A DNA stretch of 64,000 nucleotides from the NCBI RefSeq assembly GCF_052857255.1, contig NC_135498.1, forward strand, positions 158,829,124-158,893,123, written 5' to 3'. Of this stretch, positions 1 through 64,000 are shown in pieces. The first letter of the stretch is position 1. Every line of letters starts with the position of its first letter. Origin of the DNA: Amblyomma americanum. Its lineage: Eukaryota > Arthropoda > Arachnida > Ixodida > Ixodidae. The notes under the pieces were generated by a model. It was not told the origin of the DNA and ran no database searches. It saw only the letters and a list, made by a program, of their open reading frames with translations. The translations under genes and the position numbers were made by a program.

Positions 1-107
1 CTTTAACTTCTCTGCTAATAGCTTAACGAGGGTCTCGGTTCTGGCAGTCTTGATGCCATAGGTAGCATAAGAGGGCTCTCGCACAGTTTCCGCCCTCGCC
101 GTTAGAT

Positions 108-151
108 GACGTTCTACGTCACGCTCGCGGTATTACAGGACGTGCTACGTC
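108..151. promoter_or_regulatory. Paired 13-bp dyads, GACGT-N3-ACGTC, 31 bp apart
   Basis: GACGTTCTACGTC lies at 108-120 and GACGTGCTACGTC at 139-151. Both are perfect inverted repeats around a 3-base centre. Their start-to-start spacing is 31 bp, about three helical turns, so both would sit on the same DNA face. The pair recurs in the other units near 606-649, 1103-1146 and 1601-1644; in unit 3 the first dyad carries T to C at its centre edge. The arrangement suggests a site for a dimeric protein about 100 bp upstream of the tRNA-like sequence. That function is inference. Confidence 0.4.
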
Positions 152-247
152 CGCCGCTATGGTCGAGGGTGGCGCTGGTGAACACTCTCAAGGCTCGCTT
201 ACACCCAGTAAACATAAATACCCACGAGAGCAGCAGATTGGACAGCC

Positions 248-320
248 GTCGCCGTAGCTCAGTTGGTAAGAGCACCGGACGCGATATTCGGAGGTCGTGG
301 GTTCGGATCCCACCGGCGGC
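248..320 (+). tRNA. tRNA-like sequence, satellite copy 1 (probably not a working tRNA)
   Basis: A 73-base cloverleaf can be drawn. The acceptor pairs GTCGCCG with CGGCGGC (one G-U), the D stem pairs GCTC with GAGC, the anticodon stem pairs CCGGA with TTCGG, and the T stem pairs GTGGG with CCCAC. The A box TAGCTCAGTTGG is a perfect consensus; the B box GGTTCGGATCC differs at one position. A TTTTTT Pol III stop follows at 328-333. The anticodon loop CGCGATA has G where U33 is invariant, and position 58 is G instead of A. A literal reading gives anticodon CGA (Ser), but there is no long variable arm. I read it as a transcribable tRNA-derived (SINE-type) sequence, not a translating tRNA. Confidence 0.5.
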
Positions 321-745
321 ATGGTTGTTTTTTCTGCTGCTTTATAAGTAATTTTCTTTAAGCGATTTATTAATCTAAGTATTACTATCCCACTCATAAG
401 CATAACACATTAAAAAAAGAATTCACGTTCCCCTATGCACCTTGGTTTCGGTGACTGTTGGCTCCCTTCATAAATTTGTCAAACGGCCCCCTCATTTCCT
501 TTAACTTCTCTGCTAATAGCTTAACGAGGGTCTCGGTTCTGGCAGTCTTGATGCCATAGGTAGCATAAGAGGGCTCTCGCACAGTTTCCGCCCTCGCCGT
601 TAGATGACGTTCTACGTCACGCTCGCGGTATTACAGGACGTGCTACGTCCGCCGCTATGGTCGAGGGTGGCGCTGGTGAACACTCTCAAGGCTCGCTTAC
701 ACCCAGTAAACATAAATACCCACGAGAGCAGCAGATTGGACAGCC

Positions 746-818
746 GTCGCCGTAGCTCAGTTGGTAAGAGCACCGGACGCGATATTCGGAGGTCGTGGGT
801 TCGGATCCCAACGGCGGC
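746..818 (+). tRNA. tRNA-like sequence, satellite copy 2
   Basis: Same as copy 1 except C to A at 811, which breaks the last T-stem pair. The A box and the downstream T-run are intact. Confidence 0.45.
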
Positions 819-1242
819 ATGGTTGTTTTTTCTGCTGCTTTATAAGTAATTTTCTTTAAGCGATTTATTAATCTAAGTATTACTATCCCACTCATAAGCA
901 TAACACATTAAAAAAAAAATCACGTTCCCCTATGCACCTTGGTTTCGGTGACTGTTGGCTCCCTTCATAAATTTGTCAAACGGCCCCCTCATTTCCTTTA
1001 ACTTCTCTGCTAATAGCTTAACGAGGGTCTCGGTTCTGGCAGTCTTGATGCCATAGGTAGCATAAGAGGGCTCTCGCACAGTTTCCGCCCTCGCCGTTAG
1101 ATGACGCTCTACGTCACGCTCGCGGTATTACAGGACGTGCTACGTCCGCCGCTATGGTCGAGGGTGGCGCTGGTGAACACTCTCAAGGCTCGCTTACACC
1201 CAGTAAACATAAATACCCACGAGAGCAGCAGATTGGACAGCC

Positions 1243-1315
1243 GTCGCCGTAGCTCAGTTGGTAAGAGCACCGGACGCGATATTCGGAGGTCGTGGGTTCG
1301 GATCCCACCGGCGGC
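1243..1315 (+). tRNA. tRNA-like sequence, satellite copy 3
   Basis: Identical to copy 1 over the cloverleaf, with the same G33 and G58 defects and the same T-run after it. Confidence 0.5.
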
Positions 1316-1740
1316 ATGGTTGTTTTTTCTGCTGCTTTATAAGTAATTTTCTTTAAGCGATTTATTAATCTAAGTATTACTATCCCACTCATAAGCATAA
1401 CACATCAAAAAAAAAATTCACGTTCCCCTATGCACCTTGGTTTCGGTGACTGTTGGCTCCCTTCATAAATTTGTCAAACGGCCCCCTCATTTCCTTTAAC
1501 TTCTCTGCTAATAGCTTAACGAGGGTCTCGGTTCTGGCAGTCTTGATGCCATAGGTAGCATAAGAGGGCTCTCGCACAGTTTCCGCCCTCGCCGTTAGAT
1601 GACGTTCTACGTCACGCTCGCGGTATTACAGGACGTGCTACGTCCGCCGCTATGGTCGAGGGTGGCGCTGGTGAACACTCTCAAGGCTCGCTTACACCCA
1701 GTAAACATAAATACCCACGAGAGCAGCAGATTGGACAGCC

Positions 1741-1813
1741 GTCGCCGTAGCTCAGTTGGTAAGAGCACCGGACGCGATATTCGGAGGTCGTGGGTTCGGA
1801 TCCCACCGGCGGC
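1741..1813 (+). tRNA. tRNA-like sequence, satellite copy 4
   Basis: Identical to copy 1 over the cloverleaf and followed by the TTTTTT stop. It is the last full copy before the (TA)n tract and the Ty3 insertion. Confidence 0.5.
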
Positions 1814-2004
1814 ATGGTTGTTTTTTCTGCTGCTTTATAAGTAATTTTCTTTAAGCGATTTATTAATCTAAGTATTACTACCCACTCATAAGCATAACAC
1901 ATTAAAAAAAAAATTCACGTTCCCCTATGCACCTTGGTTTCGGTGACTGTTGGCTCCCTTCATAAATTTGTCAAACGGCCCCCTCATTTCCTTTAACTTC
2001 TCTG

Positions 2005-2008
<4 letters not shown>

Positions 2009-2041
<33 letters not shown>
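2009..2041. repeat. (TA)n microsatellite, left part
   Basis: Pure TA dinucleotides fuse the truncated satellite unit to the Ty3 LTR. The same microsatellite continues at 7328, so the retrotransposon split it. Confidence 0.95.
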
Positions 2042-2044
<3 letters not shown>

Positions 2045-2214
2045 AGGGGTGTGTTTATTCGGTGAACCCAGATGATTCCAGCCGCTCAGGGGAGACTCGC
2101 AGCGAAGCGTCAGGCGTGGCGAAAGAGCAAGGCAGCGAACAACTTCTTCGTCCTTGAGAGCGGCAGCACGCGACGCATGTCAGTGGTTATATCGATGAAG
2201 ATTACCACACTACA
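2042..2214 (-). repeat. 3' LTR of Ty3 element 1
   Basis: 173 bp, TGTAG at one end and CTACA at the other, identical by eye to the copy at 7155-7327. It is the downstream LTR because pol is read on the minus strand. Confidence 0.93.
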
Positions 2215-2229
2215 GTTTCCCCCCCGGGC
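2215..2229 (-). other. Polypurine tract of Ty3 element 1
   Basis: Read on the minus strand, a G-run followed by GAAAC directly precedes the TGTAG end of the 3' LTR, the position expected of a plus-strand primer tract. Confidence 0.6.
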
Positions 2230-2252
2230 AGAGAAGGAGCCATCCTGGCGAC

Positions 2253-5200
2253 TCATGGTGCCGAAAGGACAGACGGATCGTAGTAGGGCTTGATTCGGTC
2301 CACATGAACTATTTCGCGTCCACGGCGACGCAAGTCCGCAGATGGCGTAACGGGCTCAACTACGTAGTTCACAGGAGATGTTTTTTGAAGCACTCGGTAT
2401 GGACCGTGATACCGAGCAAGAAGCTTCTTTGACAGGCCGGCGGTTGTGGCAGGAACCCAGAGCCACACCAGGGAGTTGGGCGTATATGAAGGCGCCTCAC
2501 CAGTGTCACGATGGTGTTTTTGTTGCCATTGATTTTCCTTTGTGAGCGAACGAGCGAGCTGACGGCATTCTTCTGCATACTGGGCGGCGTCCGAGAGTGG
2601 CGTCGATTCAGAAACATCAGGGCGGTAGGGAAAAAGCGCGTCCATTGTGCAGGTTGGCTCGCGCCCGTAAAGAAGAAAAAAGGGAGAGAATCCAGTGGTG
2701 GTCTGTATCGCAGTGTTGTACGCGTAGGTTACGAAGGGAAGAACGTGGTCCCAGTTGGAATGAGCGTCGTTGACGTACATGGCCAGCATGTCACTCAGAG
2801 TACGGTTGAAGCGTTCTGTCAGGCCATTCGTCTGAGGGTGGTAAGAAGTAGCGGTGCGATGAATGATGCGACATTCTTTCAGTAGGGCCTCGAGAGCGTC
2901 GCTCAAGAAAACGCGTCCGCGGTCACTGAGCAGTTCCTTCGGAGTCCCGTGGCGAAGAATCAAGTTGTTGAGAATGAACAAAGCAACGTCTCTTGCAGAG
3001 GCAGAGGGTAACGGTGATGTTTCAGTGTAGCGAGTCAGATGGTCTACTGCCACAATAATCCACCGGTTTCCAGCAGGAGTAGTCGGAAGAGGGCCATAGA
3101 GATCTATGCCAACGCGGTCAAACGGACGAGCAGGGCAGGGTAACGGCTGCAACGAAACAGAGGACTTCTGAGGAGTTTTTCGGCGTTGACAAGATTCGCA
3201 AGCGCGCACGAAATGTCTTACGAAGCGGTACATTCCACGCCAGTAAAATCGCAGACGTAGGCGTGTGTAGGTTTTCAATACGCCACCGTGAGCACATTGT
3301 GGGTCACCATGGTACGCAGCACAAATGTCGGCGCGGAGATGACGCGGGATGACTAGAAGCCACTTCCGTCCATCAAGCAAATAATTGCGGCGATAGAGAA
3401 GACCGTCACGAATGGAGAAGTGGTGTGCTTGGCGGACGAGCGCTTTGGAGGAATGACCGGGAGTAGGACTTGAGAGAAAATTCAAAAGTGCATTGATCCA
3501 GGGGTCATTCCGCTGCTCGGTAGCCATGTCGATAGTTGTAAGAGTCGACATATCGTAGGCACAGACGTGGTCAGACGAATTATCTCTAGGCAATGGCGAG
3601 CGGGAAAGAGCATCCGCGTCCGTATGCTTCAGCCCTGATCGATAAATGACATGAATGTCAAACTCCTGGAGACGAAGAGCCCAGCGAGCAAGGCGACCGG
3701 ATGGGTCTTTCAGAGAGGCAAGCCAGCACAAAGCGTGGTGATCGGTCACAACGTAAAACGGTCGACCATACACATAAGGACGAAATTTTCCGATAGCCCA
3801 AATAATGGCCAAACATTCCCTTTCTGTGACTGAATAATTAGATTCTGCCTTTGTCAATGTTCGGCTGGCGTATGCCACAACATACTCGCTGTAACCAGGC
3901 TTACGTTGGGTAAGGACGGCACCAAGCCCAATACCGCTGGCATCAGTGTGGATCTCCGTAGGCGCAGCCGGATCAAAGTGGCGTAGAATGGGCGGCGAAA
4001 CCAAAAGGCGGCGTAAAGTGTCAAAGGCTTTATCGCAGGCTGGAGTCCAGGCGGAAAGGTCGGAGCTGCCGGCAAGGAGCTGGGTCAGAGGAGCGATGAT
4101 AGAGGCGAAGTTCAAGATGAAACGTCGAAAGTAGGAGCAGAGGCCGATAAAGCTCCGAAGCTGCTTCAGGGAGGTTGGCTTCGGGAACTCTGCAACTGCG
4201 CGAAGTTTGGTGGGGTCGGGAAGAATGCCGTCCTTAGAAACTACGTGGCCTAAAATTGTGAGTTTTCGAGCGGCAAAGTGGCACTTCTTCAAATTCAACT
4301 GAAGCCCAGCGCCGGCGAGACACGTGAGGACATCCTTTAGGCGGAGAAGGTGAGAAGAAAAGTCGGCAGAAAAAACTACGATGTCGTCCAGATAACAAAG
4401 ACAGGTCTGCCACTTGAGTCCACGAAGAACAGTGTCCATCAGGCGCTCGAAAGTAGCCGGGGCATTGCAGAGGCCAAAGGGCATAACGTTGAACTCGTAT
4501 AATCCATCCGGTGTTATAAAGGCAGTTTTCGAGCGGTCATTATCAGCCATCGGTACCTGCCAGTAGCCGGAGCGCAAATCCAAAGAGGAGAAATACTCGG
4601 CTCCCTGTAAACAGTCCAAGGCGTCGTCGATTCGCGGCAAAGGATAGACATCTTTGCGCGTGATTTTGTTAAGCCTACGGTAATCGACGCAAAACCGGAT
4701 GGAACCATCTTTCTTGGTGACCAAAACAACCGGAGAAGCCCATGGACTGTTAGATGGCTGTATGACGCCCCGGCGAAGCATGTCGTCCACGTTGTCAGCA
4801 ATGACTTGGCGCTCAGAGGCCGACACGCGATAAGGACGCTGTCGTAAAGGTGCGTTTGTACCAGTGTCGATTGCGTGCGTAACGACAGACGTGCGACCCA
4901 GAGCAGTGTGAGGAAGGTCGAAGGCAGAAGTGAAGTTCTGTAGAAGAGCAGCGAGTTGATCGCGTTGTGCGGGTGGGAGATCTGCGTCAATAGCTTGTTG
5001 AAGAACATCGGGTGGTGTCGAAGCGGTCGCTGTATCGCAAGAGCTGAGCACATTAACGTCTAATGAAGTAGGCGTTGCAGGAAGAGTATTTACAAGCGCG
5101 GGATCAAGTTCTTCAATACGACCGAGACACTCGCCGCGTAGCAGGACGGACGGGCACGAAAATGGATTTGAGACGTACATTGCACTAAGGCCATCTTCGA

Positions 5201-5801
5201 TCTTGAGGACCGCAAATGGAAGCAGGAGGCAGGGATGGCGTGAAGCGGCGTCGGAAGGTGTGAAGAAGACAGTCGAACTAATAACGCTCTCACAGGAGAG
5301 TGGAACGAGGGCAGCAGAAAATGGAGGAATGTCTGTGTCACTGGCGACGAGGAGTTTTGCAGGCCGGGTAGGGACGTCACACAAGACGGTATCACAAAGA
5401 GGTAAAAAGGAAACTTCCGCGCGGGCGCAGTCAATAACGGCATGATGAGTGGAAAGGAAATCGTAGCCCAGGATGATGTCGTGTGAGCAGCGAGACAGTA
5501 CAATAAACTCGATGGTGTATAAGACGTCTTCGATGAGAACACGGGCCGTGCACGCCGCTGAGGGATGAATGCGCTGTGATGAGGCGGTGCGAAGCGAAAA
5601 GTCGGAAAGTGCGGTGGTCACCTTACGAAGACGACGGCAAAGAGCTTCACTGATGACTGATACGGCAGCGCCCGTGTCGACTAGAGCGAGTACTGCGACG
5701 CCGTCGACAAACACTTGAATTACGTTAGTGGGAGAACACCGAGGACTTGAAGAGTTCGAACCAAGCGCAGTTCTTGCCCCGGGAACTGCGACTGTTAGTT
5801 T
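2253..5801 (-). CDS. pol: Ty3 element 1 Pol: protease-RT-RNase H-integrase
   Basis: One open frame of about 1180 codons, read as a -1 frameshift extension of Gag; it has no ATG of its own near the start. In order: aspartic protease with LVDTGA, reverse transcriptase with the YLDDIVVF active site, RNase H beginning TDASGIGLG, the integrase HHCC zinc finger (HGG and CQRRK part), the integrase core with GIDLYGP and FLSDRGRVF, and a C-terminal GPYRVL segment typical of the Ty3 integrase end. No stop or frameshift was seen. It should make the enzymes that copy the element RNA and insert the cDNA. The opposite-strand ORFs here are shadows. Confidence 0.93.
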
Positions 5802-7078
5802 CCCTCAACGGTGCCGGTAGAACGTCGGAGTGGGGACGGGGAACGGCGACGAGGGGAAGGTGATCGGCGAGCTGTGTACGTTTGATTGTCACGAGATACA
5901 AATTCGGAACTGGGCGGATTTCTCGGCGAGGGCTGGTCTGTATTGTAGGAGTAGTTCCATAGTTCAGGTCGAGAAGGTGGAAGGCGTTGGCGGCAAAGGC
6001 GTGCGACATGGCCCGGCAGCCCGCAAGAGTAGCAGATTGGTCGGTTGTCCGCGGTACGCCAAGGGTTCGTAGGGCGTTGGCGTACCCTTGGAATAGGGAC
6101 ATGGAATGCAGACCCAGGCAAAGGCGAAGGAAGGTTGGAAGGAGCGGCCTGGTAGGAAAGAGATGCTGATGGCATGAGCGGCCTGGCCGCAACTTGGGCG
6201 TAAGTCAGTGGTGCCGTTACTTGCGCTGGCACGGGGCTGGGCGGCAGCACAGGGCTGGGCGGGAGCATGGAGCTGGGAGGAAGAACGTCAGCGATGTGAT
6301 CTTGAACGGCACGCCGTATGGTAGGGGCCAAAGACGGAGCCATGTCAGGAACAAGGCGGCCACTATCCTGTAACTGAGGGACCAGCGATAGCTGGCGGGC
6401 GACCTCTTCTCGAACGAAGGCTTTGATTTGCTGAAGTAAAGGGCTGTCCTCTGATGGGGTAGAACCGCCCAGCGCAAGTGTAGAGATGGCGTCGTCTCTA
6501 ACACCGGACCGCCGGGTAGAAGCGCGCTTCTTACGAAGCACGTCGTAGCTCTGGCAAAGCTTGATCACGTCACTCACCGTGGCAGGATTTTTTACCCAGA
6601 GCATTTGGCACGCGTCGTCAGAGATGCCTTTCATGATGTTCTCGATCTTATCCGCTTCAGTCATTAGCGGATCGACACGCTTGCATAGGTCCACGATGTC
6701 CTCTATATAACTAGTGAACGACTCATCGACTTGCTGAGTGCGCTCACGCAAGCGTTGTTCTGCCCGGAGCTTGCGAACTGCAGGGCGGCCGAACACTTCT
6801 GCAAAATTCTTTTTAAATGCAGACCAAGATGGCAGGTCTGCCTCATGGTTGCGAAACCAGAGGTTCGCCACGTCAGTCAGATAAAAGATTACATTGCTTA
6901 GCTTGATAGCGTCGTCCCATCTGTTGTAGCTACTGACGCGCTCATATGCCGCCAACCAATCGTCGACGTCCTGGTCGGCTGTGCCACTGAAGAAGCACGG
7001 ATCACGCTGCCGTAGAGCTCCAGAACACAGCACGGTGGTTGGGAGGGGCGACGATGTCGTGGCAGTGTCATCCGGCAT
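5795..7078 (-). CDS. gag: Ty3 element 1 Gag with CCHC zinc knuckle
   Basis: About 427 codons. I place the start at the ATG at 7078 (MPDDTAT) because the frame upstream runs to the LTR edge without another ATG. The central part ([28 protein letters not shown]) is the Ty3 Gag capsid-type domain; near the C-terminus is one zinc knuckle, [14 protein letters not shown], followed by an Arg/Ser/Pro-rich tail. It forms the particle and binds the element RNA. The stop codon TAA at 5795-5797 follows directly on the slip site. Confidence 0.9.
5798..5804 (-). promoter_or_regulatory. Probable -1 ribosomal frameshift site GGGAAAC
   Basis: The minus strand reads GAG GGA AAC TAA: a canonical X-XXY-YYZ heptamer (G GGA AAC) immediately before the gag stop. 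Slipping back one base gives AAA CTA ACA and enters the open pol frame. The heptamer position and frame relation are seen; use by ribosomes is inferred. Confidence 0.75.
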
Positions 7079-7136
7079 GCTGGAAGCAGAGGGTAACGTG
7101 CGGCTTCTTAGTTCCAGGGTGGACGGGAACGTACCC

Positions 7137-7152
7137 AGCAGCACCTGCACCA
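7137..7152 (-). other. Primer-binding site of Ty3 element 1
   Basis: Two bases inside the 5' LTR the minus strand reads TGGTGCAGGTGC. It starts with TGG, complementary to the CCA end of a tRNA. I cannot name the primer tRNA with confidence. Confidence 0.55.
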
Positions 7153-7154
7153 AT

Positions 7155-7324
7155 TGTAGGGGTGTGTTTATTCGGTGAACCCAGATGATTCCAGCCGCTC
7201 AGGGGAGACTCGCAGCGAAGCGTCAGGCGTGGCGAAAGAGCAAGGCAGCGAACAACTTCTTCGTCCTTGAGAGCGGCAGCACGCGACGCATGTCAGTGGT
7301 TATATCGATGAAGATTACCACACT

Positions 7325-7327
<3 letters not shown>
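7155..7327 (-). repeat. 5' LTR of Ty3 element 1
   Basis: 173 bp, identical to 2042-2214. It carries the promoter role by position; no clear TATA box is visible in it. Confidence 0.93.

Positions 7328-7387
<60 letters not shown>
7328..7387. repeat. (TA)n microsatellite, right part
   Basis: About 60 bp of TA, continuing the tract at 2009-2041 on the other side of the retrotransposon. Confidence 0.95.
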
Positions 7388-7390
<3 letters not shown>

Positions 7391-9394
7391 ACTATATATT
7401 TTAATTCTCGTGAAAATTTGCCACCCCTGTCGTTCTACAAAGAAAACACTATTCAGAAAGGATGCCATGGCCTGAACAGCATGCTAGAGGCCGGAGTTTG
7501 ACACATTGATAACCACTAAATCAGGCTGTTTGCAGCACGACTGGCTATCCCGACGCCAGTGTGCCTGTGCCTTTCCGTCTGTAAAGGCTAATGAAAACTC
7601 CTCAAAAACAATGCACTGCGTCGATTATCAATGTAGCACCGAGTTTGCAATTTACGTTTGACTCCGATCTCATTCTCTTACCATTACGTATGGTGAAAAC
7701 CTGCCACCTCCAATGACAGTACCAGCAGACTTAAGCTAACGCGTACGCGGAATAAATAATATCGGCCAAGGCGAACACCGTATAAAGTGCCCTCAATTGC
7801 GCACCTGTACGCAAATAGGCATTTTGAATTACGAAACCATAATGCAACGAAAATGTTTCGGTTCATTTTGTCAGCATAGAAGCGCTGACTGGGCACCTAG
7901 TTTTTAAATGCGGAGAAATGTGGCAGAAAATGCCGCTTTTTAAGCAAAGAGGAAATTCGCGCCTAACCGTAAAATTTGATCCCTAAACCACAAGGCACAA
8001 GCTCCCAAAAAAATTCTGAATTCTTTCTGTGCTCTGCAACATCCGCGCAGAATACTCATTTTTCCCAGTTGAAAATGTTGCATATCCTTCGTGCGTTCTT
8101 ACCCACGATGATTTTGTGCACTTGATGTCTGCTTGTGCAATTGTAGTTGCCTGCAAAAGTATTCACCATACTCACGGCCCTGATTTCGATTGAAATAGAT
8201 GGGAACATACGTACCACTCACTGAGATCAGAGTATATTAAAGTCGAGATACGGCGGTTAAGAGATGCCATCGTTGGTCAACAGTGATCAGTAATGTTGGG
8301 CGGACTTCTATATGCCACGGTATGCATTACTGTTGCAAAGAAACGCGAAACAGACTCGATCGCCGCCCCATTTTTGTAGCGGCTGCAAGGTGTCGCTGTT
8401 CACCCGTTTTGTGAAGCCTTCGCTTGCCTGCCGCCCTTATGTCGAATCCAGGCAGACGTTGCCTGAAGCAGCAGCAATGATAGTTCGCTACTAAGTTCTC
8501 TGTCTTGTAGCTCTGTTGAGCATGCGGTCTCTGCGGTGTCTCTTTGGGGGCGAACGCTTGAGCATCGCAAGCTGACAATAAGCACGTTTCCGCACCCCAT
8601 ACAACGGCAGACGTAGTGTTGCCTTTTGGTTGTGCTCTAGCGTTGCGCAGTCCTCAAAACGAGACACCAAGGACATAAAGAACGTTTGGATTAGCTAAGA
8701 TGTATTCGCCCAGCTGCGATGAGAGTACATGAAGCAGGGATCCGATTATCCAGCGTACGTCTCCGCTAAGCCGCAATTCTCTATAATCGTCCCACGTGAG
8801 CAACGCGCGCAGTAAAGAAAGCACGATGGGGGTGAAGCGGCGCACCTCCGTATCCACTGCCCGCGAGCTGAGCAGGCTCCTACATGTTCCGTGTGACTGA
8901 TCGCACGACTCACAAGAAAGACCTGTTCACCGAGCGAGGGCGCAGAATCGGGGCGGCGATGCGGTGCGGGTGGCTAATCGTGGAAAGAGCAGAATAATAT
9001 AAAATAGAATAGGCACGCTGTCTCGTTCGAAAGGAATCATCGCTTACACTTCTAGCGGAAGTCATTGGTCAAATGCAAGTACGGAAGTGTCTGCGCAAGT
9101 GTGGAAAGAATCTGACGACGTCTTGCAAAAAATTCGCTTAGCAGTAAGAGCTCTACGTGCTTAGCTAGCACATCAGAGTCGGTCAGTAGTAATGGCCACT
9201 AGTGCGACGATCAAAAAAATTTGGAAGACATTTCAGCTCCGCCTTAAAGGTAGGACTCGATAACGTTAACGGATTCCTTCAGCTGTCTTGGGTCCTCTTC
9301 GCATATCACTACTTCACTGAGACGGACACTGTGGATAAAGACACAAGGCCTCTCGTTAACCAAGTCGAACAAACGTGCAACAAAGAAATGTGCT

Positions 9395-9465
9395 TTGGTG
9401 GCCTAGGGGTAGCGTGTCTGACTCAGAATCCAGGGGGCACGAGTTCGATTGATAGCTCTCCCCAA
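9395..9465 (+). other. Weak tRNA-like / SINE head fragment
   Basis: TGGCCTAGGGGTAGCG resembles a Pol III A box with D stem and GAGTTCGATTG resembles a B box, about 40 bases apart. The cloverleaf stems do not pair well, so this is likely a decayed tRNA-derived SINE head. Confidence 0.35.
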
Positions 9466-11689
9466 TTATCTTTTCAATTCAAATAATTGACTTTACATTC
9501 TTACATGTAATAAGTACGTTTCAGTTATGTTGCGATGTTATATTTGCAATTTATGCGTTATCTTTATCCCTTTTCAAATCCACCCAATCCGCATTTTTTT
9601 CCGCGCCGCCTGATTCTCCACTGAACGGGAGCCTTAACGTTGTCGCGTGAACATGGAGTAGCCAACGAGACAGTCTGCTGCCGAACGTGACGCGAATTAA
9701 GTGAAGCGTTTGAGAGGGAACCTTTCAGAATGCAGCGCGCTGTAGTAAGATTGAGATAGCAGTAAGGGGAACAACAGCCGGATTATAAAAGATCATCAGA
9801 GGCCAATATAGCTCGATAAGAAGTGAAATATGTAAAGGGTGCTAATAGGGTTAATGCAGGTATTGTAATTCTTCATTACACACTTTGGAGCTTTTCGTGC
9901 ACACCTAAAGTTTCAACAATAAACCTCATTCATAGGCTTCCTCGAGAAAGGGTCTCAGCCAGCATTGAAACGAAATATCTTTTCTACATGATCCACTGTG
10001 AAGGGAGCTGTGTTTAGAAGCAATTCAAAACGCTGACAGTAGTTAACTTTGACTACCGTTAGTTAAGCAGAGCGGACACTAGCCTTCAACTATCACGAAT
10101 TCACTGTGCTGAGTGAGGAAGATTATAGAGTGTCTCGCCTCAGGGGACCCAGCGATTTCTTGAGGAGGGGAGACAGACATGCGATGTGCAAGGACGGAGG
10201 GCGAGTTACTCGCCGAAAACGCGCGATCAGCTGCGGCTTGCATTCGGCGCAATGGTGTAGTATGTAGTATAAGGTTCTTTGAATACGTATAGTGCGAAAT
10301 GGTGTGATGAAGTGAGTAAACACTAATGTGAAATTAAGGCTTCGCATGTTTTATTGTTTCCTTTCTGGCAACGCAGAACATTTTAAAATTTGGGAGGATA
10401 TTTTATCTAAATTTCTCAAATAAACGACACTGTTCTGTCTAGCACCTCGCCAAATCGACAAAGGAGTTGAATCTGTCCAGCTATTTTCACGATAGAGCAA
10501 AGAACAATGTACTGTCTGGCCTACAATACGCTAATAGCATTGGCTCACGACTTACTCACATTTAATTGTGTAGTTAGTTCTGCAGTTTCGCAGGTTTTAA
10601 AAATCCTCCCTTCGAGGTTCACCACCTCCGAGAATATATACAGCGTCCTCCACCGGTACACAGATTGTCGATCATAGCGAAGCTTATCACAAACCCGAAT
10701 GCGCTATCTATAGACGGTTGGTAGAAACACAATCCGCGCATCATACCTGAGGACACCACGGTAGCTTCTAAAAATATTTGCGCCGTGTAATGTGCCTGGA
10801 CCTGAGCCTGAAATCAGCCAAACGTCGCCCCAGCTTCCACACAATTCATGCATTCAGCGACTTCATTTCTATTGAAGCAATAAATATCCGTTTTGGCGTG
10901 TTCTTGACTTTCCGATTTGCGTTGGCTTTTCTCCACTACAATCAAAATCTAGGTACCTTTAGTTCGAATGCCTTCGCAGCTGCCTAGTGCTTCCTAGCAA
11001 AATAATAGAAAGTCGCAGCAGTTGGTTTGATTATCTCGTTCTTTTTTTACAGGCCGCAAAAACTCTTTTTGATCTGCTACACATATTCATGAACATCGTT
11101 CATCAATGAAATTCTCCCCTTACCTGTTCCGTTGGCCTGCGGGTTAGACAATTAATGTCAGGCCGCCGTTATTATAAACGAAACATTCAGCCAACACCGG
11201 AAAAATAACATGGAAGAGACACTTCTTTATCGCGTTTTAGATGTGACAGTCTGTAGGAAAGACTCAAACTAACGCCAGCGATGGAGTGAATGACACAACT
11301 TCTTATTTCTGCTTCTGTTTTATTTTTTTAAAGATAGCACAATGCATGCGCTTTCCTCTTCGGGACTATCCATAGAAAAGCCCGATAAAGAAACCGCAGA
11401 AGGTTCGACGCCAACTTTATATGTAAACTTGAGTTGGTACCAACAACAATAACGTTATGTAATCACCATGATCTGCCTTTACACAATCACTAACGACATT
11501 CCTACCGAGCCATCTGTTAGGGTCGAAAACCGAACGCGACGCACAGACTGCCTTTGAGGCCTACATCCATGCGCGTCTTTTATGTGGGACCCTACATTTG
11601 GCCTCTTATAATAAAGTTTTTCGCCCGTGCTTCTCCACTGCGTAACTTGCAGCTTTTCGATAGGGGCGAAAGGTAAGAGGCGCACGTGT

Positions 11690-11905
11690 GCGGTACGATG
11701 TCGGTGCATGTCGAAGAAACCCACGTGGTCGTATGTGGCCCGGAGTTTTCCACTCCGAGTCCTTTTTCTTTCTGCCTTCTTTCACTGCCTCCTTCATCTC
11801 TTTCCTCACGGTTATGTCGAGGAGTGAACCGAAGGTGAAACAACTACTGCACCTTTCATTTCCTCGAAACCAGTTTACAGTAGACAAGCAGCGACAATAC
11901 AATCA
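11690..11905 (+). mobile_element. SINE body fragment, tick-type
   Basis: It contains CGATGTCGGTGCATG, a near match to CGATGTCAGTGCATG in the better SINE at 34232, followed by an equivalent of the AAAGAACCCCAGGTGGTC stretch, a CCACTCCGA stretch and then a CT-rich tail. The tRNA head is missing. Family assignment rests on comparison inside this window and general recall of ixodid SINEs. Confidence 0.55.
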
Positions 11906-12128
11906 CTCACACGCAACACGCGAAAAGAAAAATAAAAATAAACCGACTGGAAAAGGCTCAGCTTTCTGAGGCAACGAGACGCTATGTGCGCCTAGTCCTG
12001 CGAAGTTATACGTGCAGTTTTTAAAGTGCTGAGACTTAACAACGTGCGTTGTTACCACCGCCAGCTACTGCAGGAATACGAAGGTATGGGCAGGAACGCT
12101 GCTTATGGGTGACACATTCTGTCCGCAG

Positions 12129-12331
12129 TGGGCGGTGGTTCGGCGGGCTCGGTGCTGGCCAACCGGCTGTCCCAGGACCCAGCGAACCGCGTGCTGCTGC
12201 TCGAAGCCGGTGGAGTGGAGGACTCGGTGACGGATGTGCCCATGCTGGCCTCGGTGAGCCACCACACGGACATCGACTGGAGTTTCGTCACCGAGCCACA
12301 AGAGGGCTGCTCCTTCGCGCTCAGAGGCCAG
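12129..12331 (+). CDS. GMC oxidoreductase, exon with FAD-binding Rossmann motif
   Basis: First exon found of a gene for a glucose-methanol-choline family FAD enzyme (glucose or choline dehydrogenase-like), which oxidises an alcohol group with FAD; the substrate cannot be told. The exon enters at phase 1 after TCCGCAG and opens VGGGSAGSVLANRLS, the dinucleotide-binding loop, then VLLLEAGG, the strand that ends on the acidic residue contacting the FAD ribose. It ends at phase 0 at CAG|GTGCGC. The preceding exon (N-terminus, any signal peptide) is not in view. Nine exons, 1522 nt or about 507 residues, fit together in frame with no stops. Confidence 0.92.
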
Positions 12332-12892
12332 GTGCGCGCCTCTTGATCTGTGTCGTAGAGCGCAATATTACTTTCTATAGACTTCTTATTGGCTCCACTG
12401 CCTTCCTAGGGATATTTCCCTTTTTTATCTAAATAGTCTCTAGACTATCTGTAAAATCCCTCTAAATGTGGTTTTCTACGAATCTATAAATTGCCTATGA
12501 TCATATATAGGACTTTTATTTGCTACAAAATGGTCTATAAATCTGTCTATAGAATTTACTGTCGGAAGTTTATGGACATGTAGTCTGTAGACTGTGTAAA
12601 GAAATTTTTGTAAGACGTCGTTGTCTCTGCAACGGTTTGTCATGACTACGAACCGAAATCATCGAATAAAAACACTGGTCAAATAAAGAATTCCACGTGT
12701 GCCATGCGTTCCACAGTGAACGGAACCGCCGATCGCGATATAAATGCTGCTATTTCTTTGAAGTCCAAGGTCTCGGAGAAGCCAAAAGGCTGTGTAAAAA
12801 AGATGCGATAAATACAAAGGCCCGTATCAGTCCAACGCAGCGAACGTACTACCACATTCGTCTCCTCATCTCAATGTATTTGTGGAATGCAG
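12332..12892 (+). other. GMC intron 1, AT-rich with CTATAGA-like motifs
   Basis: 561 bp, GTGCGC to TGCAG. Between 12375 and 12600 variants of TCTATAGA, TCTATAAAT and GTCTGTAGAC recur, a diffuse degenerate repeat. No ORF of note. Confidence 0.7.
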
Positions 12893-13082
12893 AAGCCGGT
12901 GTGGACTCAGGGCAAAGTACTGGGAGGAAGCAGCGTGCTGAACTTTATGATCTACAATCGAGGCAACCGGCGCGACTACGACACCTGGGCGGCAGGGGGC
13001 GCCACGGGCTGGTCCTACGACGAGGTTCTGCCCTACTTCAAGAAGTCCGAGGACAACACGAACTCCAGCTACGTGGCGAACG
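12893..13082 (+). CDS. GMC oxidoreductase, exon with PROSITE-type signature 1
   Basis: Enters at phase 0 and leaves at phase 1 (AACG|GTAAGG). It encodes [18 protein letters not shown], which matches the first GMC family signature and lies over the FAD, then [22 protein letters not shown], the standard continuation in insect and tick glucose dehydrogenase-like proteins. Codon use is GC-rich compared with the introns. Confidence 0.93.
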
Positions 13083-13240
13083 GTAAGGAAGGACCACTGC
13101 TTCCGTGAGCAGTGTTGTTGATTCTGGGTGCACTGGTGGCGAGCTTGTCGTACGGAGATGGATAAACTGAACCATAACCTTCTCCTGTGTCGTTCATCGC
13201 TGACCTTAATACAAGTGTCAGAAGGAGGTGTTATTGCGAG

Positions 13241-13425
13241 TGGAATGAAGAAGATGAACCAGCCCCGAAGCCAACGACGACGAAGTGCTCGCGCCGCCGG
13301 TTGGATGCTCGTGCTGGACGGAACACTGCCGCTTGTGTCTGGTCTCTCGGCTCTCTGCCTCGTAGATTGCCTGTGCCAAGGTCTTCGTAGCCGGCGCTTC
13401 CATCGTGCCAATAAACCGCTCTACA
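13241..13425 (+). repeat. 5' LTR of Ty3 element 2
   Basis: 185 bp, TGGAATG to CTCTACA. An AATAAA polyadenylation-like signal lies near its end (13410-13416). Confidence 0.93.
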
Positions 13426-13427
13426 TT

Positions 13428-13445
13428 TGGTGGAGATTGCTGTGT
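13428..13445 (+). other. Primer-binding site of Ty3 element 2
   Basis: TGGTGGAGATTGC begins two bases after the 5' LTR. The leading TGG would pair with a tRNA CCA end; the tRNA is not identified. Confidence 0.5.
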
Positions 13446-14783
13446 TCCCCTTTTCACCATCACCGTGGACCTTCGCAGCCGCACCATCCCGATCTCCACT
13501 ACCAAGGCCAGTCAACAGCCCGCCGCCACGTCGCAGCCAGTCATCTGCTCCGGTGCCGTCCGGCAGCGCGACCCCGCTGTCTTCAGCGGCCATAGCGACC
13601 AGGACGTGGAAGATTGGCTGGAATCATACGAACGGGTGAGCCGCCACAACAACTGGGACGACCGCATCAAGCTTACCAACGTCATCTTCTACCTCAGCGA
13701 TGTCGCGAACCTCTGGTTCCGCAACCACGAGGCCGACATTCCCACTTGGGCCGTTCTAAAGAGCACCCTTGCGGAGGTTTTCGGCCGTCCTGCAGTGCGG
13801 AAACTGCGCGCTGAGCAAAGCCTGCGCGTCCGAGCTCAGCACACGGATGAGACTTTCACCAGCTACATTGAAGACGTAGTAGACCTCTGCAAGCGTGTTG
13901 ATCCGGCTATGTCCGAGGCTGACAAGATCAAACACATCATGAAGGGTATTGATGACGATGCTTTTCAGCTGTTGTTAGCGAAGAGTCCCACCACCGTTAC
14001 CTCGGTGTATACCCTTTGCCAGAGTTTCGACGAGTCGCGCAAGCAACGTCTTTGCGCTCGTCGGCCTCCTCCGCCTGCCGACTCCATCTCCGGCCTGGCC
14101 ATCAATCCAGATCTACTTGCTACCATCAAAGACTTTGTGCGGGAAGATGTCGGCCGGCAGCTCTCGCTCCTATCTCGCCAACATCAGACACCGACCCCCC
14201 TCAGCGCTGAGATCCGGCACGCCATCACGCAGGCGGACGCTGACGCCCTCCCTCCTCTTCCACAACCAGCCCCCTTGAATCCCCAGGTCGGCCTTCCCCC
14301 GACCCCGCCACCGCCTGTTGCTGCTCCGTTGAGCTACGGTCCTCCAGTTGAAGTGCCGCCTGCCCCCACTCCCGTGCCTCTCACGTATGCCGAGGTTGTC
14401 GCGCGACAACCGCGACCGCAGGCTTATACGTACGTTCCTCAAGTGGTGCCTGCGCCTGCTGCTCCACGCACCCGCTTCACGTCCCCTACCTATACAACCC
14501 TTGGCGCACGGCTGACAATCGACCGATATGCTACGCCTGCGGTCTTCCGGGCCACGTCGCGCGCCTCTGTCGACGTACTCTGCATGCGCCTGTCCACCCT
14601 CTGCCAGACTACCCTGATGCAGACCGTACCTTTCGCCCACGTTTCGGACCACAACCTCAGGAGACCTCTCCTGACCGCGAGCACGGTCGCCAGCCCTACG
14701 TTTCCCACCGCTCGCCTTCGCCTCGCCGCCGCTCATTGTCGCCCATGAGGCGTCGCAACGTCCGCGCCAATTCGGAAAACTAG
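13446..14783 (+). pseudogene. gag: Ty3 element 2 Gag, frameshifted
   Basis: Gag capsid-type sequence is readable from about 13450 (TVDLRSRTIPIS, DWLESYERVSRHN) but no ATG is found where element 1 begins, so the start codon appears lost. The frame shifts near 14485-14495: the zinc knuckle [14 protein letters not shown] is only read in the next frame. That frame runs on to NVRANSEN and the TAG at 14781-14783. The long Pro-rich segment before the knuckle (about 14260-14480) is a Gag linker. Not functional as written. Confidence 0.85.
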
Positions 14784-17700
14784 CAGCCGCAGTTGCGGGG
14801 GCACGAACTGCGCACTCGTCGCCCTGCTTAAGTCCTCGTCTTTCCCCGCCGAACCTTCTTGACGTTTTTGTCGACGGAGTCAAGACACTTGCGCTTGTGG
14901 ACACTGGGGCCACCGTTTCTGTTATTCACGAAAACTTCTGCCGCTCGCTTCGCAAAGTTACAACCCCATCTTCTAGACTCTCGCTCCGTATCGCCAGCGC
15001 CGATACCGTTCATCCCTCTGTCGCTTGCACAGCACGCGTCGTTATCGCCGATGTTTTGTATGTTGTCGAATTTTTAGTCCTCCGTGCCAGCTCCCATGAC
15101 GTCATCCTTGGATGGGATTTTCTCTCCCTGCACAGTGCCGTTATTGACTGTGCCCGTGCGCACGTCGTCTTCTCTCCACTCTGCGATGCGCTCCTCGACG
15201 AGCCTCCGATTCGTTGTGCTGCTAAGCTTGTTGTCGCCGAGGACACTGACATTCCCCCTGACAGTGCCGTGCTTGTCCCTGTTTGCGCCACCTCAGTTTT
15301 TGACGCCACCGTTCTCTTCATGCCTTCCCCTGTACTTGTTTCTCGCCGACACCTATGTCTTCCCTTCGCCGTCATCGACATTCACCACGGTGCTGCCGCC
15401 ATTCTCGTCTCTAACACCTCATTCTCCGCGCTCTCCCTGCTCCGTGGCGAGTGCCTCGGCCATTTTGAAACCGCTGCTTTGATCTCTTCCTTCGACACTG
15501 ATGTAACCTCCTCCAGTGCCGAAGTCGCTGCCCTCACCCCACGTGGTGCTACTCCAGCTTTGTCATCGGACATTTTCGACCGCTGCATTGACCGCGCTCT
15601 CGGCACTGCTCACCGCGCGCAGCTCCTTGCCCTGCTCAACCAGTTTCGCTCATCGTTTGACCACCAGTCGACTTCTTTGGGCCGTGCGACCACTGTCGAG
15701 CACCACATTGACACCGGAACCCATGCTCCTCTCCGTCAGCGCCCTTACCGTGTGTCGCCTCCCGAGCGCCGCGTCATAACTGAGCAAGTTGACGACATGC
15801 TACAACGCGGCATTATTCAACCTTCCGCCAGTCCTTGGTCGTCCCCAGTCGTCCGGGTTAAAAAGAAGGATGTCTCGATACGATTTTGCGTGGACTATCG
15901 CCGGCTCAACAAAATTACGCTCAACGACGTATACCCGCTACCACGTATTGACGACGCCCTTGACTGTTTGCAAGGCGCCGAGTTCTTCTACTCCCTGGAT
16001 CTCCGTTCCGGCTATTGACAAGTCCCGATGGCTGAGTCCGACCGTCCTAAAACGGCGTTAGTCACCCCTGACGGACTCTATGAGTTCAACGTGATGCCAT
16101 TCGGCCTCTTTAACGCTCCCGCAACGTTTGAAAGAATGATGGACAACATCTTGCGCGGCCTGAAGTGGACTGTTTGCCTCTGCTATTTAGATGATGTCAT
16201 GTTTTCGCCCGATTTTCCGACGCATCTCAAGCGCTTGCGCCAGATACTGAGCTGCCTCACCAATGCTGGCCTTCAACTTAATCTCAAAAAATGTCACTTT
16301 GGTGCCCGGCAGCTGACAATACTCCGCCACCTCGTCTCCAAAGACAGCGTCCTGCCCGATACTGACAAACTCCGTGCTGTCACTGACTTCCCTAAACCGA
16401 CTTCTACAAAACAAGTGCGCCGATTTGTGGGTCTCTGCTCCTATTTTCGGCGATTTGTTCCCAATTTCGCCTCCATCGTCGCGCCCCTGACGAAACTTCT
16501 TAATGGTCCCGCTGACCTGTCTACGTGGGACTCTGCCTGCGACGACGCTTTTGCTGCGCTCCGTCGCTTTCTCACCTCACCACCTATCCTTCGACACTAC
16601 GACCCCAGTGCCCCTACTGAAGTGCACACCGACGCAAGCGGAATCGGCCTCGGGGCTGTCCTTGCCCAGCGCAAGCCCGAATTTCCTGAATACGTCGTTG
16701 CGTACGCCAGCCGTGCCCTCACCAAGGCTGAGTCGAACTACACCGTGACGGAAAAGGAGTGTCTCGCCGTAGTGTGGGCTCTAACAAAATTCCGCCCATA
16801 CTTATATGGCCGCCCGTTCACCATCGTCACCGATCATCACGCTTTGTGCTGGTTGGCTTCACTCAAAGATCCCTCAGGGCGCCTAGGCCGCTGGGCCCTC
16901 CGTCTTCAGGAATTCGATATCACCATAGTTTACCGATCGGGCCGCAAGCACTCCGACGCCGACGCCTTGTCCCGCTCCCCACTGCCCTCTCCTGCGCCCT
17001 CTTCGCCAATATCTGCATCCCTACTCGCAGCGCTCACTACCATGGACATGCCCCATCAACAACGCCAAGATCCATGGATTTCATCGTTGTTCGACGTACT
17101 TCGTGCACCCTCTACGGCCTCCTTCCCTCGAGCACTTCGTCGCCAGGCTTCCCATTTTGCCCTTCGCGACGGTCTTCTGTACCGGCGCAACTATCGCCCA
17201 GATGGCCGCAAGTGGCTTCTCGTGATTCCCCGACATCTCCGCACTGAGATTTGTGAACACCACCATGCCGATCCTCAGAGCGCTCAAGCTGGTTCGCTGA
17301 AAACGTACGAGCGACTACGCCAGAGGTACTATTGGCGGGGCATGTACAACTTCGTCGCTACGTTCGCTCCTGCACGGCCTGTCAGCAGCGGAAGTCGACA
17401 CCTCGCCCTTAGACTTCCCCGTTACAGCCAATACCGTGTCCGGCTCGCCCTTTTGATCGTGTGGGCATCGACCTATATGGGCCACTTCCCTTCACGACCG
17501 CTGGGAATCGCTGGATCATAGTCGCCGTGGACCACCTCACTCGGTATGCTGAGACCGCTGCCCTACCTGCGGCTACTGCTCGCGATGTAGCCTTCTTCCT
17601 TCTTCATCACTTTGTCCTGCGTCACGGCGCTCCTCGCGAACTTCTCAGTGACCGCGGCCGTGTTTTCTTGTCTGAAGTTCTTCACGAGTTTCTCGCTGCG

Positions 17701-18309
17701 TGCCACACAGTCCACCGCACCACTACTACTTACCACCCTCAAACCAACGGCCTCACCGAACGCTTCAACCGTACTCTTGGGGACATGATCGCCATGTACA
17801 TTCACTCCGACAGCTCCAATTGGGATCAGGTTCTTCCGTTCGTCACCTATGCATATAACACCGCCTCTCAAGCAACCACCGGCTTTTCCCCATTCTGTCT
17901 TTTATTCGGACGCGAACCTTCTTGTATGTTGGATACAATCCTTCCCTACAACCCCGACAGCTCGGAATATGCTTCCCTCTCTGACATCACCCGCCATGCT
18001 GAGCAGTGCCGCCAGTTGGCTCGCTCCTTCACCGCCGAACGTCAAGGTCTCCGTACCCATGCTTCCGATCAAGACACGCCCGCGGTTCACTTCTCCACTG
18101 GCTCACTGGTCTGGCTCTCTGTTCCGAATTCGTCCAAACTTTCGGCCAAGCACATCGGCCCTTACCGCATCTTGGAGCGTACGTCACCGGTCAACTACAT
18201 TATCGAACCGGTGACACCTTCTTCGGACCATCGCCGCCGTGGCCGCGACGTCGTACACGTCAGCCGCTTGAAGCCGTATTATAGCCCCCTCGTAGTCTAT
18301 TCTCCTTGA
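14777..18309 (+). pseudogene. pol: Ty3 element 2 Pol, two stops and one frameshift
   Basis: The pol frame overlaps the gag end in the -1 frame (AAA CTA GCA) and encodes protease (LVDTGA), RT, RNase H (TDASGIGLG) and integrase. Breaks: TGA at 16016-16018 where the family has Trp (DLRSGY-stop-QVPMAE); a one-codon loss just after the catalytic YLDD (YLDDVMFSP); a frameshift near 17355 inside the integrase zinc finger; and TAG at 17410-17412. The integrase core (GIDLYGPLP onward) is open again from 17461 to the stop at 18309. Confidence 0.88.
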
Positions 18310-18345
18310 GTCGCCAGGATGGCTCCCTCTTTCCGCCGGGGCACT

Positions 18346-18530
18346 TGGAATGAAGAAGATGAACCAGCCCCGAAGCCAACGACGATGAAGCGCTCGCGCC
18401 GCCGGTTGGATGCTCGTGTTGGATGGAACACTGCCGTTTGTGCCTGGTCTCTCGGCTCTCTGCCTCGTAGATTGCCTGTGCCAAGGTCTTCGTAGCCGGC
18501 GCTTCCATCGTGCCAATAAACCGCTCTACA
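18346..18530 (+). repeat. 3' LTR of Ty3 element 2
   Basis: 185 bp, six transitions from the 5' LTR, followed by the CGAG duplication. Confidence 0.93.
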
Positions 18531-20683
18531 CGAGGTTTTATTTTGGAAAATGCTTTTAGAACAGCTGACTTGCAGGTGCCCGCTGTCTTGCAATGGCTTC
18601 TCTGGAAGCATCGTCCTTCTAGGCTAGTGAGTTTACTAACTTAATCTTCCTAATATTTACGCCTAAATATAACTGAAGAATGATGCACAACCGGCTGCTA
18701 TTGTAATTCTTTACTTAATATAAAAATTTTAATGTAAAGCACAGTAATAAAAGAAACAATTTGTGTTTCTCAGAGAGCAGCCGAGATGGCGCTTTACAAG
18801 GGTATTTTTCCCTTTCATTTTTCCGCCACAGATATTCGAGCTTTAGAAGTTACAACTTGTTATCTGTCCTACAATATGGCAAGTCCTTCATAGTCGTGAC
18901 ATAATGCAAAAACTACCCGGGGCACTTTTGCAATGGGAATTGGAAGTCGCTTCAGTTTTATTCGAATTCCATTTTAATTCTGTTGCACTCCATTTCAATT
19001 CGATTTCAGCTGTGCTTCACTTCTCTAATTTTATTCTAATCATGTATTCTATTCTTTTGTAGAATTGGTGCAGTTGTAAATAGTAGTATATTACTGGTAT
19101 TTTCCTACCTTTTATGACGTCACCCCATTTCGAACAATCGCAAGTTTTCGAACACCGCCACTTTTTAGCCCACGCCGGGTTTCAGAGCAGATGAGCCACC
19201 TAATGCTTTCGCATATTTAATATTCATCTGGTGTAGCGTGCCACTACGAGGCGCACGAGTCAACGAAGCATTGCAATCGTGAGAAATACCTCCTGCGCTG
19301 TGTCCTGTACATTGCATGTGCAACCAGACACGCATTCAGCGACAGTGGCTTCATGGCGTAAAGCAAGGAAAGGTCACCGGGCCTGTTTGAGCCGTTACCG
19401 GTGCTATAGCCTGCCCATTTAAGGGGCGTTTTTTTTCCTGCCAAGCGCACGGATTTGCTGCGCGTGTGTTTCAGTCTTCTACTGAGACGGATATGCGTGA
19501 AACTCCGTAGCGCTATGTTCTTGAGCGTAATCACACTCATGCAGCAGTGTTAGGGCAGCGTACCATGTCTCGGCTACCACATTACCGCCGGATATGCCGG
19601 CTGACGGGTGCCACAGCGGCAGTGCACGAAAGTTTTCTGCTTCCTGCACGCAAATTCGGTCAAACGTTGTGCCAACGAGAAGAATTGTCAACTGGGGAGC
19701 ACATATGGCGACATATCGAGAAATCGGTTTAGCTGGTGAACAGAAAAGAAAAAAAAATTGTAAAGCACCCAAACGCCAACCCCAAAATTTTGACGCGAAG
19801 GAGTAACCGTAAGCAAGACATCAAATATAAAAGCCACAAAAAACTGAAGCGGCAAGATACACTGCGCCAGACACAAAGCGAAAAAACTAATAAAACAAGG
19901 AAGGGGCTTACTGCAAGCCCAAATTCGTATGTTCATGTACAGTCGGAGAAAAAAGTCTCTGGACCACGTGCTCATCAAACCAAGCCGATAGCTCTGGTAT
20001 TATTAGACGGGTGGAGACCGCGCTTGTGGAGGTGAAAGTAAAAATTTTGTCCTTTCATCTTCATAAGTGTGGTCTCCAGCTGCCGGCTAATAGCACAGCT
20101 TTTGGCTTCGTTTGTGAAACGCGTGGTCCAGAGATTTTTGTCCCCGATTGTACGTAGCTGCAGTGAAACCTCGTTTTGCACCGCTAAAACGTGATTGGCG
20201 CGCTAAACTTAATTTCCACTGGACCACGGAAGAAAATAAGAAAATTATCTAGCCCACGTGGGCTTCAAGCTAAGACGAATAACTATGACGGCGCGATCTG
20301 GAACGAAATAAATTTACTATAGCTACAGTGCCACATTGTCTTGACAGCGAAAGTTGATTGCCGAAAGCGTCGCATGGCGCTGGACATTCAAGATCACAGC
20401 AGGAATTTCGAATTTTTGGCATATCCCACTGCTTCGCAATGGCCGTCGGAACAAGTAGATGTGAGTGAAGGAACGATATGGTAGGTGAGTTTTTTTTTTT
20501 TCAGCGAGGAGGAACAGTCGCTCATGATAATTACCATGCCGCGCACAACGTCTCAGCACTCTATAGCTCTCTGAGAACTACGCGTTAAAAATATCCCCTG
20601 TCACTTACGAGGTCCTCGACACTGCATGGCGGCCAAGAGATGACATTACATTCTAGAAGAAAGAAGTAGACTGTCGTCTAGCA

Positions 20684-20707
20684 CACACCCTTTTATAAAA
20701 GGGTGTG
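20684..20707. repeat. Perfect 24-bp palindrome
   Basis: CACACCC-TTTTATAAAA-GGGTGTG reads the same on both strands with no spacer. It is isolated; no matching terminal repeat was found nearby. Confidence 0.85.
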
Positions 20708-21179
20708 CTGAAATTGTAGTGTTATGCAGATTTGAAGGCTTAAACAATGAACTTTTATGAAAACCTTTTTTTTTACTAGCCTTGTGATCACTAAATGTGA
20801 AGATTGCCGAAGTTTCGTAATATTAAACAAAGCGTGATCGACATTTTTCCCTAAAAGGAATGACAGAACAAGAAATAGTTGTTTCGCGATGCTGCATTCA
20901 TCAGCCACTGCTCGTGTGAAGCGACCATTTCTTTGAAATAACTGTATCTTCGAGCTGCAAACCTCATTCTGTCAAACACTGACTCTGTCGCTCTATGAAG
21001 CTGGCAGCTTAGGTGAAGACACGATCTCAAGCATCTATGGGAAGATTACAACTTGGCTGTAATGAGCGCACTCATGATATAAATGCTGCAAATATACAAC
21101 TCTAGTCGTACCCCGTAAACTAGCTCAGATCTGACGCTGCGGCTTTTTTACTTTCTGTTCATCATCCACATCTAAAGGC

Positions 21180-22200
21180 TAGTTCACAAGCAAGTGACTG
21201 AACGATTGGGCGGCGCGTCGCAGCGAAAATTTACATCTTCTTTGGAACCTCGTCGCTCGAGCTGCCGCGACAGCTCAAAAGAGGTTTTTGTGCCACGACG
21301 GCAGGTTTCGCTAGCACTTTCACTTGTATGTGAAATAGGCTTGAGGAAAGTGGTGCAACTAATTGCAGAAAACACAGTTATACAGTGCGCGAACTTGAAT
21401 GTAAGCGTGAGGGAAGACGAAATAACGTTTGCTCTGCATCCCCACCGTAGGCGAGAGCCGTACAAATATTGCGCTTCAGAATTACCATGCTACTTCCACT
21501 CAACGCCATTCATTCTAACGGCGCCTTTAGCCTGAGAATGCCATGGAGCTACAATCGCATGCTCATATCCGATGTATCCCCTCCTCCACCAATGATCGCT
21601 CCAACCTCCGCGTATCTGCTCCTCATCTCCGCTCAGCGCCATCGCCGCATTGCTTGCACGGCCAGTTGAAATGAAATCGGTCGGGCGCAGCCTTTTAGAT
21701 GCGCCAGCCGCTATTTCCCGCTCCCTCGCAGCCACCCGAAAAACGCGCGCTAATGCTTTATTTCCGCCTTTTTCCGCTCCCGCCAGGGCCGCACTGCCAT
21801 TGTCCTCCGCAAGCAAGCCGCGTTGTCAACGAGCGGAAACTCTTTCCTGCCGCTTTTAAGGCGGCCGCACGCTTATCCAGCGTGCATTGCGCGCCTGCCT
21901 CGTCTTGTTACTCCTGGAGGCCTCGATGACCTCGTCCAAGCTCACGCATCCGTTAGCCTTGCTTCTGGACACGCGTTGCACGAGCACAGCATGCTTAATA
22001 CCGTCACACCGTTAGCTTGGCTGGCCGCGGCACGCAAGGCTATACTCCGCAGGAGCGCTCGTCCTCCGGCGAGCACATGTAGGACCGCGTCTCGGCAGTG
22101 CGAATCGCCCGCCAAGCACTTAGCCGTGCGTACCGCGTGCAGGACTGCTTTCCTGAGAACACAAAAGTGTACCTGCGCTGTTATGTGAGATGACCGTTAA
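21180..22200. other. GC-rich stretch in intron 2, no gene recognised
   Basis: GC content rises sharply, mostly 21560-22160, and several overlapping ORFs of 70-120 codons appear on both strands, as expected by chance in GC-rich DNA. None has recognisable motifs. It may be a fragment of an unrecognised repeat or a cryptic regulatory island. Confidence 0.35.
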
Positions 22201-23132
22201 GAGCATGGCGCTTTTGCTGTCCCACATTGTTAGTTGCGCTCAAGTGGTCACCTTGTAACCTGTTCATCGCTCAGAGAGCACAATGAGTGGACTGCTCAGA
22301 GCTCTTACTTTATTAATCATTTATTTCTTTTCGGTTGTTAAGCAGGGTAAGCGTAAGCATTTTACTTTATCCTACGTCAGTTCTCGCACACGAAAAAACG
22401 CACTTTCCAGCCCATTCGGTACAGCGATGAGGTTGATGCTCTGGATACCACACAGCGTAATGTAAAGGACAGAACTGTTCCAAAACAAAGACTAAGGGCA
22501 TTAGTTTTTCTTGCTGAGACACAAACAGCGTAAGTTTTGTAACGCTGGATGCAAAATGAATTGCAACGGCTTTTTGTTGCATCAGGCATTCCTAACTTCA
22601 TTATTGCTGTCTTTGCAGTGGAAGAGGAGGCCGAAAAACAAAGTGCACGAGGTATTTTCCATCGTCTTACAGCCTAATAAAAAAAAAACGAAGGATAAAG
22701 TTTGGTAAATGAATGGCAACGAGGAAAAGAATAATTCGTAAACGGTGTCCCAAGTAAATTAAGCTATGTTTTAAGAAAGCGCGTCGTAGGCGAGTAAAAC
22801 AGAGTGCAGTAGGGAACCATATCTCATACAGTTAATATGACTGCATTTAATGTGATCTGAGAAGGTTGGGGCTTTGGCCTATCGCCATCGTCCAATTGAG
22901 TTTCAGTAGCTAGAGACCGTATTCTAGAAGCGTTCAATAAGTGGTCGTTTTCTATTGCGGTCCGCACCATTTGATTTTTTCCCAAATTAGGATGTTACGG
23001 CTGAGTGACGACAGGTAGCTGATCAGTAATTCCAGCAAAGTTGTTAAGCCTAAACCTGCACAAGTCATTGTGGCAGTAATTGTATTTTGGAACTGAATGA
23101 TATTATATATGCTACAAATATTGAAAATGTAT

Positions 23133-23700
23133 TTGAGAGAGAGAGAGAGAATGAAAAGGAAACGCAGGGAGGTTAACCAGATGTGAGTCTCCGGTTTGGT
23201 ACCCTACACTGGGGATGGCGGATAGGGGTTAGAAGGATGACAGAGAGGAAAACGCAAAAAAAGGAGCGTGCACACATGGAGACACACACACACAAGGCGT
23301 TCCAGTTAGTCTGTCACACAGGCCGGTAGATTGTAAGAAGCGCAAAAGCGCTTGCACGGCCTTCTTCTGCGGCGGTAGGTCCTTTCGATGTTGTAGAATT
23401 CTTTTTTCGGATAGCGGTTGGTCGTCCAGTTGGTCAAGTTCGTGGCTAAGGCATGCCCTCTGTGGACTGTACTGCGGGCAGGAGCACAATATATGGCCAA
23501 TTGATTCTTCATGGCCGCAGTGGTCACAGGTTGGGGTGTCGAACATCCCTATGCGGAAGGCATAGGCTTTAGTAAAGGCAACACCCAACCAAAGTCGATA
23601 TAAAAGCGTGGCGTCTCTACGGCGAAGCTGTGATGGCGCTCGAAGACTGCGTAAGAAAGCTGAAATAGGCGGCAGCGCTGGATTTGAAGGCGGTGGGAGC
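23133..23700 (-). mobile_element. 5'-truncated LINE 3' end with (TC)n tail
   Basis: The minus-strand ORF reaching 23229 contains YRLWLGVAFTKAYAFRIG, then CDHCGHEESIGHILCSC. This is the C-terminal zinc-finger-like segment found after RNase H in I/Jockey-type LINEs. The 3' UTR runs into a GAGAGA tract on the plus strand (23132-23152), i.e. a TC tail on the sense strand. The rest of ORF2 is missing. Confidence 0.7.
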
Positions 23701-24291
23701 TTCTGTGCATCTATATAATTAGTGCTATCAGGATCGGTGGCGGGGCCGTTTCCCAGTTTTTTTTTTTTTTAGCTAGAGAACGCACCCAGTTTAAGCCGCG
23801 CCTATATAGACGTGTCCACTTTACGGATCCGTCCCGAGTACGGGCCAAAGGATTGTGTGCCATACATCATTTGACAACAGGAAGCATCTGGGGGACAAGC
23901 TTTCGGGCTGTCGACGACCCGACAAAGTGGTGCAGGCGCGATGTGTTACCGTTCTGTTAACATAATAATTCGTTGTCGACTTCAGACTATTTTCCCCTTA
24001 GAACCATTTTAATAGTCCATGTCATTATGCTACTGCTTTCTTGAGAAACTCGTTATTTTTACTATTCGCTTTCTAAAGTTCCGCCTTCGAAAATATTCCG
24101 GAGCGATTTATAATGAAAACATTGGTGAAAGTACTGGAACAAATTTTCCATGCTTCAAATATTTGGTTCACGGGTGCTGTGCTCCTGAAAGAGAAGTATA
24201 TTGCCTACTTTTGTGCATACGCGTTTGTGCGGTTTGTGTGTCAACGGAATGCACCCGGCAAGTCTGTGCCTTCTCCATTTTCTTCCCTCAG

Positions 24292-24423
24292 GTTACCACG
24301 GTACCGGGGGAGAGCTGACGGTCAGTTCGGCCAAATATCATTCGTACGTGCTGGAAGCCTTCCTCGAAGCCGGAAAAGAGATGGGATACAACATCGTCGA
24401 CTCCAACGCCGGGGAGCAGACAG
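24292..24423 (+). CDS. GMC oxidoreductase exon 3 of those found
   Basis: Phase 1 in (CCTCAG|GTTACC), phase 1 out (ACAG|GTGGGG). Encodes GYHGTGGELTVSSAKYHSYVLEAFLEAGKEMGYNIVDSNAGEQT, the substrate-side segment after signature 1 in GMC enzymes. Confidence 0.92.
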
Positions 24424-27400
24424 GTGGGGAAAGGCACCTTGCTTACATCGGTACCAACGCCATTTCCGTCATATCATGGGCAGATACACGAGATAAAATG
24501 GCCATTCAGAGGCTTGCTAAGGGGGCTAAAAATGTGCACTTCCTCAAAAAGGCGTTATCAAATAGAGAGATGTACAGCCATGACCAAAAGCTTGCGGTGT
24601 GTGGATTCACAGAAAAAAGGCTGCCACCATCTGGAAGACGTTGAAGTAACGAGCGTAAGCTCTTTTGTTTACTAGATGAAGAAAGCGAAAAAGAACGCGC
24701 CGCTCGTGTCGAGAAACGGAATGTAATACCCTTTGAAACAGGGTGGATTACCACCATGCTCGTCTACGCGTTTGCGCACGCTGCCTAGCGGAACAATCGC
24801 CGCCTAGCGCCATCGATCAATGAAATTACGATGCACGTGTACCCATTGTTGAGTGAGTTGCACCCACTCAAGATATGTTCCAAACGGAATTTGCTTCTTT
24901 GCGGGGGTCAAGGTGTGCCTTGCATTCTGCTTGCGGTGCTGTATGGTAGCGCTCAATTAGTAAATGCACGTATACAATATTTACATATTATTTTATTGTC
25001 TCTTTATTTCTATACCACAACGCATAGGGTTTTATTTCCCTACCAAATTCGCTTTACAACGGTCCCCGGTTGGGTGCCCGTTGTTGTCTGAGAATATATA
25101 GAGAAACGAATGCATACATGTAGAGCGGTCTCGTAACGGGATAGTTTTCCTACCCGTTTTAGAATATTTTTTGGTGAGGGGGTTAAGGGATGATTGGGCG
25201 CAACCAATACTAATGGCCACCATCTTGAATTTGAGAAACCGAAACTATGCCGCCATTTCCTCCCCTGACGTCATACTCACATAGTTCCCCCTCTATTCAC
25301 CATATTGGACCGTGTACGTCATCACTGGCCCGCGGCAGGTGGTTGTTTCTACAATGCTATTGCAGATGGCACAACAAGTCTCAATGCGAGATGCTCTGTG
25401 TTCTAGTTGCAGCCACAGATGGAGCTTTGATCTCAGGGTGGTAGGAGACATCATGAAATCTCGAAACGTGATGAGTGGTTGCTGCCACAGATGGCGCTGT
25501 GATGAAGGGTGGTAGCAGACCTCACGCAATCTCGAATCGTGATGAGTAAGAGCTTACGCTCTTAAAAAAATAACGCTATTTTGTGTTGTCTCGCTGGTCA
25601 GTCAGCTGGCATTTTTGCAGAGGATATTGGCCTTGCAGAGGTTGTTGGCCTCCTTAGCTCAATCTCATTGAAGTTAATGTTTTTCCGCGAATCCATATTC
25701 CGCAAACTTTTGTCCATGACTTTACATGGCAGTTCGATAATTAAATTACCATCTGCCTAGAGCTGGACACCAGCCAGTTCTTGTCCATTTTTAAGGGTGC
25801 CCAAATTTTGCCTGAATGATTTTTTCGCACCTTAGGGAGGACTCATATCGGTAAGGTCGAGGGTGCTTCGATAAATGAGCAGCCTTGGTGAAAAGTTCTC
25901 TGGCTAACGAGCTTGCTACATAGCCATGTAACTGGACTTTTCTTCACCCCTGAATACTCCCATCGCTGCTGCGGTATGGGCGCGAGCTCGTCTGACCCTC
26001 CAGAGAGCTGGAAACTAGGTCGCACAATACCAACCTCAGTGTAGGGAGTAGCATCCCCCAAGCCCCGATGGGAAATAACGACCGAGAGTACACATTCACA
26101 ATCAGTACCGTGCACATGCATGGGAAGAATATTGTGGTGAAGTGACGGCTCTCGCTGTCTGAAAGCTTAAGGGCCAAATTTTAGAACGTTCCTCGCTTTA
26201 CGTAGTTGTTCTACTTCAAATGAGGAGCCATCCATGCATCCTTAACTCAAGCAAGAGTTGCACGGGGCATCTAACTGTAGAAGCACCCTTAGCCGCTCCT
26301 TTGGTAAGGAGGTCCTGAGAGTGGCAGGGAGCCACTTATACGTGTATAATGTCGCGAATATCTGTGGAAAAATGAAAATACTTTCCTGTGTATTGAGAAA
26401 TTCAAGCAAGCATCGAAATTTCTGTGTTCACCTGGAGGTACGTTCGTTTTGCATTTTACACGTGTTATTCTAACGGTCCAAGTGCCTTGGAAGGAAAACA
26501 TGTCTGTCTGGCAACCTCAAGCAGTTCAAGTGCAATGCCAGAGGCGAGTGTTTCGTCCTGCGCCGAGCTTTCAATACGTTCTAGTGTTTCTTGTTTGTGC
26601 CATCATAACTGAAGAGTTCCTTTATACGAAAGAGAAAAGACCACTGCTGAGCGCGCTTGTCGGCAAACGCCGATATTCGGTTGAAAATGATCAATCGGAC
26701 GCGGTGTCATTGAGATAGAATACAGCGGACGGAAGCATATCGCTCCAGCGCACGCACACATCACTCAAACTGAGCCGCACTGAAAACTGAGCCGCATTGA
26801 AGTCGTCAATCTTGCATGCAGCGGGTACAATGTATAGCGTGCAAGAAGCCAACATTGCGTACCCGGTGTCACCGCAGCTGCCGGAGTCACCCTAATGTGC
26901 ACGTGTGCAGAGCCAGAGGTCGTGGAGAGAAGCATTCTTTCAGGGGCAGGCAGCGAGACAAGGAATCATGAAGATAACGTTGTGTCTACCTTTAGAAAAG
27001 AACGCTCCAGAGTAAGCCTCAGAATGCTTTTTAGTAAGGCTTGTTTGCCTTCCAATTCGGGGAGCGGCACATAATTCATCCTCACTTAGGGAAGCATAGT
27101 TTAAAAAATTGGCCCTAAGATTCTTGCGATAATTCAACTCCGCTTTCCCATGCAGCGTCTGCCTCCACTGCCTTGATTTATGGTGACGACATAACAGCCT
27201 TCGATACGTGTCACCTAATCACGCAGGGAGACTAGCGAGGACCGTAACCAGATAAAACAACACGCTTCACATTCATTAGTTTCAAGGGGGGGGAAAATAA
27301 GTGTCTAATCAAGAAGTCATCAAGCAAACACCAAGCAAACTTTACAGAAACTTTTCTCGAGAAACGTGAGCAAGTTAAGAAAACGACTTGGAGAAAATGG

Positions 27401-27460
27401 ACACGCGCTGAAGCCGCTTGGGATATCGATGTCTGGTGTACTCGCTTCACAATATCGCAG
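24424..27460 (+). other. GMC intron 3
   Basis: 3.0 kb, GTGGGG to CGCAG. Contains an imperfect two-unit tandem repeat at 25407-25546. No other element recognised. Confidence 0.8.
25407..25546. repeat. Two-copy tandem repeat, about 71 bp unit
   Basis: Both units share GCCACAGATGG, AGGGTGGTAG and AATCTCGAA followed by CGTGATGAG; the second copy has several substitutions and small gaps. Confidence 0.7.
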
Positions 27461-27585
27461 GGTTCTGCCCGAACCAGTTTACGATGCGTGGTAAGGAGCG
27501 ATGGTCCACTTCAAAGGCCTTCGTGATTCCCGTGGCAGGAGATAGACCCAATCTTCACGTCTCCCTCTTCTCCATGGCGACCAGG
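27461..27585 (+). CDS. GMC oxidoreductase exon 4 of those found
   Basis: Phase 1 in (CGCAG|GGTTC), phase 0 out (ACCAGG|GTGAGT). Encodes GFCPNQFTMRGKERWSTSKAF then VAGDRPNLHVSLFSMATR. The STSKAF and RPNLHV positions align with the family S-T-(A/S)-K-A-F and R-x-N-L-x-V core. Confidence 0.92.
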
Positions 27586-29205
27586 GTGAGTTCGCTGGTT
27601 CTCCGTCTGAGCAGACAATTGAAGAGAGCAAAGTTAAGAGCATACCTTGCACTGCGCGGTGAAATTGAGAGTAGCAAATTCTTTTGTGTTAAGAATCGTC
27701 TTCTACCAAGTCAGCTTGAAAGTAGCTCTGTGTGATGTATTGCAGTGATTGAACTGCAAATGCTGGCATCAGCTACCGCACAAAGAAAAATAAAGAATCG
27801 CCAAAATGCGCAGGTTGCGGCGGCATTTTCAAAATTATAATTATTGGTTCTTGCTAGCGGTGAAGGCGAGTATCAAACGTGCCTACAATTTTCTGCTTAT
27901 TCCTAGGATTATAAACGCCATTGTCGATAAATAAGACTGGTAATTTGCGGGCAGTGCTTGTGACTAGACATAGTCGCACGCAGATTATACCAAAAATCCT
28001 TCGTCTAGCTAAAGCCAATAAGCTGGATAACCTGCGATGCTGCTTATATCCCGGTGCTTATTATCATTCAAAACAAGCCCCATGGTTGAAAACTCGCTGG
28101 AATTGGAGATAGATGCGAAAATTGGTTAATATTGGATGCACTGAGGATAAATTCAAGACTGGTTTTACTTTAGTCAGATAGAGGAAGAGATTAGGCAGTT
28201 CTTAACACGAATGCCAAATATTCTGGGCTACACGGAGATTCAACAACCATATAAGAAAATCTTGTTGTCAGAACAGTGGAATAGTTTGCAGTTTTCGTTA
28301 CATTCACAGCGACAGAGTGGCTATTAAGAGCGATCAGGAACAAAAAGGCAGCACAATGCGCAACGGAATAAAGAAGGTAGGCAGAAGGAGCCTTTATAGG
28401 TGCTGCTTAAGCACGGAAATACAGTAAGGAGTATTTCTCCACATCTGCGGTCCTTGCACCAGGATTCGAGCACAAAGTCGGCCTGCTCTCCTGTGTGCTG
28501 TTATTTTGCGCTGTATTCCTTCGTAATATTCATAATAATGAGCCACATGCAATGAAACAACCTCATTTTACGCTGTCAGTTGCATCAGCACCTGACAGAG
28601 TTACATACTACAGTTCTTGATAAAACAAAACCGTGAAAACACGCGCTCTTTAGTGCCTAATACCCTTAATAATTTAAGTTGAAATGCCTCGAAAGGCTTG
28701 AAAGCATAAGGCGCCCTCAACTAGCTAGCGTTTTAGTGAGGCAACGACCATGGCAAAATCAGGAAGAGAAACTGTGCAGCAAAATAGTGAAGCGCGACAA
28801 GTTCTCCAGGCCGATGCCAAATTGGGCGCTCGTCTTATTGGAGGTTTTTGGAATTTATTTGGAATTTTCTTAAAACGGACAAACAGGCTGGCGAAAAGCT
28901 AAAGTCAGTTTTTTTGCTATTAACTTCTCCAGCACGCGGAACACCACATGGGGCGCTTCGGACTAATTTTGCACCATCTGTGGCTCTTGAACGTGCTGCG
29001 AGATGGCAGAGAACCAAGCAATATTTATTCTGGGTAAAACTTCCGCACTTGCTGCCTGCATGCGATCCCGCGAACGTGGGCTAAGTAACAGAAAGGCTTT
29101 GTAATTGCGCCAGCGCGAACACTGCAAAAAGAAACGACAGTAACACGCACAGGTATTTATCGGTAATGAATAAATTACCCATTTTTTATTCTCTTCTTCC
29201 AACAG
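27586..29205 (+). other. GMC intron 4
   Basis: 1.6 kb, GTGAGT to CAACAG. No ORF or repeat recognised. Confidence 0.8.
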
Positions 29206-29373
29206 GTGCTATTCGAAGGGAAACGTGCAGTGGGCGTCACCTTCGTCAAAGACGGCGTCGAACAGACCGCGCTGGCAGCTCGCGAGGTGATCCTGTCGGC
29301 GGGGGTCGCCAATTCGCCCAAGCTCCTCATGCTCTCTGGCGTTGGACCTAAGGAGCACCTCGAAGAAATGAAG
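29206..29373 (+). CDS. GMC oxidoreductase exon 5, signature-2-like region
   Basis: Phase 0 in and out (56 codons). Encodes VLFEGKRAVGVTFVKDG then EVILSAGVANSPKLLMLSGVG. The last part is the second GMC signature with one deviation (V where P/S/T/A is usual). This strand packs against the flavin. Confidence 0.93.
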
Positions 29374-31960
29374 GTATGATGGTGTCGCCATGTTAAGAGC
29401 AGTTAATTTTGAAGCAGAGTACATCCTTGGGGCACCGATTTGTTTTCGGTACGTTTTGTGTTTCGTGGTCAGACTGCAGAGATACTTTCAGCTATTATTA
29501 CAGAGCTCCTTTAAACAGCCAGAAAGGAAGTCTTTCCTCCGGTTTCAAGATTGACGCGTTTGAAACGAGTGAAATTCGGTGCACTTGCGCAGTCACATTT
29601 TCAGATTGCTTCGCGCTGCGCGTAGTTGTCGCTTCATACGTCAGCGCCGCAAGGACCGGACTTTAATGTCACAGCTGGCGCCGTGCTGGTAGCAGTACGA
29701 TTAATTATGCTGTGTTTATTATAAAAACTTGAAACGGAGCTGCCTAGATGAACACCTGTCACTTATAGTATGGAAGCCAAGAATCTCGGTCGTCAAAAGA
29801 TGCGCACTAAAAACACTAAACAGTTTCTCCGCTCCTTTTTTTCACTGTTCCGTAGGTTCTCTTGACGCCGGCGTGCTTCGGTTATCAGCGTAAATACGAA
29901 ACTATATCGACGTTTTGAAGAGTTCAAGAACTAAATACATAAGAGCAAGTGCCTGTTGGCGGTTGGTATTTCCAGGGCTGAATTTTCCTGCTTTTTTATG
30001 ATGTTAACCGTACAGATTCAAAAACTTTCCGACCGCTGCGCGAGCAGAACAGAGATTGTTAACCCTTCTCTAGACATCATTGAAGATTGCTGCAACGAAT
30101 AATGAAACTGGCTATGCTGCATGTGTCTTTACACTGGTTCACTTAAGCCTCTACGCATACGGAAGTAGCAAAACTATAGCTGATTTATTTGGAATTGTTC
30201 AGACTGTTTGACGAAATAGTAGTGGACCTCCCGTCTCCCCGGCCATGTCACAAACAAATAATATTTACTGTGGAGAGCATCTGCCATAAAATAACCAAAC
30301 AGAATAGTCTGAGAAAGAAAGCACTCTATGCCCGTTATCAGCCGACATGACAAATCTCACAGAAATAAAAAAAAATTGGCGGTGGTTTAGCTCTGGTTAA
30401 ACATGGAGTGACGCGATGGCTACAGCTGGCCGAGTAGAACTTGGTCCCGTGACCAACCACGTGACCAGCCACGTGATGAGCCACGGCACCGAGTCGCCGG
30501 CAGCTGCTCTGAACCACGTGACCAACCATGTCCCAGCGTGGCGGCGCCGCCACGCTGAACGCTCGAAATGCTACCGTAATGTAGCTATCGCTACAAAAAA
30601 GAAAAGTACGATGATGTCACAGCAGCCAACAGGGTGACATTTAGCTTTGTCAGCTGTGAGCAATAATCCGATTCATAGATAATGTCGTTCGTGTTCGAAC
30701 AAAATTTTACGTCGCAGTATGACAAACTAGGATATCTGTTTTGGTCACATTCTTCAGAGAAATAGAGCGCTACAAGTTCGCAGTCATCGCGATAAGCGGA
30801 GTTACAAATTACACAGTGAACGCCTTCGAGCACGCTTACTGTACTGTTTTAAGTGAAGAGCCCTTCGGGCTAGTTGATGAATCAAGAGCCCTTCGGACTA
30901 GTTGATGAATCATGCGGAATCAAAACCCGCTTCAACCAACAGACCGCGCTAAGAAGGGATGCATCACAAGGAATGGAAAATATTAAATCTAAACTGATTT
31001 GCATGAAAATTCAAACCTGAGTCCAAATTCTCAGGGCAATGTTGTTTGCTTTTTCGCCCTTCAGCAAAGCACTTTTGACACCTCTCAAGACGAAATTAAA
31101 GTTAAAAATTGAGAACGAGGGCTGTCCTCGCCCCGCAAAGATCTTGAGATTCACGGTTACGATAAGCTCCTGACAACATAGCTGAGAAGCACAGCGCGTC
31201 GCCTGAAGATTTTTGACAGGGTATGTAGAATGTAGATGGTGAAGAAGAACTAAGAAAAAGAAACTTCACAGATACGCAGCACTGGGAAATAGCAGTGCGG
31301 GTAAGCAATGTGCCGTCCGGATGAGCACATTTTGGTGACAGCGAAACCCAAAGGCTCGTTTACTGAGTGGACGCGCTATGTGGCGATGTCTAGTATGTCT
31401 GATCGCCTCGATGGGGGGGACAAAGTTTTATTTACAGGTTTCCTGCTATATATGGTATGTGTCGCGAAAATCAGTGTTAATACGGGATCGCCGCTTATCA
31501 CAATACCTTAATTACTCTACTTGTGCTCAGTTCTGGAGGTCAGTGTTCACTTATATGCCCTGGTAGTTTTTTTTTAATGCGCATGAGTAGTTGGGACCAG
31601 AAAAGGCTTGCCTAATTATTTGAAGCGGATCTCTATAGATAATCGCAGCGGGCGAATTATATCAAATCTACTGTAATTTTACTTTTATTCCTCCTGCGTC
31701 GTTATCTGAAGCAAGCCACGCCCCTGTTATTACCAGGGTCAGCCAGTAGGAGGTCCCGATGACAACATTGCAATAAAATCCAATAAAAGGAATTGTTACT
31801 TTTCACCGGCCAAGCTTGGGTATTTAACTATTCCTTTCTTTATTAGCTAGCTACCCCTGACCAAATATGGCGGAAGCAGGTTAGGCCGAGTACACAGTTT
31901 AGCATGCTTAAGCCGGTAGCCCTCGTGTGACCATCGATGACCCGTTCGCCGCCTACGCAG
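29374..31960 (+). other. GMC intron 5
   Basis: 2.6 kb, GTATGA to CGCAG. Holds a reverse-oriented copy of the CACGTG-rich repeat (30378-30600) and a two-copy 28-bp tandem duplication around AGAGCCCTTCGG (30856-30911). Confidence 0.8.
30378..30600 (-). repeat. CACGTG-rich interspersed repeat, copy 1
   Basis: Reverse complement of the units at 43444 and 43728: it starts with GTAGCGATAGCTAC on the minus strand, has a GGCGGCGCCGCCACG palindromic core, several CACGTG hexamers, the conserved GGCCGAGT/GCTGTAGC region, and ends at GTTTAACCAGAGCTAAACC. No coding capacity. It could be a SINE or a non-autonomous DNA element; no clean target duplication was found. Confidence 0.7.
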
Positions 31961-32105
31961 ATCCCTGTGCTGGCTGACCTTCCTGTGGGCAGCGATCTTC
32001 AAGATCACGTCATCGTCGGGGGCATCGGGGTGCACCTCAGGGACCCGTACAACGTCGGAGTGTCAGGGGTCAAGGCGGCGCTCGACTACTACCGCTACAA
32101 CACAG
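31961..32105 (+). CDS. GMC oxidoreductase exon 6 of those found
   Basis: Phase 0 in, phase 1 out (ACAG|GTGAGG). Encodes IPVLADLPVGSDLQDHV then VSGVKAALDYYRYNTG. VG-x-x-LQDHV is the highly conserved GMC stretch after signature 2. Confidence 0.93.
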
Positions 32106-33474
32106 GTGAGGGTGCATGCATCGCAGTACGACAAAAATATCTGCGCGCATCGTAGCAAATACCTTGGAATTACTTGTGTGTGTGCTGCCAAGCGAAATAA
32201 CCTGTGTGCTGGTCAGCCGTATATTCATCTGCCCGCTGCGCACGTTGTATCACCCCATTACGGGAAGGTGCTTTTAGCATACATTAATAACCACTGTTGT
32301 CTGATGTGCAGGCAATAACTACCTCAATGGTGCATGTAAGTAGTTAATTTAATATAATTCGTTTAGATGCAGAAAGATGCTATCGATGACAAAAATTGTC
32401 AAGACGCGGGAAAGGAAGCCGAGGCTTATAACACTTGTCCGGTGGCTCGTGGCTACACTTGTGGAGATGAAAAGCGGACTTATGTGTTGTAATATGTGGA
32501 CATGAAATGCGATTATCATTGCTAGACACTATATACACGTGCCTAGAACAGTTTTTGCACGTCCTCTAGTCCTTCCTTCTTGTTTCAAGATTAACATGGG
32601 CACAGATGTGTGATCCCGGTCACTATGCTAGCAAATGGAACTAATACAAGCAACGTTTACGCAGGCATTTCGTTAAATAAAAAATGGGGGAATATTTTAT
32701 TACACTTGCTTTTTCATACTCGCTGATCAAGTATCTGATTATTTAATACTATTGCATACCTTGCAGGTAGGAACTACAGGGTAGCAATGAAGACACTTTT
32801 TTCCTCACTCGCTGTGGCATCATTGTGGCATCACTCGCTGTGGCATCACTCGCTGTGGCATCATTGTGCGTGACAACAAAACACGAGAAGCGAAACTTGC
32901 CATTGCTGCGAAATTTCGACGGGACTGGAATTTTTTAACGGAATTCAGCAGTCAGGGAAACGTCAACAATCATTCAAGACAAAAACAGTTACTGGAAGCA
33001 GTGCTCCTTCCCGCATTCCAGTAGACAGCATTGTCATTTTCAGAAGTGATTTTATGGATAAATATGTGAAAGTTAGCCATCGGCTTTGGTGAGAGGAAAG
33101 TCGCACCCTTAACATAGCCTTTCAATAAGTGCAAGGTGGTAAGGGTATATCTAGGCGCACCTTCTTTGTAGTAATATCTGAAGAATATAATACATAGAAA
33201 CGGGTGATTTGCGAGGTTTAAATAAATTCTGCCAGATTTTGTACCTCAGCTTTAATGCTGCGCATCCGCTCGTCATGCGAGGCCCTTTTTTATGAAACCA
33301 GTGTCAAACATGAAAGACTAGTAAAACCACGGGCGCAGTTCATCTGGTCTGCCAGCCGCACTTACCGGAGTGGGTGGCGGCGAGGCGTGTTGTGTGAGCG
33401 GGAGTAGGCCTGGTGTGAACGGAGAGATAAACCTAAAGTCATAGTGAAGAAGACCACAATGACGTTGTGCATAG
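32106..33474 (+). other. GMC intron 6
   Basis: 1.4 kb, GTGAGG to ATAG. Contains a short array of TCACTCGCTGTGGCA units at 32805-32868. Nothing else recognised. Confidence 0.75.
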
Positions 33475-33638
33475 GTTCTTGGACCCTACCTGCCGGCGCT
33501 GAGGCCGTGGCGTTCGTGAAGACCAAGTACGCGAACGCCAGCGAGGACTACCCGGACGTTGAGATCATGCTCATCGCTGTGCCGCCAAGCTCGTCCTTCG
33601 TCGAGACATATCTCACCGGACAGGGTCTCAAGCAGGAG
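33475..33638 (+). CDS. GMC oxidoreductase exon 7 of those found
   Basis: Phase 1 in (ATAG|GTTCTTGG), phase 0 out (CAGGAG|GTGAGG). Encodes GSWTLPAGAEAVAFVKTKYAN, then EDYPDVEIMLIAVPPSS, the segment where the family has E-x-x-x-F and D-x-P-D-(I/V)-(E/Q). Confidence 0.92.
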
Positions 33639-35845
33639 GTGAGGCACGACGAAGGCGCCTGTGCCAGCAAATACAAATCCGCCTTGAGTGGACACTGAGA
33701 AAAACGTTTTGTGGTGAAAATCCGTTGGTGGGCGTGCCAGACCGCGCTGAAATTTGCTCGGCAGCGAAAGATGCACCCACTGCTCAGAAAACTTGATTTT
33801 AAAAAAACGCAACTTTTTCCCGTTTTTCCAATTATTACAACGACGTAAAGGCTGAAAAAGACTCAGCGATTGCTATTTGCAAGTGAAAGACCGTGTAGCC
33901 AGCCTCAGAGATCCGGTTTTATTTGCCTTGACGTCATCACGCCTTTGCGAAATCGAGTGATGATGGCGATAACTGTATTTAGTTTTTTTCTCACACTCAA
34001 CTTTTTAACAGCTCTGTTTTGACAGACAGTAGCCTCAATGTCATTAGGTCATGGAAGAAAGAACGTTTAATTGTTACTGGAGATGTCTGCCTGGCAGTTC
34101 GCAGGCTACTGCCGGTGAGGGCGAAAAAAATGAAAACGATCCCCGACTCGCGCACTCATAGCACACATGATTTTCAAAGGGAACGTATAAGGCTTTTGTA
34201 CTTAGGGTCATTTGACAAGGCTTTTATTCCAGCTTCCACGGTGGCTCGGCGGTCATGGCGCTCAGCTGCTGACCCGAAAGACGCGGCTTCTATCCCGGCA
34301 GTGGCGGTCGCATTTCGATAAAGGATAAATACTAGAGACCTGTGTATTGTACGATGTCAGTGCATGAGAAAGAACCCCAGGTGGTCTAAATTAACCAGAG
34401 CCCCCCAATACGGTGTTCCTCATAGCGTGGTACAGTTTGGGACATTAGACACCATAAAACGGAGGTGAAACGAATCTTTCATCCCACGCGACGCGCAAGT
34501 TGTGCCATGAACGGACCAATTGCCGGCTCCAGGGTGCAGTCCCGACAGACACAGCAGTTTCTAACCATCTCTGGTATGCTGTAGAATTACGACTGCTACA
34601 GATTAAATGTTGAAGGTCTGTCTACAGCCCATGTAGGGCACAGTTTACTGCTAGAGGAGTCTATTTTGTGGGGGAAATAGTTATAGGATGCGTAGCGTCG
34701 TGGTGAATCGGATGCAGGAAATCGCGGTCATGCCTAGCTAGGTTGCATGACTTGGGAAAATCATCCGTCGGGTCGATGCGATGTAGAGTCTGTGCTGACG
34801 GTCCGTGTCAAACCTCGGAGAGAGTGTAAACTGCTAGGCTGGAGCTGCCACATACCTCACTCCATCAGCTTGAGAGGAAGAAATGGTTATCACACCGGAT
34901 CAACCACCAGGGTAAATTGCAAGCAGATTCCAGCCTCAATTTGTCCTCAGTGTCTCTTTTGAGTTCGAGTTTCTTTCAGCTGTAAAGCACCTCCCCCTCC
35001 CGAAAGAAAGGGAATAAAGAAAGAAAAATACAATAATTCGTTTCAACTGCCTGCGACTAGGATGCGGATATCAACAGTGACCAAGCTGTGAAGCACATAT
35101 TTACAGGAATAATATCCTGTTGTTTTCTGGATAATTAAATCCGAGTTGTGCGTATACTAGATACATTCTTTATTTCAGACACCGCCTGTTTTTATATTGT
35201 CGCTAGCCAAGGAGAACAGTGTATGGGAGAACTCATGGATGAGGTCGGTCCTGTTTAATCCCAGAACCAGGTTGATCCCGAGCGCGCCTTTTGAGCTAAC
35301 CGCCGCTCGTCGTTTCGGGCTAATCGTCGTTTCGACTAAGCGCGGAGGCCGCGTTGTGCTAGGCACGTTGCAAAATGTCCTTTAAAATCAACTTGATCAC
35401 TTATATCGCGCTATCATCTACTGCACCACTTCTTAGAGTCTCGGCCGATAGCAAAGTTGCTAGTTGATAGCCTATTAACCAATAGTGTGCCATTCAGCTG
35501 AAGCGATACGGAGACTACAAATCACAAAAAATGAACCTTATTTTCGATATCGTCACAATTACTATGAATCAAACCACGTTCACTGAAGGCGTCGGCGATT
35601 TCTTTGCAACCTAGCCTGTACGCCAACAGCCTCCTTATCCCTGAAGCTTCCTAACTACATCCGCACACCGAGGGCGAATAGCGACATTCCACAAAGCGGA
35701 CAAACGATGTCCTAATATACGGGCCTATGACGTCATGGACTCTATGGTTCTGTCGTGCCTCTTGTTATATTATTTTAAAAAGCCCCTGTGGCGCTTTTTG
35801 TATATGTGACCATGAAGACGATGATGTGTGCGCTGTGTTGTGCAG
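33639..35845 (+). other. GMC intron 7
   Basis: 2.2 kb, GTGAGG to TGCAG. Carries a nearly complete SINE at 34232-34457. The remainder shows nothing recognisable. Confidence 0.8.
34232..34457 (+). mobile_element. tRNA-derived SINE (ixodid type), nearly full length
   Basis: The tRNA-like head has an A-box-like TGGCTCGGCGGTCATGG and a decayed B box (GGCTTCTATCC). The body has GACCTGTGTATTGTACGATG, TCAGTGCATGAGAAAG, AACCCCAGGTGGTC and a tail through CATAAAACGG. The body matches pieces at 11690 and, inverted, at about 44200. I recall such tRNA-derived SINEs as abundant in ixodid ticks; family naming is left open. Confidence 0.7.
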
Positions 35846-36023
35846 GTGTACGACCAGTACTACAAGCCGTACCGCGGAGAGCCGTCCTTCCAGATGATAC
35901 CCATGGTAATGCGGCCGAAGTCGCGAGGTTTCGTGAAGCTGCGCTCGACCGACCCCAAGGACCCGCCCATCATCGACCCCAAGTACTACAGCCACCCGGA
36001 CGACGTCGACGTAATAGTGGAAG
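35846..36023 (+). CDS. GMC oxidoreductase exon 8 of those found
   Basis: Phase 0 in, phase 1 out (GAAG|GTAGGC). Encodes VYDQYYKPYRGEPSFQMIPMV, MRPKSRGFVKLRSTDP and IIDPKYYSHPDDVDVIVEG. PKSRG-x-V/I-x-L and P-x-I-x-P-x-Y are typical of the GMC C-terminal domain. Confidence 0.93.
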
Positions 36024-37784
36024 GTAGGCCTCTCATTCAATAGGTTACTTACAAAGTGATTCGATCCCCGGTTTACTCATACTGCATGAAGTGGCTCACT
36101 TTCAAAAAATGGACGAGTTCAGCTGCTGAAAACAGCCGTTAAAAACTTAATGGGGGCAGGGACAGTGCAGAGAGAAATGAGGCGAACCGAGCTTTCCCCT
36201 GGGTAAGGTGGCACTATATTACTGCGTAGGAGCAGTTAGAGCAGATCGTATGTCTGTAGCAACTAAGCATTCAAATGACGGCGCAAAATTTCACCCATGA
36301 GCAGATGCACCCAGCGCTACAATTCTTTCATTGAGTAACTCCCGATCAATGCGAATCCCGACTACCTTGAAAGTAGCTTTCAAAGACCAAGCCTGGACAC
36401 GCTTTCATGCTGAAAAGCTCTATAATCAGAATTTTCAGTTGGTGTCCTTTTCTTTCCTGTTCTTTTTTTATTGCGATGGGATTTATCTATTCAATTTGCG
36501 TACGCCGAGATACTTTTTCGCAACAAAAGGTAAAAAAGACAGAGGAAACACTACTGAGAGCGTTGTGGCATTTTAGCTAGTTATATCGATGAATGTTAGA
36601 GCACATGCTTTGTGAAGGCTTCATGTCAGCTTTCGGGTTAGTCTATCGAAACAAGCAACAGCATTGAATAAACAATGCGATCAAACGGTCCTGTTAAAAT
36701 GTTTCAAAATAGAAAGAATTATTTTAATGTGCACGAAAAAAATGTGCATACGTACATGCTACGTATATCCAGAAAACAATGAAGTGCTTAAAATTTCCGG
36801 CAACGCCGGTGATACAGGCAGCGGCAGATCTCAGATCTCTTGCTCAGATCTCTCGAGGCCCAGGAATATCGGCATGCGTTTTCACACTAGCGCTTTAGGT
36901 GCAAGTAGATGTGACCTAAATGCGATCGCGGATGATCTAGATAAAAAAAGAAAGAGGTCTCGTACGCAAGGCATGCGTAGAAATGACGGCCCTGACGACT
37001 GAAAGCTGCGGCACCCGACGGCCATCACCCCATTAGAGTGCGGGCAGCATTTATCTTCTCGAGATCGACGTCGGCATTATGCTATGCCTCTTTTGCGGGA
37101 CACGGAATTATCAGTGTGTGCGCTAAGTCTGTAGGAGTGAAAGTCGCTGAAGCGAGAGCGCAGTGTCGTTGCTGGAAAGTGGAACGTTTGGTGACCTCAG
37201 TGCAAGGCTTCAATCATGCAAGAAAAGTGCTTCATAATAACAAGTGTTCCAATCTAGGAGCCATACACATTCATTTGCAAGCAAACGTAAGACCACGTTT
37301 CGCCTTATGCTTCATAATTTCATCTTGTCGTTTTCAATCAGCAACAAGAAAGCGGCGCTGAAGAATGCCGTATTGAAGTAGACAAGCTAAAATAGGCGTC
37401 CTTTTCAGGGTGCCGTATGAACATTGTTTTAAATCTGATGCTCATTTTGAATGCCTGTGTTTTCCAAAAGAAGAACGCCAATCAGATATGCGCAAGAACA
37501 GCAGAGGGACTTCTGAAGTTCATGACAGAAACGGACACACACACCGTACACTTATGCGAAGTGGCCTTCCACTGATAACTGAGGACTGTCAGAATAGATA
37601 TTGTTGCGGGAAAGAATATATTTACAGTTATTTACAAAAACGAAAGAACAGCTACGGGCGGCACTCAGAACACAGCCAGAGATGAGTTCTCGTCTTCTTC
37701 CTCGTCCACTCGTTCACTCGCTCAATGTCGTCGTCGTCGTCTACCCGCTGCAGGAACCCCGGCTGATGAAACGCCGTCTCGGCG

Positions 37785-40700
37785 TTAGAGTGGTGGCGTA
37801 GGAGCGTCGTGATAAGGTTTGAGGCGGCATACATGGACGACGTCGGTAGAGGGGCCAGAGGACGATGGCGAGGACGCAAGGGGAGCAATTTCATAGTTCA
37901 CGTCGGTGACTCGGCGCACCACACGGTAAGGGCCACGGTAGTGAGAAAGGAGCTTCTCGGAGAGACCGACGCTGCGCGACGGCGTCCAGAGAAGGACGAG
38001 TGAACCGGGGTGATATTCGACGGCCCGGTGCCGGCGGTCGTAGGCGGACTTCTGGGAAGCTTGAGAGGCACGGAGCCGACTACGGGCTATTTGGCGAGCC
38101 AGCGTGGCCTGGGCGATGGCGTCCTGAGCGTAAGCAGTGGTGGGGACTGAAGAAGGCGGCATGAGTGTGTCCAAAGGCAATAGGGGGTGCCTACCAAACA
38201 AAAGGTAGAAAGGGGAATAGCCTGTTGTGTCACGCCTTGAAGAGTTATATGCAAATGTCACATAAGGCAAGGCTGCGTCCCAATCGCGGTGGTCCGGTGA
38301 GACGTACATTGCTAACATATCGGTGAGCGTGCGGTTGAACCGTTCCATAAGCCCGTTGGTTTGTGGATGGTAAGCTGTCGCAAGCTGGTGCTGCGTGGTA
38401 CACGAACGAAGAATGTCATCAATCACTCTGGACAGAAAATAACGACCGCGGTCGGTGAGCAGTTGACGAGGGGCGCCATGGTGAAGAATTACGTCTTGGA
38501 GAAGAAAATCGGCGACATCGGTAGCGCAGCTGGTGGGCAAAGCACGCGTGATGGCGTACCGAGTCGTATAATCAGTTGCGACAGCGATCCACTTGTTACC
38601 GGAGAGGGACGTGGGAAAAGGGCCAAGAAGGTCGAGGCCAACACGGTGAAAAGGTTCCGGAGGTACGTCGATGGGTTGTAGAAGACCGGCAGGCAAAGTG
38701 GAGGGCCTTTTCCGGCGTTGACACAGGTCGCAAGCGGCAACGTAACGCTTGACGGAACGATACAGACCAGGCCAAAAGAAGCGGTGCCGCACTCGAGCGT
38801 ACGTGCGGGACACGCCAAGGTGGCCGGCTGTCGGCAGATCGTGCAATTCCTCAAGGACAGACGAACGTAGATGTTGGGGTATGGCGAGGAGCAGCGGAGG
38901 ACCGTCGGAGCGTAGGTTGCGGCGATACAAAATGCCATTCTGGAGCACATAAAGTTGCAGAGACGGAGATCGGTTTGCAGAGCGGAGGCCGTCAAAGATA
39001 GGTTGTAAAGATGAGTCGTTGCGCTGTTCGTTGGCGATATCGGTGAGAGCAGTGATAGCTAAGAGGCAGGGTAGGGTCTCAGCGTCTTCGAGGTCATGTG
39101 GCTCCACAGGGTATCGGGATAAACAGTCAGCATCCTGGTGGTGACGACCGGACTTGTACACGACAGAGTATGAATACTCTTGAAGGCGCAAAGCCCCGCG
39201 ACCAAGGCGACCGGTGGGACCTTTTAGTGAAGACAGCCAACAGAGAGCGTGGTGATCAGTGACGACAGTGAATGAGCGGCCGAACAGGTACGGGCGGAAT
39301 TTAGCGACAGCCCAGACAAGGGCGAGACACTCGCGCTCAGTAATGGAGTAATTTTGCTCTGCGGCGGAAAGTAGGCGGCTGGCATAAGCGATGACGCGAT
39401 CTTGGCCCTGTTGACGTTGGGCTAGCACGACACCGATCCCATATCCGGAGGCGTCGGTGTGAATCTCTGTGGGAGACGACGGGTCAAAATGGGCTAAGAT
39501 GGGCGTAGAGGTTAGCAAATGAACGAGGGAGGAAAATGAGTTTTCTTGTGCAGGGCCCCAGATAAAGGGGGTGTCGTTCTTAACAAGGTCGGTGAGGGGG
39601 CGAGCGATGCCGGCGAAATCTTTGATAATACGTCGAAAATACGAGCACAAGCCGACAAAGCTGCGCACATCTTTCGACGACCTAGGAAGAGGAAACTCCT
39701 TCACGGCTTGAATTTTGACTGGATCTGGGCGTACACCAGAAGCATCAATCAGGTGTCCGAGAATAGTGAGTTGGCGGTGACCGAATTTGCATTTCGATGA
39801 GTTCAGCTGGAGTCCGGTGTTACGAAACACTGTCAAAATACTGGAGAGGCGTTCGAGGTGCGTGGCAAAAGTAGGCGAGAAAACCACAACATCGTCTAGG
39901 TAGCAGAGGCAGGTAGACCACTTAAAGCCGCGAAGAAGGGAGTCCATCATTCGTGCAAAGGTAGCCGGCGCGTTACAGAGTCCGAATGGCATGACTTTAA
40001 ATTGGTATAGGCCATCAGGCGTCACGAAGGCGGTCTTTTCACGGTCCTTTTCATCTACGGCAATTTGCCAGTACCCCGATCGAAGATCAATTGAAGAGAA
40101 ATATTTGGCGCCGTGGAGGCAATCGAATGCATCATCGATCCTCGGGAGAGGATATACATCTTTTTTTGTGATGCGGTTAAGGTGCCGGTAATCAACGCAG
40201 AAGCGCCAGCTGCCGTCCTTCTTTTTTACCACGACAACTGGAGAAGCCCAAGGGCTTGACGAGGGCTCGATGATGTCTTTTGCGAGCATCTTATCGACCT
40301 CTTGATTTATGACGGTGCGTTCCGCGCTGGACACGCGGTACGGACGTCTGTGGAGAGAAGCGGTATCACCGGTGTTTATCCGATGCGTCACCACAGAGGT
40401 ACGAGTCAAAACAGGGGCATGAAAGTCGAATATGTTGAGAAAAGATGATAAGAGGCACCTAAGATCGTGAGCTTGCATCGCTGCTAGGTCAGAACAGATC
40501 ATGTCGGCGTAGTCATCCGTTGGTTTCTCTGGTGATGTTGCCGCAGGCAACAGGCATTGATGAGTGGAAGGCAAGCAGCTGTCCACCACTCATATGACAC
40601 ATTCGGCAGCAGGGCACAGCGTGGCGAGTGAGATGCCTTGCGGGAGCGGTTGGATAGACGAGCCAAAGTTCAGAACCGGAAGGTACGCACAGTTTGTCGA

Positions 40701-41309
40701 CATTGTAAAGACAGTGTGCGCAAGCGCAATACTTCGCGTGAGGGCAACGTCAAGGTCCGGAGTGACTACGTAGGGGCCATCAGGGACAGGGGGAACAGAT
40801 GAGAAAGAAATGTAAGTTGCGGCTTGAGGCGGTAGACGGACAAAGTCGACAGCACAAAGACGAGGTACAACTGGGGACGGCGACTCAGCAGAAAGAGGAA
40901 GGTCAAGCTGGACAACACTGGTAGCGCAGTTGATGAGGGCTGAATGCTCAGACAGGAAGTCGAGGCCAAGAATGACGTCAAGAGGGCACTGGTCCAGAAC
41001 AGAGAATAGAACGGATGTATGGCGGCCGGATATGGTCACACGGGCTGTGCATAGTCCAACCACAGAAGGCGTTCCGCCGTCGGCAACGCGGAGAACGGCT
41101 GTGGGTGCAGGGTTCAGTACCTTTCTGAGGCGGCGTCGTAGGGTGGACATCATGACGGACATTTGCGCGCCCGTGTCGATCAGGGCTCTCACAGGGACTC
41201 CATCGACATGAATAGCGAGCAAATTGTGGCGTGCGCGAAGGGCTAAGCGAGGATTTTGGGACTGGGGCTGTACTGCAGCCTCACCTCCAGACACTGCAGC
41301 GTCTAGTTT
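37785..41309 (-). pseudogene. pol: Ty3 element 3 Pol with a single in-frame TGA
   Basis: The frame is open from the gag overlap (AAA CTA GAC, -1 to gag) through protease (ALIDTGAQMSV) up to TGA at 40590-40592. It then continues in the same frame through RT (YLDDVVVF), RNase H (TDASGYGIG), the integrase zinc finger (HLGVSRTYARVRHRFFWPG, CDLCQRRK) and core (TDRGRYFLS) to 37785. The stop falls in the protease-RT linker, so it is one mutation away from an open frame. All catalytic motifs I could check are present. Confidence 0.87.
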
Positions 41310-42475
41310 TCAGCTTGCGAGCGTCCGTTGGGGCCAGGAGATGAGCGACGGCGTAGGGCCGAACGAGACTGCCGACGCAGGGGGGACGGGGAGCGGCTGG
41401 AGCGGGAAATCTGGCCGTCAACGGTAGCACTCTGCTGGGCTGGAGGGGGCGTGAAGTGGCGGGGCTGGTCATTGTTGCGGTGAGAGCTTAGATGACTGTA
41501 TGTGCTACGACGAGACCAATAATTGCGACAGTGACGGGAGATGTGGCCAATGCGGTGGCAGAGGAAACAAATGGGTCTGTCGTCGGGTGTCCGCCAGTCG
41601 TTAGGGTTACGGCGACGTGGAGCGAAGTAGGAAGGTCGTTCAGGAGCAATCGCAGTGATGTCGAGTGGTGATGAAGGACGCACAGGGCTGACGGGCTGGA
41701 GACCAAGGTTTGCAAGCTCTTGACGGACGACGGCTTGTACCATCGAGATGGTGGGCAAGTGGTTGTCGCCATCACGTAGAGGCAGGGAGGCAGGGGACAT
41801 AGCTTCGAGTTCGCGTCGAATGATGCGGGTCACATTTTCTGGAGGCGCAGGAGTTTGCCGGTGCAGCAGGTCTTCACATGAGGAAGTCGCAGCCGTGTTG
41901 GGGAGGCGTGTGTACGGCTGACTAATACGTCTGCTTTTAGCTTCCTCGAAGCGGCGACATTTCTTAATAATGCCGTCGACTGTAGTGCAGTTCTTGCAGA
42001 CGAGCAGGTTGAAGGCGTCGTCGGCGATCCCCTTCAACACGTGACCCACTTTGTCAGATTCGGGCATGTTATTGTCAACTTTGTGGCAGAGGGCCAACAC
42101 GTCTTGAATGTAGGAAACATAGGATTCCGTAGACGTTTGAGCTCTGGACGCAAGCTCCCTCTTAGCGGCGAGTGTTCGGCCGAGCGGCCGTCCAAACAGC
42201 TCGCGCAGTTTCTGCTTGCAGACGTCCCAGCTGGTCAAATCATCTTCGTGAGTCTCGTACCAGACGCGGGCGGTGTCTTTTAGATAGAAGATGACATTCG
42301 CGAGCATAAGAGTTGGATTCCAGCGGTTGTACGTACTCACGCGTTCATAAATGTTGATCCAGTCGTCCACGTCAACGTTGTCGGTGCCAGAAAACGTCCC
42401 AGGGTCACGCGGGGAAGAAAGAACGAGCGATGGCATTGCCGATTGTGATGTTTGCTGAGAGGCGTCTTGGGTCAT
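41303..42475 (-). CDS. gag: Ty3 element 3 Gag with CCHC knuckle
   Basis: About 390 codons from the ATG at 42475 (MTQDASQQ). The capsid-type domain (FSGTDNVDVDDWINIYERV) and one zinc knuckle, CFLCHRIGHISRHC, are followed by a Ser/Arg-rich tail. The end reads GAA AAC TAG with pol entered in the -1 frame, like the other two elements. Intact as an ORF. Confidence 0.85.
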   Translation of the reverse strand: MTQDASQQTSQSAMPSLVLSSPRDPGTFSGTDNVDVDDWINIYERVSTYNRWNPTLMLANVIFYLKDTARVWYETHEDDLTSWDVCKQKLRELFGRPLGRTLAAKRELASRAQTSTESYVSYIQDVLALCHKVDNNMPESDKVGHVLKGIADDAFNLLVCKNCTTVDGIIKKCRRFEEAKSRRISQPYTRLPNTAATSSCEDLLHRQTPAPPENVTRIIRRELEAMSPASLPLRDGDNHLPTISMVQAVVRQELANLGLQPVSPVRPSSPLDITAIAPERPSYFAPRRRNPNDWRTPDDRPICFLCHRIGHISRHCRNYWSRRSTYSHLSSHRNNDQPRHFTPPPAQQSATVDGQISRSSRSPSPLRRQSRSALRRRSSPGPNGRSQAEN

Positions 42476-43443
42476 GGTGAGCGAAGTCAGCTGGCGGCCG
42501 CTGCGGAGCTCCGTCTTCGGTAGGCGTAGAGGAAAGCCACACCTCCACCAAAATATCAATGCCTTATTAAGGATTCAATAATTTCATATCGATCTCTTGC
42601 AGTCTGTGATTATTAATAGATAGTCTTCTAATTGCATTCTCTTAACGTCAGGCGCTACCTCAAGGCCCTGTCCTAGGTATTTTCTTCTACCTAATATACA
42701 TCATTGGCCTGCCGGAACACCTTTCCAGCAATATCCGCATATTTGCGTTCGACTGCGTGATCAACCGGCCTGTTAATAACATTAATGATCGAAATTCTCG
42801 TTAGAATGACTTTCAGGTTGTCGAAAACTGGGGATATGTTGCCTAATGACACTGAATTATCCTCAACAAATACATGATCATGTAGTCTCTCACGGCAGGC
42901 ATAACCCGTTTTCCTTCTTATACGGAAATACAAGCTAACCAGAAGAGCTGATTAAATCGTACGGTTACTTAGATATCACCGTAAGTCACGACGCATTTCG
43001 GAGGGAGAATGTCTTTAACTTAATTTCATCTCCAAATAAAGTCCTGCGGCTTCTGAAACATAATTTATGTCATTCAAATAACGCCACAAAAACTACTCTA
43101 ATGCTACACAACGATACAACAAAAATTAATATAAGCATCTCCTGTTCAGAGCCCGCACCAACAACACCTCGTCGGTGCATATCCAGCCGTACAAATTCGC
43201 CTGTGCGTATATTCACACAAATGCAGTGTGCTATCTTTGTATTTACAGTACCATTTAGTGAGTCTTCCTTGACATCGCTCCATCGCCACCCTACCTCTCC
43301 TCTATAAATTTTATTTCAGCCCACTGGTTCAAGAACCGTAGAGTTGAGCAGCTCCGCTACGCATTGCCATCGCGCCTGCCATCCCTTTCAGGTTACTGCA
43401 CCTCGCGCTTACACCGTAACCGTCTCAGCGTTTTTTTATTTTT

Positions 43444-43720
43444 GTAGTGATAGCTACATTACGATACCATTTTGAGCCTTCAGCGTGGCGGAGCCGCCAC
43501 CCTGTGGCTGCACCGCCACCCTGTGAAACGCCGTGGCCGCGCCGCCACGCTATCACGTGGTGCGGAGCTGCTGCGGGCGGCGCGGCGCCGTGGCTGATCA
43601 CGTGGTTCGTCACGTGGCTGGTCACGTGACCAACCACGTGACGCAATTCAACTGAGCAAGTTCCACTCGGCCAGCTGTAGCTATCGCGTCCCTTCAGGTT
43701 AACCTGAGCTAAAGCACCAA
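43444..43720 (+). repeat. CACGTG-rich interspersed repeat, copy 2
   Basis: 277 bp. It begins GTAGTGATAGCTACATTACG, has GTGGCGG/CCGCCAC inverted segments, a cluster of CACGTG sites between about 43550 and 43640, then CCACTCGGCCAGCTGTAGC and a CAGGTTAACCTGAGCTAAA end. Longer than copies 1 and 3. Confidence 0.75.
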
Positions 43721-43727
43721 TTTTTTT

Positions 43728-43951
43728 GTAACGATGGCTACATTACGGTAGCAGTTCGAGCCTTCAGCGTGGCGGTGCCGCCACCCTGTGGCTGCGCCGC
43801 CGCGCTGTCACGTGGTTCTTCACGTGATGCGGAGCAGCTGCCGGCGGCGCGGCGCCGTGGCTGATGACGTGTTTCGTCACGTGACCAAGTTCCACTCGGC
43901 CAGCTGTAGCTATCACGTCAATCCTGGTTTAAACAGAGCTAAACCACCGCC
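43728..43951 (+). repeat. CACGTG-rich interspersed repeat, copy 3
   Basis: 224 bp, directly after copy 2 in the same orientation, separated by a short T-run. Same head (GTAACGATGGCTACATTACG), fewer CACGTG sites, same tail ending AAACCACCGCC. Confidence 0.75.
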
Positions 43952-44199
43952 AGTTTTTTGGCAGCAGCCGCATGAACTCCGGACGCGGCCGTCACCTGCC
44001 CATCAGGGTTTAACGCAAACACTGAAACTGATATATCACCTTGGCAAATTGTACTCAACCTTGATTATCACCCTGCCCTTGATGAAATACGTCGAACTTG
44101 TCTTTAACGCATACAAGTAAAATTAAATAATCTACAACGTACTATGCACTTTCGACAAAATTGTAAATACTGAGTTACAACATGCCGATGTGACACGCG

Positions 44200-44390
44200 G
44201 GCTTTTAGCGACGCTGTAATAGAGCGTTCCTGATTAATTTAGGGCACCTGGGGTTTTTAATGTAAGATGAGATCTCACAGCACACGAGCATTATTTTATT
44301 TAGCCCCCACCGAAATACTGCCGCCGTGGCAAGGACCGAAATTACGACCCCGGGGTTGAGAAGCTGAACTACAAAGCACCTGAGAGAACA
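44200..44390 (-). mobile_element. SINE, minus strand, diverged
   Basis: On the minus strand the order is tRNA-like head (TAGTTCAGC, CCCCGGGGTCG), TTCGGTGGGGGC, then CCCCAGGTGCCC. This is the same body order as the SINE at 34232 but more diverged. Confidence 0.5.
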
Positions 44391-44814
44391 TATAAATGAG
44401 CTAGTAGCGATAGTATCGTTCGTACAGGGCCTGACCTACAAAGCCCGTCCGCGCTCAAAAATCTCATGACTGCGCCTGTTTAAACGGACAAATGGGACGT
44501 GCTCATGTAGCTATTTAAGGAGCCGCCCAGCCGACTATCCACCTATGAGCAATATTGTGACTGGACAGTAGGGGCACGCTGTAGGTTTTGGCAGCCTCAT
44601 TACCTGTTAGACAACTTTCCTCTGTGTCACGGATCCTCGGAGAACACTCGGACCGAAAGAATGAACTAGGCGACAGGTGTACCCACACAGATGCACGTTG
44701 AATACACCTTACGTGATACAAACAATAGTACCCAAACTAGCACACAAAACACAGACTACCAATACACACGACCCGGGAACACTACTACCATCGTCTACTA
44801 CTATCGTCCTACTG

Positions 44815-45440
44815 TTAGTGTTCGGCGTTCGTGCTCACGGTTCGGTGCTGATGGAGCGTTGCGTGGGTCCAGTAGCCGGCGTCGAGGTGGCATTCGAAGT
44901 GCTCAGGCTGGCGTCACTGGCGGCGTTGTTGGTGCGTCGTACAAGCTCTCGGTCCAAGCGCCCGTGGAGATTATGCAGTTGTTGTTGGCGTAGTAGGCAG
45001 CACCCGGATAGGTGGCATCCGCGCTGGAGGCCCCCGTGGTCGTAGCAGGTGGTTGCGTCATCCGTTGACTTCCCGGAACGGGTTCAGGAACGGGAGGAAA
45101 ACCATGGTGCGACACCGTAGAACTTGAGATCACCGGAGCAGTAGCCGGCGTTTCTCTCTTCCAGCCGAGGTGTTCGTGACCTGCCGGAGCCTCCGCTTCT
45201 CTGTTCTTTCCCCGTGCCTCACTCTGCCTCGCGCCTTTATAACCTTGGCATTGGCCCACCTCATCCTTGTCGTCGTCCTTTTCTTCTCTTCTCCAGCAAT
45301 CGTCTCTTCCCACCTCCTCGAATACTTCTTCATCTCCTTTATTCTTGGGTTAATACACGTTATGCTTATCGTCTTCCTCGTCGTCTTCTCCAAACCTGTT
45401 TCGTTCATACTTCTATTGCAGACTTCCTATTATATGTGAC
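44815..45440 (-). other. Unclassified element, possibly a solo LTR
   Basis: Minus-strand reading starts TGTCACATATAATAGG (45438 downward), has a TATAAAGG box near 45235-45243 followed by a purine-rich GAGGCAGAGTGAGGC stretch, and later a Pro/Thr-rich ORF with no known motif. A promoter-bearing LTR is plausible; no matching target duplication was found. Confidence 0.35.
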
Positions 45441-46475
45441 ACTCGGAAACACAAAGTTTACGCTGTTAAAACTCAAAAATGCTTAAAACATAAAAAGCAC
45501 TTATAAGTTCTGGGCTAAGCAGCATAGGATGCATGTTCGCAAGCTGGTAAACTTAAACCAACAGCAGAGCAGGTTGGTCCACCACTACACAAACAAATAT
45601 CGCGCCACAGGAGATGACATTGGAGAACAAGACCGGTCAACGCGCTACTTACAACTGGTTGATCCTCAGAAAAAAACGTGAAGGTCTTCATGGCACGATA
45701 AGTAAGAACCCAGCACGTAGTACAGCTTAAATCAGAAACATAGTAATTTGAGAGCTATATGTCTATGAAATACCGCTCACGTGTAGCAAGGTTCATAGTG
45801 CCCAATTGAGGACGTTGTCAGGAAGGATGCCTGCGTGAGCCCATTCTTTCTATAACAACTGCAACAAAATATAATTTCCCGTAACACTCTAGGTCCCGCA
45901 TACACACGCCATTGTTGCAAAAGACGACTGTGCTGGACTTCAGCCGTGAAGTTCCTTATTAGCTGCCAGAAGCATACTAGATCAGGTGAAAGGGTTCAAT
46001 GAAATCGTTCCTGGTTTAGTCTCACTGCGCTCCGACTTAACATCTGCGGTGCCATATATAGTGTGATGCTTTTTTCTGAGCACAAGCCTGTCGTTTGTAG
46101 CTCTTTATGTTGTCTGTATCTCTCGGTGATGTTTCCCGTAGTGACACATTGTTCTCGCAACGTACATTCGGGGTTAAGCATGCACATCGCTGGTCGACCT
46201 TTGGGAGCAACATTGGACCAAACGATCTGACGAGTACTGCGGCACAAAATAAAGCCTGGAGGCATGCGTTCTCACACACGATACAGCAAAAAGGAACCCT
46301 ATTCGAATTTAGAGGCAAGTCAAGAAAATACTTCACAATTTTATTTAAAATATTCTTGAGCAAAAGCATGAGCATTGAAACAGCTGTCCTTCCAGACGTA
46401 GATACTTTATGTGGTTGTCCCTTGATCTTGAGAGATCACAGGAAGCGCTGACTTGTTCGCGTCCTCTTGATGCAG

Positions 46476-46692
46476 GCCTCAAGGTGTGCAAAAAGATCGC
46501 CGACTCGGAAGCATTCCGCGCGCATGGCGCAAAGTTCTGGACGCCGCCATTTCCCGGTTGCGAGCATCACGAACAGTTCAGTGACGACTACTGGCGCTGC
46601 CTAGCTCTGTCGTTTGCGTCCACCGCCGCCCACCCGGCTGGGACGTGCCGAATGGGAAGTGATCCACTGGCTGTCGTCGACCCACGACTCAG
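46476..46692 (+). CDS. GMC oxidoreductase exon 9, HPAGTCRMG
   Basis: Phase 1 in (TGCAG|GCCTC), phase 2 out (CTCAG|GTACGT). Encodes LKVCKKIADSEAFRAHGAKFW, PFPGCEHHEQFSDDYWRCL and STAAHPAGTCRMGSDPLAVVDPRL. The His of HPAGTCRMG belongs to the active-site region of GMC enzymes; its partner lies in the following exon, which is not in the window. Confidence 0.94.
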
Positions 46693-47139
46693 GTACGTCC
46701 GCAAAAACATGCGGGGGGCGAAGCCGAAACAAAGAAAATAACGGGTAATTACTGCAGTCGGTAATGCGAAGTTTGAGCGCAGCTCGTCACACGCCACCTG
46801 CCCCGGCTGGCAGATGGCGTGTCGCGCTGCTTGTCACCCTCCGCAATCATCCCCTGGCAGCCACCTCCTTGCTGTCCATTCCTCCGCTATCGCCGTGGCA
46901 GGTGGCATTTCGCTCTGCAATGTACTGTCAACACGCCACCTGTGACGCGCCTACACAAGAGACTTTTCTGGTGGCGTGTTACGCCTACTACGACGCTGAA
47001 AGGAGAAACTGGCGCCTATGAGCTGCCCTATAGAATAGGCTTAATATACATGAAGGGGCTGAATACACAGAATAAATTCTGAATGGACAGATCGCTTGGA
47101 TACGTTTTCCAGTAACACGTCGTGATTGACTAGGGAACT
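46693..47139. other. Start of GMC intron 9, non-coding
   Basis: Donor GTACGT at 46693. CACGCCACCTG and its inverse CAGGTGGCA recur at 46790-46980. No gene seen. If the gene continues, the tRNA array and LINEs that follow lie in its last intron. Confidence 0.6.
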
Positions 47140-47244
47140 CGCGGTTGTGCATTCAGAACGCGTTCTTTATTTTAACCGGCACATGCCCATACATATGTAC
47201 TTCCGCCGGCAAAAAGTGCTATACACGTAATAAAAAAAAAGTAT

Positions 47245-47329
47245 TCTCCGGGTGAGGCTCGAACTCGCAACCCCGGCATTGCTCACGAGCACTGTCGTAT
47301 AAGTACCGTGCGCAAACCAATTGCGCCAC
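47245..47329 (-). tRNA. tRNA-Ile(UAU)-like 3' part, downstream of LINE A
   Basis: Starts GTGGCGCAATTGGTT next to the LINE poly(A), then CGGTACTTATA with anticodon TAT, an 18-nt putative intron, ATGCCG, and the T arm with GAGTTCGAGCCTC. Joined with 52154-52174 and counting the 15-bp duplication once it gives 91 nt. The acceptor has mismatches, so it is decayed. Confidence 0.7.
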
Positions 47330-47479
47330 TTTTTTTTTCTTTATTGCTTGACTTCGGCAAGAACCACAGTACACAAATACACTTACACGGCACAATGAAC
47401 AATACTTAACACTATCCGCCTTGTGGTTTGTGGCTTCGTCATATTAAAACTCACAACTCTCTAAGCGTCACCAAAGGCT

Positions 47480-50400
47480 CTACTCTTTCGAGCCACTCAG
47501 GAGCTTCAGGAGCAAGTTTCTGAATTTCAGCATACACTCCTGAAAATAGATCCGCGCTGGACGTGCATCAGGATCGCAATGATATCCTGCCATTCTGGAG
47601 TGCCAAATACAGTGGAGGCTCATTAGCATAAAAAGGTCGAATGGTGTCCCATCCTCACTCTCTGCAGGCAAGTACCGTATTCCATGAGAGTCTAGCGGAA
47701 ATTCCTTTTTTAAAGTCCCCTGCAAGATGTCCCAGAAGTATACCCCCTCCCAACAATGCAAAAAAACGTGATCTATTGTCTCTGGTTTTTTACAGGTTGA
47801 ACAATGTGATCCCCAAGGTAGAAATAAATGCTTCCCCTCCAAAAATTTCTTTACTGGTAGTGTTCCGGTATGTAACTTAAAGAAGAATGTTTTTGCACTT
47901 GGCGGCACCTGCATCGCCTTCACACGCTTAAGTACGTCGCGTCCCAGGCCTCCATTGTATACGGCCCTGTACATAGGTTGTGGAAGAACTACATCGCACA
48001 AATCCCTATACAACTTCTTCCTGCTAACAGAAGACAAATACTCATATGAAAACCGAACAGATAGGAATCGAACACTCGCGACAACCTCTCTAAAGTAACA
48101 AAAAATACGTCCCGATAAACTTTCGGTTGAGACAATAAAATCCGGCAGTGCATTTACAAGCCTTAATTGGCACACAGTGCGCAAAAACGGATCACATACA
48201 TCACACGCAAAAAAAAAATCTGCTTACGATCTGCCGTACAAATAAGTGCCCAAGACTCAGGCCACCTTCCTTGACCCGCATAAACAAATTCGTCCGGCTG
48301 CATCGTTCCCAGCCCGCAGCCCACACAAAAACGGCAAAGATCCGGTACAGTGACTGTACGTTCATCCTTGCACAATGCAACACTTGCGTCACGTACCACA
48401 ACCTAGACATAAAAAACAGATTACACACTGTGGCCCTTGCGAAATTGACAGATGTTGCACTTTCCACCTCTCTACCTTTTCACGCGTGGCTTGCGTCTGT
48501 TCTCTCCAGTACGGTTCGCTATCGCGATAATCGTCTAGTGGGACGCCCAAGCACTTTACTGGAGTCGTCACCCAGGACATGTTTGCAAAATGGTCGGGTT
48601 TCGTTGGCCATTCTCCGTGCCAAAGCCCCAGGGACTTTGACCAATTCACTTTACTGCCTGTGACTTTGGTGAATTCTTTTACACATGCCACGGCCTCGGT
48701 TACACCTTCCCGATTCACTGTAAACCCTGCGACATCCGCATAGGCCAGCAGCTTAACTTCTGCCGCTTGAAGCTGGAAGCCACGAATTTTTTTATTTTGC
48801 ATGATATTCAAACACAACGCTTCGATGTAAATGCAGAATAGAAGGGGGCTAAGGGGACAACCCTGGCGCACCGAACGCTGCAGGACGATGGGGGCCCCCA
48901 AACTCTTATTTACAATTAATCTTGTCGTGCAGCTCCGGTACGCCAAGGCCACTCCCTCGCCAATAATGGACCCTGCATTTACATGGTCGAGTATGCAGAA
49001 CAGGATTTCGTGTGAAACACAATCAAATGATTTCTCAAGATCTAGCTTAAGTATGGCTACACCGCTATTAGTATGATCACAACACTCAAGCACACACCTC
49101 GCTCTATGAATATTGGTATTAATGGAGCGTCCCTTGATCCCACACGTCTGGTGAGGACCGACTATATCTTGAATAACTGACTGTAGTCTCCGGGCTAAAA
49201 TCTTCATGAAAACTTTATAATCTACGCTTGTGAGTGAGATAGGACGATATGCTGTGACCGGTTGTAACTTTTCTGCTTCATCATGTTTAGGAATTAACAC
49301 TGTGTGGGATTTACCGTAAGACGGAGGCAGTTCACTTACTTTGTAGGCTTCATTATACACTGCTGTCAGTACTGACACTATTTCGTTTTCATATGCTTTG
49401 TAAAAAGCCGCACTTAGTTCATCAGGTCCAGGTGATTTTCCAAGGTCCAAATTTTCTGTCGCATGCTCTACCTCTGGCGCAGTTATCGCCAGCTCCAACC
49501 TTTCTTTCTGTTTGTCATCTAATCGCGGTAAAGCGCCAAGAAACTTTTCCTTGAACGCGCTCACATCCACTTCTTGCTTCGCAAACAACACCTGATAATA
49601 TACAAGAAATGCCTGCTGGATATGACCGCTTTCTCCAGATAACGCCCCACCCCAATCAATCTTTTCAATGTGGTTTCGCTGAGCATGCGTTTTTTATATT
49701 CCTAGCGCTCGTTTTGACGGTGTCTCCCCAGCGGCTACATCTTGCGCCCTAGCCCGCACAAGCGCGCCAGGATAGCGTTCTTCTTCGAAGAGTTCAATCT
49801 TGCGTTTTATTTTTCTAATGTCGTCCATCCACTTTCCACGCTCTTCGCTTTCCTTTTCGACAAGTTTAGCCAGTAAAGATCTTAAATTTTCTTCCTCACG
49901 CTTCTCCTCTTGTCGTATACAGCTTGACCTTTCGATCGCTGCTATCTTTATTTGCTGTTTGCAAAGTTCTCACTGCTGCCATACTTTCAGTTCCCCGCTC
50001 GTCTCTAATTTTCCGATTTCTTCATTTACTTTCCTGCTAAAGATGCCGTCTGTAATCATATTATTTAATTTCCACATCTCCCAAGAACACTGATTTCCTC
50101 TTTTCTTTGTCCCTATCCCACACTCCACTAAACAATGATCATAAAATGATACCGGTACTACACTGTAGGTACTGAATTTTGAAATAACATCCGGCGACAC
50201 ATAAATGCGATCTAGCCGTGCATGGCTGGACCGCTGAAAATGTGTGAACCTCACAGAGCGCTCTCCTTCTAAACATTCCGCCACATCATTGAGATTGCAC
50301 GTCGCTATAACCTCTGAGAGTGCCTCAGTGTTTCTGTCCCTAAACGCCCGTGCACTGGTTTTATCACAACCCCTCAGAACGGAATTGAAGTCACCCATGA

Positions 50401-50828
50401 TGATCAGGGATTTCTCACACATTAAGTACTTTTGTAGGTTTTGAAAAAAAAAACTGTCCTTTCATCCACCGCATTTGGAGCGTGCACACAAATGATGCGC
50501 CAATATGTTTTGTTGTACACGAAGTCAACCAAAACACACCTACCTGATGGACACGCCATATATCCCTGAACCTCAAGTCCCGGTAAATTCTTAATGAAAA
50601 TGACACAGCCGCAGAAGTGCATATAGCGTGGGACACTACTGCAAAATACCTAGACGTGAAACGTCTCACCATGTTCCCGGTCTCATCTTCCCCGTCAATT
50701 TTCGTTTCCTGCACTGCCAGGACGTCAATGTCATGCTCAGTTAAAATGCGGTATACCTGGCTCTGCTTCTTGCTTGCCAGTCCCCTGACCTTAAGTGTAC
50801 CGACTTTTATGGGGGACGCAGGAGCCAT
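47480..50828 (-). pseudogene. LINE A ORF2: APE endonuclease, RT, zinc-finger end
   Basis: From ATG at 50828 (MAPASPIKVG): endonuclease with VQETK, GDFN, ARLDRIYVS and DH motifs, frameshifted near 50620 and again near 50420. RT (48389-49591) has YRPISLTSVDYK, LDLEKSFD and RQGCPLSPLLF, but the catalytic YADD reads YADV: one Asp is missing at about 48740. The C-terminal part (47480-48184) has C-x2-C and H-x4-C (CSTCKKPETIDHVFLHC). Several frame breaks separate the blocks. RT activity should be lost. Confidence 0.85.
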
Positions 50829-50879
50829 TTTCATGCAGAAGAAAGAGGCCGGGAACATGGTGCTTACCATTCCCGTCTA

Positions 50880-52112
50880 GCGCGTGGCTAGACGAAGTCT
50901 GACACCGGAGCCATCCGGTGCTGGTTCCAGGCCTGGCTGCGGGGGCGGTTTGTCGAGGGTTCTCCTCTCCGTCGACACATTAGGTCGTGGTCGGGTGGAT
51001 GGCTGCCGTCCTTGGGTCGTTTTTGCCGGCGGCTCCTCGACACTGGGGGCTGCCGCCTTGTCTCCATCGGCTCCGGTCTGGGCGTGTGGTCGCTTCGCTG
51101 GGGCAGGACCACTGGTAGTACGGGCGCCGCTTATGTGATGGTCCTCGTTCGGAGTAGCTGGCTCGGTTTCTTGGAGCGCTGGCGCGCTTATTGCATCTCT
51201 CTTGCCTCCATCCCATTTTTCGAAGATTCTGCCCCTTCAGGCTTCCGCCCACCATCGCTGCTGGAGGGTCCCGAAGAGTCCGTCGCACCTGCGTGCTTTT
51301 CGGGCTCCCCTATGCCTTTTGCAGATTCCTCGGCTTCGGCTACGTCCATCAGGAGTTCCGCAGAGTCGTCTTTCGACACAGCACCCGTAGCCACCACATA
51401 AGTGTGGACACAGTCGGTATCCGCGTGAGCGTACCGCCGACATTTCGTACAGCGGGGAACTTTACATTCACGCCGCACGTGGCCCGTACCGTGGCAGCGC
51501 AGGCACTGCATTGGACGTCCCGGTGCCACGACAAAAGCCAACTCTCCGGTGACGCGTGCCTGGTGTGGTAGGTCATCCACTTTCAGACCGGGCTTCAACT
51601 TCAGTAGGACAGTCCTTGTCGTTGAGCTCTTGTAATTGACGCCTTGGATCCGCCATCGCTCTCGCGTAACGTCTGTCACTTTGCCAAATGCCGCTAATGC
51701 CGTCCGGATGTCGTCGTCGGCCACACCATGAAGCCTCCAGTGTAGCCGCAGCTTTACCTGCTGGTCTTCCGGGTCGATGATGAGGCAGCGGCGACTCTTA
51801 ACTTGCAGATCATTGAAGGCGAGCAACTTCTTTGCTGCCTCCGTGCTCCGCAGGGTAACCGCCCACACATAGTTGATTTGGTACGCCCCCAACGCGACCA
51901 CGTCGGGGAGCGTACCGGTCTCGGCCTGGGCGTCGCGGAAAACCTCGACGCGAAACGGCCTCGCTAGCACGTCTCCGTGAAGAAAAACTGTTGAAAATAA
52001 CACGTCCTGTGGGCAGCGTCGACAAAATTATCTGGTACTCCTTATCTTCGCAGTCATCAATCCTGTTTCCGCGGCCGTCGAAGGCCGCTGTCGCCGCTCC
52101 GCTGGAGCCCAT
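50880..52112 (-). pseudogene. LINE A ORF1: zinc-knuckle RNA-binding protein
   Basis: Start ATG at 52112 (MGSSGAATAAFDGRGN). A frameshift near 52000 moves the reading to the frame that runs to 51188. That frame has an RRM-like middle (VTLRSTEAAKKLL, LRLHWRLHGVADDDIRTAL), then three CCHC-type segments (CLRCHGTGHVRREC, CTKCRRYAH). The C-terminal tail continues in other frames to about 50880. Two breaks in all. Confidence 0.8.
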
Positions 52113-52153
52113 GATACTGCGATCCGATCAGCTCGGCTGCCGGAAGCAGAATG

Positions 52154-52174
52154 AACCAATTGCGCCACTGGGGA
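52154..52174 (-). tRNA. tRNA-Ile(UAU)-like 5' fragment, upstream of LINE A
   Basis: TCCCCAG acceptor strand, then TGGCGCAATTGGTT (A box), cut at the LINE 5' end. Confidence 0.75.
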
Positions 52175-52281
52175 GATGGCGGCTGAGCACTCAGAAGGCG
52201 TTCTGTATTTTAACCGACACATGCAAATAGATTTGTACCTCCGCCGGCAGAAAGTACTAGACAAGTAATAACAAACAGCAT

Positions 52282-52364
52282 TCCCCACGTGAGGCTCAAA
52301 CTCACAACTCCGGCCTTGCTCACGAGCACTGTCGTATAAGTACCAGGTCTACCCAATTGCGCCC
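52282..52364 (-). tRNA. tRNA-Ile(UAU)-like 3' part, downstream of LINE B
   Basis: Begins GGGCGCAATTGGG after the A-tail, then GGTACTTATA with anticodon TAT, the putative intron, and a T arm with GAGTTTGAGCCTC. Diverged from the other units. Confidence 0.65.
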
Positions 52365-52437
52365 TTGGTTTTTTTTTTTGTTTCCTGTTCTGCGGTCCGC
52401 AACAGTACATGCTTACACATGCACAAATAAAAACAAT

Positions 52438-55400
52438 TTAAAAGGCGCTTGCCGGTCTTTGGCGTGCGCCGGTGTTTAAAAGTGGTTCAAATTTGACAAG
52501 AGCGTCTAACACCGGCAGCCAGTCTGGCTGCTCATTGATTGCCTTACACACTTCGCGTATGAAAGTAACACTTTCAATGAAGTACTCTCGAGCAGGCCTT
52601 GGGTTCAAATCGGCATGATGCACAGCCATCCTAGTGCGCCATATACTGTGGAGGCATAGGGCCATAATCATATCATGTGACACCCCTCCTTCATTAGCGG
52701 TAGGGAGAAAGCGGATGCCGTACGGCGTATTTGGCAAGTCCTTCTTTATGGTGCGTTACAGTAAGTCTCATTCAAAAACCGCGTCTGAACAGTCAAGGAG
52801 TATGTGGTCAATAGTCTTCGGTCTTCTACAGTGCAAACAGTTTACAGTCCATGGGAGGAAGATGCCTTTTTGCTCGAGCCACGGCTTGACCGGGAGCGTC
52901 GCAGTGTGTACTTGAAAAAAGAAGCTTTTCACAGACGGCCTAACCGGCATGCGCTTTACCCTCTTCAAAACATCCTTACCCCCTCCATATGGATACAGTG
53001 AACGATACATTGGGACTGGCATATACACGATATCTTTTTACAGTTTCTTTCGGGTGACGTTGCTCAGGTACGCTACCGAAAAGCGTGCCTGAAGGACGCG
53101 GAAAGACAAAACAACCTCCCGTAAAAATCCGCACACACTTGGCCCGTTGGCCAGAGAAGATGAGACAACAAAAAACGGCAATTGATCACGCAGTCTGGTT
53201 TGAGTTACTTTCCGCAGAAATTCACCAGTTTGGTCTCGCACAAACAGAAACCTGGAAACCACTTGCTTCAAAAACAAGCGGACTAAACCCAGCCCTGCAC
53301 TCTTCAGTGCGCGAAACAGATTGGTGCGACTCGTGCGCTCCCATGTTGAACACCATATATACACAGCAAGCACTCGGTGCAGTTTTTGTATGCTCACTCT
53401 TGACGCACGCACGACCTGCAGAACATACCAAATCTTTGCTACAAGAAATGGGTTGCAGTCGGTTGATCTCGCAAATATATAGAGGTCCCGCCCTCCGAAC
53501 TTTGCCTTCTTTTCCTTAATACGTTCCGGCTTCGTGCTTCTGCGGTGTCTTTATAGTGCTGCAGAGGCACTCCCAGATACTTTGTTGGCGAGAGCGACCA
53601 TTGCGTATTTTCAAACACAGCTGGTGTGAGGCCCCATTCACCGTGCCAGATACCGACTGATTTGTTCCAATTGATACTACTTCCCGTCATCTTGCAGAAC
53701 TTGGTTGTCATTTTTATTGCGTTGCTGACACTGGGTTTGTCGACTCAGAAAATCACAATGTCATCCGCGTATGACAAAAAATTAACTTCGCTTGAACAAA
53801 AACTAAAACCGGTAATAGCCTTGTTCGTTATAATGCTTAAACAAAATGGCTCGCGAAACAAAGCAAATAATAAGGGTGACAAGGGACACCCTTGCCTAGC
53901 AGACGATATCACTTGGATTGAAGTGGTTGTCCTATTTATTATAATTCTGATAAAATTATTAGCGTAGCATAGCTCTATCCCCTGTAAAAGTTACTTGCCG
54001 ACGTCGGCGTGTTTCAAGACACTAAAAAGGACCTTGTGGTCGACTTTATCGAAAGCTTTTTCTAAATACAACTGAACCATTGCTACCTTCCCACAGTGCG
54101 CATCACAACACTCTAGAACAGTTCTTGTCACGTGTATGTTCGTTTCGTTAGGACGCCCTCTAATGCGGCATGTTTGGTGCGGTCCCACTAGCTCTTGTAT
54201 TGCCCGTTGTAGTCTTTTACCTAACACTTTCGCAAAAATCTTATAACCTCTGTTGGCCAGCGTTATCGGTCGGTACGCACGCACAAACAAAAGTGAAGTA
54301 GCGTCATCAGATTTAGGAATCAGCACCACATGGCTATGTCTAAAAGACGGAGGCAATTCTTTTGTGTTGTATGCTTCTATTACACATTGCAGCACCATTG
54401 CAACCTTGTCTTTAAAAGCTTTACAAAATTCTGAACCTAACCCGCCCGGTCCTGGTGCTTTTCCGGTGCTTAATTCATCAATAACGCTTCCTATTTCTGT
54501 TATGGTAATTGGTGCCTCTAGGCTTTCTTTCACTTCTAGCTTTGGCATGAGCTTTAAGAACTCTGTTTCAAATTCTTCTGCGAGTTCTGGTTCCCGGCTA
54601 ATCAGTTCACAGTAATAGTCTACGAAAGCGCACTTAATCGATTTGCTGTCTCGCACAACTGTGTCTCTGAACGTTATCGCTCTTATTTCGTTGCGTGCAG
54701 CATAGATCCTTTCGTCTGACATGGATCGCCGAGTCGGGGCTTCCCCCATGTACAATATTTCAGCACGCGCGCGTATTACCGCTCCACGGTATCTGTCTAC
54801 ATCGGTTATCTCAAGTTCACTCTTCACTTCTTTTATTTCTTTAATGAACCGACCCGGCGACGAAGCTTCTCCGCTCAAATAGCAGTCCAACTTTTTTTTT
54901 CAGTTCATTTCCTTTTTCTTTTTATTCTTACTCCGTACGCTGGCTCTTTCTATGGCAGTTATTTTCGTGTCTTGTTTGAATAGTCCCCACGCTGCAGTGT
55001 AGCTTTGCATCTTGCATGCAAGCACGTCGTTCATTTTGTCTTGCATTTTCTGTATAAAATAATCTTCATCAAGAATCTGAACATTGAACTTCCACAGACC
55101 CAGTTGAATTTAGGTGTTTTTTTTTACCCGACGTCACAGTGACGAAACTGTGATCACTAAAAGAAACGTTTTTACATCATAATTGGTACACGCAGGCACC
55201 AGTGTTGCCGAAACGTAAATTCGGTCTAATCTGGCGAGGCTGCCTCGCTGCTGATGGGTAAAGTATTGGAACGTTAGATTAGACATAAAGTAACCCACAT
55301 CTTCCAGTGCTCGGTCTTTTACACACTCGCTCAGAAACACCGAACTCGTGTATCGAACCGGTGCCTTTCTCGCTTGATCTGCTGATCTGCACCTACAGTT

Positions 55401-55853
55401 AAAACCTCCCAAGAAGACAATGATCCTTTCATGACTGTTTAGGTGTCGATCAGCACTTTCAAAAAACATTTTTCGTTCACTTGCGCTATTTGGAGGATAT
55501 AAACAAATAACTCGGAACTTATTTGCATGTAGAACAAACTCACACGTAATGAGGTGGCCACTATCACAAGTGTAAACACATTCTATAAACGCTTCAAGGG
55601 AATCTTTAACAAATAAAGGACACCCACCCGCTGTGCCAATAGCGTGAGAAATGCACACATTATACCGCGCTCTGAAAGGTTCCACCATGCGGTTCGTTGC
55701 CTCTTCGCTTTCAACTTTCGTTTCTTGAACAGCAATTACATCTAAGTCATATTCCATAAAAAGCCGACTAAGTTGGTATTATTTCCTACTATTAGACAAG
55801 CCGCGCACGATGAGTGTGCCCACGTGTAAACTTGTTTCTAGGTTGACTGCCAT
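52438..55853 (-). pseudogene. LINE B ORF2: endonuclease, RT, zinc-finger end
   Basis: ATG at 55853. Endonuclease block 55134-55757 (VQETKVESEEA, ARLDRIYVS). RT block 53991-54890 (GKAPGPGG, YRPITLANRGYKIF, QLYLEKAFDKVDHKVLF). The catalytic region reads SYADDIVIF followed at once by TGA near 53745, so YADD is intact but truncated. C-terminal blocks are at 52768-53028 (CLHCRRPKTIDHILLDC) and 52438-52737. Multiple breaks. Confidence 0.82.
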
Positions 55854-56055
55854 TTTACTTAAAGAAGCACCCGAACCATACAGTATCGCCTCCATTATTG
55901 GAATGCATCCTCGAAGTCGCATTTCCTACAAACTGCGCTGTAACTTGCGGCCTTCGGCTGATTGAGGCGGCGTTTCTTATGTTACCGCAAGCAAGTGGCT
56001 CTACCTTAGCCACTGTCGCTGGCCGGCGGGTTCGACACACTCACTTGGCATCGGG

Positions 56056-57255
56056 TCACGTCGGCGGCAGTGCCAACAGCTTCCGTTCGGGCTGAGGCTC
56101 GGGCGGAATTTTGGGTGCTGGCTTCAATGTTGATCTTCGGGTGGGCGTAGTTTTCACAGGCGGCTCCCCGCCGACTTCTTTGCTTGTGTCGTGCGTCTCG
56201 TTGCCGCTATCGTCGTGAAGCCGCTTCGCCGCGGTGGCACCGACGCTCGACATCACGACGTCTTCAGTTCCCTGCTGCGTGACGGTCGCAGTATGCGAGG
56301 CGCTAGTCATCTTTTTGTCATTCTTTTCGGGGTAGTCGTTGGTGGGCGTTGTAGCCCTCCCCGGCTTGCCCTCCTTTGTTGGTGCGCTCTGTTCCTCTTC
56401 CTCCGAAGGAGGAACCGGGCTAATGGCGTCTTGAGCTGGCGGTTCAGTCGCACCACCAGCTGCTTCTTCTGCGTCGGCCTGATCGATGAGGGGCTCAGCT
56501 TGGACTTCATTGCTTGCGACGAGTCCTGTTACATTGGCGTACGTTCGAGTACACTTGCTCTCATCACGGCCGTAGAGCTTGCGCACAGTGCAGCGCGGCA
56601 CTTTGCACTCTCGCCTAATGTGGCCCCGACTGTTACTCCTTAAGCATAACGGCGGGCGACCTGGAACGACCAGTAGGGCAGTACTTCCGGTAATACGTAC
56701 TTGATGTGGCACATACTCGAGAGTCAGTCCGGGTTTCAGTTTCAGGCCGACTATGCGGGTAGAAGAGCCCTTGTCAGAAATGCCTTGAACGCGCCAGTAT
56801 TCCCGAGACAGGTCAGTTACTTTCTCATGCGGGGCCAGCGCAGAACGAATACCTTCGTCTGGGGCGTTATGCAGCACCCAATGCGGTTTCAAAAGCATAT
56901 CCATGGTTGGTCGGGCAAATGACAAGGCATCGTTTCTCCTTAACTTTCACTTCGCCAGCTTACAGAATTTTCTTCGTCGCTTCTCGGCTACTGAAGATGA
57001 CCGCCCACACGTGGTTCATCTGAAACGCCCCCAGATCTAGCAGTTTGGGGAGCATCCCCAGGCGAACCAACGTGTCCCGAAAGTCTTCAACACGAAATTC
57101 CTGGCTTTCAAATCATCGTAAAGAAAGACAGTATTCAAAACGGACGCACCTGCTGGTAATTGCGGCAACACAACTTGATAATCCTGGGCATCTTGACCAA
57201 TAGACCTGTTTCCGCGGCCCTGCTGGGCCGCTGACACCGCTCCATCGGCGCTCAT
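56056..57255 (-). pseudogene. LINE B ORF1: zinc-knuckle protein
   Basis: ATG at 57255 (MSADGAVSAAQQGRGN). The frame breaks near 57040 and resumes at 56925, reading to the stop at 56056. RRM-like middle, then CLRSNSRGHIRREC in which the second knuckle Cys is replaced by Ser, and a long Glu/Pro/Thr-rich C-terminus ending in LLALPPT. Confidence 0.8.
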
Positions 57256-57296
57256 GAAAACGCGACCGTTCGCTAACGCGGCCAGAAGCAGTCCTC

Positions 57297-57302
57297 CTGG
57301 GA
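57297..57302 (-). other. Remnant of the tRNA acceptor upstream of LINE B
   Basis: Only a TCCCAG-like acceptor piece remains at the LINE B 5' junction. It is continuous with the spacer at 57303-57405. Confidence 0.5.
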
Positions 57303-57405
57303 AGCTCGGCACTCACAAGGCGTTGTGTATTTTAACTGGCACATGCCCATAGAATTTTGCTTCGACCGGCAGAAGGCGCTAGAAACGTAATAAAGAAAGG
57401 GGTAT

Positions 57406-57496
57406 TCCCCAGGTGGGGCTCCAATTCACAACCCTGGCATTGCTGACGAGCACTGTCGTATAAGTACCGCGTGCTAACCAATTGCGCTACTGAAGA
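57406..57496 (-). tRNA. tRNA-Ile(UAU)-like gene, not interrupted by a LINE
   Basis: 91 nt: acceptor TCTTCAG/CTGGGGA (pairs with two G-U), D arm AGCGCAATTGGTTAGCAC (one mismatch), CGGTACTTATA with anticodon TAT, an 18-nt intron after A37, then ATGCCA and a T arm with mismatches. Known metazoan tRNA-Ile(UAU) genes carry an intron at this place. Several stem mismatches make a working tRNA doubtful. Confidence 0.65.
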
Positions 57497-57600
57497 GCTG
57501 GCGGTTGAGCACTCACAATGCTTTCCGTATTTTATCCGGCACACGCCCATAGAATTTTGCTTTGACCGGCAGAAGGCGTTAGAAACTTAAAAAAGAAAGT

Positions 57601-57687
57601 CTTCCAAGGTGAGGCTCGAACTCACAGCCCCCGGCATTGCTCACGAGCACTGTCGTATAAGTAACGTGTGCTAACCAATTGTGCCAC
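57601..57687 (-). tRNA. tRNA-Ile(UAU)-like 3' part, downstream of LINE C
   Basis: Starts GTGGCACAATTGGTTAGC after the A-tail, then GTTACTTATA with anticodon TAT, the intron, ATGCCG, and GAGTTCGAGCCTC. Joins to 62637-62657. Confidence 0.7.
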
Positions 57688-57807
57688 TTTTTTTTCTTTA
57701 TTGCAGGTCTCTGTCAGCGCGCACTAATACAGGACGATACACAAACAGAAAAGAAAAATTAGGAAAACAAAAAGTGCTGTAGCATCCAGCTTTCTACTGA
57801 TGTCACT

Positions 57808-60800
57808 TTAAAATTCCTTCAGCACTGTCAAGTCTTCTACTCTCGGCAGCCACTGTGGTACACACTCAAGCGGTTTCAGCACTTCAACAAATCTGGATAT
57901 ACTCTCGCAAAAATACATCCGAGCTGGCCTCGCATCCGGATCGCTATGGAAAGCGATCATGCGGGAGCGCCATACAGATTGGAGTCCGGCCAGCATTATG
58001 AGGTCGAATGGAATCGCCTCTTCATTATTTATTGCTAGGTACCTAATATCGTGTGGGTCCAGTGTAAAATCCTTTTTGACCGTTCTATGCAGGACACCCC
58101 AAAAGTACACCCCTTCCTAACAATGTAGAAAAACATGATATATAGTTTTGGGCTGTTAGCATATCATACAGTCATTGTGGGTTAACAGCGCAACAAAGAC
58201 GGGACAAAGGCAAGACAAGCGCTTGTCTTTCCTTTGTCTTTGTTGCGCGGTTCACCCATAATGAATGCTTACCAACTCACCCAAACTTCAGCTTTACTCA
58301 ATATCATACAGTCAGCTCCCCACGGTAAGAAAAAACCCCTTGCTCTAAGAATATCTTTACTGGCAGTGTTTCAGTGTGTAGCTTGAAGTAAACGGATTTC
58401 ATGCCAAGCATCACCTGCATTCTCTTTACCCTTTTTAGAACATTCTGACCGGGTTCTCTATTATGCAAGGCTCTGTACATTGATTCCGGAAAAATGCTGT
58501 CACACACATCTTTGTAAAGTGTTATTTTCGCCGAAAAAGATAGTCATTCGAAAAACGCGCCGACAAAAATCCTACACTAGTACCCACCTCCTTGAAAAAA
58601 CCTGAAATGGATCCAGGCATCATATTTGGGCCAACGATAAAACTAGACAGAGCACATCTTAATATATCTTGGCACACTCGGCGTAAAATAGGATCGCTTG
58701 TGTCACTAAAAAACAATTATATGAACGAGCGGTCGCACAAAGAGATGCGACAGACTGAGACCACCATCCTTCACCCTTCTGAACAAATTCGTTCGGCTAC
58801 ACCTATGCCACTGCGATGCCCATATAAAGGTGGCGAACACTCTGTGCAGCCCTTGCACATTCAGCCGCGAGCAGTGCTGTACATGCATCAAATAGCATAA
58901 CTTAATTACAAAAAAAATCACATACTGTGGCCCTGGCGAAGAACGAAAGGGGAACCCCCTTCCACCTGTCTGCTTCTTCTCGCGTTTCGTGCAGCTGGTT
59001 ATCCAGAGGTCGTCATTGTTTTTGTAGCATTCCAAGGGAACACACAGGTGCTTCGCTGGGGTTTCACCCACTTCACGCCAGCAAATGTGTCTGGGGTTGT
59101 CGGCCATTCTCCATGCCAGAATCCTAGGCATTTACCCCAGTTAATTAAACTGCTTTTGAGGTCCCGGAAACCCTTCACTACTTCAACCGTTGCTGTAATA
59201 CTTTCTTGGTCGATGCTGCATACGGCAACATCATCGGCATATGCTAAGAGCTTTACTTTAGAAGCTTGCAGTTGAAACATGCGAATTGAATCATTCTGAA
59301 TAATAGCCAAACACAGTGTTTCAAACTAAAGAAAAAATAAAAGTAGACTGAGTGGGCAACCCTAGCGTACCGAACGCTGCACGGCAATGCCCCCCCCCCC
59401 CCCCCCCAAAGACTTGTTTATAAGGTTCGGGGTGCAATTCCTGTACGCCATGGCCACTCCCTCCTTAATAGTCGAGCCGACATTAATATGATCAAGAATA
59501 GCGAACAAAATAACATGCGGGACACAGTCAAAGGCCTTCTCTAGGTCAAGCTGCAGCACAGCGACACACGCTTTCATGATGTTACAGCACTCAAGCACGC
59601 ACCGCATCTTATGTATGTTACTCACTATAGACCTGCCCCTGATTCCACGTGTCTCGTGGCAGCCTACTAGGTCTTTAATCAGTGTTTGGAGTCTGCTCGC
59701 TAAAACTTTCATTAAAATTTTGTAGTCAACGTTAGTTAAAGAGATTGGCCTGCAATATGTCAAAAGGCTAAGTTTTTCTGCGGCATCAGTCTTAGCTATA
59801 AGAACAGTGTGTGATGTACTATAGGACTATTTTAAAGCTTTCATTTGGTAAGCCTCATTAAAAACTGCTGTGAGCACTGCAGGCAGCTTTTCTTTGAAAA
59901 ACTTATAAAACGACGTGGACAAGCCATCGGGCCAGGCGACTTTCCGTTCTTTAAGTTTTGAATTGCTTGGCACATTTCACCTTAAGGTATTGGTCGCTCC
60001 AAGAATTCTCTTATCTGATCGTCCAATCGCGGCATGTGGCCAAGAAATGTCTTTGTAAATCCGTCCAAGTCGGCATGATGAAACGCAAGTAGCGCTTGAT
60101 AATGCTCAGAAAACTCGCGCCCAATGCCCTCATTAACATCCAGCACGACGCCATTCCGCTCTATCTGAGCTATGCGGTTTCGTCGGGCGTTTGTATTTTC
60201 AAATCACAGAGCCCACTTCGTATGTACCTCGCCTGCTTTCAGTGAATTTGTACTCGCACACACCAACGCGCCTCGATAACGGTCTTCCTCGATCAATTTC
60301 AGTTTGTTTGATTCCTGACGTCGTCTTTGAAAATACCGCGCGTTTTCCACTACTCTGCTACCAATTTCTCCCATGTTGTTCGTAGCTCGGTTTCCTTAAT
60401 TTTTCATGGAAACGAATCGCACTGGCCCTCTCAATTGCTATGACTTTAATCTGTTGCTTGCATAGTTCTCCTGCTGACCCAGATTCAGGCTACTGTTTGG
60501 CTTCATTCTGTTAATTTCTTGTAATACTTTGGCACAAATTGTTGGTCGCTAAGTAGCTTAGAATTCCTTTTCCACATGCCACATACAAAGATTTTCAATT
60601 GTTTCTTTGTTCCTATTGCGCATTTAACCAGACAGTGATCAGCAAAACACACTGGTACAACATCGTAACTAAGGCACATCGGAATGGAATCCAGAGCAAC
60701 GTAGATCCGGTCCAGGCGTGCGTGGCTAGCACCCTGAAAATGAGTAGTTTACAGCGCGTGCGCTCTGTAGGCATTTAGCCACATCTGATAATTCCGCTTC

Positions 60801-61327
60801 GGCAACGACCTCAGCTAGTAAAGCCGTACTGCTGTCTCTAAAAGCTGTGCAGCTGGTTTTGTCCGAAGAGCTCAGCACGCAGTTGATGTCCCCCAAAATA
60901 ATGAGGCGTTTTTCAAGCATCCTGTACTGTCTAACATAGGCAAAAAAATTATATCTTTCCTCCACTGTATTGGGCGCTTACACACAAATCACCCGATATT
61001 CCGTTTTACATGAAAGGAAGTCGCACACTATTAATCTCCCAGAAGGGCATGACATGATGCGTTTGAACAGCAAGACCGGGCAGCAACTTTTTAAAAGAGT
61101 ACACACCCTGCCGACCACCCAACAGCGTGGCTGACGACGGCGTAGTACCTTGATGTGAAACGCAGCACCATGCTCCCAGTCTCCCCCTCCCCTCAACTTT
61201 TGTCTTCTGAACAGCTAGAATGTCAATGTCATTGTCTGTTACCAGCCGATACAATTGACTGTTTTCGTTAGTGTGCTAACCCTCTGACGTTCAACGTAGC
61301 TACTCATAGAGACGGTTCAGGAGCCAT
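57808..61327 (-). pseudogene. LINE C ORF2, multiply broken
   Basis: ATG at 61327 (MAPEPS). Endonuclease pieces at 60978-61254 and 60726-60965 (ILGDINCVLSS). RT pieces at 59362-59763 (CRPISLTNVDYKILMKVL, LDLEKAFDCVPH) and 58999-59310, which keeps the catalytic AYADDVAVC. C-terminal pieces run from 58716 to 57808, split by the nested insertion. Stops and frameshifts throughout. Confidence 0.82.
58175..58314. mobile_element. 140-bp hairpin-bearing insertion with 14-bp target duplication
   Basis: ATATCATACAGTCA flanks it at 58161-58174 and 58301-58314. Inside, arms GCGCAACAAAGAC and GTCTTTGTTGCGC enclose an almost perfect inner stem (ACAAAGGCAAGACAAG against CTTGTCTTTCCTTTGT, one mismatch). The rest is single-copy-like tail. 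The long duplication suggests reverse-transcribed insertion; the hairpin is unusual for a SINE. Confidence 0.7.
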
Positions 61328-61379
61328 TTAGGTTTGCAGTAGGACGGAGGCGCGAAGCACGGTGCTTACCTTTAGCATC

Positions 61380-62597
61380 TAGCATAGCTCTAGACGCCTC
61401 CGGGGCCGTCCGATTGGCTGCTCTCGCCTTTCGACGGGGGTGGTTTGTCGGCAGGTTTTCTGTCCGCGTTGACGTTTGGTCGCGGCTTGAAGGTAGGCCG
61501 CCGTCCTTGCACCGCTTTCACTGGCGGCTCGTCGACGCTGCTTGCGAGCGCCTTGTCGTCGTGGTCTCCGGAGACTTCGTGGGGGCGTTTCCTTGCTGTA
61601 CCGGTACCCGTTGTAACGGAAGCGCCATTGGAAAGCGGTTCCTGGCCCTTAGACGGTAGAGACGGTAGTGCTTGACTACTCGCTCCACTTTTGTCGAGGT
61701 CCTGCTACACCGGTGCTGGACCAGGCAACGGCCGACACGGACGGTCCGCACTTATGTTCTGGATGCACCAGCGAGGCCTGACAGCTCTGCCAACGCAGTA
61801 GGCACCGGCTCACCAGTTCATTTCGCCGCGTCCTCTGCCTGGGTCGCGTCCATTAAGTGCTCGGCCTCATCCCTTGCCCCCTGTCTCATTGCCGAGGCAT
61901 ACGTACGGATGCACTGGGAGACCTAGTGTTCGAAACGCCTGCAGCGCGGCACCTTGCACACTCTCCGGGTGTGGCCAGTGCCGTGACAGCGCAAACAGTG
62001 CATCAGACGACCGGGAGCGACGAATAAGGCCAGTTCTCCTCCAAACCGTATTTGATGCGGCAAATCTTCAACTGTCATGCCGCTCTTTAGCTTCAGAACG
62101 ACCGACCTCGTCGTGGAGCCCTTGTCACTCACACCTTTCACACGCCACCGCTCTCTGCTAACGTCCATGACAGTCCCAAATGCTGCTAATGCGGTCCCCA
62201 CGTCCTCGTCGGCCACGCCGTGCAGCAGCCAGTAAAGCCTAAGCCTCACCTGCCGATCCTGCGGGTCGATGATGACGCAGCGGCGTTTCTTCATCCTTAA
62301 AGGCCAGCAGCCGCTTTGTAGCCTCCGCGCCGTTAAGTGTGACTGCCCACACGTGATTTACCTGGTAGGCTCCCAGGGCCACGAAGTCCGGCAGGAAACC
62401 AGTAGGCAAGAGAGCATCTTTTAAATCTTCGACCCTATAGCGCCCCGCTCAAAAGTCGCCGTGCAAAAACGCGGTGTTCATAACGATGATTCCTGTTGGC
62501 AGTTCGGGCAGTATCAGCTGGTAATCGGTGTCGTCGCTATCGGTGATCCTGTTTCCACGGCCAGCAAGAGCCGCTATCGCGATCCGCCGTAGCTCAT
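61380..62597 (-). pseudogene. LINE C ORF1: zinc-knuckle protein, broken
   Basis: ATG at 62597 hits a stop after seven codons; the conserved GRGNRITDSDDTDYQLILPELPTG is read in another frame. The 61923-62294 block keeps RLYWLLHGVADEDVGTALAAFG and CLRCHGTGHTRRVC. Confidence 0.75.
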
Positions 62598-62636
62598 GAT
62601 TCTGCATCCGCACCGAACGGTAGCCGGTAGTAGAAT

Positions 62637-62657
62637 AACCAATTGCGCCACTGGGGA
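62637..62657 (-). tRNA. tRNA-Ile(UAU)-like 5' fragment, upstream of LINE C
   Basis: TCCCCAG then TGGCGCAATTGGTT, cut at the same base as in the LINE A junction. Confidence 0.75.
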
Positions 62658-62717
62658 GCTAGCGGTTGAGCACTCAGAACGCGTTCTGTATTTTAACCTG
62701 AACATGTAAATTGATTT

Positions 62718-62888
62718 TATGCGTTGCATATTGCAATCACTCAGTTCAGCCCTCGGGCGCGGCCGGGCAGCCACCAAACCACGTGACGTGACGTCACGAC
62801 AGCCGGAGGAAAAGCTAAGCCCCAACTCGCGCGGTCGCGCGCGGCCGCAGCCACCACCTGATTCCCGCTCCTCACGCTAGGGGCGCTG
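62718..62888. other. GC-rich non-coding stretch with palindromic CACGTGACGTGACGTCACG
   Basis: Replaces the expected tRNA spacer after about 62716, so an unrelated sequence joined here. It contains CACGTG next to TGACGTCA. No gene recognised; it may be the end of another repeat. Confidence 0.4.
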
Positions 62889-63204
62889 CGCCGGTCAGGT
62901 ACCAGGGGATAGACACTTTGTGCATTGCGTGCGGAGAGGAGGAGGAAACGGCTGAACACTTGATACTTTTCTGTAAAGGGCTTCACCCTACAGTGGAAGG
63001 CAGCGGGGCTGACTTACCCAAGGCATTGGGGTTTAGGGATAGTGAAGGGAAAGTGGATTTTAAGAGGTTAGAAGTAACCAAGCGAAGGTTATCTGATTGG
63101 TGGCTAAAAGCAAGACAGGAGTAAAATTTCACAAGACATGGCTAGGTGGCTTGAGCCACCGCCCGATGTAAAGGGTTCAGCCGTATCCATCCATCCATCC
63201 ATCC
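62889..63204 (+). mobile_element. LINE 3' end with (ATCC)n tail
   Basis: Open frame to 63124 ending YQGIDTLCIACGEEEETAEHLILFCKG, the C-x2-C...H-x4-C terminal finger of a LINE ORF2, then WWLKARQE and stop. A short 3' UTR precedes five ATCC units at 63185-63204. Truncated at its 5' side. Confidence 0.7.
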
Positions 63205-64000
63205 AGATGATATCTCGATTATGTTGATAAAGAAGTTAGGACCAAAATCCAAGCAAACATTAATACAGGTAGTGAACAAAATGATAGTGGATGAGAAAGT
63301 CCCCGATGAATGGCGATTAAGTAGAATGAACATGATATATAAGGGAAAGGGGGACAAAGCAGACGTAAGTAACTATCGCCCCATAACAGTGACATCTGTG
63401 GTTTACAGGGTGGTGATGCAAATTATAAAGGATAGATTGCAGGCTTGGGTGGAGAACGAGGGGATGTTAGGGGAACTACAGAATGGGTTCCGGAAACAAA
63501 GGAGGTTGGAGGACAATCTATTTTCATTGACACATTGTATAGAAATTGCGGAAAAGGAACATAGGCCCTTATTGCTAGCATTTCTGGATATTAGGGGAGC
63601 CTATGACAACGTTACTCAGGAGCATTTGTGGGACATATTGGGCACATTGGATGTGGAAAATGGAGTAATTAATCTTTTAAAAGATATATATATATATATA
63701 GAGGTAACAGAGTGCTCATTAATGGGAAAAAAATGTATCAGGGCCTGTAGAGATACAGCGGGGGCTTAGACAAGGATGTCCTCTGTCCCCTTTGTTGTTC
63801 ATGTTGTACCTGCAAGGTTTGGAGGCCAAGCTAGAGGGGAGCGGACTAGGCTTCAACCTATCTTTTTTCAAGCAAGGGGAATTGATTAAACAGACATTAC
63901 CGGGACTAATATATGCGGACGATATAGTGATAATGGCTGACAACAAGGAAGACCTGCAGAAGTTGTTAGACATATGCAGTACAGAGGGAGATAGATTAGG
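63205..64000 (+). pseudogene. LINE reverse transcriptase, 5' truncated, runs off window
   Basis: Begins directly at the (ATCC)n tail with IMLIKKLGPKSKQTL, then YRPITVTSVVYRV, LQNGFRKQRRLEDNL, AFLDIRGAYDNV. A TA-repeat expansion (63686-63702) shifts the frame and an A-run near 63728 shifts it again. RGLRQGCPLSPLLF and the intact active site LIYADDIVIM follow to the window edge. It resembles RTs of abundant tick LINEs; clade not fixed. Confidence 0.75.

Follow-up and report, generated by a model that had tools for sequence, protein, structure and literature searches.

The window analyzed here (64,000 nucleotides of contig NC_135498.1 from the tick Amblyomma americanum) contains a tandem array of tRNA-like units bearing LINE retrotransposons, with all parts on the minus strand. 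As the first-pass annotation had proposed, four tandem tRNA-like units of ~195 bp are present (we measure ~195-200 bp); each holds an intron-containing gene, and one is whole and three are split. The 5′ flank of unit 1 (62637..62720) comprises spacer and the first ~20 nt of a tRNA-Ile(UAU)-like gene and ends in GTGGCGCAATTGGTT at 62651-62637, while the 3′ part (57590..57687) comprises a second copy of this duplication, GTGGCACAATTGGTT at 57687-57673, followed by the remaining gene. Unit 2 (57405..57496) is an uninterrupted, decayed tRNA-Ile(UAU)-like gene, matched by Rfam below its gathering score and by ARAGORN at relaxed settings, that represents the empty site. Unit 3 has a 3′ part after LINE B (52269..52364) that begins GGGCGCAATTGG. 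Unit 4 has a 5′ flank (52154..52230) ending in GTGGCGCAATTGGTT at 52168-52154 and a 3′ part (47232..47329) composed of the second duplication copy (47329-47315) and the remaining tRNA-Ile-like gene. Spacer and the start of a fifth unit follow (47131..47231), severed at about 47131, near the common insertion point (...TTCCCTAG|TCAATC).

These units are decayed, as the tRNA finder calls none of those in the window and Rfam reports none above its gathering score. Specifically, the Rfam tRNA match of unit 2 (57405-57496) reaches 19.9 bits, under the gathering score of 29, and that of the unit 4 3′ part (47251-47329) reaches 21.0 bits, also below this score. At relaxed settings, ARAGORN assigns 92 nt to unit 2 and to rejoined unit 4, and 96 nt to rejoined unit 1. 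With this program, an Ile(tat) call is obtained for unit 2 and rejoined unit 3 only when the settings are relaxed; rejoined units 1 and 4 and locus L009 are called Ala(agc), with the intron placed elsewhere. L009 is a better-preserved copy, with an Rfam tRNA match of 51.2 bits at its positions 1626-1717, in the part of the array that extends past the window end. The Ile(UAU) identity of the units is likely, based on the intron in the anticodon loop and on what we take to be a resemblance to vertebrate tRNA-Ile(UAU).

Three LINEs of about full length interrupt the array. LINE A (47330..52153) shows five frameshifts and two stops relative to the reference P0001. Its ORF1 (about 51191-52120) has CCHC-like knuckles by eye, and its ORF2 region (about 47480-50850) has AP endonuclease motifs by eye together with Pfam matches to RVT_1 (1.8e-27) and zf-RVT (28.6 bits, cut-off 27.5); Pfam returned no match for ORF1 or for the endonuclease piece. 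LINE B (about 52365-57293; four frameshifts and seven stops relative to P0027) belongs to a clade other than that of A and C. LINE C (57688..62636) is strongly decayed, with 17 frameshifts and 13 stops in the ORF2 region relative to P0001.

The junctions of LINEs A and C are as described in the first-pass annotation: Both elements are preceded by GTGGCGCAATTGGTT, the same tRNA position comes after the A-tail of each (an exact repeat for A at 47329-47315, and one mismatch for C at 57687-57673), and both are flanked by 15-bp target duplications. Its further statement that the array was colonized three times at one base position holds for A and C. It is not borne out for LINE B, whose 3′ junction agrees within 1-2 bases and whose 5′ junction (...TTCCCAG|GAGGACTGC) has neither the 15-mer copy nor a target duplication.

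Segmental duplication of one insertion was considered as a source of the three elements. ORF2 identities at the amino acid level are 52% (A-C), 42% (A-B), and 38% (B-C), and A and C share 64-70% nucleotide identity where alignable, compared to 77-85% among the array units. In addition, A, B, and C occupy different, well-supported places in the ORF2 tree. Because the LINEs are far more diverged than the units that carry them and have distinct places in the tree, segmental duplication is ruled out and we conclude, in agreement with the original proposal, that A, B, and C inserted independently.

To define the targets of related elements, we surveyed 82 places in the same genome, which were the best 41 matches of each of two ORF2 searches (P0001 and P0052). 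This sample thus consists of the best-scoring copies; of a basal clade (a 1160-aa family), one copy was checked. A strict match required an ARAGORN-callable gene, using a library built by ARAGORN from the surveyed loci plus one 5S gene; positions were counted from ARAGORN's first gene base, and scoring was on the sense strand only. Among these best matches, the poly(A) tail runs into a tRNA or 5S gene at 65 of 82 places (31/41 for P0001 and 34/41 for P0052). The claim of a real target preference is therefore borne out, and the opposite outcome that had been envisaged, with most outside copies at unrelated sites, is not what these loci display. The junction lies within −4 to +10 relative to the gene start in 62 of the 65 strict matches (62/82 of all junctions). 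For tRNAs (n = 52), the median is nt 2, with 42 junctions at nt 2 or earlier, and for 5S genes (n = 13), 12 junctions are at nt 5 or 7. In most cases, the tRNA behind the element has lost no more than its first base. Three strict matches lie deeper inside the gene, at tRNA nt 40 (L080), 5S nt 46 (L032), and tRNA nt 16 (L045). The one basal-clade copy with flanks in hand, L120, targets tRNA-Arg(ACG) and is bounded by a 16-bp duplication.

Rfam was also run on 70 of the 82 loci, and in 51 of them its tRNA or 5S hit begins at the junction (tables read by eye); searching both strands, it revealed no antisense gene at the unmatched junctions among these 70. No recognizable Pol III gene is present at the junction of 5 of the 82 copies, corresponding to four sites (L033, L038, L042 = L043, and L081), and at L088 the nearest tRNA is 88 bp downstream. 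The 82 copies form 37 clusters >400 kb apart. Many copies share tandem arrays, and a single insertion may account for more than one of them.

The targets among the 65 strict matches include 18 anticodon types of tRNA as well as 5S genes. This bears directly on the earlier proposals of a tRNA-Ile(UAU)-specific lineage and of an endonuclease that recognizes the A-box/D-loop region, in other words an enzyme that reads either tRNA-Ile(UAU) or the A-box sequence TGGCGCAATTGG, as described for single-target families such as Mutsu and Keno. Within the array, such an enzyme would account for the GTGGCGCAATTGGTT common to A and C, and a tRNA-Asn-like gene at L001/L010 bears the same 15-mer. However, relatives are found at genes of at least 18 anticodon types and at 5S, and the 3′ junctions are spread across these genes rather than sharing a tRNA-Ile(UAU) junction in most copies. 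Among the 125 genome matches to the 15-mer GTGGCGCAATTGGTT, three are in the window, and of 27 viewed outside it, 25 lie in a gypsy-like element (by eye), one lies behind a LINE tail, and one is in the array.

Near-identical elements also occupy unlike genes. For example, the ORF2 DNA of L052, in a 5S gene, is 99.73% identical to that of L054, in an initiator Met gene, and another near-identical pair resides in Val(CAC) (L079) and Leu(TAA) (L082). The close relatives of LINE A in the ORF2 tree (L029, L031, L034, L044, L045, and L048) likewise have mixed targets. Conversely, the P0001 and P0052 sets differ (50% amino acid identity between the ORF2s of L029 and L082) and have common insertion points in 5S (nt 5 and 7), initiator Met (nt 2), and Val(AAC) (nt 1). 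With 65 of 82 junctions distributed over 18 anticodon types and 5S, these elements do not behave as a single-target lineage.

Moreover, tRNA junctions range from −4 to +16 (with one at 40) and thus keep no constant register with the A box at nt 8, and the 5S insertions at nt 5-7 are far from the 5S A box, which presumably lies near nt 50. Since 5S and tRNA genes have no sequence in common where the elements insert, neither a tRNA-Ile sequence nor an A-box sequence can serve as the target. Targeting of a single sequence is refuted for the genomic families examined here, and we regard an endonuclease of this type as highly improbable.

A different concern is that the specificity is only apparent, having arisen through tandem-array amplification of few insertions or through selection that purged insertions elsewhere. 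The clustering of the 82 copies in 37 clusters, with 11 copies in one 5S array and with flanks shared by L042 and L043, is what amplification would produce. However, strict matches occur in 26 of the 37 far-apart clusters and in many kinds of genes, near-identical copies carry their own duplications, and thorough purging elsewhere in a 2.56-Gb genome seems unlikely. We therefore give almost no credence to this explanation.

Target duplications and junction bases were read by eye from the flanks. In the P0001 set, duplications are resolved in 24 of 30 full loci and measure 12-20 bp (median 16), counting L033, whose 19-bp duplication contains one mismatch, as 16 for its exact part. A pyrimidine (Y) precedes the junction in 23 of these 24 loci and a purine (R) follows it in 24 of 24. 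The flanks are alike in L039/L041, L042/L043, L052/L053, and L054/L055, so a P value calculated over these loci is optimistic. At tRNA targets, the ~16-bp duplication typically overlaps the A box.

The Y-R step at 23 of 24 junctions, along with junctions that coincide with the gene start or lie slightly within the gene for both promoter types, could mean that the endonuclease reads DNA shape or an open bubble at Pol III starts (bendability or transcription-dependent melting) and needs no protein tether. However, Y-R steps are ubiquitous, and therefore an extra address is needed. Furthermore, the Pol III-homing elements that have been studied rely on protein contacts, as described in PMC8632968 and PMC5391098. 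We consider recognition of shape alone to be unlikely.

Based on what the targets share, we infer that target choice is best explained by a tether to the Pol III initiation complex. The position of insertion relative to the gene start is largely constant (−4 to +10 at 62 of 82 junctions) whatever the gene sequence, as expected of a Pol III-homing element. It is likely that a diverse clade of L1-superfamily LINEs integrates in the sense orientation at the 5′ end of many Pol III genes and is addressed by this complex. Specifically, the RNP of the element would be brought to the site by a Pol III initiation component (TFIIIB, TFIIIC, or Pol III), and its AP-type endonuclease would use a nearby Y-R step close to the start of the gene to nick the template strand, with target-primed reverse transcription beginning at this nick. 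Because the second strand would be cut about 16 bp downstream, the tRNA gene following the poly(A) tail would stay almost complete. Against this explanation stand the five copies with no recognizable Pol III gene at the junction, the strict matches deeper inside the gene, and the inexact agreement between the tRNA (nt 1-2) and 5S (nt 5-7) insertion points. Within this explanation, the tRNA-Ile(UAU)-like array of the window is a single fossilized instance of Pol III-gene targeting.

Assignment to the L1 superfamily is based on an AP-like endonuclease and a reverse transcriptase in ORF2, whose closest match is L1 ORF2p, and on poly(A) tails (AATAAAGAAAA...) with target duplications of variable length. 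The 1133-aa ORF2 of L029 matches Exo_endo_phos (3.1e-15) and RVT_1 (1.9e-31), with zf-RVT at 24.3 bits, under the 27.5 cut-off, and its best PDB match is human LINE-1 ORF2p (2.5e-74, residues 9-866). The nearest non-tick protein matches to ORF2 are unnamed or generic and include no named Tx1 sequence, and a vertebrate protein search with ORF2 for clade placement gave no informative names. A search of viral contigs and genome contigs with the ORF2 alignment A1 yielded no match.

Mutsu, Dewa, and Keno are members of the Tx1 clade and have an AP endonuclease. Each is described as having one target, namely 5S, a tRNA-Leu spacer, and U2, respectively (PMC3706591). The tick LINEs resemble them in having targets among or beside small RNA genes, but one near-identical tick group reaches many genes. 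The tRNA-specific non-LTR elements NeSL-1_TV (tRNA-Pro), LIN15_SM (tRNA-Arg), and LIN25_SM (tRNA-Glu) differ from the tick LINEs in that they are reported as NeSL-related, with a restriction-like endonuclease and one tRNA each (PMC4640811). Dada DNA transposons integrate within genes for tRNAs, snRNAs, and 5S RNA, in some cases at the A box and with tRNA-Ile among the targets (PMC3706591, PMC8869645). Unlike the tick LINEs, they are described with a DDE transposase, duplications of 6-7 bp, and separate target genes for each family. Yeast Ty3 homes on Pol III starts through TFIIIB and is an LTR element that uses an integrase, inserts 2-3 bp upstream, and makes a 5-nt duplication (PMC8632968); its enzyme chemistry is unrelated to that of the tick LINEs.

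The closest parallels are the non-LTR elements TRE5-A, TRE3, NLTR-A, and NLTR-B of social amoebae, which home on tRNA genes (PMC5391098, Table 1 of PMC5911963, PMC5006619). Tagged TRE5-A reached 384 of 405 tRNA genes plus 5S genes, and its ORF1 contacts TBP in vitro (PMC5391098). The tick LINEs likewise home on tRNA genes and 5S. However, TRE5 inserts 40-54 bp upstream, TRE3 40-150 bp downstream, and NLTR-A 2-6 bp upstream, whereas tick junctions are at or just inside the gene (median tRNA nt 2, outside the TRE5 interval) with a duplication of about 16 bp. The hosts also contrast, as social amoebae have compact genomes and the tick has an animal genome of 2.56 Gb.

Homing on tRNA genes has been discussed as an adaptation of elements whose hosts, yeasts and amoebae, have compact genomes (PMC5006619), and the published Pol III-homing LINEs that came up in our literature searches are from social amoebae, with none from animals. 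In the tick, several LINE lineages, with intact near-identical copies, home on Pol III genes in a 2.56-Gb animal genome, and therefore the compact-genome explanation needs widening. We think it fairly probable, from the DNA of one tick genome, that these elements are a tick-wide and still young LINE radiation that is addressed by the Pol III initiation complex and inserts without breaking the tRNA, and that they are the first Pol III-homing LINE lineage known from an animal, having evolved in a very large genome instead of a compact one.

These data also separate two meanings of “target-specific,” a DNA sequence and a machine bound to DNA, that are indistinguishable at one locus, and they caution that one array with repeated insertions can mimic sequence specificity. 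If the interpretation is correct, an animal LINE that is directed to multicopy genes by a protein and spares almost all of the tRNA would offer a convenient system for study, and ticks would allow Pol III occupancy to be mapped through fossil insertions. A total of 108 tails of the P0052 family were counted in the genome.

The 64-kb window (G000:C2:158829124-158893123, out of a 2.56-Gb genome) carries a tandem array of ~195-200-bp units on its minus strand; every unit contains a tRNA-Ile(UAU)-like gene with an intron. Units 1, 3, and 4 are interrupted by LINEs C, B, and A, respectively, unit 2 is uninterrupted, and a fifth unit ends abruptly near the common insertion point. The array continues beyond the window end (locus L009). 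Thus, the tandem array with three split units described in the first-pass annotation is indeed present. These genes are decayed, with Rfam scores below the gathering score. ARAGORN calls Ile(tat) for units 2 and 3 under relaxed settings; for units 1 and 4 and the gene at L009, it places the intron differently and calls Ala(agc). The genes are likely to be tRNA-Ile(UAU).

LINEs A and C have the same junction layout, in which ...CCCCA is followed by GTGGCGCAATTGGTT, then by the LINE ending in AAAA, and then by GTGGC(G/A)CAATTGGTT.... The target duplication is 15 bp and spans approximately nt 7-21 of the tRNA, with the A box inside. For LINE B, GGGCGCAATTGG directly follows the tail, but the 5′ flank stops at TTCCCAG and no duplication was seen there. 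Therefore, the proposal that three LINEs occupy one base position is exact for A and C, or two of the three elements. ORF2 identities are 52% (A-C), 42% (A-B), and 38% (B-C), compared to 77-85% among the array units. In a maximum-likelihood ORF2 tree (39 rows), A clusters with genomic copies L029, L031, L034, L044, L045, and L048, C clusters with protein relatives P0001, P0002, P0005, and P0009, and B falls in another clade alongside P0052 and P0057. Judged by this sequence divergence and tree placement, A, B, and C are independent insertions. Named ORF2 relatives include those of Ixodes scapularis, Haemaphysalis longicornis, and Rhipicephalus microplus, on which basis the host was regarded as a tick. 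A 99-bp inverted repeat inside LINE C (58169-58267) is perhaps a small later insertion.

To survey the genome of the window, P0001 and P0052 ORF2 were used as queries, and 41 places were taken for each (n = 82). These are the best-scoring of some 70,000 first-look candidates and thus have the highest similarity; most are intact, and they are probably young. Copies were picked by protein rather than by target, and the 3′ end was inspected in all 82. A strict match required the sequence beyond the poly(A) tail to be ≥90% identical to a tRNA or 5S gene over ≥30 nt, and was found in 65 of these 82 best-scoring copies (31/41 in the P0001 set and 34/41 in the P0052 set). The first-pass annotation had proposed a LINE specific for tRNA-Ile(UAU). 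Instead, these 65 junctions adjoin 5S genes or tRNAs of many kinds, namely Arg-ACG, Asn-GTT, Asp-GTC, Cys-GCA, Glu-CTC, Glu-TTC, Gly-GCC, Leu-AAG, Leu-CAG, Leu-TAA, initiator Met, Ser-CGA (two of three without a long variable arm), Ser-GCT, Thr-CGT, Thr-TGT, Val-AAC, Val-CAC, and Val-TAC. An apparent Ile-tat target (L114) was rejected as a separate kind, being an initiator-Met array unit with an altered anticodon. Rfam places a gene start at the junction in 51 of the 70 copies run (tables read by eye).

When the first gene base is numbered 1 and the preceding base 0, the junction lies between -4 and +10 in 62 of 65 strict matches, with outliers at nt 40 (L080), nt 16 (L045), and nt 46 of 5S (L032). 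The tRNA junctions (n = 52) have their median at nt 2; in the 42 that do not lie beyond nt 2, the downstream tRNA lacks at most its first base. This base is supplied by the tail when it is an A, as for initiator Met. Junctions in 5S genes occur at nt 5 (five), nt 7 (seven), and nt 46 (one). Both sets hit the same points (5S nt 5 and 7, initiator Met nt 2, Val-AAC nt 1), although their ORF2s share only about 50% identity (L029-L082). Matched genes and LINEs run in the same direction, the only one covered by the scoring; Rfam, which covers both strands, revealed no antisense gene at unmatched junctions among the loci given to it.

Duplications were resolved in 24 of 30 full P0001-set loci (12-20 bp, median 16), but not in L032, L040, L047, L048, L050, and L051. 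In the resolved loci, the base before the junction is a pyrimidine in 23 of 24 and the base after is a purine in all 24. Because junction A's are ambiguous with the tail, the preceding base is never A by construction and the pyrimidine expectation is 2/3, which gives P = 0.0008, an optimistic value since some loci have common flanks.

One possibility is that the target spread reflects families that each have their own gene. This is ruled out by near-identical ORF2 DNAs in unlike genes: L052 (5S) and L054 (initiator Met) are 99.73% identical, as are L079 (Val-CAC) and L082 (Leu-TAA), while L051 (Cys) and L058 (Asp) are 99.6% and L029 (Gly) and L030 (initiator Met) 99.1% identical. In a 5′-end alignment, A and C share their element start with copies inserted behind the starts of Gly, Met, Val, Arg, Asp, and 5S genes. 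Assuming 20,000 tRNA and 5S genes and 30 bp of target per gene, such sites would make up 0.02% of the genome, and chance predicts ~0.02 of 82 copies, versus 62 observed. Array membership makes copies non-independent; the 82 form 37 clusters, of which 26 include a strict match. One 5S array region (G000:C4:58338388-58584744) holds 11 copies, with both sets represented.

The A-like, 1146-aa, and B-like clades all have copies at Pol III genes, and a basal-clade copy (L120, found with P0079) lies at tRNA-Arg(ACG) with duplication TCGGGCCTGTGGCGCA beginning two bases before the gene. Most simply, this habit would be older than the split of these lineages, the basal one being represented by one copy.

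Among the 17 copies lacking a strict match, six (L031, L037, L040, L046, L048, L092) adjoin degenerate tRNA-like sequence that includes a B-box-like motif, and Rfam also calls that of L092 a tRNA. When ≤1 mismatch is allowed, the motif is present in 100 of 900 control stretches taken from inside the elements (15 of them exact); it is therefore weak evidence for L037 and L040, where it is found only in mismatched form. Four others (L067, L101, L110, L117) continue into another LINE copy, forming LINE tandems by repeated insertion at one target. tRNA traces are present in the L067 5′ flank, L101, and L117, those of the latter two being remnants of tRNA-Val or tRNA-Asp that lie between the adjoining copies or behind them. 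L097 is masked, and L088 has a tRNA 88 bp downstream. At the remaining five of 82 copies, representing four sites (L033, L038, L042 = L043, L081), no tRNA or 5S gene is recognizable at the junction. These sites may represent Pol III genes that are not yet known, or off-target insertions; L033, L038, L042, and L043 have clean target duplications despite this.

tRNA and 5S genes have no common sequence at the insertion point. Their internal promoters are placed differently, with the 5S A box near nt 50, and the tRNA A box at nt 8 (PMC5391098), but at the start site both gene types are bound by TFIIIB and Pol III. The Pol III initiation complex is therefore the probable address for insertion, with the endonuclease picking a Y-R step within its reach. 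There are two precedents: Ty3 contacts TBP and Brf1 of TFIIIB (PMC8632968), and TRE5-A shows an ORF1-TBP interaction in vitro and inserts ~9 bp closer at 5S genes than at tRNA genes (PMC5391098). As in that account of TRE5-A, the 5S insertion point of the tick LINEs (nt 5-7) lies farther toward the gene body than the tRNA point (nt 1-2).

We conclude that a clade of LINEs in a tick homes on Pol III gene starts, rather than one LINE on tRNA-Ile(UAU); the phenomenon is real and more general than first proposed. In the portions available, a review of Pol III-homing retrotransposons covers elements of fungi and social amoebae, and its main text lacks the words "animal" and "metazoan" (PMC5911963), while NeSL-1_TV, LIN15_SM, and LIN25_SM are described as non-LTR elements with one tRNA each and Dewa and Mutsu as single-target (PMC4640811, PMC3706591). 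Among the open-access papers listed by our searches, none described an animal LINE homing on Pol III genes generally or a tick Tx1 or tRNA-targeting element. It is reasonably probable that these LINEs are a tick-wide, still young radiation addressing the Pol III initiation complex and the first animal Pol III-homing LINE lineage, an estimate restrained because "tick-wide" is based on one genome.

Several other features were observed. Window positions 1-2010 comprise a tandem of four 498-bp units that are nearly identical; the tRNA-like gene in each is typed Ser(CGA) but has no tRNA-Ser long variable arm, and the LINE target in L039 and L041 is a closely similar tRNA-like unit. Twenty-five of the loci inspected (L002-L008, L011-L028) also contain the 15-mer GTGGCGCAATTGGTT, in what is by eye a gypsy-like element. 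These sites are unrelated to the LINE target and are a trap for pattern counts. Retroelements that are Ty3/gypsy-like by eye lie at 2253-7198, 13366-18309, and 37785-42574; their open frames are long, and one reaches 1183 aa. A plus-strand reverse transcriptase fragment (63155-63769, Pfam RVT_1) weakly matches tick LINE proteins (best 89 bits).
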